Part shown: positions 1 through 64,000 of the stretch, piece after piece | Numbering within the stretch: the stretch's first letter is position 1 | Layout: every line of letters starts with the position of its first letter | DNA from: Loripinus fragilis | Taxonomy: Eukaryota > Mollusca > Bivalvia > Lucinida > Lucinidae | Length of the DNA stretch: 64,000 bases | Assembly (NCBI GenBank): GCA_964019695.1 | Contig: OZ026520.1 | Location: 21,900,130-21,964,129 of the forward strand | Direction of reading: 5' to 3' | Notes under the pieces: model-generated | What the model saw: only the letters and a program-made list of their open reading frames with translations | Database searches by the model: none | Told to the model about the DNA's origin: nothing | Made by a program: the position numbers and the translations under genes

Positions 1-57
1 CCAATACACACCTCATCAGGATCCACAGACAGAGCAGTCCCTTCATAACCTCATTAT

Positions 58-287
58 TGACATGTGATTTCAAACAATGTGGCAGTTTGGCAAGTGTAGA
101 CTCAGACAAGCCTGTGCAGCCTACTTTTAAGCTTAGAAACTACAAATGATGCTCGGTCAGTAGCTAAACAGTCATAGTATGTTTAAGCGACATGCAAAGG
201 CTCTGATCAGCCTGTGCATATGCGCAGGCTGGTCAGAGCCTTTGCTAGTTGCACATACCACATTGTTGGAAATCTCATGTTACGGCT
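58..287. mobile_element. Foldback MITE, family FB1, copy 1
   Basis: The ends are inverted copies of each other: TGACATGTGATTTCAAACAA on the left matches the complement of TTGTTGGAAATCTCATGT on the right. The centre carries a second hairpin around TGCGCAGGCTGGTCAGAGCC. The same element recurs at about 46945-47175 and 55700-55945. There is no coding capacity. It is probably a non-autonomous DNA transposon of unknown superfamily. Confidence 0.6.
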
Positions 288-1110
288 AATATTTGGATTT
301 ATAACATACCTCATTATAACACATTTGGATATAACAGTTATTTTGCAGCTTCCAAAAAAACTTTAACCCTGGGATTTTACAAAAGAATTATAGGAAAATG
401 ACCATGAATTTTACAAAGGAATTATAGGAAAATGACCATAAAATGGTCATTTTCCTATATTTATTTTGTAAAATTGTCTCTTTATATAACACAGTATATT
501 CTTATGGACCCCAAACATAGCACTATAAACACTGTGGTCATACTACAATGGCATTTTGGGTTTTGTCACTCCCTATGGTGTTATAGTAAAATTACATTCA
601 AATAAAGGCTGACAAAAATGAGAACTTTTTGAATATCTTTGCTTCGAGGATGCATGCTCCAGATAACAACATCTGCATTGTTTTGTCAAAGCAGAAATAA
701 GATAAGATTTTATTCAAATGTGTTTTTACAGTTATATTAAAGAAATTGTCCAGTACAGTTTAGTCATAATTCTACAGTTTTGTCATAGATGAATTATCCA
801 CGATGACAAAACCGAAATCTGTCATTTCATACCCAGACATGAAACGTCAAAAGTTTTTATATAATTTTAAAGTTAAAAGATACAATGTGAATTTTAAGAA
901 CCAAATCAATTGCAACCCAAGCATTTCAGGCGTTCATCTGTGATTAAATGAAGAAATTGAACATTATGAGAAAGTTACCATAACACCGGAACAAGTGACG
1001 AAACCCAAATTGCCTATGTAGTATGACCACAGATATAAAGGGACTGCACTATAGCCCCCTTTCTATATCCTTTTCATTAGCTAGCTAATTAATACACTAG
1101 TGTGCAAATA
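288..1110. other. 3' flank / 3' UTR of the ASB-type gene
   Basis: This is AT-rich non-coding DNA downstream (in minus-strand sense) of the ASB stop codon. It holds an inverted pair around 372-475 (GGAAAATGACCAT facing ATGGTCATTTTCC). A minus-strand AATAAA (TTTATT on the plus strand, 709-714) is a candidate poly(A) signal for the ASB transcript. No further exon is visible. Confidence 0.35.
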
Positions 1111-1580
1111 TCATTTCAAGCACAAGAAATCTTTTAACTTTAACGGAATGGGCAGTCTACCTATCATACTATACAATGACGCCTCCCTATTTTTTCTCAC
1201 ATGTAATAGATGCCGGCGAATGGCTATTCTACAGCTACCACCTAATGTCAATGGCTCACATATAAACTTAGTTATCTCCTTGAGCACGGAATCATCCCAT
1301 TTCAGTTGCTGAGCAACATGTGTCAGTCTGTCAAGCTGCCAGTAATCTACGTAATATCCGCAGTTAAACAGTATTTTCACGTTTTCAATGTCATTATTTG
1401 CCCATAATGAGAACATGATGGTATTGCAGTAATGGCCAGGATGATAGACCATTCCCATAGTTTTGTCTATTGCACATCCACCCATTAATAACAGGGTAAC
1501 CATGTCTTTCTGGTTGTGGCATACAGCGTGGTCCAGTGGTGACATCAATTCTTCATTTAAAGTGTCCAAATCACAGCCAG
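1111..1580 (-). CDS. ASB-type gene, coding exon 5 (last)
   Basis: The exon begins after the acceptor TTGTAATTTCAG (minus strand) with CT, completing a split GCT codon. It encodes residues 142-297: the last ankyrin repeats and the whole SOCS box, ending KDFLCLK-TGA. Its large size and the terminal SOCS box on one exon fit ASB genes. The reading frame upstream of the acceptor is open by chance only. Confidence 0.85.
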
Positions 1581-4500
1581 CTGAAATTACAAAGTACAGT
1601 AAATGTTCTAAAATTTCAAGCACTATTTCATACTTTAGACAGTTTAATTGGATCGGTAGTTGTGTGCTTGTAAAGTATATTGCATGCACTAACACAGACC
1701 AAAAACAATTATGAAATGAATTCGATTTTTGGAATGTTCATGGAATCATGAATACTTCGGGTCTCTTACAAAGTAAGTGAAGAAGGGCTTCACATTAGTT
1801 TTGCATGAGACCCGAAGTATTCATGATTCCATGAACATTCCAAAAAGTGAATTTATTGCTTATGTTTACATTTTATTATAAATATATCTAAATTATAAAA
1901 ATTATTTATTATTATAGGAAAAACAAACAGTTATGTATTAATATGTAATTGTATTAACAGTTTTGTTGCAGTGTAAAACGGAAAAGGGAAACAGCCAGTG
2001 TGAACACGGACAGCCAATGGAGCAAACAAGAGGCTTGTTTTGCACGTGTGACTTAGGTGTGGCTCCCTGTCAATCACAACACCAGTGTCACTTCTGGCGA
2101 AGGAATTCGATGTTCGAAGCATGTTGCACAGGCAGGTGAGCTTGGCAGCTGTCAATATAATTTATGTCAATCATGAGGCTATGAACGGTCACAAAAATCT
2201 AAAGATTCAATAAAGGCTTGCTTTGGAAATGTAAATATTATGCCATGAACTTGATACCGAGGGCATAAAATATGATAGGAGATATATTTTGATAAATGTA
2301 TTTGGGTCTGTAATCAACCAGTTTCTCTTTGAGAGTTCCAAAATGTGTTTACTTACCTTTTATGAGAAGGTCAGCCACGTCTGTCTGGTGACTGTATATT
2401 GCATGAAACAATGGAGTACATTCACCACAGTCTTTGTAGTTGATAGGTGATCCCGCTTTTAACAGTCTCTTTACTATTCCTGTAACAATAAAAATAAATT
2501 CAAGGAGAGCTGTCACAAGACAACAAGTCTCCCAGGATTCCAGATAAGAGTGCATAACTGAAAATTAATTTTCTTTTGCTTGTTTTGTTGCTTTATGTCC
2601 CAAGTCAACAGCTATGGTCATTGTGGGACGGTCAGTTCACCTAACCACACTTTTTCCTGGGCAGGCTTGAACAAGCGGTTAACCAGTAATTCGTGCACAT
2701 ACTTTTGCTTGTAACTGACAACAACCCTTCTTGAATAAATCAGCGGAAGGGAGGAGAATGACCGTAGAAATTATTTCATGATCAATCTACAGGAAAGTAT
2801 GGGACCGGACCGGGATCAAACTTGCGACTCCTGGATCTGCAGTCAGACACGCATCTGTAGCCAGACACGTTACCGACTGCGCTACGCGGAAATTAATTTT
2901 CTTATTCTCCGCCAAAACATACCGTATGTTATGGGTACTCAAAGAACTGTCCCAATGAGATGGTTCTTTTGAGCACCAAAAACACATGTTTAAACTGATA
3001 GATGACAAAAAATATTTTTACAACCAAATTTTTTACTTAACTGCACCTATGGAGCTATCACAGGACAATGAAAGTCTCCTCAATCATGATGTGCCTATAA
3101 AACATGGCTGTTGTCATGGGCAGATCCAGAAAGTTTTGTCTGAGGGTCTAACTTTGACAAGTTTTTTTCTTCTTTTTTTGTTATTATTGTAGGATCCAAA
3201 TACCACTATAAGCAGGCCATCATCAGCCCGCCAGCAAAACGCCATTTAAATGGCGTTTTGCTGACATGCCGATTGTGGCCTGACATTGAATGCTGGCTTG
3301 ATAGTTTTGTGATTTGTTAGGGATCTGGACCTGTATTGGTAAGAAACCCTATATTTTTGTGATTTTTCAGGGGGGTCCGGACCCTTGTCCCTCCCTCTGG
3401 ATCGCGCATGGTTGTATATAAATGGGACAGTACATGAGATTTTAATACTTATAGCATATTTGTTAATTCACTGTTCTAACAAAGGTATGCAGCTACACAA
3501 TGGGACCACAGGTCTAAAATTTGGTGGGAGCACTTATATCCCGACTTGTGCTACCTCATATTTTAGAAACGGGCCATGTATGTTGTTCTGACTATGGTGT
3601 ATTAATACAACAAAGAAAATATTCAGTCACACCTTATGACAGTGACCTCAAATGCCAGACACTTGGATACTTAACCAAATTTAAGACCCATAACTTTCCT
3701 CATAGCAATTGCCAGTGATTGGTTACCATAATTTCTAGACCATAGTTTTATAGTACCAAGACTCACCTATATTCCCTCTTCTACAAGCTATATGAAGTGG
3801 TGTCTCACCATACAGATTGGTCACCATAATTTCTAGACCATAGTTTTATTGTAACAAAGACTCACCTATATTCCCTCGTCTACAGGCTATATGAAGGGGT
3901 GTCTCACCATACAGATTGGTCACCATAATTTCTAGACCATAGTTTTATTGTAACAAAGACTCACCTATATTACCTCTTCTACAAGCTATATGAAGGGGTG
4001 TCTCACCATACAGATTGGTCACCATAATTTCTAGACCATAGTTTTATTGTAACAAAGACTCACCTATATTCCCTCTTCTACAAGCTATATGAAGTGGTGT
4101 CTCACCATACAGATTGGTTACCATAATTTCTAGACCATAGTTAAGTAACAATTCAACTATTTCCTCTTGTCCCTGTGTATATGTATAAAGAAACCAACAG
4201 TTACAGGGTTTTCCATCAAAGAAACAAACAGTTACAGGGTTTTCCATCAAAGAAACATAGAGGATCTTACATGAATGCTCATGTTTTATTGAATTGATTA
4301 AATAAGTTGGGGAAAAGCGATAAAATGTGAGGCTTGCAGAGCATTTTATCACTTTTTCGCAAAAAGTTTAATAAAATTCAATAAGATTAAGACATGATAC
4401 ATGAATGTTAGATTTTATTTATCATATGACATTGACATGATTAAGATTACTTTGAAATTTCATTCCTGGCCTTAAAAGTTAAGATTTTGTCATTATTTAA

Positions 4501-7500
4501 TACTAACGTTGTTATGGACGTCATTTCATAAAGTTACCAAAATCTGTAAACCACTAGCGGTTTATCAATTTCAAAGATCAAAGAAACAAACATTTACAGG
4601 GATTTCCATTATAAAAAAAACATTTATAGGGTGTTTGTCGTTTTAAGATATTTCTTATCTACAGCTCTGGCGGCCCCCTTTGTTCTGCGTAGCAAAACAA
4701 TTTGTGCACTTTTGGTAGAAAGCCTCACGAGGAACATTTCTGTGAAATTATTTTGAATTTGGACTAGTGATTCAGGAGGAGATATTGAAGGCGGTGTGTA
4801 CCATTTCATTTTAGGGTCACTGTGACCTTGACCTCTGACCTCATTTCTAGGTATCTACAGGTAGTCTGGCGCATATCTTCTTTATTCCAAATTTGGTGTG
4901 TGATTGCATCTTGCAAAGAAACAAACATTTACATGGTTTTCCATCAAGAATGGGTTTAAAGAGTCCCTATGACTCTTACTTCCCTGTGCTGAGGATTCAG
5001 AAGAATAAAGAATGGATCCTCCTTTGGCTCACACATCAAATTAGTGCTATCAAATATGATATTGGGGTAAAATCTTTTTGAATTTGCATAAAATCAAAAT
5101 CTCTGCTATTTTTTATGAAAAACTGAGAGTAGCTTTTGCACCCAGTGCAAAATTTACTCACAGATTTCTTTTAAAAAATAATAAAAAAAATCATATCCAT
5201 ATTTCAGGTTTAAATTGTTTTTGTTGTTCGTTGAAGTTGAATCTTTATATCCCAGTCATAAATTTTTTGGTCAAGTCAAGATATTTCCTGGGCTGAACCA
5301 ACACTAAGCCAGACATTTTCCTAGGCCTGATTTGGGGCGAAATATCGGCCTCTTCCCCAGGGTTCATCCCAGCCCAAAATGATGATGGGCCCTTAAAATG
5401 GGCCAATGGCCCATATCCCATTCAAATACATGCAAATTTCCAAATTATAATGGGCCATTTGAAATTTTTATGGGCCCTTTCCAAAATTTGATGGGCCCAA
5501 GAATCCTTAACATCCACATTAGAGCATAATTGACATGAGATTTAAATAGCTTGTATATGGGGCCCAACCAAAAATAAAGTCCATTTTAGCAAAACATTAA
5601 TAGTTTTCTCACAAAATGGATCAGGCCCATCCTAGGATGAACCCTGCTTCCCAATTCAAAAATGAGCAAAAACTTCCAAAAATGATGTATTCTTAGTTCT
5701 ACATTTTGGTAAAAATGTCATGAAACTCAGAACCGAAATACAAAAGTTACAGATGCATGAAAATTTGCATAAAAAATGTTTTCATTCACATTTTGTGCAA
5801 TTTTTCATGAGTTTTTATCATGGGCAATTAAAGCAACAAATATTATACACTTTTATAGAGGGCCATAAAATTAAATTGACACTGGCAATTTGGTGATATC
5901 AACAGCTTTCAAACAGGTGCAAGTGTGAAAAAGTAGGGTCATATTCATCATCATTCATCATTGGTACATTAATCCCTGTTCTTCAAAACTCAACATGGAT
6001 ACAGACTTTCAGATAAGAGTGTGTAATAAAAAATTATTTTTCTTATTTGTCAACCCAAACACATGTTGTGGGTACACAAAAAAACTGTCTTAAGAGGGTG
6101 GTTCTTTACCGTACCAACAACAATTGTTACATGTAAAACTAATGGGGTAAGAAAATGTTCACACGCTCAAAACTTTTGTTTATTTTGATCTATGTAGATG
6201 GAAAGTTCAGTTAGGCCAAATAAAACAAGACAAATTCAACGAATTTATATCCCCGATGAAGGGTTATTTGAGAGAAACATGTAAATCACAAAACAAAAAT
6301 CCCATTCATTATTTATTATTCCCCGACGAAGTCGGAGGGATATAGTTTTGGGGTCGCCGTGCTTCCGCCTGTCCACACCAGACGGACGTACGGAATCGAC
6401 GGATGGACAGACGGACGGATGCAGCCAAAACTATATCCCTCCGACTTTGTCGGGGGATACAAATACCTGTGTTTAGAGGAAACCAACCCTACCTTGATTT
6501 ACTGGTGAAACTAGAATTTTTTCAGGTTTTCTGGAAAAAGTACCTTTCAAACTGCATAAAATTATACTTTTTCTCAGAAAAAAATAATAAAAAAAAGTGC
6601 CCCTACCCTGCCTAAAATTTTCAGACCCGAAACGCACTTATTTTTATCCCCCGACGAAGCCGGAGGGATATAGTTTTGGCGTCGTCCGTGCGTCCGTCCA
6701 CACTTTTTGTCTGTCCGGAACCATATCTCAGTACCTATCGGTCAGATTTAATTCATTCTTGGTACAAATGATTAGTACCATGGACTCTTGATATCCTATA
6801 AGTTTGGTCCAAATCCACCCCTTAACACTTATTGCCCTTGTTTAAGCATAGGCAATTATAAGGCAAAACCTATATTAGCTTTTTTGTGTGATGATCTTCA
6901 CATTTCATCAAAGCTATTATATTTAACATCTTCTCATTATAGACCATGATTGCCAAGTGCCTGAAGATAAGAATGGCAGTGTCAAAGTTTTACCCCACCC
7001 CCTTTGACCCCCCCTAAGGGGTCAAAGGTCAAATATTTAAATTTCGCAATAACTAAGGCAATTATTAATATTTTTTGCTGAAATTTTGCTTGCAGGCAGA
7101 GCAGCAATAGATATGAAACATATCAAACGGGATTTCAGTTTGAAGGCCTGGGTCCGAGCCTCTTCGTGGACTTATGGGGTGGGGCAGAGGCCAAAATTAA
7201 ACTTTTCAGAATCTGGTCATGTTTTATATCAAATTAAAGCTGACGCTGCTGGCAGCAACATGGTAGCAAATATTTTGCCCACAGACACACCCTCGACCCA
7301 GGGGGTGGGAGCAAAAGGTTATTTAAACTATATATTTTTTCTGAAAGTAGTCATGTTGCATATCAAATTAAAGCTGACAACGCTGGCAGCAACATGGTAG
7401 CAAATATTTTGCCCACAGACACACCTTTGACCCAAGGGATGTGGTCAAAAGGTCAAATTATATCTTTTTCTGAAAGTAATCATGTGCATGTCAAATTAAA

Positions 7501-10500
7501 GGGAGTTGAGCACAGAACACCATGAAAGCAAGTATGCTGTCATTACACACATCAACGACCCCTGGGGTGGGGTCGAAAGGTCATTTTTTTTCTTTTCTAA
7601 AAGTGGTCATGTTGCATATCAAAGTAAAGTGGAAGAAGTGTAGACCTACATGCAGGGTACATTTGAATTTACACACAATCTTGACCTCTGAGGTTGGGTT
7701 TAAAGGTCAGATATTGAAATTGTGCAGATGTAAGTATATTTTTTATTTAACTAAGCACTAAAACATACTTGACAGGCGTTTGTTACGATCTGAATGATAC
7801 TGTAGGTGAACTAAGGGATAGATAAATGGGATTTATGTTTTGTGATTTACATTTTTCTCTCAAATAACCCTTCATCATGGGATATAAATTCATCGAATTT
7901 GCCTTGTTTTATCTGGCCTAAATGTACCTGAGAAATGGCAAGATGTAGTGGACTCTCTGTCAGGAAACTATCCACTGCCTGTGTCTCCACAGTAAGACAC
8001 TCTTTATGTGACTCCAGCAGACTACTGATGATCAACCTGTCACCTGTAAAACAGTCCCCGAGGTTATAAAACTGTTTTCATTCTCAACTCAGCTGAAGCA
8101 TGAAATTCATGATCCTCCTCATAAATGTTAAAATGCCAACAATTGTTGGCATTTTAACATTTATAAGCAGGATAAATACAGCATCTGAGAGGGTTAAAGC
8201 AAGAAAAATCTTAATTTTTCAGCATTTTAGTTTTTTGAGCATTGGAAATTTCATGCTCAGGGCCTCACCCTTGTCCTGCTGGATATACACATTATCACTT
8301 TAGTAACTTGATCTGATGGGTCGGATCACATCCAGTGGCTGCGTCAGGAACATCGGATCACACAAGACAAAGTCTCGTGTGAGCCAGTCGTTCTTTGCGC
8401 AGCCACGAGGCGTGATCCAACCCATCATATCAAGTTACTAAAGTAATAATGTTTTTATTATATACCTACATAAAAACAACAACAAACACTTCCATTTCAG
8501 TAATAAACGCAACAAAAATTTAAAATTGATACCGTGTGACGTGACAGTGCAACACAGTAGCTAATGACGTCGCGCCAAATTTTTGATGACGTCACATTGT
8601 GTAAACATGTACAGCAGAGCATGAAAATGCATTTATCTTGTTTAATTCCTTTTCTTTAATATGGAAAGTGTAATTAAGGTAGTATGGGACCCATGTCAAA
8701 AGATAACCTTACTTTTACTTAAAAGTAAGAGTGTAAGAGTTATCGTTCCTGAATCTTGTTTTTAAAAGAGAATACTTATTTGTAAGACGGTATATATTAT
8801 TCTCCCCTGACAACTCTTTGATGCTTGAAACGTAATTCTGTAAGTATTTTGATTTTACAAAAAGAAGGAATGCAAGTATTAGCTTTTAAAAACATCACCC
8901 AGAGTATGAAGTCATTCAGTATTTTGATGGTTAAAAGTTGCGGACCATATAAATATACATACTATATACATGTCTCGGTTGCTATTTCTGCATGCTGCCA
9001 CTAACCTGTAAGACCCACCCCAACCCCAATAAAAGCACCGCAAGCACTGCAGAATACCCCTCCACTGCTGGGGGCACCAAAAGTTATTTTGTGAGATATA
9101 TAATGCCTAAATAGCAACAGAACTGAGATAGACAGTGATATGACGTCCTTAGTCACAATATGTAACCTTTGATGGTCAACATATCTGTGAAGTTTCATTC
9201 AGATACTCCATATAGTAAATGAACTACAGGTCAAAAACCATTTTCAGATCAATCAAGGGCAGATAACTCATGAACTGGAAAGGTAAGGGTGACAGTCCTT
9301 ACTAAAAATATGTAACCTTTGATGTTCAACATATCTGTGAAGTTTCATTCAGATATTCCATATAGTAAATGAACTACAGGTCAAAAACCATTTTTCAGAT
9401 CAATCAAGGGTAGATAACTCATGAACTGGAAAGGTAAGAGTGAAGATCCTTAGTCACAATATGTAACCTTTGATGATCAACATATCTGTGAAGTTTCATT
9501 CAGATATTCCATATTTATAGTAAATGAACTACAGGTCAAAAACCATTTTTCAGATCAATCAAGGGCAGATAACTCATGAACTGGAAAGGTAAGAGTGATG
9601 GTTCTTTGTCACAGTATGTAACCTTTGATGTGAAACATATCTGTAAAGTTTCATTTAAATGTTCCACATAGTAAAGGAACTACGGGTAAAAAACATTTTT
9701 TAATTCAATCAAGGGCGAATAACTCACAAACGGAAAGGTAAGAGTGACGGTTCTTAGTCACAATATGTTACCTTTGATGTGAAACATATCTGTGAAGTTA
9801 TATTCAGATATTCCACATAGTAAAGGAACAATAGGTCAAAAACCTTTTTTCAGACCTATCAAGGGCGGATAACTCACAAACTGGGAAGGTCAGAGTGACG
9901 GTCCTTAGTCACAATATGTAACCTTTGATGTGCAACATATCTGTAAAGTTTCATTCAGATATCATGAACAGTAAAGGAATAACAGGCCAGAAACCATTTT
10001 TCCAATACGAAAAAGGGCAGTAACTCCGTTAAAAATGGACGGATTTTGCCCATTAACAATCCCATACCACTCATCGCCGATAACAATATGTATGCAAAAT
10101 TTGAAAAAATTTCGTGAATAAATACTCAAGTTATCGATCGGAAATGGTGAGCACGGACGGACGGACGGACGGACAGACGGACGGACGGACAGACGGACAG
10201 ACACCGAAGGGTATAACATAATACCTCGCCACACTTTAGTGGCGGGGTATAAAAAGGGGGGGGGGGTTGTAAATGTGCACATGCCTTGTATGTGACATTC
10301 TCATGTTTTAGGCCCCATGGAGGTACATGGTCACTAATGTTTTATGGAGAAATGACGTAACTATTTCAATTACCTTATCACACCGGATAGGCAGCAATAA
10401 AAAACAGTCTAAACAATCGATGAATGCTGATAACAAATTGCTAGAAACAGTGTTTGTGATTGCCATTTGTTGCCTATCAGACCACAAACAACAATCCAAA

Positions 10501-13500
10501 ATTCTGTTACTAACAATATTTAACTACGTTCGTCGATAGCATTAACGTTTTCGATTGCCGCCTATCTAGTGTGTTTTTGTTATACTGAAGACCTAGCCAA
10601 AACAATCTGATACAAGGGCTAGGAGTTATTTCATGTTTCTGTTGAAAAAATTATTTTGTTTCGTTGCATGTTTCATGATGATAAAATGGACATTTCTGCA
10701 TACATTTTAATAAAATTAATTGGAACTGCATTTGCCTGAAAGGAAGATATATGATAATATAACATTCTTTTCTGTATATTAACGCTTGGCAAGCATGGTA
10801 CAGATGTGCGGATCCAGGAATTTTCATCAGGGGGGGGGGGGGGGGGAGGGGGAGGGTCCAGGTCAGTCTGACAAAAAAGCTCTGACAACGATTTTTTAGT
10901 CCTCAGCTTATTTTACAGAAGTCAAATGGTCAATTTCAAAGAAATCTATCATTTTTCAAGGCTCCAGATGGGGTCCAACTTTTTCCAGGGGGTCCAACTT
11001 TTTCCAGGGGGTGTCCAATTGCTTATTCCCTATAGAAAACCCAGTTAATTTGTGATTTTCCAGAGGGGGTCCGGACCCCCTGTCCCCCCCTCTGGATCCG
11101 CACTTGGTGCAGCCCTCACAGCTTCATGGTTAAGGCTACAATACATTATTTCATTTGGGCTTGGCAAACGTTAATAGACAGAAGAATGTATCATCCTTTT
11201 ATTGCTATATACCTTATAATAAGTGTTTACTATAGAAACTTGAGGTGTTTCAATTGCTGACAATTGTACATTTCATTTCATGTGTCATATTTTGGTTGAT
11301 CGTTGACCAATCACTGACCGCGGGCTTTACATGACTACAGAGGGCTTAATTGCCATTTCAACCTGCTCACGGATATCCTCTGCGAGTTAAGATACCGTCG
11401 CTTATGCTTTATTGAGAAATGACCAAAATATTCAATTATCATAAGATACGCTACTTTATTACATCGGATAGGCGACAATCGAGAAGGCTCTGAACAATCG
11501 ATGAATGTGGATCGCAAATCGCTAGAATTTTCCATTTGTCACCAGCAATCCAAAAAGTCTGTTTCTGACAGTATTTGATCTACGTTCGTCGATAGCATCA
11601 ACGTTTTCGATTGCCACCTATCCGGTATGTGTATTGATACAATGAATACGTAACCAAAACAATCTGAAACAAGAGCTAGGAGTTATCTACATTTTTCAGT
11701 CATGTTTCTGTTGATAAAAAAGTTTGCTTCCACACCGGATAGTGAGCAATCGAAAACACTCTTAACCATTGACGAACGCGGATCAAAACTCGCTAGAAAC
11801 AGTGTTTTGATTGCAAAGTGTCGCCTGTTCGATGAGTGATGGTAATAAAAAAAACTATGATTCTAACTATTTTTGGTCTATAATCGTCGATAGTATTGAT
11901 GTTTTCGATTGCGCCTATAATGGGTGGTTTTGTTGTATGCTTCACGATGTTACAGTGGACATTTTTTTTGGAAATACTTTTGCTTGAAAGGAAAGTATTC
12001 TAGAACTTTTTGGATACTGTAAAGGCAGCACCTCATGACTGCCTTATTAGTCTACTTTAGACATAGGTAAAATCTGAAAATGAGGCATTATAACTACATT
12101 CGAAAGTGTTTGTTTATTGTTTAACATTAGTATAGAGGCAAACAGTGTGGACCCAGATCAGACTGCTCTAGGTGAGCAGTCTGCTCTAGATCTACACTGT
12201 TTGTTTAAGAGGCTTCATAATATTTCAATAGACGATAAAAACATACGATTGTGTTGTAATATACGCTTTAAGGGTTAATAAATGTGGGTTCAGTGCATTA
12301 AGGGACAGGACTTTCATGAAATGCACGCAGACCTGCGCGACTCAAGCAACTTTTAAACACTTAACCAATGGATAGAACCTGATTTCCATTCTTGAGCAGT
12401 TGAAATAACCGAACCACGCCCAGATATGAAAATTAAAGTTGCCACCTTTACAGTATCCAAAAAGTTCTATAATATATAACAATGACAATATAACATTCCT
12501 TTCTGTATATTAACTTTGTCAAGCCCTTGTGCGATAATGTGTTGCAGGCCTCACCGCTGTGTGGTTTTGGTTGCAACACATCACATTCAGGCTTGCCAAA
12601 CATTAATACAAGGAAAAGAATGTTTTATCCTCTTATTGCATATTTGTAAGTTTATTCTTTAAATGACATTTAGATCTATGCATCAGGAATAAAGCTATAA
12701 TTTTTAGCTTTTATCAACATAAATCCTATGTGTAAGAAAGCATCAAAGTATCAAGACATGCTATAGCCATAATGTAATGTGCTGGGTCACATATGCTAGG
12801 TCAAAATCTTTTTTGTCATTTTCTACGCCCATTTGTCAGTGCTTAATCAATAATAGCTATGTCTCCGCCCAGTGATATACATAGGGCGTAGACAAACAAA
12901 AAATTGGTTGAAAGGGGAGACAACACTTATTATAGTCTTTATTTTTTTCAGGATTTTTCAGAAAAGTCACCAAAACAAAAAAATGAGCACGGTGACACAT
13001 ATTTTTTTATTCAATCATTAGATTCTTCATGAAAATATCTTTGTAAAAATATGTTTTTTGTTGTTCCAGTTACATTCTCTGATATGTTTATTTTGAATAT
13101 TAATATTTTTTTGGCATTTATTCGTTTGACTTAATTAGGATTTGCTTAATAAATTGTGTAAATACATGTTATTTCACTATTTTTTGTTTTTATTTATATC
13201 TCTGGTGTGAGTAGTAGTTGTACTGAAAAAAAACTGTATTGCGTTTCTTGTTAATTTATTAACAAAATCTGTGTTTGTTTATTTCAAAAACCTGCGATTT
13301 TGCAGTTTTTGACATCAAATAACTTTTTAAAAAGAACGGTGAGGTATTGTTTTTTTTGTCTTAGATTATAAGTATAAGTCTATATTATAATATATTAAAA
13401 GATAAAACACTTTTGGACATATGCCGGTGAGTCCGGTACTACCTTAAGGCTAATCGCCAAGACGTCAGATAGAGTGGGTTGTGATTTGAATGATTAGGGT

Positions 13501-15832
13501 ATTGTAAACGCATTATCGCTCAGACTGGGGTTCGCCGTCAGGTGCTGGGCTTTATGCTTGTGAGGTGGGTAAAACATGGAGGATGGTGATACGGAAAAAT
13601 ATCACCCTAGTAGGGTGATACAAGATTTTGTATTTTTGAGTCAGAAAAGGGGTTGTATCAGGTGAATTTCTTTGCAGGTATATAATAAAAATCGTTATGG
13701 CACATTCACTTCTGTTTTCCAACCAAATCAGTTGTGATTTCAAAGAATACAGCACAGTTCCTTTATAACACATATTGTTATAATATGGATTTAAATATAA
13801 CATGGTCATGTTGTGGCTCCTAATTTTTTTACCATAAAATTTTACAATTATAGGAAAAAAGAACAAAAAGACTGTGGTCATTTTCCTATACATTGAAATT
13901 ATGTTGTAAAATTGCCCCTTTATAACACAATTCATTTTATAACATGACCTATATTCTGTTATTCGTGTAATCTTGATGTCTGTATGGATGAAATATTTAA
14001 TGTATGTTTTGAAATATGAATTATTAATTACATGTATTCCCATGCTGGAGGCTTGCCTGTAGTAGAGCACACTTGGTGGCAAGCTTAACCCTTTTGTATA
14101 CAAATGGATTCTTTCTTCTGGTATGATACAGTAAACTTGGGATAGTCCATTGTACATATCTAGGGATGTCAGGTTTTATATTTTTTTAAAAATGTATTTT
14201 TTGTCTTAAGATCTGCTTTACCTTGACAAATAGTGTAGACCCTGATGAAATGCCGCATTATGCCGCACTTCATCTGGGTATTCACCATGCGCGGATCCAA
14301 AAATTTCGTCAGAGGGGGTCCAAATTTGATAAGTTTTTTGTTTATGAGGGGAGAAAGGATCCAAATACCACTATAAATGGGCCATCATCGGATCGCCAGC
14401 GACATCTCAATTAAATGGTGTTTCCCTGGCACGCAGATGATGGCCCAACATTGAATGCTGGCTTGGTAGCTTTGTGAGTTTTCAGGTGATCTCGACCAGT
14501 ATTGCTAAGAAACTCTATATTTTTGTGATTTTCAGGGGAAGTCTGGACCCCCTATCCCTCCCCCTCTGGATTTGCCCATTTTCACTGTTGGTAAAAGTAC
14601 CCGTTTAAGGGTTTCCTGAATACAAATGGTTAACAAGCGGTTAGGAATGCATATAATGTAAAGACAGAAAATATTAAAATCCAAGTCAAAATCATAATGG
14701 CTTGGCAAATTCAGAGATTCATTTACAATTTTTGGCTTATGGGTCCTGGGACTCGCTCTTTCCTATATCAATGAGTCAATCTGAAAACTTATGAGTCCAG
14801 AACACTATCTTTAATGACAAGTCTGCTATACTATTGCATCCTGGGACTCGCTGAAATAAAAACTTTGCATCCTAGAGACAAAATTGTGCATAAAAGATGC
14901 AGGATGCGCAGGTAACAAAATCACTGGGCAAAGAGTTAAAGAAGAGATATTGAGCAGTGAGTTTCGATGCAGTGTGCCAGGGTAAAGTGATATCATTCAA
15001 TTATACCCCAAAGGAATTTAACATTTTAGAGAGCAGGGTATTGACAATTGGATAATCCCTGCAGTGCAAGGTTAAGCTGGGCTGTATTATGTGATAGTTA
15101 TAATCCCTGGCATCCTCCTTAATTGGTTTGATTTAATTTGTTACGTCCCAGTCAACAATCTTTCAGTTATGTCCGGATGGGTCTTCCTGAGGTTGAACCA
15201 GTACTAAGCAAGGATTAATGTGTATCCTGGGTCAGGTGTGGTACTTGATTGTATTGATTCCTGATCTTTGCACCCTTACTTACTTTGCTCAAGGACACAA
15301 TGCAATGAAGCCGGTGAGCCTCGAACTCTTGAGTCAAGCACTCTTCCACTGAGCCACTGCGCTCCCCCATCCTCCATATATGGGAGGGCATTGGTTACAA
15401 ATGACTAGTGCAAAATGCTTAAAAACTAACTGACCCGGTTAAAGTCTCATGGACATTATAGATGGGGGATCAATGGAGGGCATCATAATTCAAAACAAGA
15501 TGTTAATTTTTTTGGAAAATTCCTTTCAGGAATACCATCTGAGTGTTAAACAGATTGGATCTAGACCAGGCCCGACATTTTGTCAGGCCTGATCTGGGTC
15601 CAATCTGTTTGCAAAGGTTATGAGCAGACAGCACTGGTAGGCAAAGAGTTAACACAGCCATCCCTGAAAGTTTTTGGCAGGTGCATTATACATGTACATA
15701 AAAGAATAAGAAAACATTAACATTTTTCAAGCTGAATCGACAAACAATGATCTCACCATTTTTAACAGCTTTGCAGAGTTGTGTCCACCAGGAAGCTGAC
15801 TTGGACTCTGTTTCTCCTGCACCACTCATCAT
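1111..15832 (-). CDS. Ankyrin repeat and SOCS box protein (ASB family), five coding exons
   Basis: Predicted substrate receptor of an Elongin B/C-Cullin 5 ubiquitin ligase. Coding segments in transcript order are 15832-15757, 8043-7928, 4172-4064, 2479-2357 and 1580-1111 (76+116+109+123+470 nt), which sum to 894 nt, or 297 residues plus TGA. Every junction has GT/AG and matching phase. Ankyrin repeats run from about residue 25 to 235, with clear cores SPLHLAISQ (56-64), ETPLHIACRRGN (88-99), CTPLFHAIYSH (121-131) and SPLDHAVCHNQ. The SOCS box is about 251-297: BC-box TLGGSCRIAIRRHL (253-266) binds Elongin C in this family, and LPIPLKLKDFL (284-294) is the Cul5-box-like end. The start is the first of two adjacent ATGs; an in-frame TAG lies 48 nt upstream in the same exon. 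The subfamily could not be assigned. Donor and acceptor sites of this gene have been tandemly amplified (see arrays). The gene runs divergently from the optineurin-like gene. Confidence 0.82.
1713..1862. mobile_element. Foldback MITE, family FB4, copy 1
   Basis: Long inverted arms (GGTCTC... facing GAGACCCGAAGTATTCATGA) of about 60 bp flank a 30-bp loop in intron 4 of the ASB gene. A second copy lies at 35423-35562. It would form a strong hairpin in RNA. Confidence 0.65.
2357..2479 (-). CDS. ASB-type gene, coding exon 4
   Basis: 123 nt between the acceptor TATTGTTACAG and the donor AAAG|GTAAGT (minus strand). It encodes residues 101-141, an ankyrin repeat with GIVKRLLKAGSPIN and CTPLFHAIYSHQTDVADLLIK. 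Both ends are phase 1, as the flanking exons require. Confidence 0.85.
2540..3050. mobile_element. Hairpin element (family HP), split by a SINE
   Basis: The family is recognised by GGGTACTCAAAAGAAC-type arms facing GGTTCTTTTGAGCACC. Here the left part (2540-2575, CAGATAAGAGTG...) and right part (2904-3050) are separated by a SINE insertion. Other copies lie at about 6005-6120, 40615-40940, 46872-47215, 47515-47610, 56985-57172 and 63480-63650. Confidence 0.6.
2576..2889 (-). mobile_element. tRNA-derived SINE, family B (copy 1)
   Basis: On the minus strand the head reads like a tRNA. An A-box-like GTAGCGCAGTCGGTAACGTG stretch near 2870-2889 and a B-box-like region follow, then an unrelated body and a tail of the (AAAC)n type near 2576-2595. 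A perfect 14-bp target duplication AAATTAATTTTCTT flanks it (2562-2575 and 2890-2903). It sits inside a hairpin element. A plus-strand copy is at 52440-52763. Confidence 0.85.
3121..3409. mobile_element. Foldback element, GGATCC family, copy 1
   Basis: It starts CAGATCCAGAAAGTTTTGTC and ends with CCCTCTGGATC, matching copies at 10806-11106 and 14289-14580. All share a right half with a TTTGTGATTTTCAGGGGG-like motif. There is no coding capacity. Confidence 0.5.
3723..4139. repeat. 99-bp tandem repeat made from ASB exon 3 and its donor site (4 units)
   Basis: Four near-identical units of 98-99 bp carry the last ~75 bp of ASB exon 3, its GTGAGT donor and about 30 bp of intron. On the plus strand the donor complements (ACTCAC) are at 3761, 3860, 3959 and 4058. 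The copy at 4058-4063 abuts the complete exon and is taken as the authentic donor. The other three are downstream decoys. In the exon frame the intron reads into TAA eight codons after the junction, so use of a later donor would truncate the protein. Assembly collapse or expansion is possible. Confidence 0.9.
4064..4172 (-). CDS. ASB-type gene, coding exon 3
   Basis: 109 nt after the acceptor TATACACAG (minus strand), starting in phase 0 with GGACAAGAG and ending GGAATATAG|GTGAGT. It encodes residues 65-100 plus a split Gly: GQEEIVELLLNYG then ETPLHIACRRGNI, a classic ankyrin repeat. The 3' two thirds of this exon are repeated in tandem downstream. Confidence 0.85.
4353..6209. other. ASB intron 2, repeat-rich, no exon seen
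   Basis: It holds a unit of the TGACCTTGACCT satellite family (about 4808-4935; relatives at 43650-44350). It also holds decayed duplications with AAAGAAACAAACA and GGGCCCAT-type low-complexity blocks (5300-5650) and a partial HP hairpin copy (6005-6120). No conserved reading frame was found. Confidence 0.45.
6210..7918. mobile_element. Pearl/HINE-like non-autonomous element P1 with rearranged left end
   Basis: A main body at about 6643-7911 starts TTTATCCCCCGACGAAGCCGG and ends in TTGCCTTGTTTT. It carries a GTCCGTCC microsatellite near the left end and about 120-150-bp internal direct repeats. To its left, 6318-6462 is an inverted pair of left ends, and 6222-6300 is an inverted right-end fragment. 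Further copies are at 48528-51536 and 58455-60075. Core repeats beside an ACGG/CCGT microsatellite resemble bivalve pearl elements (Helentron-like); that classification is inferred. Confidence 0.65.
7019..7031 (+). promoter_or_regulatory. DR1 nuclear-receptor-type motif inside element P1
   Basis: GGGTCA-A-AGGTCA, a direct repeat with one-base spacing, the form bound by RXR/HNF4-type receptors. The same motif is kept in the two other P1 copies (50645-50657 and, inverted, 59327-59339). Function is untested; it may simply be ancestral to the element. Confidence 0.35.
7928..8043 (-). CDS. ASB-type gene, coding exon 2
   Basis: 116 nt between the acceptor GTTTTACAG and the donor TCTCAG|GTACAT (minus strand). 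It starts with GT completing a split Gly codon and ends in phase 0. It encodes residues 26-64, including DRLIISSLLESHKE and ESPLHLAISQ. Element P1 begins only about 17 nt beyond the donor, and a foldback element begins about 12 nt before the acceptor, so mobile DNA encloses the exon. Confidence 0.82.
8056..8268. mobile_element. Foldback MITE, family FB2, copy 1
   Basis: The outer arms carry GAGGTTATAAAAC and a CATGCTC motif. The core is the near-perfect palindrome TGTTAAAATGCCAACAATTG... . The family recurs at 35082-35325, 61200-61682 and 61686-61928. Confidence 0.6.
8296..8452. mobile_element. Large palindrome, family FB3, copy 1
   Basis: The arms start ACTTTAGTAACTTGATCTGA and end with the complementary TCAAGTTACTAAAGTAATAA, with internal complementary TGGCTGCG/CGCAGCCA. 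A second copy at 32772-32929 shares the arms and the adjoining TATACCTACATAAAAAC flank in opposite order. Both regions also carry TGACGTCA-type motifs nearby. Confidence 0.6.
9028..10254 (-). mobile_element. Pearl/HINE-like element P2 with ~150-bp tandem core repeats
   Basis: Six tandem core monomers of about 150 bp are marked by TATGTAACCTTTGATG near 9160, 9308, 9459, 9616, 9766 and 9916. They are followed by an (ACGG)n microsatellite (10153-10203) and a terminal hairpin CCGCCACTAAAG-type sequence (about 10220-10254). This arrangement matches bivalve pearl-type elements. A second copy is nested in P1 at 48806-50512. It has no transposase. Confidence 0.65.
10330..11960. repeat. Three diverged copies of a ~300-bp sequence
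   Basis: Copies begin near 10350, 11400 and 11740. They share CCGGATAGGC-type starts and CGTCGATAGCATCAACGTTT-type ends. The first two are separated by a GGATCC foldback element (10806-11106) and a homopolymer G run (10832-10846). The left arm ends with TATATTAACG TTGGCAAGC-like sequence that recurs near 12500. This looks like an old tandem or segmental duplication. No coding frame was found. Confidence 0.45.
10806..11106. mobile_element. Foldback element, GGATCC family, copy 2
   Basis: Starts GTGCGGATCCAGGAATTTTC and ends CCCTCTGGATCCGCAC, a clear terminal inverted repeat. The interior has poly-G and two GGTCCAACTTTTTCCAGGGG repeats. Confidence 0.6.
12050..12277. mobile_element. Palindrome-cored MITE ending GGGTTAA
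   Basis: The core is AAACAGTGTGGACCCAGATC facing GATCTACACTGTTT, and the right end is CTTTAAGGGTTAA. The right end matches the TTAA-flanked MITE family at 46208-46405 and 61372-61620. The left end is degraded. Confidence 0.45.
12278..14288. other. ASB intron 1, AT-rich, no exon seen
   Basis: Mostly T-rich and A-rich DNA. 13560-13690 is related to 32340-32450 in the optineurin-like gene region (shared GGTGATACGGAAAAATATCA motif), so it is a dispersed repeat. The 13.8-13.93 kb part repeats the AATGACCA inverted motif also seen at 370-475. No conserved coding segment was recognised. Confidence 0.4.
14289..14580. mobile_element. Foldback element, GGATCC family, copy 3
   Basis: Starts GCGCGGATCCAAAAATTTCG and ends CCCTCTGGATTTGC, with the same interior motifs as the copies at 3121 and 10806. 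An internal inverted pair surrounds CCATCATCGGATC. Confidence 0.55.
15119..15367 (-). mobile_element. tRNA-derived SINE, family A (copy 1)
   Basis: On the minus strand the head is GAGCGCAGTGGCTCAGTGGA (A box) with a B box in the GTTCGAGGCTC stretch. The 3' body ends in a GATTGTTGACTGGGACGTAA-like sequence and an AT-rich tail. An 8-bp duplication CATCCTCC flanks it (15111-15118, 15368-15375). Other full copies are at 36395, 47984, 54649(-) and 56265. Confidence 0.8.
15410..15656. mobile_element. Palindrome-cored MITE ending GCAAAGAGTTAA
   Basis: The core is CAGATTGGATCTAGACCAGG facing CCTGATCTGGGTCCAATCTG. The right end matches the TTAA-bounded family seen complete at 32967-33187. The left end is unclear. 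Confidence 0.4.
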
Positions 15833-15885
15833 TTGGACTAATCCAAGTTCATTTATTGCCTTTATAAGGTAGACTTTCTAGGCTG
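15757..15885 (-). CDS. ASB-type gene, first coding exon (5' UTR plus residues 1-25)
   Basis: Begins after the acceptor GGTTATTTTCAG (minus strand). About 53 nt of 5' UTR includes an in-frame TAG. Coding runs from ATG at 15832 to the donor AAAATG|GTGAGA. It encodes MMSGAGETESKSASWW then TQLCKAVKNG, leading in phase into exon 2. The presence of an acceptor means at least one further 5' non-coding exon lies upstream (higher coordinates). Its acceptor has been amplified into the adjacent minisatellite. Confidence 0.7.
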
Positions 15886-15886
15886 C

Positions 15887-16433
15887 TGAAAATAACCATG
15901 ACTGCATGAGTACAACTTTCTGTGATAACCATGAGTACAAATTTCTGCTGAAATTACCATGAGTACAAATTTCTGCTGTAATTACCATGGGAACAATCTT
16001 CTTCTGTAATTACCATGAAAACAAATTTCTGCTGAAATAACCATGAGTACAAAGTTCTGCTGTAATTACCATGGGAACAATCTTCTTCTGTAATTACCAT
16101 GAAAACAAATTTCTGCTGAAATAACCATGAGTACAAAGTTCTGCTGTAATTACCATGGGAACAATCTTCTTCTGTAATAACCATGAAAACAAATTTCTGC
16201 TGAAATAACCATGAGTACAAATTTCTGCTGTAATTACCATGAGTACAAATTTTTGCTTTAATAACCATGAGTACAAATTTCTGCTGAAATAACCATGAGT
16301 ACAAACTTCTTCTGCAATTACAATGAGAACAATTTTCTTCTGTAATTACCACGAGAACAATTTTCTTCTGTAATTACCACGAGAACAAATTTCTTCTGTA
16401 ATTACCATGAGAACAAATGTCTTCTGTAATTAG
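15887..16433. repeat. 28-bp minisatellite built on the acceptor of the first ASB coding exon
   Basis: About 19 units of 28 bp. On the minus strand each unit reads TTATTTCAGCAG followed by AAATTTGTACTCATGG, so most units contain the same TTTCAG|CAG as the authentic exon acceptor next door. Variants alternate in a three-unit (84-bp) higher-order pattern around 15960-16200. The array resumes at 18353 beyond a 1.9-kb insertion. Open frames through it are a by-product of the unit length. Confidence 0.88.
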
Positions 16434-18352
16434 TGTATACCCCAGGAACAAAAAAGGGCACGGTAACTTTATAAAAAAGGGCACTTCAAGCGCCCGCTGA
16501 ATGGTCAAAAAGGGCACTTTATGCGCACGCTGACGGATCAAAAAGGGCACATTTACTGTCTTCGTTCCCCTCCTCCCCCCCCCCCACACACCAAAGAGAG
16601 TCTTATATTCTCTATTTATATATTGTCTTTGCTCCACTCCCAATCCAACATTCCTTCCTTTGTTCCTTTAAATGGACGTCCCTTTTAAAATTTGTTCCCC
16701 AGCTTTAAAAGATCTTATGTTCCCTTTTCACTTATATGGTCTTTGTTCCTCTCAAAATCTATCATTTAATTTGTTCTCTCATAGCTAAAAAATTTTCCCT
16801 TTTCCCCCAAAACGCTTGGGAGGAAATATGTCAAAATGAAATAAATGTTACTGTAATAGTATCAAGGGAGGTAAGTTGATAAAACATGAAAATAATTAAT
16901 TCATGCAGAAATATGATTTCTTTTTCAACACAATTAAAATGAAACTATTAAAAGGTATTAACATATCATTTTTTATTACATATCAGGCAATAAAGCATTT
17001 AGTTAACAAAAAAATCACCAGCTTAAAGGCACAGTAGGAAATACCACAAACGTTTGATAACCCTAAGAACTACAGGGTTTTTTCTCAGCATTTTGGGAAC
17101 ATGACCCGACCCCTAGAATTGGGAATTTTCGCGTTGTTTTATACAAAATTGGGAAAAAACACACCCTATAATAAAAACAAAAATATCAAGTATTTCGTTT
17201 ATTCAACTTCTTACTCTTCACTGACTCATAAGCAAATTCTGAAATCTGATTTACAATCTGATTTACCATTTGTTGTGGGTGCTCAAAAGAACCCTCTTAT
17301 TAAACAGTCGCTGGTCTGGAACTAGACATGTATCTTGTGTGCTCTGGGACCCATCAGACGATTGATTGTCATACCTGCTGTCATGATTTGAATGAGTGTC
17401 ATCACACTGAGAAGGTACACCAGCGGATGTCGACGGACAATTTTTTGTGGCAGCAGACGATTCGGCAATTTCGGCCGATGCTTCTACTTTTTCGGTCTGT
17501 TTGGGGGTGATATTTGCAGAATTCTCCGATGCTAATGCTTGCTGACGAAAAAGTCTATCTTTTTTTTTTACTTGACTCCGTTTTTTTTAGTTTCTTTCTG
17601 TAATATTTCGCATTGTGCGACATCGCGAAAATATGTTACAAGCTTTTTCTTTTTTTGTTATGAGAAAGGCGCCCCGTTTAATCTAAATTAATACACCAGA
17701 GTAGGGTACCAGTAAAATAAACCATGTGTGTTTATTACAAACTCCCCGGCACCTTCTCGAATAAATTCTGCTGAATTGCCGCAAAGGGACGTTACCGTTT
17801 GGGAGTTTGCAATATTCGGTTATTTCCCTTGTATCATTCGGACTGTTCGGACCCGCTCTTTCAACCACAAACATAGACATCGTAAAATGGCGATATTTTG
17901 TTATTTTTTCTCCCGTTTTTTTTTTGTTCCTTGAATTGGGAATTTTCTTATTCAAATTGGGAAAAAAACATACTTTTTGGCATTGGGAACACGACCGAAT
18001 ATCGGTCGTCAAAACGGGCCAAAAAAAACCCTGAACTATATATGGTCATTGTGTAAAAAGCACAATTACGATGTCAACTTGACCTTGTCAAGTGCATGTA
18101 CACTGTCCTGTCTGTAAACAGGTACAGATTTCTTACGTAATCAGGTCACATATTGATTAAAATACTCAAGATTCTCGGACTACGGCTAGAGTTACAAAGG
18201 AAAATGGACCTTCACACCAAGAAAAGGGACCGTTCTTATAAAGAAAAAAGGCTACGATCGGTCAGAAAAAAGGCATGGCGCACAGGAAAAGGGCATGGCG
18301 CTCCAAGAAAAGGACATGGCGCAGCACCATGCTAAAAGGGCCTAGGGGAAAC
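16434..18352. mobile_element. 1.9-kb insertion splitting the 28-bp minisatellite
   Basis: Left end GTGTATACCCCAGG and right end CCTAGGGGAAACAC are imperfect inverted repeats. TAATTA occurs at both flanks, and removing the segment rejoins the array in register. Both subterminal regions carry AAAAGGGCA repeats (16455-16550; 18190-18335 in part). The interior has two related GAATTGGGAATTTTC blocks (17115, 17932). There is no transposase frame. It is a non-autonomous element of unknown class. Confidence 0.6.
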
Positions 18353-18807
18353 ACTAGTAATTACCATGAGTACAAAATCTGCTGAAATAACAATGAGTAC
18401 AAATTTCTTCTGTAATAACCATGAGTACAAATTTCTTCAAATTTCTGCTGAAATAACCATAAGTACAAATTTCTGCTGAAATAGCCATGAGTGCAAATTT
18501 CTGCCGTAATAACCATGAGTACAAATTTCCTTTGTAATAACCATGAGTACAAATTTCTGCTGTAATAACCATGAGTACAAATTTCTGCTGAAATAAACAT
18601 GAGTACAAATTTCTGCTGAAATAACCATGAGTAGAAAATTTCTGCTGAAATGACCATGAGTACAAATTTCTTCTGTAATTACCATGAGTACAAATTTCTG
18701 CTGAAACAACCTTTAGTACAAATTTTTGCTGAAATAACCTTGAGAACAATTTTCTGCTGTAATAACTATGAGTAAAAATTTCTGCCGAGATAGCCATGAG
18801 TACAAAG
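18353..18807. repeat. 28-bp minisatellite, second half (about 16 units)
   Basis: Same unit as 15887-16433 but more uniform (mostly CCATGAGTACAAATTTCTGC). Minus-strand reading again gives TTATTTCAGCAG in most units. Both halves were one array before the 16434-18352 insertion. Confidence 0.88.
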
Positions 18808-18942
18808 TGACGCAGGAAAGAAAGCACTCTACCCGGGGACTCTACCATTGAGCATCAAAAGGTAATCTGTATCTGTAGGTTACTGGAAATGGACTCATTC
18901 GCTGAGCATAAATTATCCAGGGTGGGTGTGCGCTGATGTTAC

Positions 18943-19254
18943 TTAATCTCGAGAAATAGTTTGCTTGAAGCTATCTACAGTTTCACAGTCTATAGCACTT
19001 TGTGGCAATATGTTCCAGTCTTTAATAGATCTAGTTCTTGGGAAAAAAGAATTCCTGTATACTTCAGAATTAGCACTTTCTATTTTCAGTTGTTTGTTAT
19101 GTCCGTGTCTTGATCTTCTGTTGTTGTATGTGATGTGCTGATCGGCAGGGATAGCTACCAGATCGTTGACAATCTTGTAGAGCAGAATAAGGCGTTGTTC
19201 TCGTCTCCGCTCATGCAGGGGTTTCCACCCTAGCTCCTCCATCAATGCCAATAA
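18943..19254 (-). pseudogene. LINE reverse-transcriptase C-terminal fragment
   Basis: Encodes about 102 residues with GWKPLHERRREQRLILLYK, then RNSFFPRTRSIKDWNILP and a DCETVDSFKQ end. This is the typical tail of non-LTR retrotransposon ORF2 (CR1/jockey-like groups). It has no catalytic domain, is 5'-truncated, and is a dead relic. Confidence 0.75.
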
Positions 19255-19990
19255 ACTGAAAAATCTTCAAGCTAAAATTTGATACAAAACACACTGATAT
19301 TTCCAAAAAGAAAATGGATTAGGTCCATTTCGTTAGCATGTATTAAATGCCTTTAATATGGAAAAGATGAATTCATACACGACGCGACATGGTAAAACTT
19401 TGCATGCTTTTTCGTAAACGGTTTGGATCCAGATCAGGACCACAAAGGCTTGTAACAATTTCAGCTTAATAGTCTCTATACTTGTAGCATTAAAAGTTAT
19501 TGCATAGAAATGTTTACATCCCTAAGTGTCCATATTATTCGACTGAGGAAAGTAAATGGAAATAAACCTGAAAGATCTCGACTTTCGTTTCGATGAGGGT
19601 GGAGTTCGCGCGTTAACCATACAGACTATAGTTGCTCTTCCGACTGTCAGCGTTCCTCCCCAGTAAAACAGTCAACCAATCACAGCCATCGATACAAAAC
19701 ATACAGGTTTCCGGAAAATCCAAGTTTGCATTGGAGGACGGGAACCAATCAACCATGGTCCGACCACAGATTTAGACTGCTTCACTGCCCCCTCGTATGA
19801 ATTAGGGACAGTAGCAGGCCAGTAGTCACGTGTTTTATTCTACCACTGAGATGAGTGGAGTAACTACACGTCATAGATGTATTCATAATCAGGCAGTGTA
19901 TTTATAGTATCGCTAATGTCTAACAGTCACCTGCATAGATTACACTTTACCTATTAGCGTCGTCTGCTGAATATTTTTGAAAATAGTGTG
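19255..19990. other. Intergenic, no gene seen
   Basis: A mixed sequence. 19420-19445 has a fragment of the GGATCCAGATCAGGAC palindrome family. The remainder shows no recognisable coding or repeat unit apart from a motif shared with 20690-20830 (ACCACAGATTTAG near 19765 and 20678). Confidence 0.3.
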
Positions 19991-20346
19991 CAGGGGCGTG
20001 CCTGAGGGCAAAATCAAAGTACGCAGGGGGTGGGTATGGGAGGGGGTGTCCCCCTCCCTTACGTTAGGAAAAAAAAAAAAATATGAACTAAATGGTGGCT
20101 TCTCCTGCATTTTCTGAATCTAAACACCGCCTTAATTGTTTCCAAAACAAAAGTGAAAAACAGTCAAAATACTATTGCTTTGGTTCAGGATTATTACAAA
20201 ATCGGTATACTTGTAATGTAAAGACCTAACCTGGTTGAGGCATGTTTTTATTGCATTTTTCGCGATTTAAGACGTTTTTATTTTTTGAACATTCAAAAAT
20301 TAAAGTACGCAGCTGCGTACTTTGCGTATACGCAGGCACACCCCTG
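19991..20346. mobile_element. CAGGGG-terminus DNA transposon, 5-bp target duplication
   Basis: Ends CAGGGGCGTGCCTG and CAGGCACACCCCTG are inverted repeats flanked by GTGTG on both sides (19986-19990, 20347-20351). Subterminal TACGCAG repeats are inverted. Termini and a 5-bp duplication resemble hAT5-type elements. Related logic applies at 29995, 36619 and 45212. Confidence 0.6.
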
Positions 20347-21148
20347 GTGTGGATCCACAAAATATCGCAGATCAATTTATTCTGAGGTTAGATATATGTC
20401 ATTACATGTAGCTCACTTCTTTAATACAATGTGTTATCATGCGAAGAAAGAACCAAGTTGAAGGTTTAGAGAAAAAATACACCCTCAGTTCTTTTCGTAA
20501 CACAGAAGAAATCATGTAAATAAGATAAGAGAAAGTCGTCTATTTATAGATGATAAATAGACGCTTGGTTTACGTAAAGCATTCAGCGATATGGATTACC
20601 AGGGCGATTTTGCCACGGTGAAATTGGTTTTCGACAGACCTTGTAATATCTATATACGAGGTCGGTGAAGCAGACTACCACAGATTTAGTCTGGTTTCTC
20701 TAGTGAAACCAGACATGCGCAGTGCATAAAACCAGAGAGAGTTTTATCGCTCTATGGTCCGACTATAGGGACTGGACTATGGTCTGATTAACGCACGAAC
20801 TCCGCCGAGATGTATGCACGACCACTAAGCTAAGACCCAGTCGGCTGTTTGTATGACTGTCGTTTATTTATTTTTACGAACTCCCCAGTAGTGCTATTCT
20901 ATCCGTCCGTCCGTCTGTGCCAGTCTATCTGTGCCTGCCCGCCGGCCTGCTAGTACATATATCTATTTAGCTATCTGTCTTTCTGTCTGTCCGTCTGTCT
21001 GCCTGTCTATCTGTATGTATGTATATGTACGTCCGTACATCCGTCTGTTTGTCTGTCTATTTGTCCATTTGTTTGCCTATATGTCTGTCTGCATGCATGC
21101 CTGCCTGCTTGTCTGTCTGTTAGTCCGTCCGTCTGGTGGTCGGTCGGG
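20347..21148. repeat. Spacer followed by a degenerate CTGT/CCGT tetranucleotide tract
   Basis: 20347-20894 has no gene; it includes a hairpin TCTGGTTTC/GAAACCAGA at 20693-20714. 20895-21148 is a degenerate tetranucleotide microsatellite (CCGT, CTGT, TATG variants) that creates a spurious cysteine-rich frame. Confidence 0.7.
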
Positions 21149-22899
21149 CCTCAAGTAATTGTCTTTTTCAACAGACACAGCACCACAATGAATCTTATAG
21201 AAGAGAAGCCAATAGACTGCAAATTACGTCCCTTGATATAATATTAATAGACGTTGTATTTTCACACCTCGTCTGTGTGAGAGTCTAAGAATTAAGCCCA
21301 GTGGCCTCAGGATATGACCACTCAAGCTCATTGAGCATGTCACCGACACTACTGTGTTTTTCGCCATCTCCTGCAGGTCTAGCGGTTTGCCACCCACCCA
21401 ACTTTCTTAATTTGGTTAATTTGGGGTTTAGAGTAAGGGTTCCAAATGTGTATCAAAGTTTTGTATGCAACTTCTTTAGCACTCTTAGATGCAAAAGCCA
21501 AGTTCTTACCAAGTATCTCAGTTGCTTTAAAAAAATAGAGGAAATTTCATAGATATGTTGACCATAAGCCATGATAACAGCATTGTATTCCTAAGTGCAA
21601 TGCCAAGAGGTGTAACTGTTGTAAACAATTATGTTGTAGATGCACTATTAAATCTAACGTAAATGGTTGACAGTTATATATAGTTACTTCTTCGGATCTT
21701 GACTGAAGGTTAGACTAGTTATTAGTCTTATTAATAATGGTATTATATTTTCAGTAAAAGTTAAAAACTGTTTGGCACTTCTAGAAAGCAAGTCTACGTT
21801 TTACACACCTTGGCTGAGATTTATTAGGCCTTGTCCAGAGAATTGTGACTTTTATGTAATAGCCCCAGTCATATTTTCATAACAGCAACCAGCAACATAA
21901 GTTTATCGAGAGAACGCTACTGTCAGATTAAAAACAACACATATTAACAACCTTTGTTTTAATAGCTCCTTGTATGCTGGGTAATTTTTAATAATTGTTT
22001 GACGTCTGCAGGTTCTTATTAACATTACCATTTTTTTACAATTATTCTTTCAAGAATGGCACCAGAGTATCAAAAAGCTTGGATCAAGCTCAATCTTGAT
22101 ACAATGTCCGACAGGCAAATAGTTAAAAATGAAACTATTTTATTTTGCAGACTGAAATTTAAAGTAAACAAAAAGGTCAGCTATAAAGCAATAGCGAACA
22201 GACTTGGACACGTCTGCACCACACCAACATGTACAAGCAGGTGTTAATTGTCTGAGGCTAATTTGCCTCCATAAGGTGGTTCTAATGAATACCTTGAATC
22301 CATGTTTGGGCAAAATATGAAACAAGTATCAAACAAAGACTGTGTGTACTCTTTAGAAATGTCTGTTAGATGGTTCTAAATAAGTAGTGTCATCGTTTCA
22401 TGTCTTAGTCAGAAATAAGAAACAAATGTGAAAATAAATTTGGGTAATCATTTTAACTGTCTCCATTCGATGATTTTATGAGTATATCCGCAACCCATGA
22501 TTCTTGCAGCGATATAAAACAATTATAATCAGGCAAATACGGGATACTCATTAGAACTGCCATTAGAACTACCTGTGTGAGGTGGTTCTAATGATCGTGT
22601 AAATATGATACATGATTTCGGAATAGTAAAAACAATCATTAGACAAAAAAAAATAGATTTGTGCTCATTAGAACTGCTTCCTAGAGGTGGGCCTAATAAG
22701 TATCACCAATCCATGTTTTGGACAGAAATAAATACGGATACAGATTGAACAAGTATCAAACATTACTGTTCATTATACAGAATTGCATCGACGAGGTGGT
22801 TCAAATGAGTACCCACAAGTTGAGAAATATCACAAAATTGGAACATTTAGATCTGGACTCTTCGTTGCAAAAATGAGTTTTTTTTTATATCTATTGTAC
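21149..22899. other. Intergenic, with diverged repeats of GGTGGTTCTAATGA
   Basis: No gene is recognised. Between about 22255 and 22810 the motif GGTGGTTCTAATGA or ATTAGAACTGC recurs about every 100-300 bp, each followed by sequence like ATCCATGTTTGG and ACAAGTATCAAACA. This indicates a decayed tandem family. Confidence 0.4.
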
Positions 22900-25261
22900 T
22901 TCAACAACAGCAAAATTTAGGGCAAAGATTTGGTACCAGTAAAATACATTTAAGCCCCCCAGTAGCTAAGGCTGCTGTCCGTTCTAAGGCGGTGATTCTG
23001 TTGTTGTTGATTTGCTGTTTATTGTTGTTCCCATTGTGGGAGTCTGTAATTGTTCTATGTTTTGTTGTATGTTGCTTTATGTCCATTCTTGTTTTGCAAT
23101 CGTCTTGATGGGGAAGAGAGAGTGGGTTGCTTTGCTTAGTTTGTCGTCATAGCGTTTCATGATTGTTGTGTGGCTCTTCCTTGCGATGCCATTGGTTTGT
23201 CTGCAGTTTGTGATTGTGGCATTTCCTATTCATATTCACTTACTATTTTTTATAAATAAAATCCAACATTTCATATTTATAAATAATATAACCTTTAAGT
23301 TATAAACAGTTTTGAGGTTTGTTTTCGTCAAGAAATACCACTCTTTAAGTTTTTTATGGTTAGGCTAACACTCTGATGTGTAGCCATAAAAATCTGAAAG
23401 AGTGGTATTTCTTGACGAAAACAAACCTCAAATTTGTTTATAACTGTATTTTAGTGCATTTCAGTCACATATGATCATTCATATGATTTTATATTCGTGC
23501 AAAAATATTTTATTACATATAGTATGCTATTCGGCATTTTTTCAAGAATTTAAGAATTTGTAGCGCCAAGTTTGGGAATAGTATGTCGGTATGGGTCCAT
23601 GTAACAGACTGAGTGCATTATCTTGACTATGGGGTGCGAAAAAGGACATATGATTCTATTAAATTTTCTTATCATTTTTTATCATCTGATGCTTAACCAG
23701 ATTTTTCCCGGACTTTCCACCAAGATTTTTCGCATATTGCACAAATTCGATGAAAATAACCATCTGAATTCCAGTTGCCGATCTCAGTCTTGATCAAAAA
23801 TAGTAAATGAGTATGATCAGGAAATACCACAATCACAAACTGCAGACAACCCCGTGGCACCGTGAGGAAGAGCCGCTGTATATATCACCTTCGAGCACGT
23901 CATAAAATTGAATACACAGCCCAAAACATCACGAATTTCTACACGTTTATATCTGCTTCTGGTGCACCTTCCTCACACAAAAAGTAAATCTGACAAATAG
24001 AGAAAAAATCTCTGACCTCCTATTTACACCATAAACGTAGGGACCCATAAGAGGTTGCATGACATTCATCGATTTTTGATTCTCTTCCTAGGACAAGAAA
24101 TATTAATCATAATATACAGAACATGCAACATTTGTTTACCTTTTTAGCCCCTCGAAATCTCAACCAGACGACACTCAAATTGTTTTTCTCGCTCAACCAG
24201 CGGTTGAGCATCTGACCGTTTGCTAGGCATGTTTAAGCCCCCCGGTGGCTTAGGCTGCTGTCCGTTTTACGGCGGTGGTTCTGTTGTTGTTGACTTTTTG
24301 TTTATTGTTACTCCCATTGTGGGAGTCTGTAACTGTTCTATGTTTTGTTGTACGTTACTTTATGTCCATTCTAGTATTGCAATCATCTTGATGAGGAAGA
24401 GAGAGCTGGTTGCTTTGCTTAATTTGTCTTCCTGGTGCCCCGTGATGGTTGAGTGGCTCTTCCTCGCGGTACTATGGGGTTGTCTGCGGTTTGTGATTGT
24501 GTTTTTTTCTGATCATACTCACTTACTATTTTTTTATGTTAAATTAAATTCACTGAAATTTAAAATTCAAGAAAATGTAAAGACGTATTATGTTTTAAGA
24601 TTAATTTTTAAATGCTTATTAAATTTGTTGTAAATTTGGAAATTAAGACAAAGTAAATGCAATTATTTGCAAGTTATATGAATGCTATGCAAATTTAATA
24701 CATATAAAATCTGTCCCTACACCAAGATGCGTAGAATTTTCTATTTCTGAGTTCCTTACAGGGGGACTAATTCAGTGGGGTAAATAAAACTGGAAATAGT
24801 GTCCATAGAGAGATTCGAACCCCCATGGTCCCGCTGTTATACACAAACCAATCCCCCATTTTGACCCCAACTCCTCTCTGTATCCTTCCACACCCGATTT
24901 CGCACTGTCTTAAGCTAGGCATCATTTCAGCGGATGCTGGACTGAAACATACTAGACATATAAGTTGTTAGAACATGATTAACAACCAAATACACATTAC
25001 ACACAAACAATGCACTTATACATACCGCCATTTCAGCATTTGGAAAGAACAGCGTAATTAAACAATTAGAATGGACTCAAAGTTGCGCACAAAAAGATAT
25101 AGAACAATTACAAAATCCCACAATGGGAGTAACGAATCAACAACAACAACAGAATCACCGCCTTCGAACGGACAGCAGCCAAAGCCAACGGGGGGGGGGG
25201 GGGGGGCTTAGATGCATTTTACTGGTACCAAATCTTCACCCTAGATTCTGCTGTTGTTGAA
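22900..25261. mobile_element. 2.4-kb element with ~180-bp terminal inverted repeats
   Basis: Left end TTCAACAACAGCAAAATTTA and right end (complement) TTCAACAACAGCAGAATCTA continue as inverted repeats through TTTGGTACCAGTAAAAT, GCTGCTGTCCGTTC and CCCATTGTGGGA. A further direct copy of the inner part lies at 24230-24490, and an inverted scrap at 23825-23875. No transposase domain is visible, so it is probably non-autonomous. The frame at 24220-24633 belongs to this repeat and is not a gene. Confidence 0.65.
23303..23446. repeat. Palindrome inside the long-TIR element
   Basis: GAGGTTTGTTTTCGTCAAGA and its complement flank a loop, with continuing complementarity AATACCACTCTTT/AAAGAGTGGTATT. The arms are about 55 bp. 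Confidence 0.7.
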
Positions 25262-26192
25262 GCGGAAACAATGTTAAGCACGCATGGTGGACTCCTAACT
25301 TTTGCAATGTATCATCATAGAGAAACAATATAATCAAATTAACGCACTATGATGAAACAGGGAAAAGGACTCACGACTCTCAGATAGTCAGAGCTAAAGA
25401 AAGTAAGTAAGGGTGCAAAGATCAGGAATCGATACAGTCAAGTACCACACCCGACCCAGGACACCAACGGGAAAGTAACAAACCCACAGCAGACACCACA
25501 AACGAGAGCCAAGAGGTCAGCCCCCTCCTAGCAGGTGACCACAAAGCACACACAAACAGACGCGCACAAAGACACAGCAAACACTAAGACAGAACAAAAA
25601 CACAAAAGATCCACAAAAGAAGCACCGCCCCAAAACGGCCAGTAAAATATTTCACTGGAGGGCTTAAACCGGTCTAACGGCGCCAACCCCACCCCCAACC
25701 CAGGTGCAGATCGAGACAACTAGACACCCGGCCCACATGAAAGACCCATTATTAATTCAAAAGCATTTCCCCAAGGCAAATTTTGCGCCTGGTTAAAATG
25801 AGATTATATACTGTGTATACCTAGATTTAGATCTTATCTTTCAAATAATCCATTTCATTCCTTCAATGAAGTTTCGAGAATGGAATCTTAATTATCTGAG
25901 TTCTTCCATTCCATTTATCGTTAAATTATTTGCTGTACCCTGATCAGACTATCATGAACAATTTGGTTATGTGACCCAACGGATAATTCATCCTACTCAT
26001 CAAAGGAATAGTTCTGTTAAAAACATAGCATTAATAAATAATTTATCCCTAGACCTACGCAATATAACTAGATATTGCATACAACTTGATACAAGTGATC
26101 AAGGGGTTAGAATAAAGAATAAAGGACTCAATGATACTAATTGGATAAAATATTTCCGACAATATCTCAATGTTTTAATAATATGTCTGATA
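25262..26192. other. Intergenic, no gene seen
   Basis: 25380-25460 resembles the interior of SINE A as seen at 15225-15300 (GATCAGGAATCGATACA, CAAGTACCACACC), so it is a SINE scrap. The rest is unassigned. Confidence 0.35.
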
Positions 26193-26204
26193 ATATTAAT
26201 AATG

Positions 26205-26296
<92 letters not shown>

Positions 26297-26303
26297 TATT
26301 ATT

Positions 26304-26334
<31 letters not shown>

Positions 26335-26357
26335 TAATAATAATAATAATAATAATA

Positions 26358-26441
<84 letters not shown>

Positions 26442-26473
26442 ATGATGATGATGATAATATTAATAATAATAAT

Positions 26474-26544
<71 letters not shown>

Positions 26545-26552
26545 TAATTATC
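26193..26552. repeat. Compound microsatellite (AAT)n-(ATG)n-(AAT)n
   Basis: About 160 bp of AAT, then about 90 bp of ATG (26358-26448), then AAT again. All frames stay open, which produces false poly-Asn, poly-Asp, poly-Ile and poly-Met proteins. Confidence 0.97.
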
Positions 26553-27972
26553 AATGTAATTATTATTATACACTTAAGGAGTGTGTGTACGGTCGGGGTT
26601 ATGGGGGGTGTTGGGCCTGGGTTCAGACAAATCTTTCATGCTCAATTATAACAGCTGTCTATCAAATGTTTATGAATAAGATAATTACTAAAAACTTACA
26701 TATTACCGCAAAGCAAATTATGAAAAAAAATAGCGAATATATGTAATCTTTGAAGGATCTTGTATAGAAGAACTGTCGGAAAAATTGCATTCTTTATGCT
26801 ATCTTACTGAAATAACAGAACGGAATCGGGATAAAACACTTTATCTAAAACAATTTCATTCAAACATTTTAGATTATGCATAAAATTTTATAAAAATATA
26901 AAATGAAAATAATTTTGGGGCGTTTTGTCCAACTTTTTTTTGACCATGGGGACGTTTTAGTTTTTGGGGACGTTTTGACGGGAGACGTTTTGACTTGGGG
27001 ACGTTTTGACTGTAATTGCGCCAGTTCTGCGGTACTGGGGAGCATGGGGAGTTCCTTTTTCTAGGCTGGTACTCGATCTAAATGCATTTTACGATGACTT
27101 CTAAATCGAAAGTAGGGAACAAGAAATAAATTCGTGATTGTTCTATTTTTTAGGTTACAGAAAAAAAAAGTTAAGATCTTTTCAGGATGTTATTTATGTA
27201 AAAACACACAGCCCTAAGATAATATGAAGGTCAGACCATCTGAAATAAATTTTGCTCACTCAGATACCCCAACAATTCTGGTAAGGCTAAACTGCTAAAT
27301 ATAGAACTGGAAAATTCTTGGGCTACTCCAAATTCCACTTTCACTTTGAACTTAGCATTTGTACTGCATTGCCCAATATCCGATGATGAGATACAGGTAA
27401 ATAACTAAATCACTTGAACACATCACAAAATTATCGATGGACAATGAGGCTCACAATTAAAACCATGGAGCACATCATCTTCAGCCATATTATCACCTAA
27501 GTCACTTCGACAAACACAACATCCTCATTAACTTCCAACATTGTTTCCTGTAAAATCATTCCTGTGAGACACAGCTTTTGAACACCCTGGAAGACGACTA
27601 GATCATCTACATCTACATCTATATTGGTACGTTGCTCCGTCACAGTTTGACGATTATTCAACGGTTTGACTTCTATTGGTTACGCATAAAAGATGAAATA
27701 AAAGAGAATAAAGACAGACAGAAGAAATATATAATAATACACAAGATATACAAAAGTAGAATAAAAATGAGGAGAAAAGAAAAATATGTGTCAAATCTAT
27801 AAATACATAAAAAGAGTAGAAGGAAGAAAGTTTTCCCAGTGGCCTTTGACTTGCCAGGTATATATATATTGAGACCAAACTGCCTTCCTTGGAGGTACCA
27901 GGGCCCATACGTCCCCGACAGCATAGCTCCCCACCTTAGCAAGCTACTCAACCACTGGGCCCTTACCTAGAT
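26553..27972. other. Intergenic, no gene seen
   Basis: Includes a G-rich GACGTTTTGAC repeat (26915-27010) and AT-rich DNA. No coding evidence. Confidence 0.3.
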
Positions 27973-27975
27973 TTA

Positions 27976-28830
27976 GAATGAGAGGGTGGATAGCCCCTCT
28001 TTGAAGGATACCAAAGAAGGGGCCTCAGCTGTAACAGCTGGTAGAGAGTTCCACAAGGGTATTGTTCGGGGAAAGAAGCTAAACTTGAAGCAGTCTGTGG
28101 AAGGAGAGAACTGTCTGAACTTCTTAGTGTGTGATGATCTGGTTCTTGCTGTCGACGGAGTCAAGTATGATGATGCGGGTATGTCAACTAGGTCGTGGAC
28201 CACTTTATAAAAAAGGGTGAGTTGAATCTTACTTCTCCTAGCTTCTAGTGACTCCCATTGAAGATGGTCAAGCATAGAGGAAACACTACTGGTGTTTCTG
28301 TACCTATTCGTGGTAAACCTTGCTGCCCTTCTCTGAACCATTTCAACCTTATGTACTTGATCTTGATGATGTGGGCTCCATACTGATGAGCAGTACTCCA
28401 GATTTGATCTGACCATGGTAAAATAGGCGTTGGCTTTGGTATCTTCTTTGCATGACCTTAGATTGCGTCGCAAGAATCCCAACATACTGTTAGCCTTCTT
28501 GGAGATCCTGTCGATGTGTTTTTTCCATGACAATGACGACTGCAAGTCCACTCCAAGGTATTTTGTGCTGTCTTGTAGCTCTAGGACGTGGCCTTTCAGT
28601 TGATAGTCGAATCTGGTGGGGATGCGTGATCTAGTTACGCCCAGCACGCTGCACTTTTGCGGATGGAATGCCATTCCCCATTTGGTCTCCCATTCAGCTA
28701 GCATATTGAGGTCTTCCTGAAGTGCTTCACAGTCTGAGATGCCTTTGATTTGTCTATACACAATGCAGTCATCAGCGAAGAGTCTTGAGTTTGAAGTGAT
28801 CTTATCCGGAAGGTCATTGATCAGCGTAAT
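27976..28830 (-). pseudogene. 5'-truncated LINE reverse transcriptase (minus strand)
   Basis: An uninterrupted frame encodes the C-terminal half of a non-LTR RT. Near 28765-28785 the catalytic FADDC box is visible just after LINDLPDK. It is followed by GMAFHPQKCSVLGVTR, STKYLGVDLQSSLSWKKHI, NSMLGFLRRNL, RSNLEYCSSVWSPH and FSFFPRTIPLWNSLP. It lacks the N-terminal fingers and any endonuclease. The intact frame suggests a rather young truncated insertion. It abuts an opposed RT relic at about 28831. Confidence 0.85.
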
Positions 28831-28944
28831 ACTAAAGACCTTCTTATCCTTGACTTTAGTAAGGCATTCGACACTGTGCCATACAGGAGACTATTTCATA
28901 AGGTCAAGCACTACAGGGTTACTGGCCGCATTTCCTTCTCTATA

Positions 28945-29280
28945 TACTGCAAGACCCTCTTTCGAGTATTATCGGCAGGTGTACATGTACTTTGTACACT
29001 CCTGGTTGCAGGATGAAGCCTACAAATAATCGTATCGAAATTACCATAGGGTACTTTAACCTGCACACAGGCACAGGGGGTGACTTTCCCTGCACAGGGG
29101 ACATCCAAATAACGTCCCCATCGGAAGGAGGATGCACTTATCGAGTGTCATCCCTGCAAATGACACTAGAGAAAGCGTGTTCGGACACCGAAATTTTCTT
29201 CACTGCGAGCGGGGATCGAATCTGGGACCTCTAGCACCAGAAGCAAGTGCCTAACCACTGAGCTACCACGCTATATATAG
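28945..29280 (-). mobile_element. tRNA-derived SINE, family C, nested in the LINE relic
   Basis: On the minus strand it starts GCGTGGTAGCTCAGTGGTTA (A box) and has AGATTCGATCCCCGC (B box). A 250-bp unrelated body follows, including the ACAGGGGACATCC/CACAGGGGGTGACT stretch. Removing it restores the RT order around SWIxS. It interrupts RT coding sequence, so it is younger than the LINE. Confidence 0.7.
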
Positions 29281-29994
29281 AGTCCCGGTTATGTCAGCGA
29301 CAGCAGAGAGTCATACTTGATGGCTCCTCCTCTCACTCTCTGTGATCTCTGGCATTCCCCAGGGCCAGGGCACTGTACTCAGGCCGTTAATGTTCTTGCT
29401 CTATGTCAATGACTTCCCTGATAAAGTGTCTCCCTTGACCACAATCAAGTTGTTTGCTAATGACTGTCTGCTCTATCAGACCATCAACAGTGTAACCGAC
29501 CAGGACTAATTACAACAGGACATTGATTCCCTTGTCAGCTGGTCGCATACTTGGTTGTTGAAGTTCAATGCATCAAAATGCCATCTACTGAAGATCACCA
29601 GAAAGAAGACGTACATGGACACCCGTTGTGCCATAGGAACAGACAGAAGAGAGAGTGGATCATCATCCATACCTTGGAGTGGAACTCACCTCAGACTTGA
29701 CCAAGAAGCAACACATCAGCAACATCACCAAAAAAAAAAAAAAATTCTTAATCTCCTCCGCCGCCACCTATATTAAACTGCAACCACGAAGTCAAGCAGA
29801 AAGCATTCACCACATTTGTCCATCCGCAGCTTGAGTATTCCTCTTTAGTATGGGACCCCCACTACAAACAGGACATCTCAGCTTTAGAGAAGGTTCAGCG
29901 TCACAGAGCTCAGTTTGTCACAGGGATCTACACCTACAGAGAAAGTGTAACCTCCATGCTCCATGATCTGGAATTGACTCCACTACAACAACGG

Positions 29995-30389
29995 CAGGGC
30001 TCTACGTTACTTTTTTAACCCACTAGCCCGGTCGGACAAGGACCTTGAGGAATCTACTTGCCCTGACCTAAAATGCACTAGCCCTGACCTAAAATGTGTT
30101 AACTTCAAGTTATTATCAAATTGTACAGCATCATACCAAATCATAATTGGATTGATTTCAGTTAAACTTTTATAATTGTTTTCAAACTGAAATAAACAAC
30201 TTAACAACATTTATTTGAAAATCATTACCCTTGAGTAAACTGTTTAGACCAAGATAATAGTTTTTTTTTATTTACTTTTAAATTTTCTTTAACTAGCCCG
30301 ATCGGGCTACCAGGATCAAGAATTGACTTGTCCTGACCATGGTTTTACTAGTACAGGTACTATAGGAACATGCTTACTGTAGAGCCCTG
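29995..30389. mobile_element. CAGGG-terminus DNA transposon nested in the LINE relic
   Basis: Ends CAGGGCTCTACGTTAC and CTTACTGTAGAGCCCTG are inverted repeats. The flanks AACGG / AACAA would be a decayed 5-bp duplication. The interior carries inverted CTAGCCCGxTCGG motifs (30020, 30294). Excision rejoins the RT sequence LQQR. Confidence 0.6.
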
Positions 30390-30749
30390 AACAAAGAAGA
30401 ATTAAGAGGCTCGCTACATTCTACACGGCAGTCAACAACTCTATTCCAGTCACCATTCTCGATAACATTATCCCCTCAATCTGACAAGACACTAGATCTT
30501 ACAGCAGAATTCAGATCGAGGTCCCGGCCAACTACAAACAACACAAGAACAGCTTTCTGCCAAGGACTATAAAGGACTTGAATGCCCTCCCACCCTACCT
30601 GGTACTGCTCCCTTCTGTAGAGGAGTTCCTGCCCTATCTACTGAGAATAGCAGCGTAGACACACGCGAGGCTTTTACCGATTTTAATTGTATAGAAGATA
30701 TTTTAGCCTTTTGATGGCGTCACTTGCCTGCGTTGCTTTAGCCCTAGGC

Positions 30750-31080
30750 AGTAGAAGTGGAAGAGATTCCCTATATACCTATCGGAGCAGGCTGGGTTGT
30801 TCTGAATACTGCAAAGCTGGGAAAAGAGATGGTCATGGACATTATAATGGAAACTCCAGAAGATACAACTTTTGCCTTCACTGATGGATCATGCCAACCA
30901 AACCCAGGCCCATGTGGAGCAGGAGCAGTGTTGTATCCACAGTCCACCTAAAGAGGCCTGAATGCAAGCAGTGATACTCCTTTTGGGAGAACTAGGAGCA
31001 GTGCAGATAGCCCTGGAATATTTGAATTATATTTCCTACAGCATCTGGACACAATTTCTTGCAGATTCCTGAACATCTTT
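30750..31080 (+). pseudogene. Decayed RNase H domain from a retroelement
   Basis: Encodes AFTDGSCQPNPGPCGAGAVL, the first catalytic-Asp strand of RNase H. After frameshifts it continues with ELGAVQIALEYLNYIS, the second motif. It has stops and shifts and is not expressed as a protein. A hairpin follows it at 31100-31186. Confidence 0.75.
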
Positions 31081-31099
31081 AGTGATATTCAGTGACTAT

Positions 31100-31186
31100 A
31101 GCCTGTTTATTTCCAGTTGATAAGTGTAATGACTGTGGACTGTCAGTCCACAGTCATTACGCTTATTAACTGGAAGGAAACAGGCT
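31100..31186. repeat. 87-bp palindrome
   Basis: AGCCTGTTTATTTCCAGTT... faces AACTGGAAGGAAACAGGCT, with a GACTGTGGACTG/CAGTCCACAGTC core. It lies in the RNase H relic. Confidence 0.75.
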
Positions 31187-31583
31187 AAAAGGACTTCACC
31201 ATAGAAATACGACAGACTATTGTTACATTGCGACAGAACCTCTACTTCATAAATTGTACTCCCAACAATCAATTTCTCAGACTACGGGAAACAGCTTGAA
31301 AATGATGGAAATGAGTGAGGTTAAGGCATGTATGATCCTGAATGATTATGAAATTTAAAAGACCTACATTTACTACTGTTAAAGACTTTCATCTGGGTCT
31401 TCACTGTTTGCCAAAGTACCCATTTATGGGTTTCTAGTCTTGAAAGTGTAAAAGTTTCACAATTTGTGGTGTTTTGCCAAATAAAATAAATTTTTTGAGT
31501 TAAATTAGAACTACTGTCCTGCCAGCCAAGAGTGACAGTGACTTCATGTTTTGTTTACAAAGTTATCAAGGACTTATGATCGC

Positions 31584-31640
31584 TAGATCACTTGTGTATT
31601 AATCCTATCCTCAGGATAGGATTAATACACAAGTGATCTA
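31584..31640. repeat. Perfect 57-bp palindrome (28-bp arms, 1-nt centre)
   Basis: TAGATCACTTGTGTATTAAT... is followed after one base by its exact complement, with no mismatch across 28 bp. It lies about 210 bp upstream of the first optineurin-like coding exon. Confidence 0.9.
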
Positions 31641-31848
31641 TAGATTCCCGTTAGCTCAAGTGAAGTGTACATGTTTGTGTTTTACTTAGCAATTCTAAAC
31701 AAAGCATTACATCACTGTCATTCTCGATTGGCACGACAGTACATGTAACATCACCATTAAGCACAAGCAAAATACCCAAGATTTATAAATATTTTTACTA
31801 TTTATTCAACAATGTTTAAGTAATTATGATATGAGTTTTCTGTTGCAG

Positions 31849-32126
31849 ACGACCTATGTCTTTTGAGAATGTGAATGGTGTTTATCCCCCATTCATTCCA
31901 CCACCGTCAGGCAGTGGTAGGGGGAGCTTAGGTGGACCTGGAAACATGTCACAGTCATCCGGTAGTTCTTATTCGATATTAACCAACCCATCGGCACCAA
32001 GGTCAACAATGGAGAACAGCCTGTTTAGCCAGCTAGCTAATGGTTCAGCATCAATGACTGATATAACACTGGAGCAGGCCCTAGACAAGGTGCAGGAACT
32101 AGCTGCTGAAAACATGAATTTAAGAG
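31849..32126 (+). CDS. OPTN-like: Optineurin-like exon 1 (first coding; residues 1-90)
   Basis: Begins after the acceptor TTTCTGTTGCAG, so an upstream non-coding exon must exist. ATG is at 31856. It encodes a Gly/Ser/Pro-rich leader, then the start of the TBK1-binding-like coil (LEQALDKVQELAAENMNLR). It ends at AAGAG|GTATGT in phase 1. A TA-flanked MITE starts six bases into the intron. Confidence 0.82.
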
Positions 32127-35100
32127 GTATGTACAGTAAAACCTGTCTTAAGCGGTCACTCATAAAGATGACCAAAATCGGGTTTCATGACCGATTATCG
32201 CTAAATGCAGCATTCTGCAGTACTTTTGATCATTAGGACCTTTGTTTTGACCATTTTTGAGTGGCCGCTTAAGACAGGTTTTACTGTAATTGAATGGTCC
32301 AGCACGAGATTTTGGTACATTTTTCATACATTTATTATATACCTGCGATGAAATACACCTGATACAACCCATTTTCCTACTGGCAATTACAAAATCTTGT
32401 ATGAGGCTACTAACATGATATTTTTCCGTATCACCATCCTCAATATTGTACCAATCTCGTCACATAAAACCCAGTACGTAATCAAAATCACAATCTGAAG
32501 ATAACAATATTAATTGCTAAAATGACATGGTTTTTTTTTGTATAAGTAAAGGAATTATACACGATAAATGCATTTTCTTCTGCACAATGTGACATCATCA
32601 AAAATTGGGTGCTACGTTATTTGCACAAAGTGACGTCATCAAAATTTGGTGCGACATTTTTTGCTATGCTGTTGCAACGTTGCGTCACACGTTGTCAATT
32701 TTGCAATTTTGTTGAGTTTATTGCTAGAACTGAAGTTTGTTGTTTTTATGTAGGTATATAATAAAAACATCATTACTTTAGTAACTTGATCTGAGGGGTC
32801 GGATCAGGGCTCGTGGCTGCGCCAGGAACTACTGGATCTCACTCGACATCGTCTCATGTGATCCGATCGTTCCTGGCGCAGCCACTCGTCGTAATCCAAC
32901 TCATCAGATCAAGTTACTAAAGTAATAATGTGTATGTATCACATATAGTATGGACAAAAGTCTCCATTAACTCTTTGCCTGCCAGCGACAAATTTTGTCA
33001 TCTGCTGATAACCTTTGCAAACTGTTTGGACCCAGATCAAGCCCAACAAAACATCGGGCCTGATCTGGATCCAAGCTGTTTGACAAAATGATATTCCTGA
33101 AAGAATATTTCAAAAAAGTTGATTTTGAAAAAAAATCAGCATACAACAAAATATCAGGAAAAAATACCCAGCATGCAAAGAGTTTAGAATCCTTGTTGGA
33201 GTATTCAGCAGGGCTAAAGGTCTAAATTTTAGTCAGTCTTCATCTACACCCATGCATGTACTTTGTGCATATGAGCAGTAAAAGCTCTCTAGAGATCACA
33301 TGTTTGTACAGGCTTGTCTGAATCTATGCTGCATGCATATGTGATTAACCCAAATTTTATGCTGAATGTATTTTCCCTTCCTTATCAATTGGACGAGTCC
33401 ATTTCCAATTCTAGAGTTGTTGGGTGGTATTTTTCATTTTCATTCAAATTTTAAAAGACACTTCTGTAAGCAAACAGTGGAGAACTTGATGAGACGCCGC
33501 ATTTTGCGGCGTCTGATCTGGTTTTGCACTGTTTGCCAATGTCCCACAAAAAGGACGCTAGGCTTAAATGGGCTAAAGTGCCAAAATCTCATGAGCTGGC
33601 TCATATTCCAGTGGACTGGGTCTATGCTTTTTCTACATTCTCCAGGCCTTTTTTACAGGCAACTAGTTTTCAAAATTTTAGAACTTTCACCTAATATGCT
33701 TAACTCTAATGATGCGGGAATTACTAATGTAGTACCTAAACTCTTCCCTCAAATTGACATTTTTTAATGAATAAAATAACCTGCAGAGTCGATTGCATGC
33801 ATTTGCAACTAAACCAGTGTGGATCCTGATCATCCCATTTTATCATATACATCAAGGTTTAGCATGGTAAAGGTCAAAGTCATTCTACAGCTATCCAGCG
33901 CCTTGCTTTTTTCTTATAATAAATGTCTGTTTTTGTACTTGGTGTATGTATGTTTGTCTGTTTGATTTGATTCTTTTTTACCCCATCAACAATCTTTCAG
34001 TTATGTAGGGACGGGTCTTCTTGGGTTGAACGAGTACTAAGCTGGAGGTCTATGCAGGTCTAGGTCAGAGTCCCAAGGACCCCCAAACATTCAACTTGAT
34101 GTAAAACCCTGGGTCTATGCAGGTCTAGGTCAGAGTATTCTCTGGAGGTCTATGCAGGTCTAGGTCAGAGTATTCTCTGGAGGTCTATGCAGGTCTAGGT
34201 CAGAGTATTCTCTGGAGGTCTATGCAGGCCTAGGTCAGAGTATTCTCTGGAGGTCTATGCAGGTCTTGGTCAGAGCATTCTCTGGAGGTCTATGCAGGTC
34301 TAGGTCAGAGTATTCTCTGGAGGTCTATGCAGGTCTAGGTCAGAGTATTCTCTGGAGGTCTATGCAGGCCTAGGTCAGAGTATTCTCTGGAGGTCTATGC
34401 AGGTCTTGGTCAGAGCATTCTCTGGAGGTCTATGCAGGTCTAGGTCAGAGTATTCTCTGGAGGTCTATGCAGGTCTAGGTCAGAGCATTCTCTGGAGGTC
34501 TATGCAGGTCTAGGTCAAAGTATTCTCTGGAGGTCTATGCAGGTCTAGGTCAGAGTATTCTCTGGAGGTCTATGCAGGTCTAGGTCAGAGCATTCTCTGG
34601 AGGTCTATGCAGGTCTAGGTCAGAGTATTCTCTGGAGGTCCCAAAACACATGTTAAATTTAAATTGATAAGTAAATATTCTCGATTTTACGCTAAAAAAA
34701 TTTGGTTTAATATCTCGACCTATATCTATGGGATATGTATGGAAATCTCACAAGCTGGTATATTCTCGGCTTCACCAGTCTGTCAAATGAGATCTAAGCT
34801 GTTAGCTGTGACCCCATCTCCATATGACCTTTGCTGTTGGTGGTACATTAAACACAAAAAGGCACTCACAAGCTGGCCCATTTGATTGCAGAATATTTAA
34901 AAGAAAACAATGAAAGTGTGAAGAAACAGTTCAATGTGTTGAAGGATTGGAAAGAGAAAGTCAGAGGCAGCAACCAAGCTAACCTGAGAAAATTTGAAGA
35001 GCTGAAGCAGAAAATAAGTGAACAGGCTAGAGAAAATGAGTATCTTAGACAACAGATGCTGCCCAAAGAGGCGCAGGTAAGGCCTGGCCCAAGCTTATAA

Positions 35101-38100
35101 ACAATTTTCATGCTCAACTCAATTGGGCATGACATTTATCAAGCTCATAAATGTTAAAATGCCAACTATTGTTGGCATTTGAACATTTAAAAGCATGATA
35201 AATACAACATATGAGAGTTTGAAAGCAAGAAAAGCCTTAATTTTTCAGCATTTTAGTTTTTATGAGGAGTTAAATTTCATCCTCAGTTGAGATGAGCATA
35301 AAACATTTCATAATCTCAAGACCTTGCTTTCTATGACACAAGATGTAATTGAAATTGTTTTATGATCTATAATATGTGTTTTTTTTTCCTCGAGAATAAC
35401 CTCTGTCCATACATACATTTAAGAAATGAAATCGATTTTTGGAAGGTTCATGGAATCCTGAATACTTCGGGTCTCTTGCAAAGCTTCACGTTAATTTTTC
35501 AAGAGACCCGAAGTACTCATGATTCCATGAACAGACCAAAAATTGAATTTATTACTTATATTTATATTTTATACATGTATTATCAGTCAAGTATCAATTT
35601 TCAATTTTCACCTAACTTGACTGGTTTTCTGGTTATTTTGAATTAAATCGGACATAACCGAGGTTTTGAAATGGCCAAAATGCCAAGTTTCCACGCTTAA
35701 CGTCATGGTGATACGCATTCAACGTCATTGAATGGCGTTGACGTGGGTCTGTCCAAATGGTGGGTATGTGGGCCTGGCTTAAACAGATCCGTTCATGAAG
35801 GTATGAAAAATGTCTCAAATGTATAGGTTCATTTAAAGACTTGCAGTGGAAATGTAAATATTACACTCATGGTGCCTTTGTTATTCCCGTTCTAGAAGTA
35901 AAATAGCTTACTTGCTACAAATGCGATTTCAGAATACCCTTTCTTAAAAGTACAATTGCCTCAGCAGTAATAACAAGATTCTAGCTATTAACTGTAGCTA
36001 AGCAGACTAAAGCAGTCTGGTTTGAGCCTTACTTGGTTGCACGTCTCAAAGACCCCTATTATTAGATTTTGTTCACTAATTGATTATTAAGACCCAATAT
36101 CCAAAACCTCTGAGGTTTAGTTGTGGCAAATACAGTAAAACCTGTGTGAAACTGCCACTCTCAAAAAGATCGAAAATTGGTTTTCAAGGCCAATTATCAC
36201 TAAATGCAGGTCAAAAGTTTTGCAGAATGCTCCAAGGATGCTTCTGCAATACATTTGACCTTTATTAAGCTACCAAGTGTTATTAAGATCTTTTTTTGTC
36301 TATTTTTGAGTGGCGGTTTTACACAAGTTTTACTTTAAGCGAACCTATGAACCAGTTCATGAGATTTTGATACTTTTCATGTATGCGTTTTTTGTGGGGT
36401 GCAGTGGCTCAGTCGCTATAGCGTTAGACTGGGAATCAAAGGGTTGCCAGTTTGAGTCTTACCTCAGGCGGAGTCACTGTACTGTGTCCTTGAGCAAGAC
36501 ACTCTATCCGCTGCTTAGTACTTGTACAACTCAGGAAGACTTGTCAGGAAATGGCTGAACGATTGTTGTCTGGGACGTAAAGAATCAAAACAAACAAACA
36601 AATTTATGCGATTGTTTGCAGGGCCTTTTCTCCCTATCACCAGGGGCCATTGATAGGCCCCATTCCCAATCCAAAATATCCTCCTTTTTCCCCAATTTCC
36701 CCCGAAAAATTCCCAATCTGAAGCTCAAAAAAAAATAATTACCTTCCCTATGACAACATCATCTGAGACTATTGCAGATGTATGAAGTGATTATGTAGAA
36801 CCACCATCTTAATCAACAACAGCAAGTAATGATCTAAGTTCAGCTGATGATGCTACTGAGATTGGAACTTCTGAAGTTGTTCCCCAAAAAATAATATTTA
36901 CAACAGGACATTTGTGAGAGTAATAAGATATAATACATTGATATAACTCTTCATAATCATGCATATGTAATAAGTGTTTTTATTTACTGTTAACAGTTTA
37001 CACTTCTAAAAATTCTCAAAATAACCAAAATGCCGCATATTTTTTCCCAATTCAAGCCAGGGGCCTTTTCCCAAAGTAGCTGGAAAAGGCCCTGGTTTGT
37101 GTTGATGCTTTACATGCTAGTCAACAACTTTTCAGTCATGTTGGGACGTTTTGAAATACCTGTCTTGCTGGGTTGGACCAGTACTTAAGCAGAGAATATA
37201 ACAATCCCATGAGTGTCCATGTAGGATAGAGATATCTCACCCCAGGGGACAGAATTTTAACCAGGGACGAGGCTTGCCCAGTCCCTCGTCAAATTCTGAC
37301 CCCGAGGGTGAGATTTCTCTATCCTACATGGACAGGCTCATGATGGATTGTTTTTCTCCCACTTTTCCAAGTTTTTTGTCAGAACATAAAAAGTCCCAAA
37401 ATAATGTGAAAATTTGAACTTTTTACTTGTTGGATTTACATCAATTTTGAGTTCACAAGTGTTTTTATTAGGTATTAACATGGGTGTAAAATATAGCTTG
37501 CACCTTGTTAGTGACTGGAAACCACGATTGGAGCATTAGCAAAATGCAAAATAAAATCCTGCTTGGCTTCCCTAGCCATTAGTGACACATTGCCATTATC
37601 ACCATGTGGTGCACGTTCGTTGACGTCATTAACATTATAAGACGTCAGTAAGTAACGCGTTCCCATACTTGGTGCCTTTGAGATACTAAGACGCAATGTA
37701 TTGGTCCTATGAATATCCTTTTTCGGAAAAAAAGAATACTTTACTCTGCCCATGTAAGAAAGCAGTCACATGGTCATGTAAGATAGAAATTTCTTGCATG
37801 AGCTGACAGCCCATCTTACGTGGGCAAAGGTGGTAGAATAAAGTGTCTTGCTCAAGGACACAATACAGTGACTGGTGAGTCTTGAACTAGCAACAAATGG
37901 GTAAAGTCAGTCTTCAAATGTACATGCACAGCTATCTAGTGGGGCCACATATCTAAACTTTGGCTTGAGCTTTTATCTATGTCTCTGCTTTTTGTTAGCG
38001 AGCAGTGAAGGCTTTGAAGAGATTGCACTTAAACGCAGGCCCATCTCAGCCTTCCCTGCTCACCAGGGATCAAATTTAGCACTTGCTAACTTGCTAAATG

Positions 38101-41100
38101 CTAGTAGTTTTTCAAAAAAAACCCCAAGTTGAATCTGCTATCACTTGCTATTTTTTAGCAAGTGAATACAAGTCACTCTTTCCAAATTATGCAACATAGC
38201 ATAAACTGCGCGAAAAACAGTGTAGCTCCAGATCAGCCAGCTTCTGAAGAAGCTGACTGGTCTGGATCTGCACTGTTTTCAAGATAACCAATATGTGCTT
38301 TCAGAAAGGAGATAATATTTGAAATAATGTTTGACAGCACAGACGCTAAATGAATTGGTTCAAATTTCTAATTAGCGATATATGGAGTGACTTAGCAAGT
38401 GGTTCATCACCTTTAGCAAGTAAGAAGAATTATTATTTGCTATTTTTAGCAAGTGGTTAGAAATCTTAAATTTGATCTCTGCTCGCCAATGCGAAAAGTT
38501 CCAAAATCTCATGATGTACTGACTCCAATGTTTATACAGGGCTCTGTTCTTGAGGAATTGCAAAACAGAATAAGAAACTTAGAAGAGGAAAAAGACAGGA
38601 CTCAGAAAGAGTGTTCTATTCTTAGACAAAAAGTGGAAGAATTGAAGGGCAATGTCTCTCCAGAAATTGACACTGTAAGTTGCACAAACTTTCTTTATTA
38701 TTGTTTGTCAGCCATTCCCCATTGTTGGTTATCTATTAAAATATTTTGGTTAAAGAGCTTTGTCAATTATAAGCAAGAAAGAAGAAGAAATTTCATGATT
38801 ACAGCCATTTTAATATTTCAAAGCAATAGTAGACTAGCTTCAATTTAAAAGACCTCATTGCAAGAAAATCTGACTGTTGCATGTGAACAACCAAGGTGCA
38901 TACCAGCCTGCAGATATGCCCAGTATAAACAGCATCTTTGCAATTCAGTCAAATAGGCTTTTATAGCTTACCTTGCGACAAGCAAAAAATTTCAACATTC
39001 TAGCTAGCCTCTGTAGATTGTAGCTGTGCAGGCTGGTTTGAGTCTTACCTGGTCACAAACCACAAAGACAGGTTTTCTTGCAACTAGGCACATATGGGAA
39101 TGCAATATTTTTCAAGTTTGCATCTACTATTTAGGATTAGAGAAGTTGAAAACAGAAGTCAGTCTGAGTACCCAACTAAACCACCTGAAAACGTTTCAAA
39201 TTATTAGGTGGAATGAAAACTCTGGGCAAAACAAATTCTTCTTTACATGGGTGAAAGTTTTCAGAATTATTCCTAAATTCGGGATTTTGAGGTCAACTTT
39301 CCATAGAAAGTCAGCCTCAAATTACTGGGTTAAGGAGATTTTAAAAGCTTATTTCAACTTGAAATTGGCACTATTTTGTAGGCTTAGTGCAAGTTTTGAA
39401 ATTAAATTTCTAAAGTTCAGGATTTTCGGAAGTATGACTTTTACCCGTACCCCTGAGTTTGAGTTACACATTCACAATTTTGGTTATGATTAACCCTGGT
39501 TTATCATGAGTAGTTGGACCTTGATTAATTGTGACCCAAATAAATAACACGTTGGGACATTCATCAGTATAGTTTTTCTATTGTTACCAGGGACCATGAC
39601 AATCCTCAGTGGTTCTATCAAGGAAACTTACCAATGATTCAGTATATTGCATGGTTACTCAGTTACACTAACAATGATAAAGGAACCTTAGTGGTTAAAG
39701 TCAGGTGATAACTTTGAGTACCCGAAACATATGTTTGACTGAGGGATAATACTTGTATCATAAGTTTACGCCCAAAAGTATTGCTTACAAGGACCTATGG
39801 CGTATTGCATAATTAAAAAAATAATTTTCTTATTTACAGTGTTCGGGTTTACGCCGTAATAATATCTAAATACTCAGTGAAAATTGTTGGTACGCAAAAA
39901 AGACAAGTAGCTTGCGTCCATGGAACGCAAGATCAAAAACAGTCGACTTTCAACACATTTAAGCTAGCTCAATAGTGAAGAGAGTTGTAACCCTTGAATA
40001 TCGGTCTATTGTACTTTGCAACGCTTCCAAATCACAAAGAGACTGCTATAAATAGTATTCAGTTGTGGTTTTCCGACATCCGTTGTTCATAGCAACGGTT
40101 GAAATCGGAACGAGGCTCAGCTATAAATAATGATTTACGTTTTTTCCAAAATCAATTTGCTGGGTAAAAATGGTGTTTGTCTCGAGGAATCACACTAAAA
40201 ACATTTAAATAACTTAAAAAGTGTATTCTGAAGCCAATACCGTTAAAAATGTGTTCACGGACAGGTTCAGCGATTTTCAACTGGCACAAGTAAAATAATC
40301 TTGGTCTAAAGTGTCAAGTAAAGACTTTTTAAAAGTGAAAAAGTTTAATAGTCAAAGACTCCATCACTGCTAAGTCTGCTTCTTTCTTACTTTTTTTAAT
40401 TGATCGTCAATCACTTAGTGTAAACTTAAAATGTTTTAGATTAAAGTTAATTGATAGGTTTAGCTAACTTCTCTGTGTTTAATATTGCAAAAAAATAGGT
40501 TGGGAAACTTTCTGGGACTCAGTAAAATTTACATGGGACTCAACTTTTGTTGATGCCCTGGGTCCCAGGGTAGCAATAGAAATCAAGCCTAAATCTAACA
40601 CTGATTTATCAATCAAAACATATGTTGTGGGTACTCAAAAGAACTGTCTCAATTAGACAGCTCTTTTGAGAACCCCAAAACACCGGTTGAAATTGCAAGT
40701 TTACGCTAAAAATTTTACTTATCTGGATCTATGATATCTCTACTAAAATATATGTTATGGGTAATCAAAAGAATCATCTTACTGAGATGGTTCTTTTGAG
40801 CACCCAAAACATATGCATAGATCCAGATAAGGAAATTTTTTGAGCGTAAAATTGTAATTATTTTCTTACCCATCAATTAAAACATGTGTTTTGGTGCTCT
40901 CATTGAGACGGTTCTTTTGAGTATCCACAACATATGTTTTGGATGATAAAGAAAATAGTTTTCCAATACGCAGTCTTTTCTGGAGGGCTGCATATGTTTT
41001 ACTGAGAGACTGTTTATCATAAATTTATGCTCGAGGGTATTGCTTACAAGAACCTATGATGTACAGATTATTTTATTGGAGTGATGTATTTCTTTTTTTT

Positions 41101-44100
41101 TCAGGTGTTTGTTAATAAACTGACAGATGATGACGATTTCTCTCTTAAACTCAGGACAGAGTATGAAACCTACAAACAACGCTGTTCTGAGTTAGAGACC
41201 CAAGTACAGAACTTTCACCAGCAAAACGAACAGTTAATCTGCGACCTTCAACATGTAACTCTCCTGAAACAAAGCATACAAGAAGAAAACACAAAATTGA
41301 ACGAACAGAATTTAGAATTGCAAAAGAAAATGCAAAGTTTCCTAGGTGATATGAAACATTCCATTGGTGGTGCCGGGCAGGAGGTTTACAAAGCGTATGA
41401 TTATAGTATGCTGGAGCCTAGTAGTGAAAATGAGATACAAGAAATGAAGAATTCAATAACTGCCAAACAGGATCTAGAAATTCTTGAGATGCAGACAGCA
41501 CAGGCTGTTGTACAGGAAGAAAGTATAAGATCAGAGGAACTTACAACATCAGCGTTAGCAGAGCTGAAGGAGAAATTACGTATAGAGAAAATGTCAAATA
41601 CAGAAAGTAAACAAAAGCTACAGACTCAAACTACTATGGTGAGTAAATTTATTTATCAGTCACCTCTTAGACAACTGCATTGTTGCATGTTGACCTGATA
41701 AACCTTGCCTATCTCATGGTATGCGCCTTTATCAGGTCATGACATTGCACTTTTTGAATGATGTTGTCAATCAAATTGAATCGACAAGAACTCAATAATG
41801 GCGTCATAATTGCTAGTTTGAAAATTGAATCAACTTGTAATCTGATAAATAGAATACCAGGTTTGCGCCTTTGGTATCAAGTTTACAAGGCATGGCTTTG
41901 AGAAAGCATGTTGAATTGCTTGGCAAGCCTCGCGATGTCAACAAGCGTATTCGAAGCCTTGCCTGGTAAACTTGATATCAAAAGACACTCACCTAGTATT
42001 CTCTATTTATTTTATGCTTAATAGCAGTGAATTTAATGCATATCAATATGAATAAAATTGGTATTTTTCTACAGTGAAAAAATATTGCATCATTTCACTA
42101 TATTCATATAAATTCTATCACTCCCTAGTGAAATAATACACTATTTTTTCACTGTAGTAAAACAAAGCTTTCTTTGAAATTTTGGGCTGGAACATTTTAA
42201 AAAAAGTTTTAAGTGAAGTATATTTGTCAGAAATATGCTACGCATATTGTGTCGTCAACATCAAACATAATGATGTCACTATTTGGCCTGGCATAGCGCC
42301 AGTTGGCATGTGACATCTTCCCTAAGGCACACTCAAAAGACTTTCTTCAAATGCTGATTTCTTATGTTTCATTCATTAAAATATAATTCTAAGCCAGTTT
42401 CTAGGTGCAAACTTTGTTTCCACCCAAAGTTATACCCAGTAAACACACTGAAAAAGTCAAATCGAACGAGAAACGACCAAGGAAAAAGTTCTGTTGTGCT
42501 TTCTGTATTTCCATTGAGTATGAAATAAAAAGGAAGTTCACTTATTTTGATAGATACCAAATATATTTCATCTCATGCAGTGAAAATATCAGCATATACA
42601 CACTTGTGAAAAATACCGATTTTTTTCACCCGACTCGATGAAATATATTTGGTATTCACCCGAAAAAAGTAAATATCCTCTAGATGTATATTTTTAAGTC
42701 TGTGCCTAGTACTGCCTACTGGATAATTTTTCATGCTTTTTTTGCTGTCTGCTGACTTTTTTCAAAATTAACTTTTTCTAAAAATTCTTGCATGAACACT
42801 ATTAGGCATTTTGTCGGTCCTGATCTGGATCCAAACTGTTTACAAAATTATTAGCAGATGGCACTAGTAGGTAAAGAGTTAAGATGGGAAAATCTTTTCA
42901 GGATTATTCCTGAATTAACCCTCAAAGTGCCAATCTCGACTGCAGCAAGTGACAACTTTTGTGACATATTTTTTAATTTTCAGAAAAAATAAGGTATGAT
43001 ATTTATTGTGAATCTTCTTTATAAACATAGTCCTGCACATGCACAGTCTGTGTTTGCTTATCACACATGTATACTAAAAATCACATTATTGTTGGACTTG
43101 TCTGAATGGAAGTTCTGTTTTTAGGTGAGTAAGCTGCAGGCACAACTCCAAGAGAAAGACCAGATGTTGAATCACTACAAGCAGCAGGCGGAGTCTCAGG
43201 TTGCCAAGGTAACAGAGGTACATCAGAGGCAGCAACAAGAACTGTTTAAACAACTTGATGGTCTTAACAGTGAACTACAGCATGCAAAGAGCGTAAGTAC
43301 TGTGTTGTCATCCAGAGTCTCAAGTTACCAAGGTAACAGCAGCATCAGACTCAGGGTCTCAGGTTGCCAAGGACTTGAAGGTAACAAATGTACACCGCAG
43401 GCAGCAACTAGAAATGTTTAAACAATTTGATAATCTTTACAGTGAACTACAGCATGCAAAGAGCATAAGTACTGTGTTGTCATCCAGAGTCTCAAGTTAC
43501 CAAGGTAACAGCAGCATCAAGAATTGTTTAAACAACTTGATGGTCTTAACAGTAAACAACAGCATGCAATGAGCGTAAGTACTGTGTTGTCACCTAGGGT
43601 CTCAGGTAACCGAGGTAAGAGAGGTACACCAGAGGCAGCAACCATTTTTGGATCACTGTGAGGTTGACCTCTGACCTACTTTTTAGAATAATCGTGTCCG
43701 GAGCATTTTTCTCTTGTTTTACTTGAGATAGTAATCCCAAATTTAGTGTGTGGGTGCATCTTGGGATAACAAAGTATCACATACCATTTTCAGTTCACTG
43801 TGACCTTGACCTCTTAACTAGTTTTTAGAATATTCCTGTCTGGAGCATATCTCTAATATTATTTGAGGTAGGAATCCCAAATTTGGTGTGTGCATGCATC
43901 TTGGTATGAAGAAGTATCCCATACCATCCTTGGGTCACTGTGACCTTGACCTCTCTCCTATATTCTTTAAGGTAGGAATTCCAAATTTGGTGTGTGAATG
44001 TATCTTGGGACGGCGGAGTGTCACATACCATTTTCAAGTCACTGTGACCTTGACCTCTGACCTAGTTTTTAGAATAATCATGTCTTGAGCATATCTCTTG

Positions 44101-47100
44101 TATTACTTGAGATAGGAATCCAAAATTTGGTTGTGGATGCATCTTGAGATGGTGGAGTGTCATGAACTATTTACGGGTCACTGTGACCTTAAACTTGACC
44201 TCTGACCTAGTTTTTATGAGAATCATGAGATGGTGTCTGGAGCATATAGCCTATATTATTTGAGGTAGGAATCCAAAATTTGGTGTGTGGATTCCTCTTG
44301 GGATGGCGGAGGGGTGCATACCATTTTGGGTCGCTTTGACCTTGACTTCTGGCCTTATTTCTAGGTTGTTTGTGTCCGGAGCATGTATCTTCTTTATAAC
44401 AAATACAAATAGCTTTCCTCAAATGTGTCTTATGCTAGACCAATTCCTTTGGGGGGCATTCCTCACGTTACTGTGACATTTCTTGTTATGACTTCTGGAT
44501 CTGGTCTTAAACCCTGAAGACAGGTTTTCTCCAAAATCTTAAGACTGTAAGGCCAACCTTAAAAATATTTTTGTTTCCCCTTACCCGACCCTGTTTTACC
44601 AGTATGGGTCGGTCGGTAGGAATTTGTTTTTTTTTAATTTCTCAAATTGGATACCCATTAAACTCAATTGTATACAGTAAAGCCTGTCTTAAGAGGCCCC
44701 TCAAAAAACTTTTTTTTCACGAAATGCAGGTCAAAAGTATTGCAGAATGCTCCCACGGAGCATTCTGCAATACTTTTGACCTGCATTTAACCTTCAGGTT
44801 TTACTGTATAGTCCTACTATAGGCAATGAAATTAAATGCACAAACAATTTGCTAAGAATATTTTTTAAGATAACACTGTTTGCATTAAACAATTCTCTAA
44901 GTTTGCAATGAAATAATAAAAAAAAAAATCTTGACTGAAAATTGAAATAATTTTTTTTGAGTAGGGCCTTTTTTTCAGGGTCGGTCGGGTAAAGGGAAAC
45001 AAATAAAATTTTATTTTAGGCCTAAACATTTATCCTATGAAACCTCATTGCACATAATTTATGCGTGATTTCAGTCCATGCCATATGGTGAAGCAGATGT
45101 ACAGAACTTGAAATCCCAAGTACTGACATTGATCAAAGAAGTCCAAGAATCTTCTGCCAAGCTTACTAATACTACAAAGACCCTTGAGAAAAAATCTGCC
45201 AGGTATGTATGCAGGGGATTTTCTGCCCATCTCTAGGGGCCAATTTCGGCCCCATTCCCAATCAAAAATAGCCACCTTTTTTCCCAATACCAATTCTGAT
45301 TTTCACAATATTTTTTTTTTATTTATTTATTTTTTTTTTACTTTTTGGAGACCACTACTACTTATGAGAAACAATGACCCATATCAGAATGATACTTAAA
45401 CACTTGTGCTTAAGTAGTATGCTTGACATAATACAATCTAAAATAACTTGATTTTGAGGATATATTTTGCTACCCTTGTTATGTTCTATGTTGTTAATTT
45501 CTCCCAATTTTGATGTTAAGTAGATCATTTTGCCCCAATTTTGGCCAGGGGCCTTTTCCCAAAATTGCTGGAAAAAGCCCTGGTATGGAGGGCTTTATGG
45601 TAAGAGACTTGTGTTGAAGTGCAGTCCAGTCCCTTTCTACGCTATGTTTGGGGTCCATAGTCCATAGGAATGGACCATGATTTAAGTGAACCATGTTATA
45701 AGGGGATCAATTTGCAAAAGGAATGATAGGGATATGGTCATTTTTCTGTATTTTCTTTGTAAAATTCCATTGTAAAAATGGGAACCACAACATGACTGTG
45801 TTATATCCAAATTGATGTTGTAACTATGTTAAAAAGGGACAGTACTGTATGTGTTAAAAGTCAAGCTTAATACTTTCCAAGGGTGGAAGTTTTCAGGATT
45901 ATTCCTGAGCTCAGGATTTGAGGCTGACTTTCCAAAGAAAGTTAGTCTCAAAATACTAAATAAGGCAGGCAATGATTGCTTCTGATTTATTTTTAACTAT
46001 CTAAAGAAAAGTATTGAAATTGGTAATATTGATAGGCATGCTACAAGTTTTAAGATATGAATTTATGAAGTTCTGATAAGTTTGAACTTTGTTTCATGAC
46101 TTTCTCATTTCTATAAAAAAAAGCATGATATAGTGTTGATATCCACTTGAAATGTTTAAAACATACTGGATGTGCTGGAGATAGGGTGATAAGGTCAGCA
46201 TAGGTGTTTAACCCTTTAAGGGTCAATCACAACAAAAGTCATCTGCTTTTGTCCTCTGCTGAAATGTTCTAAAAGCCTCTTCTAAAGACAATGTTTGCCT
46301 CTATATGTATATTAGTCAAACATATTAGCAAATATATGCAGCAGACGACTCCAGCAGATGACATTTTCAGATGCTTTTTTTTTTGCTGGACCCTTTAAGG
46401 GTTAAGGTATGATTTTAGACATATGAGCATTATTATAAAAGGGTCTCAATGGGGTAACTCTGAAATCAGTAATAAGCAAAGTTTTGGCTAAAAAGTCAGT
46501 AAGCAGTAAAATTTAAGAGTAAAAATCGGTAATCAGTAAAATTTTGCAATGCCGAATTCACTAACCAGTAAAATTAGCCATCAAAATTTGCTAATCGGTA
46601 AAAATTAGGGCTGAAATTTGGTAAATTCATTAGACCCCATTGACACCCTCTTAGATGTGCTTGTCCATATATTTCAGAGTGGTAGAGTTGGAGCAGCATA
46701 TACACTTGCTTCAGAAGGATCTGGAACAAACGAAGGTTGAGGCAGAGCAGTTAATACAGTCATTGAGATATTCAGCAGCTTCTTACGAGGAGGCCTTACA
46801 GAGGGAGAGGGGCGAGCATGCAACTACAAAGTAAGAACACTAACCTATTTTCTAGTACCTTTAGCCTATTAAAGGCCTCCAGATAAGAGTGACTTATTAA
46901 AAATATTTTTTAAAATTTTGTTATTTCTTAACCAAAACATAATAATTGAGCTGTGACATGTGTTTTCCAACAATGTGGCATTTTGACATAAATAGACTCA
47001 GACATGCCTGTGCAGTCTCCTGTTAAGCTTAGAAACTCCAAATACTGTTCCGTCAGTAACTTAACAGTCATTTAATGTTTTAAGCCACTAGCTCTGATCA

Positions 47101-50100
47101 GACTGCCTGTATGCGCAGGCTGGTCTGAGACTTTGCTGGTTGCACATACCACATTGTTGGAAATCTCATGTCTCATGTGTGTACTCAAAAGAACTGTCTT
47201 AATTAAATGAGACAAAAGGACTTTTTTCTGTATTCTGTACTAATGGAAGTTTTTAACTCCCAACTTTTAACTTGGAGGTGATGGGGGAAGGAAACAACTT
47301 CAAGGACTCCTCCTTGTATGTATACAATTCCAAGGTTTGGCTGCCATTAAAAGAATTTTTTTAATGTTTCTGAAATAAAATGTCACCAGCTGAGGTGACC
47401 AACTGTCTTTACCAAGAACTATAATACCAGCAGTAGATGACTTAAAAACCCTAGATTTTGTCATATATACGTGACATTTTATGGCTGGCATTACAGAAAG
47501 TTTCTTAATTCTCAACCCAAACATATATTGTGGGTACTCAAAAAAGAACCATATCCATGAGATGGTTCTTTCGAGCACCCAAAACTTGTATTTTGACTGA
47601 AGGATAAGAAAATAATCCGAATTTTATACTCCCCAAACATTTGTTAATCTGGACCAATGTTATATACAAATATATCAATCGGGTAATTCCGGGTTAATTT
47701 GAGAATCAAATCAAGCCTTAGGTGTACGTAAGGCGCGTTACGCATAGTACTATGTACTAAAAAGCTCCATTTTTTTAGCCGGAACTGGTGTAAGGAAAAA
47801 TAGTACTGTAGCATCATGGTCCATTCCTATTAAATCCATTATTTATATCACCCCAAACGTTTTATCAACAGAATAGATTAAGTTAATGATTTTTCAATAA
47901 AATTTTGCTATTGCAATATTTTGTTGAAAAAACATAAACTTCGTTTATAACAGTTCGTTTTTGCTGCAATCAGACTTGTTATTGGGGAGCGCAGTGGCTC
48001 AGTGGTAGAGTGCTTGACTCGAGACCAAAGGGCCGCTGGTTCAAGCCTCACCGGTGTCACTTTGTTGTGGTCTTTGAGCAAGACACATTTATCCTAGCTT
48101 AGTACTGGTTCAACCCAGGAAGACACGTCCCTATATAACTGAAAGATTGTTGATGGGACGTAAAGAATCAAATCAAACAAAAAAACAAACAAACACTTGT
48201 TATTATGTTGGCATGGTTTCTGTGACATCAGCGTCATGTTATGTAACGTCAGCCTCACGTTATCAAAGTATATCCTCGATGTACATCCGAGGGCTGATTC
48301 GGGAATCAGCCGAGGCAGTTCCAATGGACAGATACATATATATTTTGTCCAGTATAACAGTACATATTTTCTTCTTTACAGAAAACAACTAGTTGAGCTG
48401 AGAGCATCATTTAACCAGCTAGTGGGTGACTATAAAGATCTTCTAGACACTTTTGATGATTACAAGGCCCACCAGCAAACACAGGTACTACATTTTCCAA
48501 TATTGGTTAACCCTTATCCTGCCAAGATTTTTATCCACCGACGAAGTCGGAGGGATATAGTTTTGGCGTCGTCCGTGCGTCCGTCCGTCCGTCCGTCCAT
48601 TCCGTCCGTCCGTCCGCATTTTTTGTCTGTCCGGAACCATATCTCAGTACCTATTGGTCAGATTTAATTCATTCTCGGTACAAATGATTAGTACCATGGA
48701 CTCTTGATATCCTATAAGTTTGGTCAAAATCGACCCCTTAACACTTGAGTTATTGCCCTTGTTTAAGTATAGGCAATTATAAGGCAAAACCTATATTAGC
48801 TTTTTATACCCCGCCACACTTTAGTGTCGGGGTATTACGTTATACCTTTCGGTGTCTGTCCGTCTGTCCGTCCGTCCATCTGTCCGTCCGTCCGTGCTCA
48901 CCATTTCCGATCGATAACTTGAGTATTTGTTCACGGAATTTTTTCAAATTTTGCATACATATTGTTATTGGCGATGAGTGGTATGGGATTGTTAATGGGC
49001 AAAATCCGTCCATTTTTCACGGAGTTACTGCCCTTTTTTGTATTGGAAAAATGGTTTCTGGCCTGTTATTCCTTTACTGTTCATGATATCTGAATGAAAC
49101 TTCACAGATATGTTGCACATAAAAGGTTACATATTGTGACTAAGGACCTTCACTCTGACCTTCCCAGTTTGTGAGTTATCCGCCCTTGATAGGTCTGAAA
49201 AAAGGTTTTTGACCTATTGTTCCTTTACTATATGGAATATCTGAATATAACTTCACAGATATGTTTCACATCAAAGGTAACATATTGTGACTAAGAACCG
49301 TCACTCTTACCTTTCCCGTTTGTGAGTTATCCGCCCTTGATTGAATTAAAAAATGTTTTGTACCCGTAGTTCCTTTACTATGTGGAATATTTAAATGAAA
49401 TTTTACAGATATGTTTCACATCAAAGGTTACATACTATGACAAAGAACCATCACTCTAACCTTTCCAGTTCATGAGTAATCTGCCCTTGATTGATCTGAA
49501 AAATGGTTTTTGACCTGTTGTTCATTTACTATATGGAATATCTGAATGAAACTTCACAGATATGTTGATCATCATAGGTTACATATTGTGACTAAGGATC
49601 GTCACTCTTACCTTTCCAGATTGTGAGTTATCCACCTTTGATTGATCTGAGAATTGGTTTTTGGCCTGTAGTTTCTTTTACTATATGGAATATCTGAATG
49701 AAACTTCACAGATATGTTGAACATCAAAGGTTACATATTTTTAGTAAGGACTGTCACCCATACCTTTCCAGTTCATGAGTTATCCGCCCTTGATTGATCT
49801 GAAAAATGGTTTTTGACCTGTAGATCATTTACTATATGGAGTATCTGAATGAAACTTCACAGATATGTTGACCATCAAAGGTTACATATTGTGGGTAAGG
49901 ATCATCACTCTTACCTTTCCAGATTGTGAGTTATCCACCCTTGATTGATCTGAGAATTGGTTTTTGACCTGTAGTTCATTTCATCTGTCCGTGCTCACTG
50001 TTTCCGATCGATAACTTGAGTATTTATGCACAGAATTTTTTCAAATTTTGCATACATATTGTTATTGGGGATGAGTGGTATGGGATTGTTAATGGGCAAA

Positions 50101-53100
50101 ATCCGACCATTTTCAATGGAGTTACTGCCCTTTCTCCCTTTAAAAAATGGTTTCTGGCCTGTTATTCTTTTACTGTTTATGATATCTGAATGAAACTTCA
50201 CAGATATGTTGAACAGCAAAGGTTACATATTACAACGAAGGACCGTAACTCTTACCTTTCCAGTTCATGAGTTATCCGCCCTTGATTAATCTGGAAAATG
50301 TTGTTGACCTGTAGTTCCTTTACTATATGAAATATCTGAATGAAACTTCAAAGATATGTTGACCATCAAAGGTTACATATTGTGACTAAGGACGTCATAT
50401 CACTGTCTATCTCAGTTCTGTTGCTATTTAGGCATTATATATCTCACAAAATAACTTTTGGTGCCCCCAGCAGTGGCGGGGTATTATGCAGTGCTTGCGG
50501 TGCTTTTATTTGTTTGATGATCTTCACATTTCATCAAAGCTATTATATTTAACAACTTCTCGCTATAGACCATGATTGCCAAGTGCCTGTAGATAAGAAT
50601 GGCAGTGTCAAAGTTTTACCCCACCCCCTCTGACCCCAACTAAGGGGTCAAAGGTCAAATATTTAAATTTCGCAATAACTAAGGCAATTATTAATATTTT
50701 TTGCTGAAATTTTGCATGCAGGCAGAGCAGCAATAGATATGAAACATATCAAACGGGATTTCAGTTTGATGGCCTGATTCAGAGCTCCTTTGGTGGACTT
50801 AGGGGGTGGGGCCAAGGCCAAAATTTAACTTTTTCAGAATATGGTCATGTTGCATATCAAATTAAAGCTGACGACGCTGGCAGCACCATGGTAGCAAATA
50901 TTTTGCCCACAGACACACCCTCGACCCAGGGGGTGGGGTCAAAAGGTCAAACTATATATTTTTCTGAAAGAAGTCATGTTGCATATCAAATTAAAGCTGA
51001 CGACGCTGGCAGCAACATGGTAGCAAATATTTTGCCCACAGACACGCCCTTGACCCCTGGGGTGGGGTCAAAAGGTCAAACTATATCTTTTACTGAAAGT
51101 AGTCATGTTGCATATCAAATTAAAGGGAATTGAGCACAGAGCACCATGAAAGCAAGTGTGCTGTCATTACACACACCAACGACCCCTGGGGTGGGGTCAA
51201 AGGGTCATTTTTGTTCTTTTCTAAAAGTGGTCATGTTGCATATCAAAGTAAAGTGGAAGAAGTGTAGACCTACATGCAAGGTAATACTTTGAATTTACAC
51301 ACAATCTTGACCTCTGGGGTTGGGTTTAAAGGTCAGATGTTGAAATTGTGCAGATGTAAGTATATTTTTATTGAACTAAGCACCAAAACATACTTGACAG
51401 GTGTTTGTTATGATCTGAATGATACTGAAGGTGAAGTAAGGGTTAGATAAATGGGATTTATGTTTTTTGATTTACATGTTTCTCTCAAGTAACCCTTCGT
51501 CGGGGGATATAAATTCGTCGAATTTGCCTTGTTTATCCTGAAAATGCTGTCTGCTTTTTAGTTATGCTGCATATATTGAATTGCACTTCAGACTAGATTT
51601 TATTATGGAAGCAAACACTATGAGCCCTGATCAGACTGCTCCATCAGGGAGCAGTCTGATCTGGGTCCATATTGTCAAGTGAGCAGACAACAAAAGTCAT
51701 GACTGGCGGGAGAAGGGTTAACACTTTCTTGAATTGACTCTTCTGTGGAGATTGAAGAAACAGATCACCTCTAGCAGTGAATTGTTGAGTAATAATTCAC
51801 TGTTTGCAGGTCAGTTGTTAAGAAGATCAAATCACGAGCGTGTAGCGTGAGTGATTTATCTTTGTACATGTACAACTGACCGACAAACAGAGAATGATTA
51901 CGCAGCAATTCATGCACTAGAGCTGATCTATTTTGATTCTAACACACATTAAATGATAAAAACACATTTGAAGCCTTCAGCTTCTTCCAACTTTACGCCA
52001 TTGCACTGAGGAAATCCCGCCAATAGTTGGACTGTGTTACATACATTTACATGTATTTGTAAGGTCTTTCAAGTGTGAAAACGATGTTACATTGTCTAAC
52101 GCCATGACTGACGTCATTTTGCAGTAACAAATGACGTCAGCTAGTGCACATTTTCCTCACGCTTTCAAAACTGTGAACTATTGTTTGATATATCATGTTT
52201 TTTTAGCACTGACACTATAGGCAAGGTGTGTTAGAATAATACAATAATGTTTGGATGACCCCTTATATACATTGAATGTCACAGTTTAGAATTTCATGCT
52301 TACTTTGTTTCTCTGTCCTTGATTCTTTATACCTCACCTGAGCACCTCATCATGGTCAAGGTGAGTTTTTGTGATGGTTCAGGCTAGATGTACAGCATCG
52401 GATAGCATCTCACCATCTGTCTGTGTCTATCTATCAACAATGCCGGGCCGCGTAACGCAGTCGGTAACGTGTCTGGCTACAGATGCGTGTCTGACTGCAG
52501 ATCCAGGGGTCGCGAGTTCGATCAAGGTCCGGTCCCATACTTTCGTGGAGATTGATCATGAAATGATTTCTACGGTCATTTTCCTCCTTCCGCTGATTCA
52601 TTCAAGAAGGGTTGTTGTCAGTTACAAGTGAAAGTATGTGCACGAATTACTGGTTAACCGCTTGTTCAAGCCTGCCCAGGAAAAGTGTGGTTAGGTGAAC
52701 TGACCGTCCCGCAATGACCATAGCTGTTGACTTGGGACGTAAAGCAACAAAACAAACAAACAAATCTATCAACAGTTGCTTCTTAGGTCATCTCTTCTTG
52801 GGAAGAATTTCTGCTACCCAAGGAGAACTCCTGTGAAGTTTGTGAAATAATTTCACAAACTTCACACAAGAATGATTGTCCTGTTGTAAAGATTTCAACT
52901 CATGTAGAATCCTGATTGCCATGGTATTCAAAAGAAAGAAAAAAGCTTTAAAAATCATCATTTAAAAAATAAATGGCTCAATTCGAAAATAATTTGGCAC
53001 GAACAGTCCTTGGGGTGAGCATTATCTGGTTCTAAATTTTTGCAAAGCATATAAGGAGCAATGTTTGTTGCCATTGCCACTAGTGGAGAAAGATAAAATT

Positions 53101-56100
53101 TAACAATAAATTAACTCTTTGTATACTGCAAAGTCTTAAACAGGTACTTTTACATACAAACAGAGAAGACCCATATGAAATGCTACATAAGGGTCTACAA
53201 TGTTTTTGAGGTGAAAAAAAATCTTCAGACATAAAATATAATATTATTTGAAAACTATAACCTGACATCCCTAGACCATCCCAAGTTTATTGTACCAAAC
53301 CAGAAGGAGGAATCCTTTAATATACAAAGGATTAAGAGCATAAGATAACAGATTAACCCTTTGCATACTGGAAACTCCTAAACAGATACATTTACAAACA
53401 GCAAAGACCCAGATGAAATGCTGCATAATGCAGCATTTCATCTGGGTCTACACTGTTTGTTAAGGTAAGAAAAATATTGAACAATTTCAGGTTCAGCCAG
53501 GAGGTCAGAATAAGCAGATGATGGATGACATCAATCGTCTCACAGCTCAGACAATAGCTGCTGAAGAAGCGATAGCATATAGAGATGATCAGATTAAGAA
53601 ACTGAAAGATGAAAATCTGAAGATGAAAGATGAGATTGATAATACAGTGCCAACACTGAAAGCACAGGTAGGTGATTGACATTACTGAAAGCACAGGTAG
53701 GTGATTGCCAATACTGAAAGCACAGGTAGGTGATTGACAATACTGAAAGCACAGGTAGGTGATTGACATTACTGAAAGCACAGGTAGGTGATTGCCAATA
53801 TTAAGCACAGGTAGGTGATTGCCAATACTGAAAGCACAGGTAGGTGATTGACAATACTGAAAGCACAGGTAGGTGATTGACAATACTGAAAGCACAGGTA
53901 GGTGATTGACAAAACTGAAAGCACAGGTAGGTGATTGCCAATATTAAGCACAGGTAAGTGATTGACATAACTGAAAGCACTGGTAAGTGATTGACAATAC
54001 TAGTAGCACTGGTAAGTGATTGGCAATACTGAAAGCACTGGTAAGTGATTGACTATACTGAAAGCACTGGTAAGTGATTGACTATACTGAAAGCACTGGT
54101 AGGTGATTGACAATACTGAAAGCACAGGTAGGTGATTGACAATACTGAAAGCACAGGTAGGTGATTGACTATGCTGAAAGCACAGGTAAGTGATTGCCAA
54201 TACTGAAAGCACAGGTAGGTGATTGACTATGCTGAAAGCACTGGTAAGTGATTGACAATACTAGTAGCACTGGTAAGTGATTGGCAATACTGAAAGCACT
54301 GGTAAGTGATTGACTATACTGAAAGCACTGGTAGGTGATTGACAATACTGAAATCACAGGTAGGTGATTGACAATACTGAAAGCACAGGTAGGTGATTGA
54401 CTATGCTGAAAGCACAGGAAGGTGATTGCCAATACTGAAAGCACAGGTAGGTGATTGACAATACTGAAAGCACAGGTAGGTGATTGACAATACTGAAAGC
54501 ACAGGTAGGTGATTGACAATACTGAAAGCACAGGTAGGTGATTGACAATACTGAAAGCACATGTAGGTGATTGACAATACTGAAAGCACATGTAGGTGAT
54601 TGACATTACTGAAAGCACAGGTAAGTGATTGACAATGCACAGGTAAGTTTGATTTGATTCTTTACGTTCCATCAACAATCTTTCAGTTATAAAGGGACGG
54701 GTCTTCCTGGGTTTTAACCAGTACTAAGCTAATTTTATGTTCTTGCTCAAGGACACAACGCAGTGACGCTGGTGAGGTTCAAACCTGCGACCCTTCAGTC
54801 TCCAGTCAAGCACTCTACCACTTAGCCACTGCGCTAATAAGCACAGGTAAGTGATTGAAAATACTGAAAGCACTGGTAATTGATTGACATTACTAAAAGC
54901 ACATGTAAGTGATTGAAAATGCTTCAAGCACAGAATAGAGATTGCCAATACTGAAAGCACAGGTAAGCAAAGCACAGGATAGAGATTGCCAATACTAAAG
55001 GCAGTGGTTAGAGATTGCCAGTACTGAAAGCACCGATAAGAGATTGCAGATAGTCGGGTACTGAAAGCACTGGAAAGATATTGCCATTATTGAAAGCACT
55101 GGTATGAAAGCACTGTAGGAGATTGCTTGAGGTCCTATGCAACCAATGGACAGTTCACATGCGACAGCCTGGATAAGATAACATTGGTCGATTTATTGAT
55201 TTTCAATGGGGACAGTAAAACCCCAACCCAAGGGCCCACCATTCCAGTGGGAAACCCTGCCTATAATGCCCATGAGGGTGCCATGCAGTGTATAGAGATA
55301 GATTGAAACAAGACTTGCCGAGTTTCCTACTTGAACTATGGGCCCGAGGGTTTGGATTTTCCTGTTCCCATTGAACACCAATGATCAATTCTTTTCCTCA
55401 CATACCATCCAATTTAATATTTGGCGGTGTACTGTATAATATTTGTTGTTTTTCTTCAACATTACATGTCACTGAATTGATGCAGTGGAATTTACATATA
55501 TAACCAAAAATATCACAAAAAGCAATCAAACAGCAATTTAAACAATGAAAATGTTGTTCATCAAAATGGATATACAAGTACAACCTAACCAACAACAGTA
55601 AGTAAATTTGCATGTCATGTGTTGAAGAAAACCACTTTCTTTTCACGTCAGCACAACTCTGGGACGCAACTACTCCTTGTACTAGGCGACAAAATTGGTC
55701 AACTGAGCCATGACATGTGATTGCAAACAATGTGGCAGTTTGACAAATGCAGACTCAGACCATCATGTGCAGCCTCCTTTTAAGCTCAGAAACTCCAAAT
55801 GATGTTCAGTCAGTAGCTTAACACTCATTGAATATTCAAATGACTAGCAAAGGCTATGATCAGACTGCGCGTATGCGCAGACTGATCTGAGGCTTTGCTT
55901 GTCTTACATACCACATTGTTGGAAATCATATGTCACGGCTCAATTCACAATGCAGTTAATATGTTCAAAGCATTCAAATAAATGTTTGAAGAAAAATTAC
56001 CCAGTTTATACCATGTCTATTTTAATCGTTGAAATTTCAACTTTGAAAATTTTCCTAGTGTCGAAGAAAGGTGAAGTATACAGTGACGTGCCTAAAGTGT

Positions 56101-59100
56101 CCCTTGTCTAGGTTACTGACCTCATGTAGCTTGTCCTGTATTAGTATTGCTTTTCCCACATAAGTAACTATTTGTGACAGGCTTTGATGACAGCGAGCTA
56201 ACATAAGGACCACCCTATCTTGAAGGTATTGGTATGTGAGAAAAGAAATTCTATCCCAGGCTAAGGGAGTGCAGTGGCTCAGTGGTAGAATGCTTGACTT
56301 GAGACCGAGGGGCTGCAGGTTCGAGCCTCATCGGCGTCACTGAGTTGTGTCCTTGAGCAAGAACATTTATCCTAGCTTAGTACAGGTTCAACCCAGGAAG
56401 ACCCATCCCTTTATAACTGAAAGATTGTTGATGGGACTTAAAGAATCAAATCAAACAAACAAACAAACTACCCCAGGCTAAATTCTTAGATATTCTTATC
56501 AATTGTGCAAGAAATTCTCTTCTTGCATACTTGTTAAGGATATCTGATATTTTATCCTAGGATAAAAATTCTTATCTTACCCAGGCTGTCACATGAAGGC
56601 TGTACAATGGTTGTATTGGAATTCGCGCACATGGTCGTCAATGGCATCATTTTATATCAAGATGACATCATCATGTAATAATGCATCTCAGCGTTTTCAG
56701 GGATTTTTATAAGCTTATTTTAAAATAAACAGTCAATGGTGGGCAGGAAAAATAATCCATATTTGTGTGAGGGGGGTGGGGGGGGGGGTAGAAAAATCTG
56801 TCCTTCAGGATCACTGTTTGCCATCACTCGGCAAGCCTTGTGATGCCTAATGGTGATTCTGGGGACAGATTTTTCTTCAGGATCATCATTTTTCATCAAT
56901 CGGCATGGATTCTTATTTTATCTGGAGTTTGGAATTAATAAAATCCATAATGAAATAAAATGCCTTCAACTCTGTATACCAGGCCTTTAGTTAAGAGTGT
57001 GTACCAAAAAATAATGTTCGTATTTCTCAACCAAATCATATGTTGTGGGTACTCAAAAGAACCGTCCCAATGAGACGGTTCTTTTGAGCACACACAACAA
57101 ATGCCAAAACTGATGACTAAGAAAAGTATTTACAATTTTACGCTAAAAAATTTTGCTTATCTAAACCTGTGGTATACATGTTGTTTTAGGCTGATGTATG
57201 GAAGCAAGATTTTGACGCAGAAAGAAATGCCAGAGAAAGGCAGGTGCAAGAGAAGGAGGGTATTCTCCAAGAAATGAAAAATCTACAGACACAGAACCAA
57301 CAGTTATTGGACGAAATTGAAACTTACTCCCGACGTTCTCTCGCCGAGATGCAGCGTCGGCACGTCCCAGCATCCCATCAGCAACAGATGCAGGCATATT
57401 TGCAAGGGAATCAAGGTGGTGGATACCAGCCACAGTATCCTCAAGCTCAGCCCCAGTATCCACCAGGTCAGCCCCATTATCCACCAGGTCAGCCACAATA
57501 TCCCCCAAGTCAGCCCCAGTATCAGCAACAACCGCCAATTGTGTATCCTCATCCCAACTCACCACAGGAGCAACCAAGAGGTGAAACCACAGTCAGACCA
57601 CCGCCATCACCAGTACAGGTATGAGTCTTTTATACTGCGTCCAAGGCTCCTAAAACTGTTAACCCTTAAAGCGCCAGCAAAAACAAAATACATTTGAAAA
57701 TTACATCTGCCTTTGTCATCTGGTGTATATGATTGCTTGGACATAATAAACACGGACTGGTCACTTACATACAGGTAAATGTATATATTGGAAATACGGT
57801 GTCGTGGCTCAACGATGGCTGAGCTTTCAAAACTGACGTGTGTTGAAGATTAAATTATATCTCCATTATTTCTCTGCATATCTATGTTTTTTTTTCAAAA
57901 AGCATTGGCTCAATATGCTCTCTTTAAGACTGTGTTGTTGTATTTATTGAAAGCGTATTCGTCTCTATGAACATCAGCAAGAAACCTAGGTACCCTTTTT
58001 AGCTATTTTCGGCACTTTTAGCCGAAAATCGTCAGAAATCAACATAAAAAGATGAGAAAACTTAAATTCTTTTTACTGTTACTCGTAATATTTCATCTTC
58101 GCATACCGGGAGTAACCTCTTATAATCTTGTGTATGTTCAGAATCAATTTTATTGGCTTTAGTACTTTGAAAAAGCGCTAAAATAAAGCCACGACAACAT
58201 AACTTTGTATTTCCGTCAGTGACCAGTCCGTTTATACTGGGTCCGAGATATTTGCTAAGATTATTGACTAATGTAAGTATAGAGGCAAACAGTGTGTACC
58301 TAGAGGAGCAGTCTGATCTGAGTCTACACTGTTTGACTAAGATCTGGGTCTACACTGTTTGACTAAGAGGCTTTTAAAACATTACAGCAGATTTGAAAAG
58401 CAGACAACTTATGTTTAAGTTGGGGCTTTGAGGGTTAAGGACCTCCTGAAAAACAAGGCAAATTCGACGAATTTATATCCCCCGACGAAGGGTTATTTGA
58501 GAGAAACATGTAAATTACAAAACATAAATCCCATTTATCTAACCCTTCTTGCACCTACAGTATCATTCAGATCATAACAAACACCTGTCAAGTATGTTTT
58601 AGTGCTTAGTTCAATAAAAAAATATACTTATATCTGCACAATTTCAATATCTGACCTTTAAACCCAACCTCAGAGGTCAAGATTGTGTGTAAATTCAAAG
58701 TGTTACCTTGCATGTAGGTCTACACTTCTTCCACTTTACTTTGATATGCAACATGACCACTTTTAGAAAAGAACAAAAACCTTTTGACCCCACCCCAGGG
58801 GTCGTTGGTGTGTGTAATGACAGCATACTTGCTTTCATGGTGCTCTGTGCTCAATTCTCTTTAATTTGATATGCAACTTGACTAATTTCAGTAAAAGATA
58901 TAGTTTGACCTTTTGACCCCACCCCCTGGGTCAAGGGTGTATCTGTGGGCAAAATATTTGCTACCATGTTGCTGCCAGGGTCGTCAGCTTTAATTTGATA
59001 TGCAACATGACTACTTTCAGAAAAATATATAGTTTGACCTTTTGACCCCACCCCCTGGGTCAAGGGTGTGTCTGTGGGCAAAATATTTGCTACCATGTTG

Positions 59101-62078
59101 CTGCCAGCGTCTTCAGCTTTAATTTGATATGCAACATGACCATATTCTGAAAAAGTTTAATTTTGGCCTCGGCCCCACCCCCTTAGTCCACCCAAGGGGC
59201 TCGGAATCAGGCCTTCAAACTGAAATCCTGTTTGATATGTTTCATATCTATTCCTGCTCTGCCTGCATGCAAAATTTCAGCAAAAAATATTAATAATTGC
59301 CGTAGTTATTGCGAAATTTAAATATTTGACCTTTGACCCCTTAGGTGGGGTCAAAGGGGGTGGGGTAAAAGTTTGACACTGCCATTCTTATCTACAGGCT
59401 TTTGGCAATCATGGTCTATATTGAGAAGTTATTAAATAAAATAGCTTTGATGAAATGTGAAGATCATGACACAAAAAAGCTAATATAGGTTATGCCTTAT
59501 AATTGCCTATACTTAAACAAGGGCAATAACTCAAGTGTTAAGGGGTCGATTTTGACCAAACTTATAGGATATCGAGAGTTTATGGTACTAATCATTTGTA
59601 CCAAGAATGAATTAAATCTGACCAATAGGTACTGAGATATGGTTCCGGACAGACAAAAAGTGCGGACGGACGGACGGACGTAGGCCCAATATTGAATATC
59701 GGGCCAGTCTATAAAGGGCCATTTATAAGGGGCCAAGTGTCCAAAATAACGGGCCAGTTTAGCTCCAAATTGGCCTGTTAATATCAGACTGACAAATTAC
59801 TACGGACCATTTCCAGTTTGGACGTCCATCACCATAGACATAAAATGGCCCTTTTTAAGAAGTTTATTTTATTACCTCCCCTGAGGTCCCCTGAATCATT
59901 TGAGGCAACTTACAGAGGGCCATGGCCCCTTGTTAAGAAATGGCCCCTTATCTATCTCCAGACGACTAAAAAGGCCCCCAAATCCATATCAGTAGCACGG
60001 ACGGACGGAATGGATGGACAGACGCACGGACGACGCCAAAACTATATCCCTCCGACTTAGTCGGGGGATAAAAATACATGCATCCTTTTGGACCTTAAGT
60101 ATAGCTTTGAATGCAACTGATTGATTTACGCTGATTCACAGGAAATGCCTTGATTTAGGAGATCCTTTTGCACATTTGCAGTACTTATCCCTTGTCCTGT
60201 TGATTTTTTATGTACTACACTCTTCCCCAATTTTTTTATCTTGTAGACCTGCAGTATCCAATTGTAAGCATGTACAGTAAAACCTGTGTAAAACAGCCAC
60301 TCTATAAAAGACCAAAATTGGTTTTCAAGACTAATTATCGCGAAATGCAGATCAAAAGTGTTGCAGAATGCTCCAAGGGGAGTATTCTGCAATATTTTCG
60401 ACCTTCATTAAGCTACCATTTGTCATTAAGATCTTTGTTTTGTCTATTTTTGAGTAACGGTTTTACTCAGGTTTTACTGTATATTCAATCAGAGTGGAAA
60501 ACAATTTGGCTCCTGATCAGATGGCTACATCAGAAGCCAGCTGATCTGGATCTAGAGTGTTTTAAAAAAAAAAAAAGGATAAAAGGGGGTTCAGTAAGAC
60601 AAGGGTTAACAAATGAATAACCTCGGTATTGGTGTCCAAAAGATCAACTATATTCAGCCAGTCACCATTAAAACATTTTAACAGACTGAGAGAAATATCA
60701 TAATTCTGTGCAGAAAACAAGTAAAACATTTTAGTTGATCACCAAATTTTTTGATCATCTAGGATTGATCACCCTATTGACCACCTGAGTTTTGATCTAG
60801 GCAGTACTTCCTCAAATGACACTTTTTAAATGAACCATTCGCCATGGTCTAATGAGTTACTTACACAAATCATCAGCTTGTTGAATGTGAACATTGATGA
60901 AAGATGATTTCACCAAACAGTGACAAATGAGTCTCATGATAGATGTTGGTTTATTTATTTACCTGTTTACCTGTATTTTCTTGCATTTTGTGGCATCTTA
61001 TCAACATCTGCACTGCTATTGATCCTGATCTAGATTTAACTTTTTTGACAATTTTATGGTACTCCCTGCAAAAATCTAATATATTGAATTCTAAAAAATA
61101 TTTTCTGAAGATATTTCTGAAAAAATAAAAAATATTGCAGAAACAAGACTGCATGTTAAATTACCCAGAATGCATTTAATGTAAAAAAATGATTTCAACC
61201 CAGGCCCCAGGTTATAAAACTTTTTTCATGCTCAACTGAGCACGAAATTTATCCTGCTCATTAATGTTAAAATGCCAACAATTGTTGACATTTTAACATT
61301 AATTAGCAGGATAAATACACCAACAAAGAGTTTGACAGCAAGAAGAATTATTATTTTTCAGCATTTTAGATTTAACCCTTAATGCGCCAATCACAACGAA
61401 AGTCGTCTGCTTTTCTCGTCTGCTGAAAAGGTTCATAAGCTTCTATGGCAAACAGTATAGACCCGGATCAGACTGTTCCCATAGGAGCAGTCTGTTCTTG
61501 GTCCTCGCTGTTTGCTTCTATACTTAATTCATCAGAAATGCTAGGCAATCATTAGCAGCAGACGATTTCAGCAGACGACATTTTCAGATGCATTTTTTTC
61601 CTTGGCCCTTTAAGGGTTAATTTGCATTTGAAAATATATGCTCAGCTGAATTGAGTGCACAAAAAGTTTTATAACCTCGAAGCCTGGCCCCAAGGTTATA
61701 AATCTTTTTTCATGCTCAACTCAACTGAGTACGAAATTTCAACTGCTCATAAAAACTTAAATACCAACAAATGAAGAAGTTTTTTGCTTTACGTCTCCTA
61801 GATGTTGTATTTATCATGCTAATAAATGCTAAAATGCCAACAATTGTTGGCATTTTAACATTAATGAGCAGGATAAAGTTCGTGCTCAGCTTAGTTAAGT
61901 ATGAAAAAAGTTTTATAACCTCAAGGCCTGGTTTGATATATTGCAGCCCCATTCTCAGCCCAGCAGTAGCAGTCACCAGGAAGATGGGGAGACACAGATG
62001 ACTTGTCCTAAATGTGGAATGAGCTGCCCTGACCTTGACACCTTACAGATTCATGTCATAGATTGTATTGATAATTAG
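31856..62078 (+). CDS. OPTN-like: Optineurin-like protein (optineurin/NEMO family), eleven coding exons
   Basis: Predicted adaptor binding ubiquitin chains in NF-kB/TBK1 signalling and selective autophagy. Coding segments: 31856-32126, 34892-35076, 38540-38674, 41105-41638, 43125-43292, 45075-45202, 46678-46830, 48382-48484, 53491-53667, 57190-57618 and 61947-62078. All have GT/AG ends and matching phases; 2415 nt, 804 residues. The N-terminal coil (71-115) aligns with the optineurin TBK1-binding coil: E85 and L89 match human E50 and L54. Coiled coil fills about 70-660. The UBAN motif is at 619-640 (VWKQDFDAERNARER); D625, F626 and E629 match human D474, F475 and E478. RRSLAEMQRRH (666-676) also favours optineurin over NEMO. 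A Pro/Gln/Tyr repeat follows (699-729), then the C2HC finger C781, C784, H797, C801. It is longer than human optineurin (577) or NEMO (419). No canonical LIR is evident; YSML at 297-300 is a weak candidate. Confidence 0.87.
32132..32288. mobile_element. TA-flanked MITE (CAGTAAAACC family), copy 1, at the exon 1 donor
   Basis: Terminal inverted repeats of about 38 bp begin CAGTAAAACCTGTCTTAAGC, with TA on both sides, typical of Tc1/mariner-type non-autonomous elements. The left TA overlaps position +6 of the exon 1 donor (GTATGT). Other copies are at 36131, 44673 and 60273. Confidence 0.8.
32340..32935. mobile_element. FB3 region: large palindrome with conserved flank, copy 2
   Basis: 32772-32929 is a 157-bp palindrome starting TACTTTAGTAACTTGATCTG. 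The flank 32340-32770 carries TGACGTCATCAAAA-type repeats (32627-32650) and TATGTAGGTATATAATAAA, shared in opposite order with 8450-8600. Confidence 0.6.
32967..33187. mobile_element. TTAA-bounded MITE (CTCTTTGC family)
   Basis: Ends TTAACTCTTTGCCTGCC and GCATGCAAAGAGTTTA are inverted, with a GGACCCAGATCAAGCCC/GGGCCTGATCTGGATCC core. TTAA borders suggest piggyBac-type mobilisation. Confidence 0.55.
33964..34050 (-). mobile_element. Truncated SINE family A (copy 2)
   Basis: Matches the 3' half of SINE A in reverse (CATCAACAATCTTTCAGTTA, GGGTTGAACGAGTACTAAGC). The rest of the SINE is replaced by the adjoining 35-bp array. Confidence 0.7.
34040..34640. repeat. 35-bp minisatellite in optineurin-like intron 1 (about 15 units)
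   Basis: The unit is TCTCTGGAGGTCTATGCAGG plus TCTAGGTCAGAGTAT. Starts at 34148, 34183 and so on to 34603 are evenly spaced by 35, with less regular units at 34050 and 34109. The seed looks like the SINE A interior. A period-3 variant order (CTTGG, GCCTAGG) suggests recent higher-order copying. Confidence 0.92.
34892..35076 (+). CDS. OPTN-like: Optineurin-like exon 2 (residues 91-152)
   Basis: After the acceptor TTTGATTGCAG the exon starts AA, completing a split Glu codon, and ends GCGCAG|GTAAGG in phase 0. It encodes the remainder of the TBK1-binding-like coil (EYLKENNESVKKQFNVLKDW) and further coiled coil to EAQ. A foldback MITE begins about six bases past the donor. Confidence 0.85.
35082..35325. 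mobile_element. Foldback MITE FB2, copy 2, at the exon 2 donor
   Basis: Starts GCCTGGCCCAAGCTTATAAA, the same end as copies at 61200 and 61686. The core palindrome is GTTAAAATGCCAACTATTGT. The insertion lies immediately inside intron 2. Confidence 0.65.
35423..35562. mobile_element. Foldback MITE FB4, copy 2
   Basis: Arms GGTTCATGGAATCCTGAATA and complement TATTC/ACTCATGATTCCATGAAC, closely matching 1713-1862 but with a shorter loop. Confidence 0.65.
36131..36337. mobile_element. TA-flanked MITE, CAGTAAAACC family, copy 2
   Basis: Left TACAGTAAAACCTGTGTGAA, right GTTTTACACAAGTTTTACTT; the last bases have drifted. Internal CAAAAGTTTTGCAGAATGCT is common to the family. Confidence 0.7.
36395..36602 (+). 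mobile_element. tRNA-derived SINE family A (copy 3)
   Basis: Head GGGGTGCAGTGGCTCAGTCG (A box), B box in GCCAGTTTGAGTCTTAC, body GTCCTTGAGCAAGACACTCT, tail ending (AAAC)n. Confidence 0.8.
36619..37094. mobile_element. CAGGG-terminus DNA transposon, target duplication GTTTG
   Basis: Inverted ends CAGGGCCTTTTCTCC and TGGAAAAGGCCCTG are flanked by GTTTG (36614-36618, 37095-37099). The interior has ATTCCCAATC and TTTCCC-rich blocks shared with 45212-45582. There is no transposase. Confidence 0.75.
37100..37900 (-). mobile_element. SINE A relic (copy 4) interrupted by a ~630-bp palindrome-bearing insertion
   Basis: SINE A 3' part lies at 37105-37200 and its continuing middle at 37833-37895 (GTGTCTTGCTCAAGGACACA). 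The segment between them starts with a palindrome, ATGTAGGATAGAGA/TCTCTATCCTACAT (37219-37335). AGAATA occurs at both break points. Confidence 0.5.
38083..38482. mobile_element. Foldback element upstream of exon 3
   Basis: Ends CAGGGATCAAATTTAGCACT and (complement) CAGAGATCAAATTTAAGATT. It is rich in TTAGCAAGTG repeats. A second palindrome (GTGTAGCTCCAGATCAGCCA) sits inside at 38220-38285. It ends 58 bp before exon 3. Confidence 0.5.
38540..38674 (+). CDS. OPTN-like: Optineurin-like exon 3 (residues 153-197)
   Basis: 135 nt, phase 0 at both ends, acceptor GTTTATACAG, donor GACACT|GTAAGT. Coiled coil: LEELQNRIRNLEEEKDRTQ and ILRQKVEELKGN. Confidence 0.83.
38849..41104. other. Optineurin-like intron 3, non-coding
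   Basis: Long chance frames here lack any recognisable domain. 40615-40940 contains three HP hairpins (GTACTCAAAAGAACTGTCTC and complements at 40630, 40765 and 40895), i.e. a cluster of the hairpin family. Confidence 0.5.
41105..41638 (+). CDS. OPTN-like: Optineurin-like exon 4 (residues 198-375)
   Basis: 534 nt, phase 0 both ends, acceptor TTTTTTTCAG, donor ACTATG|GTGAGT. It holds an acidic start (KLTDDDDFSLKL), long coiled coil, a non-coil linker MKHSIGGAGQEVYKAYDYSM (280-298) and a second coil. YSML (297-300) after an Asp is a possible but weak LC3-interacting motif. The intron that follows begins with the same eight bases as exon 5. Confidence 0.87.
43125..43292 (+). CDS. OPTN-like: Optineurin-like exon 5 (residues 376-431)
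   Basis: 168 nt, phase 0 both ends, acceptor CTGTTTTTAG, donor AAGAGC|GTAAGT. Coiled coil (SKLQAQLQEKDQMLNHYKQQ, ELFKQLDGLNSELQHAKS). Its 3' half and donor are partly duplicated in tandem just downstream. Confidence 0.85.
43191..43648 (+). repeat. Tandem partial duplication of exon 5 and its donor
   Basis: The authentic unit (43191-43314) is followed by a short piece (43315-43353), a fuller copy (43354-43486), a third (43487-43596) and a stub (43597-43648). Copy 2 still encodes KVTNVHRRQQLEMFKQFDNL but its donor is mutated (GCATAAGT). Copy 3 keeps a donor at 43575 (GTAAGT) but is internally deleted. A donor at 43575 would add 282 nt, in frame length, but with a stop at 43419. These copies are pseudo-exons. 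Confidence 0.85.
43650..44410. repeat. ~110-150-bp satellite units rich in TGACCT half-sites
   Basis: About five to six diverged units carry TCACTGTGACCTTGACCTCT, GTCTGGAGCATAT, AATCCCAAATTTGGTGTGTG and GCATCTTGGGAT in order. A single unit sits at 4808-4935. The family repeats the nuclear-receptor half-site TGACCT. Confidence 0.75.
43665..44208. promoter_or_regulatory. Array of nuclear-receptor half-sites (TGACCT)
   Basis: DR1 TGACCT-C-TGACCT at 43665-43677 and 44196-44208. DR0 TGACCTTGACCT at 43801-43812 and 43941-43952. Triple TGACCT-TGACCT-C-TGACCT at 44045-44063. The complement contains TCAAGGTCA, the extended ERR/NR5A-type half-site. It is within optineurin-like intron 5. Regulatory activity is inference only. 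Confidence 0.35.
44673..44818. mobile_element. TA-flanked MITE, CAGTAAAACC family, copy 3
   Basis: TACAGTAAAGCCTGTCTTAA left, TTCAGGTTTTACTGTATA right. The core is a near-perfect palindrome TTGCAGAATGCTCC/GGAGCATTCTGCAA. Confidence 0.75.
45075..45202 (+). CDS. OPTN-like: Optineurin-like exon 6 (residues 432-473)
   Basis: 128 nt, acceptor GTGATTTCAG, donor TCTGCCAG|GTATGT, ending in phase 2. Encodes DVQNLKSQVLTLIKEVQESS coiled coil. A CAGGG-terminus transposon begins nine bases into the intron, its target duplication overlapping the donor. Confidence 0.83.
45212..45582. mobile_element. CAGGG-terminus DNA transposon, target duplication GTATG, at the exon 6 donor
   Basis: Ends CAGGGGATTTTCTGCC and GCTGGAAAAAGCCCTG. 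GTATG flanks at 45207-45211 and 45583-45587; the left copy overlaps the donor hexamer GTATGT (45203-45208). Related to 36619-37094. Confidence 0.75.
45583..46677. other. Optineurin-like intron 6 with a TTAA MITE
   Basis: 46208-46405 is a TTAA-bounded foldback element, with ends TTAACCCTTTAAGGGTC and GGACCCTTTAAGGGTTAA and interior CAGCAGACGAC-type motifs. 46495-46620 has diverged CAGTAAAATT repeats. No exon was seen. Confidence 0.55.
46678..46830 (+). CDS. OPTN-like: Optineurin-like exon 7 (residues 474-524)
   Basis: 153 nt, acceptor CATATATTTCAG, donor ACAAA|GTAAGA, phase 2 at both ends. Coiled coil (VVELEQHIHLLQKDLEQTK). Confidence 0.83.
46872..47215. mobile_element. HP hairpin element interrupted by foldback FB1 (copy 2)
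   Basis: HP left half at 46872-46944 (CAGATAAGAGTGAC...AAAACATA) and right half at 47176-47215 flank an FB1 copy (about 46945-47175), with its CCAACAATGTGGCA / TACCACATTGTTGG ends. Shows the order of insertion: HP first, FB1 later. Confidence 0.6.
47984..48194 (+). mobile_element. tRNA-derived SINE family A (copy 5), intact
   Basis: A box TGGCTCAGTGGTAGAGTG, B box CTGGTTCAAGCC, body GGTTCAACCCAGGAAGAC, tail (AAAC)n. Flanked by the perfect 10-bp duplication ACTTGTTATT (47974-47983, 48195-48204). Confidence 0.9.
48382..48484 (+). CDS. OPTN-like: Optineurin-like exon 8 (residues 525-559)
   Basis: 103 nt, acceptor CTTCTTTACAG, donor CACAG|GTACTA, phase 2 to 0. Encodes QLVELRASFNQLVGDYKDLL, aligning with the conserved FxQLxxxYDN-like coil shortly before UBAN in NEMO/optineurin. 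Confidence 0.83.
48806..50512 (+). mobile_element. Pearl/HINE-like element P2, copy 2 (composite), nested in P1
   Basis: Starts ATACCCCGCCACACTTTAGT, then a CCGT microsatellite, then about six core monomers (GGTTACATATTGTGAC at 49120-49880). At 49985 the sequence restarts at CCGTGCTCACTGTTTCCGAT with two further monomers, so it is a tandem composite of two P2 units. Ends with CAGTGGCGGGGTATTATGCA-like sequence. Confidence 0.7.
50645..50657 (+). promoter_or_regulatory. DR1 motif in P1 copy 2
   Basis: GGGTCA-A-AGGTCA, conserved with 7019-7031. DR2-type GGGTCAAAAGGTCA follows at about 50937 and 51066. Confidence 0.3.
51537..52439. other. Optineurin-like intron 8 remainder, no exon seen
   Basis: Includes a CAGACTGCTCCATCAGGGAG palindrome (51604-51680) and a second inverted stretch around 51790-51900 with TCAGTTGTT/ACAACTGA. 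The 11-bp target site of the following SINE ends the interval. Confidence 0.4.
52440..52763 (+). mobile_element. tRNA-derived SINE family B (copy 2), intact
   Basis: Head GCGTAACGCAGTCGGTAACG, B-box-like GGGTCGCGAGTTCGATCA, body shared with 2576-2889, tail (AAAC)n. Flanked by the perfect 11-bp duplication ATCTATCAACA (52429-52439, 52764-52774). Confidence 0.9.
52775..53490. other. End of optineurin-like intron 8 with a palindrome before the exon 9 acceptor
   Basis: 53353-53463 carries TTAACCCTTTGCATACTG and a palindrome AGATGAAATGCTGCATAATG/CAGCATTTCATCT. It ends 27 bp before exon 9. 53080-53330 contains a related, decayed copy. Confidence 0.45.
53491..53667 (+). CDS. OPTN-like: Optineurin-like exon 9 (residues 560-618)
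   Basis: 177 nt, phase 0 both ends, acceptor GAACAATTTCAG, donor GCACAG|GTAGGT. Encodes coiled coil leading into UBAN (IDNTVPTLKAQ just before ADVWKQDF of exon 10). The 3'-terminal ~17 nt plus the donor seed the 29-bp array that follows. Confidence 0.87.
53651..54648 (+). repeat. 29-bp splice-donor minisatellite following exon 9 (35 junction units)
   Basis: The unit is GTAGGTGATTGACAATACTG plus AAAGCACAG, i.e. the exon 9 end (CACTGAAAGCACAG) joined to its donor and first intron bases. Donor-like junctions start at 53668 (authentic), 53697, 53726 and on to 54643; I count 35, of which 34 keep GTAGGT or GTAAGT and one (54418) is GAAGGT. Two units are 27 bp and one is 22. A block of about eight variant units (GTAAGT, CACTG) is itself repeated (53954-54127 and 54186-54359). 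Continuing in the exon frame, every unit reads VGD then TGA, so any decoy use truncates before UBAN. Confidence 0.95.
54649..54838 (-). mobile_element. tRNA-derived SINE family A (copy 6) inserted in the splice-donor array
   Basis: Reverse SINE A (TTTACGTTCCATCAACAATC; head complement CACTTAGCCACTGCGCT). Both sides read GCACAGGTAAGT, so the target was an array unit. The apparent 12-bp duplication cannot be told from the unit itself. Confidence 0.85.
54839..55120 (+). repeat. Decayed continuation of the 29-bp splice-donor array
   Basis: About nine further units, increasingly diverged: CAGGTAAGTGATTG, CACTGGTAATTGATTG, CACAGAATAGAGATTGCC, CAGTGGTTAGAGATTGCC. Only the first few keep a GTAAGT donor. 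This is the old edge of the array. Confidence 0.8.
55700..55945. mobile_element. Foldback MITE FB1, copy 3
   Basis: Ends TGAGCCATGACATGTGATT and (complement) TGAGCCGTGACATATGATTT. The inner palindrome is GATCAGACTGCGCGTATGCG. The terminal repeats are about 30 bp. Confidence 0.7.
56265..56471 (+). mobile_element. tRNA-derived SINE family A (copy 7), intact
   Basis: Head GGGAGTGCAGTGGCTCAGTG, B box GCAGGTTCGAGCCTC, tail (AAAC)n. Flanked by the 10-bp duplication CCCAGGCTAA (56255-56264, 56472-56481). Confidence 0.9.
56482..57189. other. End of optineurin-like intron 9
   Basis: Has a poly-G tract (56768-56788), a diverged direct repeat (GACAGATTTTTCTTCAGGATCA type at 56800-56900), and an HP hairpin element (56985-57172) whose end lies 17 bp before the exon 10 acceptor. 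Confidence 0.5.
57190..57618 (+). CDS. OPTN-like: Optineurin-like exon 10: UBAN motif and Pro/Gln/Tyr repeats (residues 619-761)
   Basis: 429 nt, phase 0 both ends, acceptor GTTGTTTTAG, donor GTACAG|GTATGA. The UBAN core is ADVWKQDFDAERNARER; its D-F-x-x-E-R-x-x-R-E pattern binds linear/K63 ubiquitin in NEMO and optineurin. RRSLAEMQRRH and QQQMQAYLQG match the optineurin segment between UBAN and the zinc finger. Then a 21-bp in-frame repeat, QPxYPPG, runs four times (about 699-729). This Pro-rich linker is longer than in the human proteins. Confidence 0.9.
57619..58440. other. Start of optineurin-like intron 10; TTAA-bordered repeat
   Basis: From 57658 (GTTAACCCTTAAAGCGCCAG) to 58437 (GAGGGTTAAGG), the outer ends match the TTAA MITE family. 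The interior is enlarged, with an inserted block (about 57740-58250) that starts and ends with GGACTGGTCAC / GTGACCAGTCC inverted repeats. Probably a nested pair. Confidence 0.45.
58455..60075 (-). mobile_element. Pearl/HINE-like element P1, copy 3, with a ~315-bp insertion in its microsatellite
   Basis: Reverse orientation: right end AAGGCAAATTCGACGAATTT at the start, left end CCGACTTAGTCGGGGGATAA at 60047-60068. The ACGG microsatellite is split (59664-59681, 59997-60010) by a segment rich in GGGCCA repeats (59682-59996). Confidence 0.75.
59327..59339 (-). promoter_or_regulatory. DR1 motif in P1 copy 3
   Basis: TGACCT-T-TGACCC, the complement of the motif at 7019 and 50645, so it is kept in all three P1 copies. 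Confidence 0.3.
60273..60481. mobile_element. TA-flanked MITE, CAGTAAAACC family, copy 4
   Basis: TACAGTAAAACCTGTGTAAA left and TACTCAGGTTTTACTGTA right, with the family interior TTGCAGAATGCTCC. Confidence 0.75.
60482..61199. other. Optineurin-like intron 10, no exon seen
   Basis: 60495-60560 is a short palindrome of the GATCAGATGGC/GCCAGCTGATC type. The rest is AT-rich without recognisable coding or repeat structure. Confidence 0.35.
61200..61682. mobile_element. Foldback MITE FB2, copy 3, containing a TTAA MITE
   Basis: Outer ends CAGGTTATAAAACTTTTTTC and its near-complement AAAAGTTTTATAACCTC. At 61372-61620 a TTAA-flanked element (TTAACCCTTAATGCGCC ... GGCCCTTTAAGGGTTAA) is inserted. Removing it restores the FB2 interior (GCATTTTAGATTTAATTTGC). 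Confidence 0.75.
61686..61928. mobile_element. Foldback MITE FB2, copy 4, next to the exon 11 acceptor
   Basis: Ends CCCCAAGGTTATAAATC and GTTTTATAACCTCAAGG; the core palindrome TGCCAACAATTGTTGGCA is perfect. It ends 18 bp before exon 11, so the element supplies much of the acceptor's upstream context. Confidence 0.7.
61947..62078 (+). CDS. OPTN-like: Optineurin-like exon 11: C2HC zinc finger (residues 762-804)
   Basis: 132 nt including TAG, acceptor GATATATTGCAG, phase 0. Encodes TCPKCGMSCPDLDTLQIHV followed by IDCIDN. Zinc ligands are C781, C784, H797 and C801, as in the NEMO/optineurin ubiquitin-binding finger. C788 is an extra cysteine. This is the most diagnostic part of the gene. Confidence 0.93.
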   Translation, partial: PHSQPSSSSHQEDGETQMTCPKCGMSCPDLDTLQIHVIDCIDN

Positions 62079-64000
62079 TATGGAAATCCATTTGTGCCAT
62101 AGTGTGAGAAAGGATTATTATACCATATACAACCTAAAAAAGCACACTATGTGCATATCTTTTTTCAAAATTATATACTGAGGGAAAAAAGTTTAGCAAC
62201 TAGTTATAATGTGTTTTCCCATAGGCGATCTTTTTGGCATTAGATCTTTTTTATTAGCAGGTGCTTAGAAATGTAAGTTGTTTGAAAATGATCTAATGGC
62301 TACCCGCAAGAGGTCAAAAGAAACAAATTCTGATTTCGTAGCAAGAATTTGATCTGCTGAGCATTTTAATTTCAAACGCTTTTCAATTGAAAGGGAGGTA
62401 ATTTGAAAAAATACGATTTTCAACTAAAAACTGTACGAATATGGTGAACAGAACATTCAGTTTTGAAACGGTTTTCTCTTTAGATCTAAACATTTGAAGG
62501 AAAATTAAACTTTTAGCAGAAAACTATTAGCGCTATTGCCAGATAAGCTGTTTTAACAAGGGGACTTAAAATTGGACGTAACATCATGGGAAATGTCAAC
62601 GGGTTAATGTCATTGTACTTGTCAATGTTTGTCAACATATATTTTTGATATTATGAAATTAAAAATCCTTTTTCTTCAAACTGCGAATCCCCAAAGTATA
62701 TTGCTAAACTTTTTTCCCTCAGTATATTATTCCTATAGGGAAAATATGTGGATCCTGATCAGCTGGCTTCATTTGAAGCCAGCTGTTCTGGATCTACATT
62801 TTCACTCATATGATGAATCCAATAAATAATAAAGTTGCACTCATATGCCATACCTCACACTGTGAGATAAAATCTCACAGAATTTGGCCCTTCTGAAAGC
62901 CGATTCCCATAAGATTTTCAAATCTCACAGAATTTTCAGACCATCTAAAAACATATTTTGTAAAGAAATTATCATAAATCACACTTTATTGTGTTTATCA
63001 CAAGCTTCTTACATTAAAATAAAAGCCTTTTGATAATAAGGGGGAGGGGGTTTAAAGTGATTTTTTGTGAAAATTTCACAGAATTTTATCAAATCTCGCT
63101 TAAAATTTTGGTTAATCTCACAGATTTCAGTCCACAAATTTGCACTTCTGAATTCAGTCTAGAAATTAGAAGTTCAAAAAGTGTAAAACTAACCATAAAA
63201 CACTGGGCACTAAAAAGAACATATGCACAAATTGGGTTGAATAAGGTAAAATGATTTCATTTTCAAAAGTAAGGAAATCCAGTGGGCTGTAACAGCATCC
63301 TGGTCATGTTAACTACGGTAGGTTAGCAGGCTGAGCACGGTGCTTGCTGTCAGTTAACAGTCTTGTACGATATATGTGCCACAATGACACAAACAATAGT
63401 TATTTGCTTTTTATGTATAATTGCTATATGTGATACAACAAATTTTTCAAGATTTGTCTGAAGATAGTTTCAGGTCTCTAGATAAGGGCACATAATTACA
63501 AAAAATCTTATTTCAATCAAAATATTCTGTGAGTACTCAAAACAACCAACTCCATGAGAGAGGTTCTTATGTGCTCCCAAGCAAATGTTTAAACTGATAA
63601 ATAAGAAGGTATTAACAGTTTTGCGCTAAAAATATTCATTATCTGGACCTTCAAGTTTTGGACAAGGCCAATATTGATTTGAATCTGCCATGTTAACCCT
63701 TCATGAATAGTCATGCTAAGTCCAACCCACTGTGAATAATAATATTAATAAACTAGAGCAGCAGTCGATGGTACACCATTGCAAATACCTGCTTTTTTAC
63801 CGTTAACCTTTACCTTTGATTCAAGGTCACACAAAAAGTAGCTCAGTACCTTCTACATAATGTGACCTATGCACCTGTGAAGTTTGAAGTTGCTATGTCC
63901 AATGGTTAAGGAGGAGATGCATTTACAAGAAAATGCAGTATATGACCTTGACCTAGTGGTCAAGGTCACACAAATGTTTTCCAGTACCCTCCAAATCATA
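62079..64000 (+). other. 3' UTR and downstream flank of the optineurin-like gene
   Basis: 62160-62720 lies between two copies of TATACTGAGGGAAAAAAGTT (62174; complement 62705-62727), so an inverted-repeat element with ~35-bp ends sits in the 3' region (about 62168-62729). 62745-62810 is a GATCAGCTGGCTTC palindrome. AATAAA at 62821-62826 and 62828-62833 are candidate poly(A) signals. 62860-63130 has CTCACAGAATTT repeats, 63480-63650 a decayed HP hairpin, and 63820-63975 TGACCTTGACC / GGTCAAGGTCA motifs. No second gene is seen. Confidence 0.45.
62821..62833 (+). terminator. Candidate poly(A) signal pair
   Basis: AATAAATAATAAAG gives two overlapping-range AATAAA hexamers about 745 bp after the optineurin-like stop codon. 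The actual cleavage site is unknown. Confidence 0.35.

Follow-up and report, generated by a model that had tools for sequence, protein, structure and literature searches.

A minisatellite built from an exon-intron junction in an optineurin/NEMO-like gene of the lucinid bivalve Loripinus fragilis

The name mirage was given in amphioxus to tandem repeats of the Adh3 gene that extend across an exon-intron boundary; such repeats were later described in globin genes (PMC3087553). According to that report, the Adh3 data together with RT-PCR on the globins suggest that regular splicing is undisturbed, although some of the copies could serve as cryptic sites. The authors who described the PGBD5 mirage state that the Adh and TnC mirages do not interfere with regular splicing either (PMC3902484). 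In human segmental duplications, some internal tandem repeats sit on the border between exon and intron, and such repeats are reported to be able to change splicing (PMC2812944). In a human minigene carrying a mutation of VWF exon 44, a single competing cryptic site favoured retention of the intron, and motifs placed at other positions had no such effect (PMC8706089).

We analysed a stretch of 64,000 nucleotides of the Loripinus fragilis genome (hereafter the window) and found in it a long array of this general kind. As in the amphioxus mirages (Adh3, BflGb6 and BflGb9, with TnC and PGBD5 by later report), its units span an exon-intron boundary, many of them keep the AG/GT signal, the array lies beside the authentic junction, and its interior is homogenised with the edges excluded (PMC3087553, PMC3902484). 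The clam belongs to a different phylum, and its array holds about 46 units of 29 bp, whereas the BflGb6 haplotypes are described as having units of 150-160 bp, 6 in one and 3 in the other; the Adh3 units are given as 10-72 bp. Moreover, the three cases that we found in the clam are all 5' junctions, whereas both kinds of junction are described in amphioxus. The human repeats are likewise minisatellites (average unit 30 bp), some of them at exon-intron boundaries. They have 4 repeats on average, however, and were recognised, with transcript evidence, as differences between paralogues in the form of novel introns (PMC2812944), whereas the clam array is known from DNA alone. VWF (PMC8706089) and the detained intron of OGT share with the clam array the presence of donor-like sites, and are described as cases in which such sites interfere with the authentic donor; in VWF the site is single and intron retention was measured, whereas in the clam there is an array and any decoy effect is hypothetical. 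The VNTRs of ABCA7 and of TERT intron 6 (38-bp unit) are intronic minisatellites tied to splicing or isoforms and, unlike the clam unit, are not known to be duplicates of their exon's splice junction. In the open-licence literature, we found no earlier report of a junction minisatellite in bivalves.

The array lies in a gene that we modelled on the plus strand at 31856..62078, using tblastn with the related proteins P0001 and P0002 and the Pfam domains of P0001. The model has 11 coding exons, ten GT-AG introns and a single intact frame of 804 amino acids, and P0001 aligns with it exon by exon. P0001 carries the NEMO N-terminal (2.1e-05), CC2-LZ (1.8e-19) and zf_C2H2_10 (4.6e-12) domains. Through these domains, the gene shows the combination of CC2-LZ/UBAN and C-terminal C2H2 zinc finger that characterizes the optineurin/NEMO family, in support of the optineurin-like host proposed by an earlier sequence-only reading of this DNA. 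The best PDB matches of P0001 are to the coiled coils of NEMO (3.9e-13) and optineurin (3.5e-07), and its zinc finger scores better with optineurin (4.5e-07) than with NEMO (1.2e-05). By similarity, the coiled coil thus favours NEMO and the zinc finger optineurin, and we name the gene optineurin/NEMO-like. The best matches among named proteins are from the bivalves Mercenaria, Mactra, Dreissena and Mya. A protein of another species, P0007 (79% identity across 41% of the query), terminates with KKISKSC near the border of exon 6, possibly because of an alternative 3' end or a retained intron.

Exon 9 (53491..53667, 177 nt, phase 0/0) codes for VQPGGQNKQ...VPTLKAQ and was delimited by tblastn with P0001 and P0002, by its GT-AG borders and by the 804-aa frame. 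Exon 10 (57190..57618), placed by tblastn, reading frame and Pfam, opens with the remainder of CC2-LZ (ADVWKQDFDAERNARERQ...), which we take to be the UBAN core. The joint between the two exons matches the junction AQ|AD of the related proteins, and these proteins together with the intact frame confirm the exon 10 acceptor that had been read at 57190. The acceptor of exon 9 has a pyrimidine fraction of 0.38, the lowest among the ten acceptors of the gene (range 0.38-0.88). A fold-back element with a predicted stem of 21 bp lies at 53405-53460, about 30 nt before the start of exon 9 (the 311-nt segment around the stem has a z of -6.75); since similar inverted elements occur in several of the sampled loci, it is probably a MITE.

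The array begins within exon 9. TRF called it at 53651-54636 (period 29, 34.1 copies, 91% matches, score 1559), with further calls at 54839-54967 and 54969-55047, and unit-by-unit segmentation resolved 35 units at 53648-54653, in agreement with the 35 copies counted previously. Unit 1 (53648..53676) consists of the last 20 nt of exon 9 and the first 9 nt of intron 9, with the donor of the model at 53668. In this register, each unit joins 20 exon bases (closest form TGCCAAYACTGAAAGCACAG) to 9 intron bases (GTAGGTGAT); the unit is indeed the end of exon 9 with its donor, as had been proposed, but the exon part is longer than the roughly 14 bases then assigned to it. Segmentation also bears out that 34 of the 35 units carry GTAGGT or GTAAGT. 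The exception is unit 27 (GAAGGT), leaving 33 of the 34 units of 53677..54653 (units 2-35) with the hexamer, and CAG precedes the hexamer in 23 of the 35. There are 19 distinct sequences among the 35 units, and the mean identity is 0.907 between neighbours and 0.877 at a lag of 11 units. A run of similar units recurs (units 13-18 and units 22-26), a pattern that either genuine turnover or a mis-join might produce, and the copy number is that of one assembly. Rfam and tRNA searches of the array region returned no matches. On the minus strand of 53677-54653, the reverse complements of units 2 and 3 each read ACCTACCTGTGCTTTCAG, which is acceptor-like.

The array had been thought to end at 54648. 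At this point, however, it is split by a SINE (54649..54840, minus strand as judged by eye) inserted within a unit, and 11 decayed or partial units (units 36-46, about 54841..55123 by segmentation) follow. A direct repeat of 12 bp, GCACAGGTAAGT, borders the SINE on both sides and was read by eye at 54637-54648 and 54841-54852. A similarity search of the genome (1.99 Gb, 685 contigs) found at least 39 further copies of this segment that are 90-93% identical (39 of the 41 matches listed), and tRNA prediction called none at the segment. Because the SINE sits inside one unit with GCACAGGTAAGT on either side, the array was probably once continuous. Beyond it, the identity of units 36-46 to the consensus falls to 0.59-0.86; the GTAGGT/GTAAGT hexamer is kept in 2 of the 11 and GT in 7, and a strong CAG|GTAAGC lies within this tail at 54963. 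On its anatomy, with exon bases (20 nt) and intron bases (9 nt) from a single junction combined in each unit, the AG/GT signal kept in many units (34/35, and 2/11 in the tail) and concerted evolution inside the cluster with the edges excluded, the clam array reads as a large new case of a known kind of repeat, the mirage.

We then asked which came first, the exon or the array. The end of exon 9 codes for PTLKAQ; among the relatives that could be aligned (14 of 32 hits), A-Q is invariant in 14 of 14, and P and L are found in at least 90%. This conservation indicates that the sequence was exonic first. The units also preserve an older state of the exon. Where exon 9 has ACA (threonine), they have ATA, with T at -14 in 32 of the 34 units 2-35 and the full isoleucine codon in 25 of the 34. 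Units 3, 7, 20 and 28 spell VPILKAQ whole, and the exon's C at -14, present in unit 1, is absent from all of units 2-46. Since P0001-P0003 also have isoleucine at this position, the array copies an older form of the exon end. On this sequence evidence, exon 9 seeded the array and not the reverse. The right end of the array reads GTAGGAGATTGCTTGAGG, and the corresponding exon sequence is AGTGCCAA; a slip between the TGC words of the two, 29 bp apart, would probably have yielded the 29-bp unit, in a model built on the present right end of the array in place of the ancestral intron.

What would such a series of donors do to splicing? Using a donor matrix and the U1 sequence, we obtained a U1 pairing energy of -12.6 kcal/mol for donor 53668. 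By energy this donor is stronger than the other nine donors of the gene, and its matrix score (6.86) is second to that of the exon 2 donor (8.14). Among units 2-35, 21 of the 34 decoys equal it in U1 energy, in support of the previous statement that dozens of near-equal donors crowd into 1 kb. The plus strand of 53668-54653 contains 23 sites scoring at least 6.8 with this matrix; in 200 kb from other parts of the genome, the density of such sites is 0.085 per kb. At a threshold of 4, there are 32 sites in the array and 22 in a 986-bp stretch starting at L017:44; donor-dense arrays are therefore not unique to the optineurin/NEMO-like gene. Also in L017, near the window, a 24-bp minisatellite at 191-591 (unit TACCCCGGAAGTGGTAAGGTCAGT) supplies many donor-like sites.

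The sequence-only reading had each unit read Val-Gly-Asp and TGA in the exon frame. As 29 is not a multiple of 3, this does not hold for every unit; its further claim, one and the same truncated product from every decoy, stands for a different reason. The start of unit 2 forms a single in-frame TGA at 53677-53679, and splicing at any downstream donor would add VGD and stop there. The predicted product has 621 of the 804 residues, without the exon 10 part of CC2-LZ and without the zinc finger. A stop upstream of later exon junctions makes a transcript an expected target of nonsense-mediated decay (NMD). As exon junctions follow this stop, the decoy transcripts would be such targets under the general rules, as had been anticipated. 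The intact 804-aa frame over 11 exons requires donor 53668, which must then be used often enough, and we infer from this frame and from the related proteins that 53668 is the main donor. Recursive splicing at CACAG|GT was considered and set aside for lack of evidence; the pyrimidine fractions of the pseudo-acceptors of units 2-35 (0.31-0.50) and of the ten acceptors of the gene (0.38-0.88) overlap.

If the decoys were under selection as donors, their donor columns might be expected to vary less than the rest of the unit. We moved a block of nine columns through all 29 rotations of the unit and ranked the position of the donor among them. With ties counted against it, the donor of the array takes rank 20 of 29 for variant cells (16 to 20 over the ties) and rank 13 of 29 for states, and in the tail it takes rank 27 of 29; the nine donor columns are thus not specially conserved. 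Well-kept columns are also found outside the donor, such as the GAT that follows it and the TG that opens the following unit. In the five-column core GTA.GT of units 2-35, 1 of 170 cells is variant; the core takes rank 3 among the 29 rotations for cells and, ties included, rank 7 for states, which leaves room for a weak donor-specific constraint. Donor-specific selection is therefore not supported for the nine-column donor and is weak for the core. Homogenisation followed by neutral decay is what would leave the donor pattern seen in the array and its tail.

The array is also not alone in its surroundings. In the same gene, the end of exon 5 with its donor is present in three copies (43193..43621, plus strand, by self-BLAST and tblastn), with last exon bases at 43292 (the junction of the model, GTAAGT), 43464 (ATAAGT, the GT lost) and 43574 (GTAAGT). 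In another gene, on the minus strand, TRF found an array with a 99-bp unit at 3717..4172 on a predicted ankyrin exon (4172-4064; Ank_4 6e-08 for its 36-aa translation in Pfam). Each unit joins the last 78 nt of the exon to 21 nt of intron, and all 4 junctions read GTGAGT. An in-frame stop follows the first donor in this array as well. Two further junction duplications in one window suggest a general mutational process. Tandem arrays of period at least 10 make up 13% of the window and 9.3% of a further 200 kb (100 kb adjoining the window and 100 kb drawn from ten other contigs), about 10% of the 264 kb examined, and with such coverage no excess of junction arrays is shown. By self-BLAST, 2 of the 10 donors and 0 of the 10 acceptors of the host gene lie in local duplications. 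Under a different criterion and in a 10% sample, weak GT sites have a local copy in 179 of 2336 cases (7.7%, window included), and the other donor-score bins in 24/255 (low), 90/382 (middle) and 4/40 (strong), window included. Outside the window, local copies are commoner at middle-scoring donor-like sites (39/242) than at weak ones (115/1700); many sites of the former kind come from the 24-bp minisatellite of L017. We do not claim an enrichment of junction duplications, because at least 2 in 10 has a chance of about 0.19 and one of the two donors is the array itself. Two arrays with a period of 151 bp, about 40 kb apart (9145-10002 and 49046-49981), have consensus units that look by eye like mutual reverse complements.

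We consider it quite probable that the array is a boundary minisatellite of the mirage type, formed by slippage and exchange, which persists because its upstream-most copy is the real junction. In this scenario, a slip of 29 bp between TGC words of exon 9 and intron 9 would have duplicated the junction, and unequal exchange or further slippage would have expanded it to about 46 units and would keep its 5' part homogeneous, with decay in the 3' part past the SINE. Splicing at donor 53668 would give the normal protein, the products of downstream donors would all end at the same early stop and probably be degraded, and the repeats would have no selected role. In the competing view of the sequence-only reading, copy number tunes the level of functional protein: the array would be a rheostat in which the decoys compete with donor 53668, a set fraction of transcripts is lost to degradation because it ends in VGD-stop, and the amount of full-length adaptor depends on how long the array is. 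The equal U1 pairing of 21 of the 34 decoys, the little-varied GTA.GT core and the stop after residue 621, ahead of the exon 10 part of CC2-LZ, are all consistent with it. The last of these is, however, a common feature, since introns usually have an in-frame stop shortly after the donor. Furthermore, the nine donor columns show no special conservation, the tail is decayed, and other junctions nearby are duplicated. As for precedents, the competing cryptic donor of VWF promoted intron retention, motifs elsewhere having no such effect (PMC8706089), and human boundary repeats are reported to change splicing (PMC2812944), whereas amphioxus mirages are reported as harmless to regular splicing (PMC3087553, PMC3902484). 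We therefore regard copy-number tuning as unsupported, and the rheostat as unlikely. It is a rather slim prospect that the array acts specifically as a length-tunable U1 decoy that sends a set fraction of transcripts to one NMD-bound isoform; were this true, its length would determine how much of an innate immunity adaptor of the NEMO/optineurin type is made, and could change fast in clam populations.

Conversely, the downstream U1 sites might help splicing by making exon 9 easier to define. Its acceptor is the poorest in pyrimidines in the gene (0.38), its 177 nt could be skipped in frame, and a 21-bp hairpin is predicted some 30 nt upstream of it. P0001-P0003 nevertheless include exon 9 with no sign of alternative use, and donor 53668 is strong by itself, which makes such a helper function very unlikely in our view. 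Finally, tandem arrays are sometimes mis-assembled. The 19 distinct units among 35 and the SINE with its direct repeat inside the array speak against an assembly artefact here, and an artefact would leave the duplications at exon 5 and at the ankyrin exon unexplained; we find this explanation highly improbable. With the mirage thus preferred, such minisatellites would extend from amphioxus to a mollusc, in the form of one long array and two shorter ones within 64 kb, and duplication of splice junctions may be frequent in repeat-rich invertebrate genomes. The array would then offer a natural test of splice-site choice where the spliceosome meets dozens of 5' sites that are nearly identical, and of the proposal that duplications of AG/GT contribute to the gain of introns.
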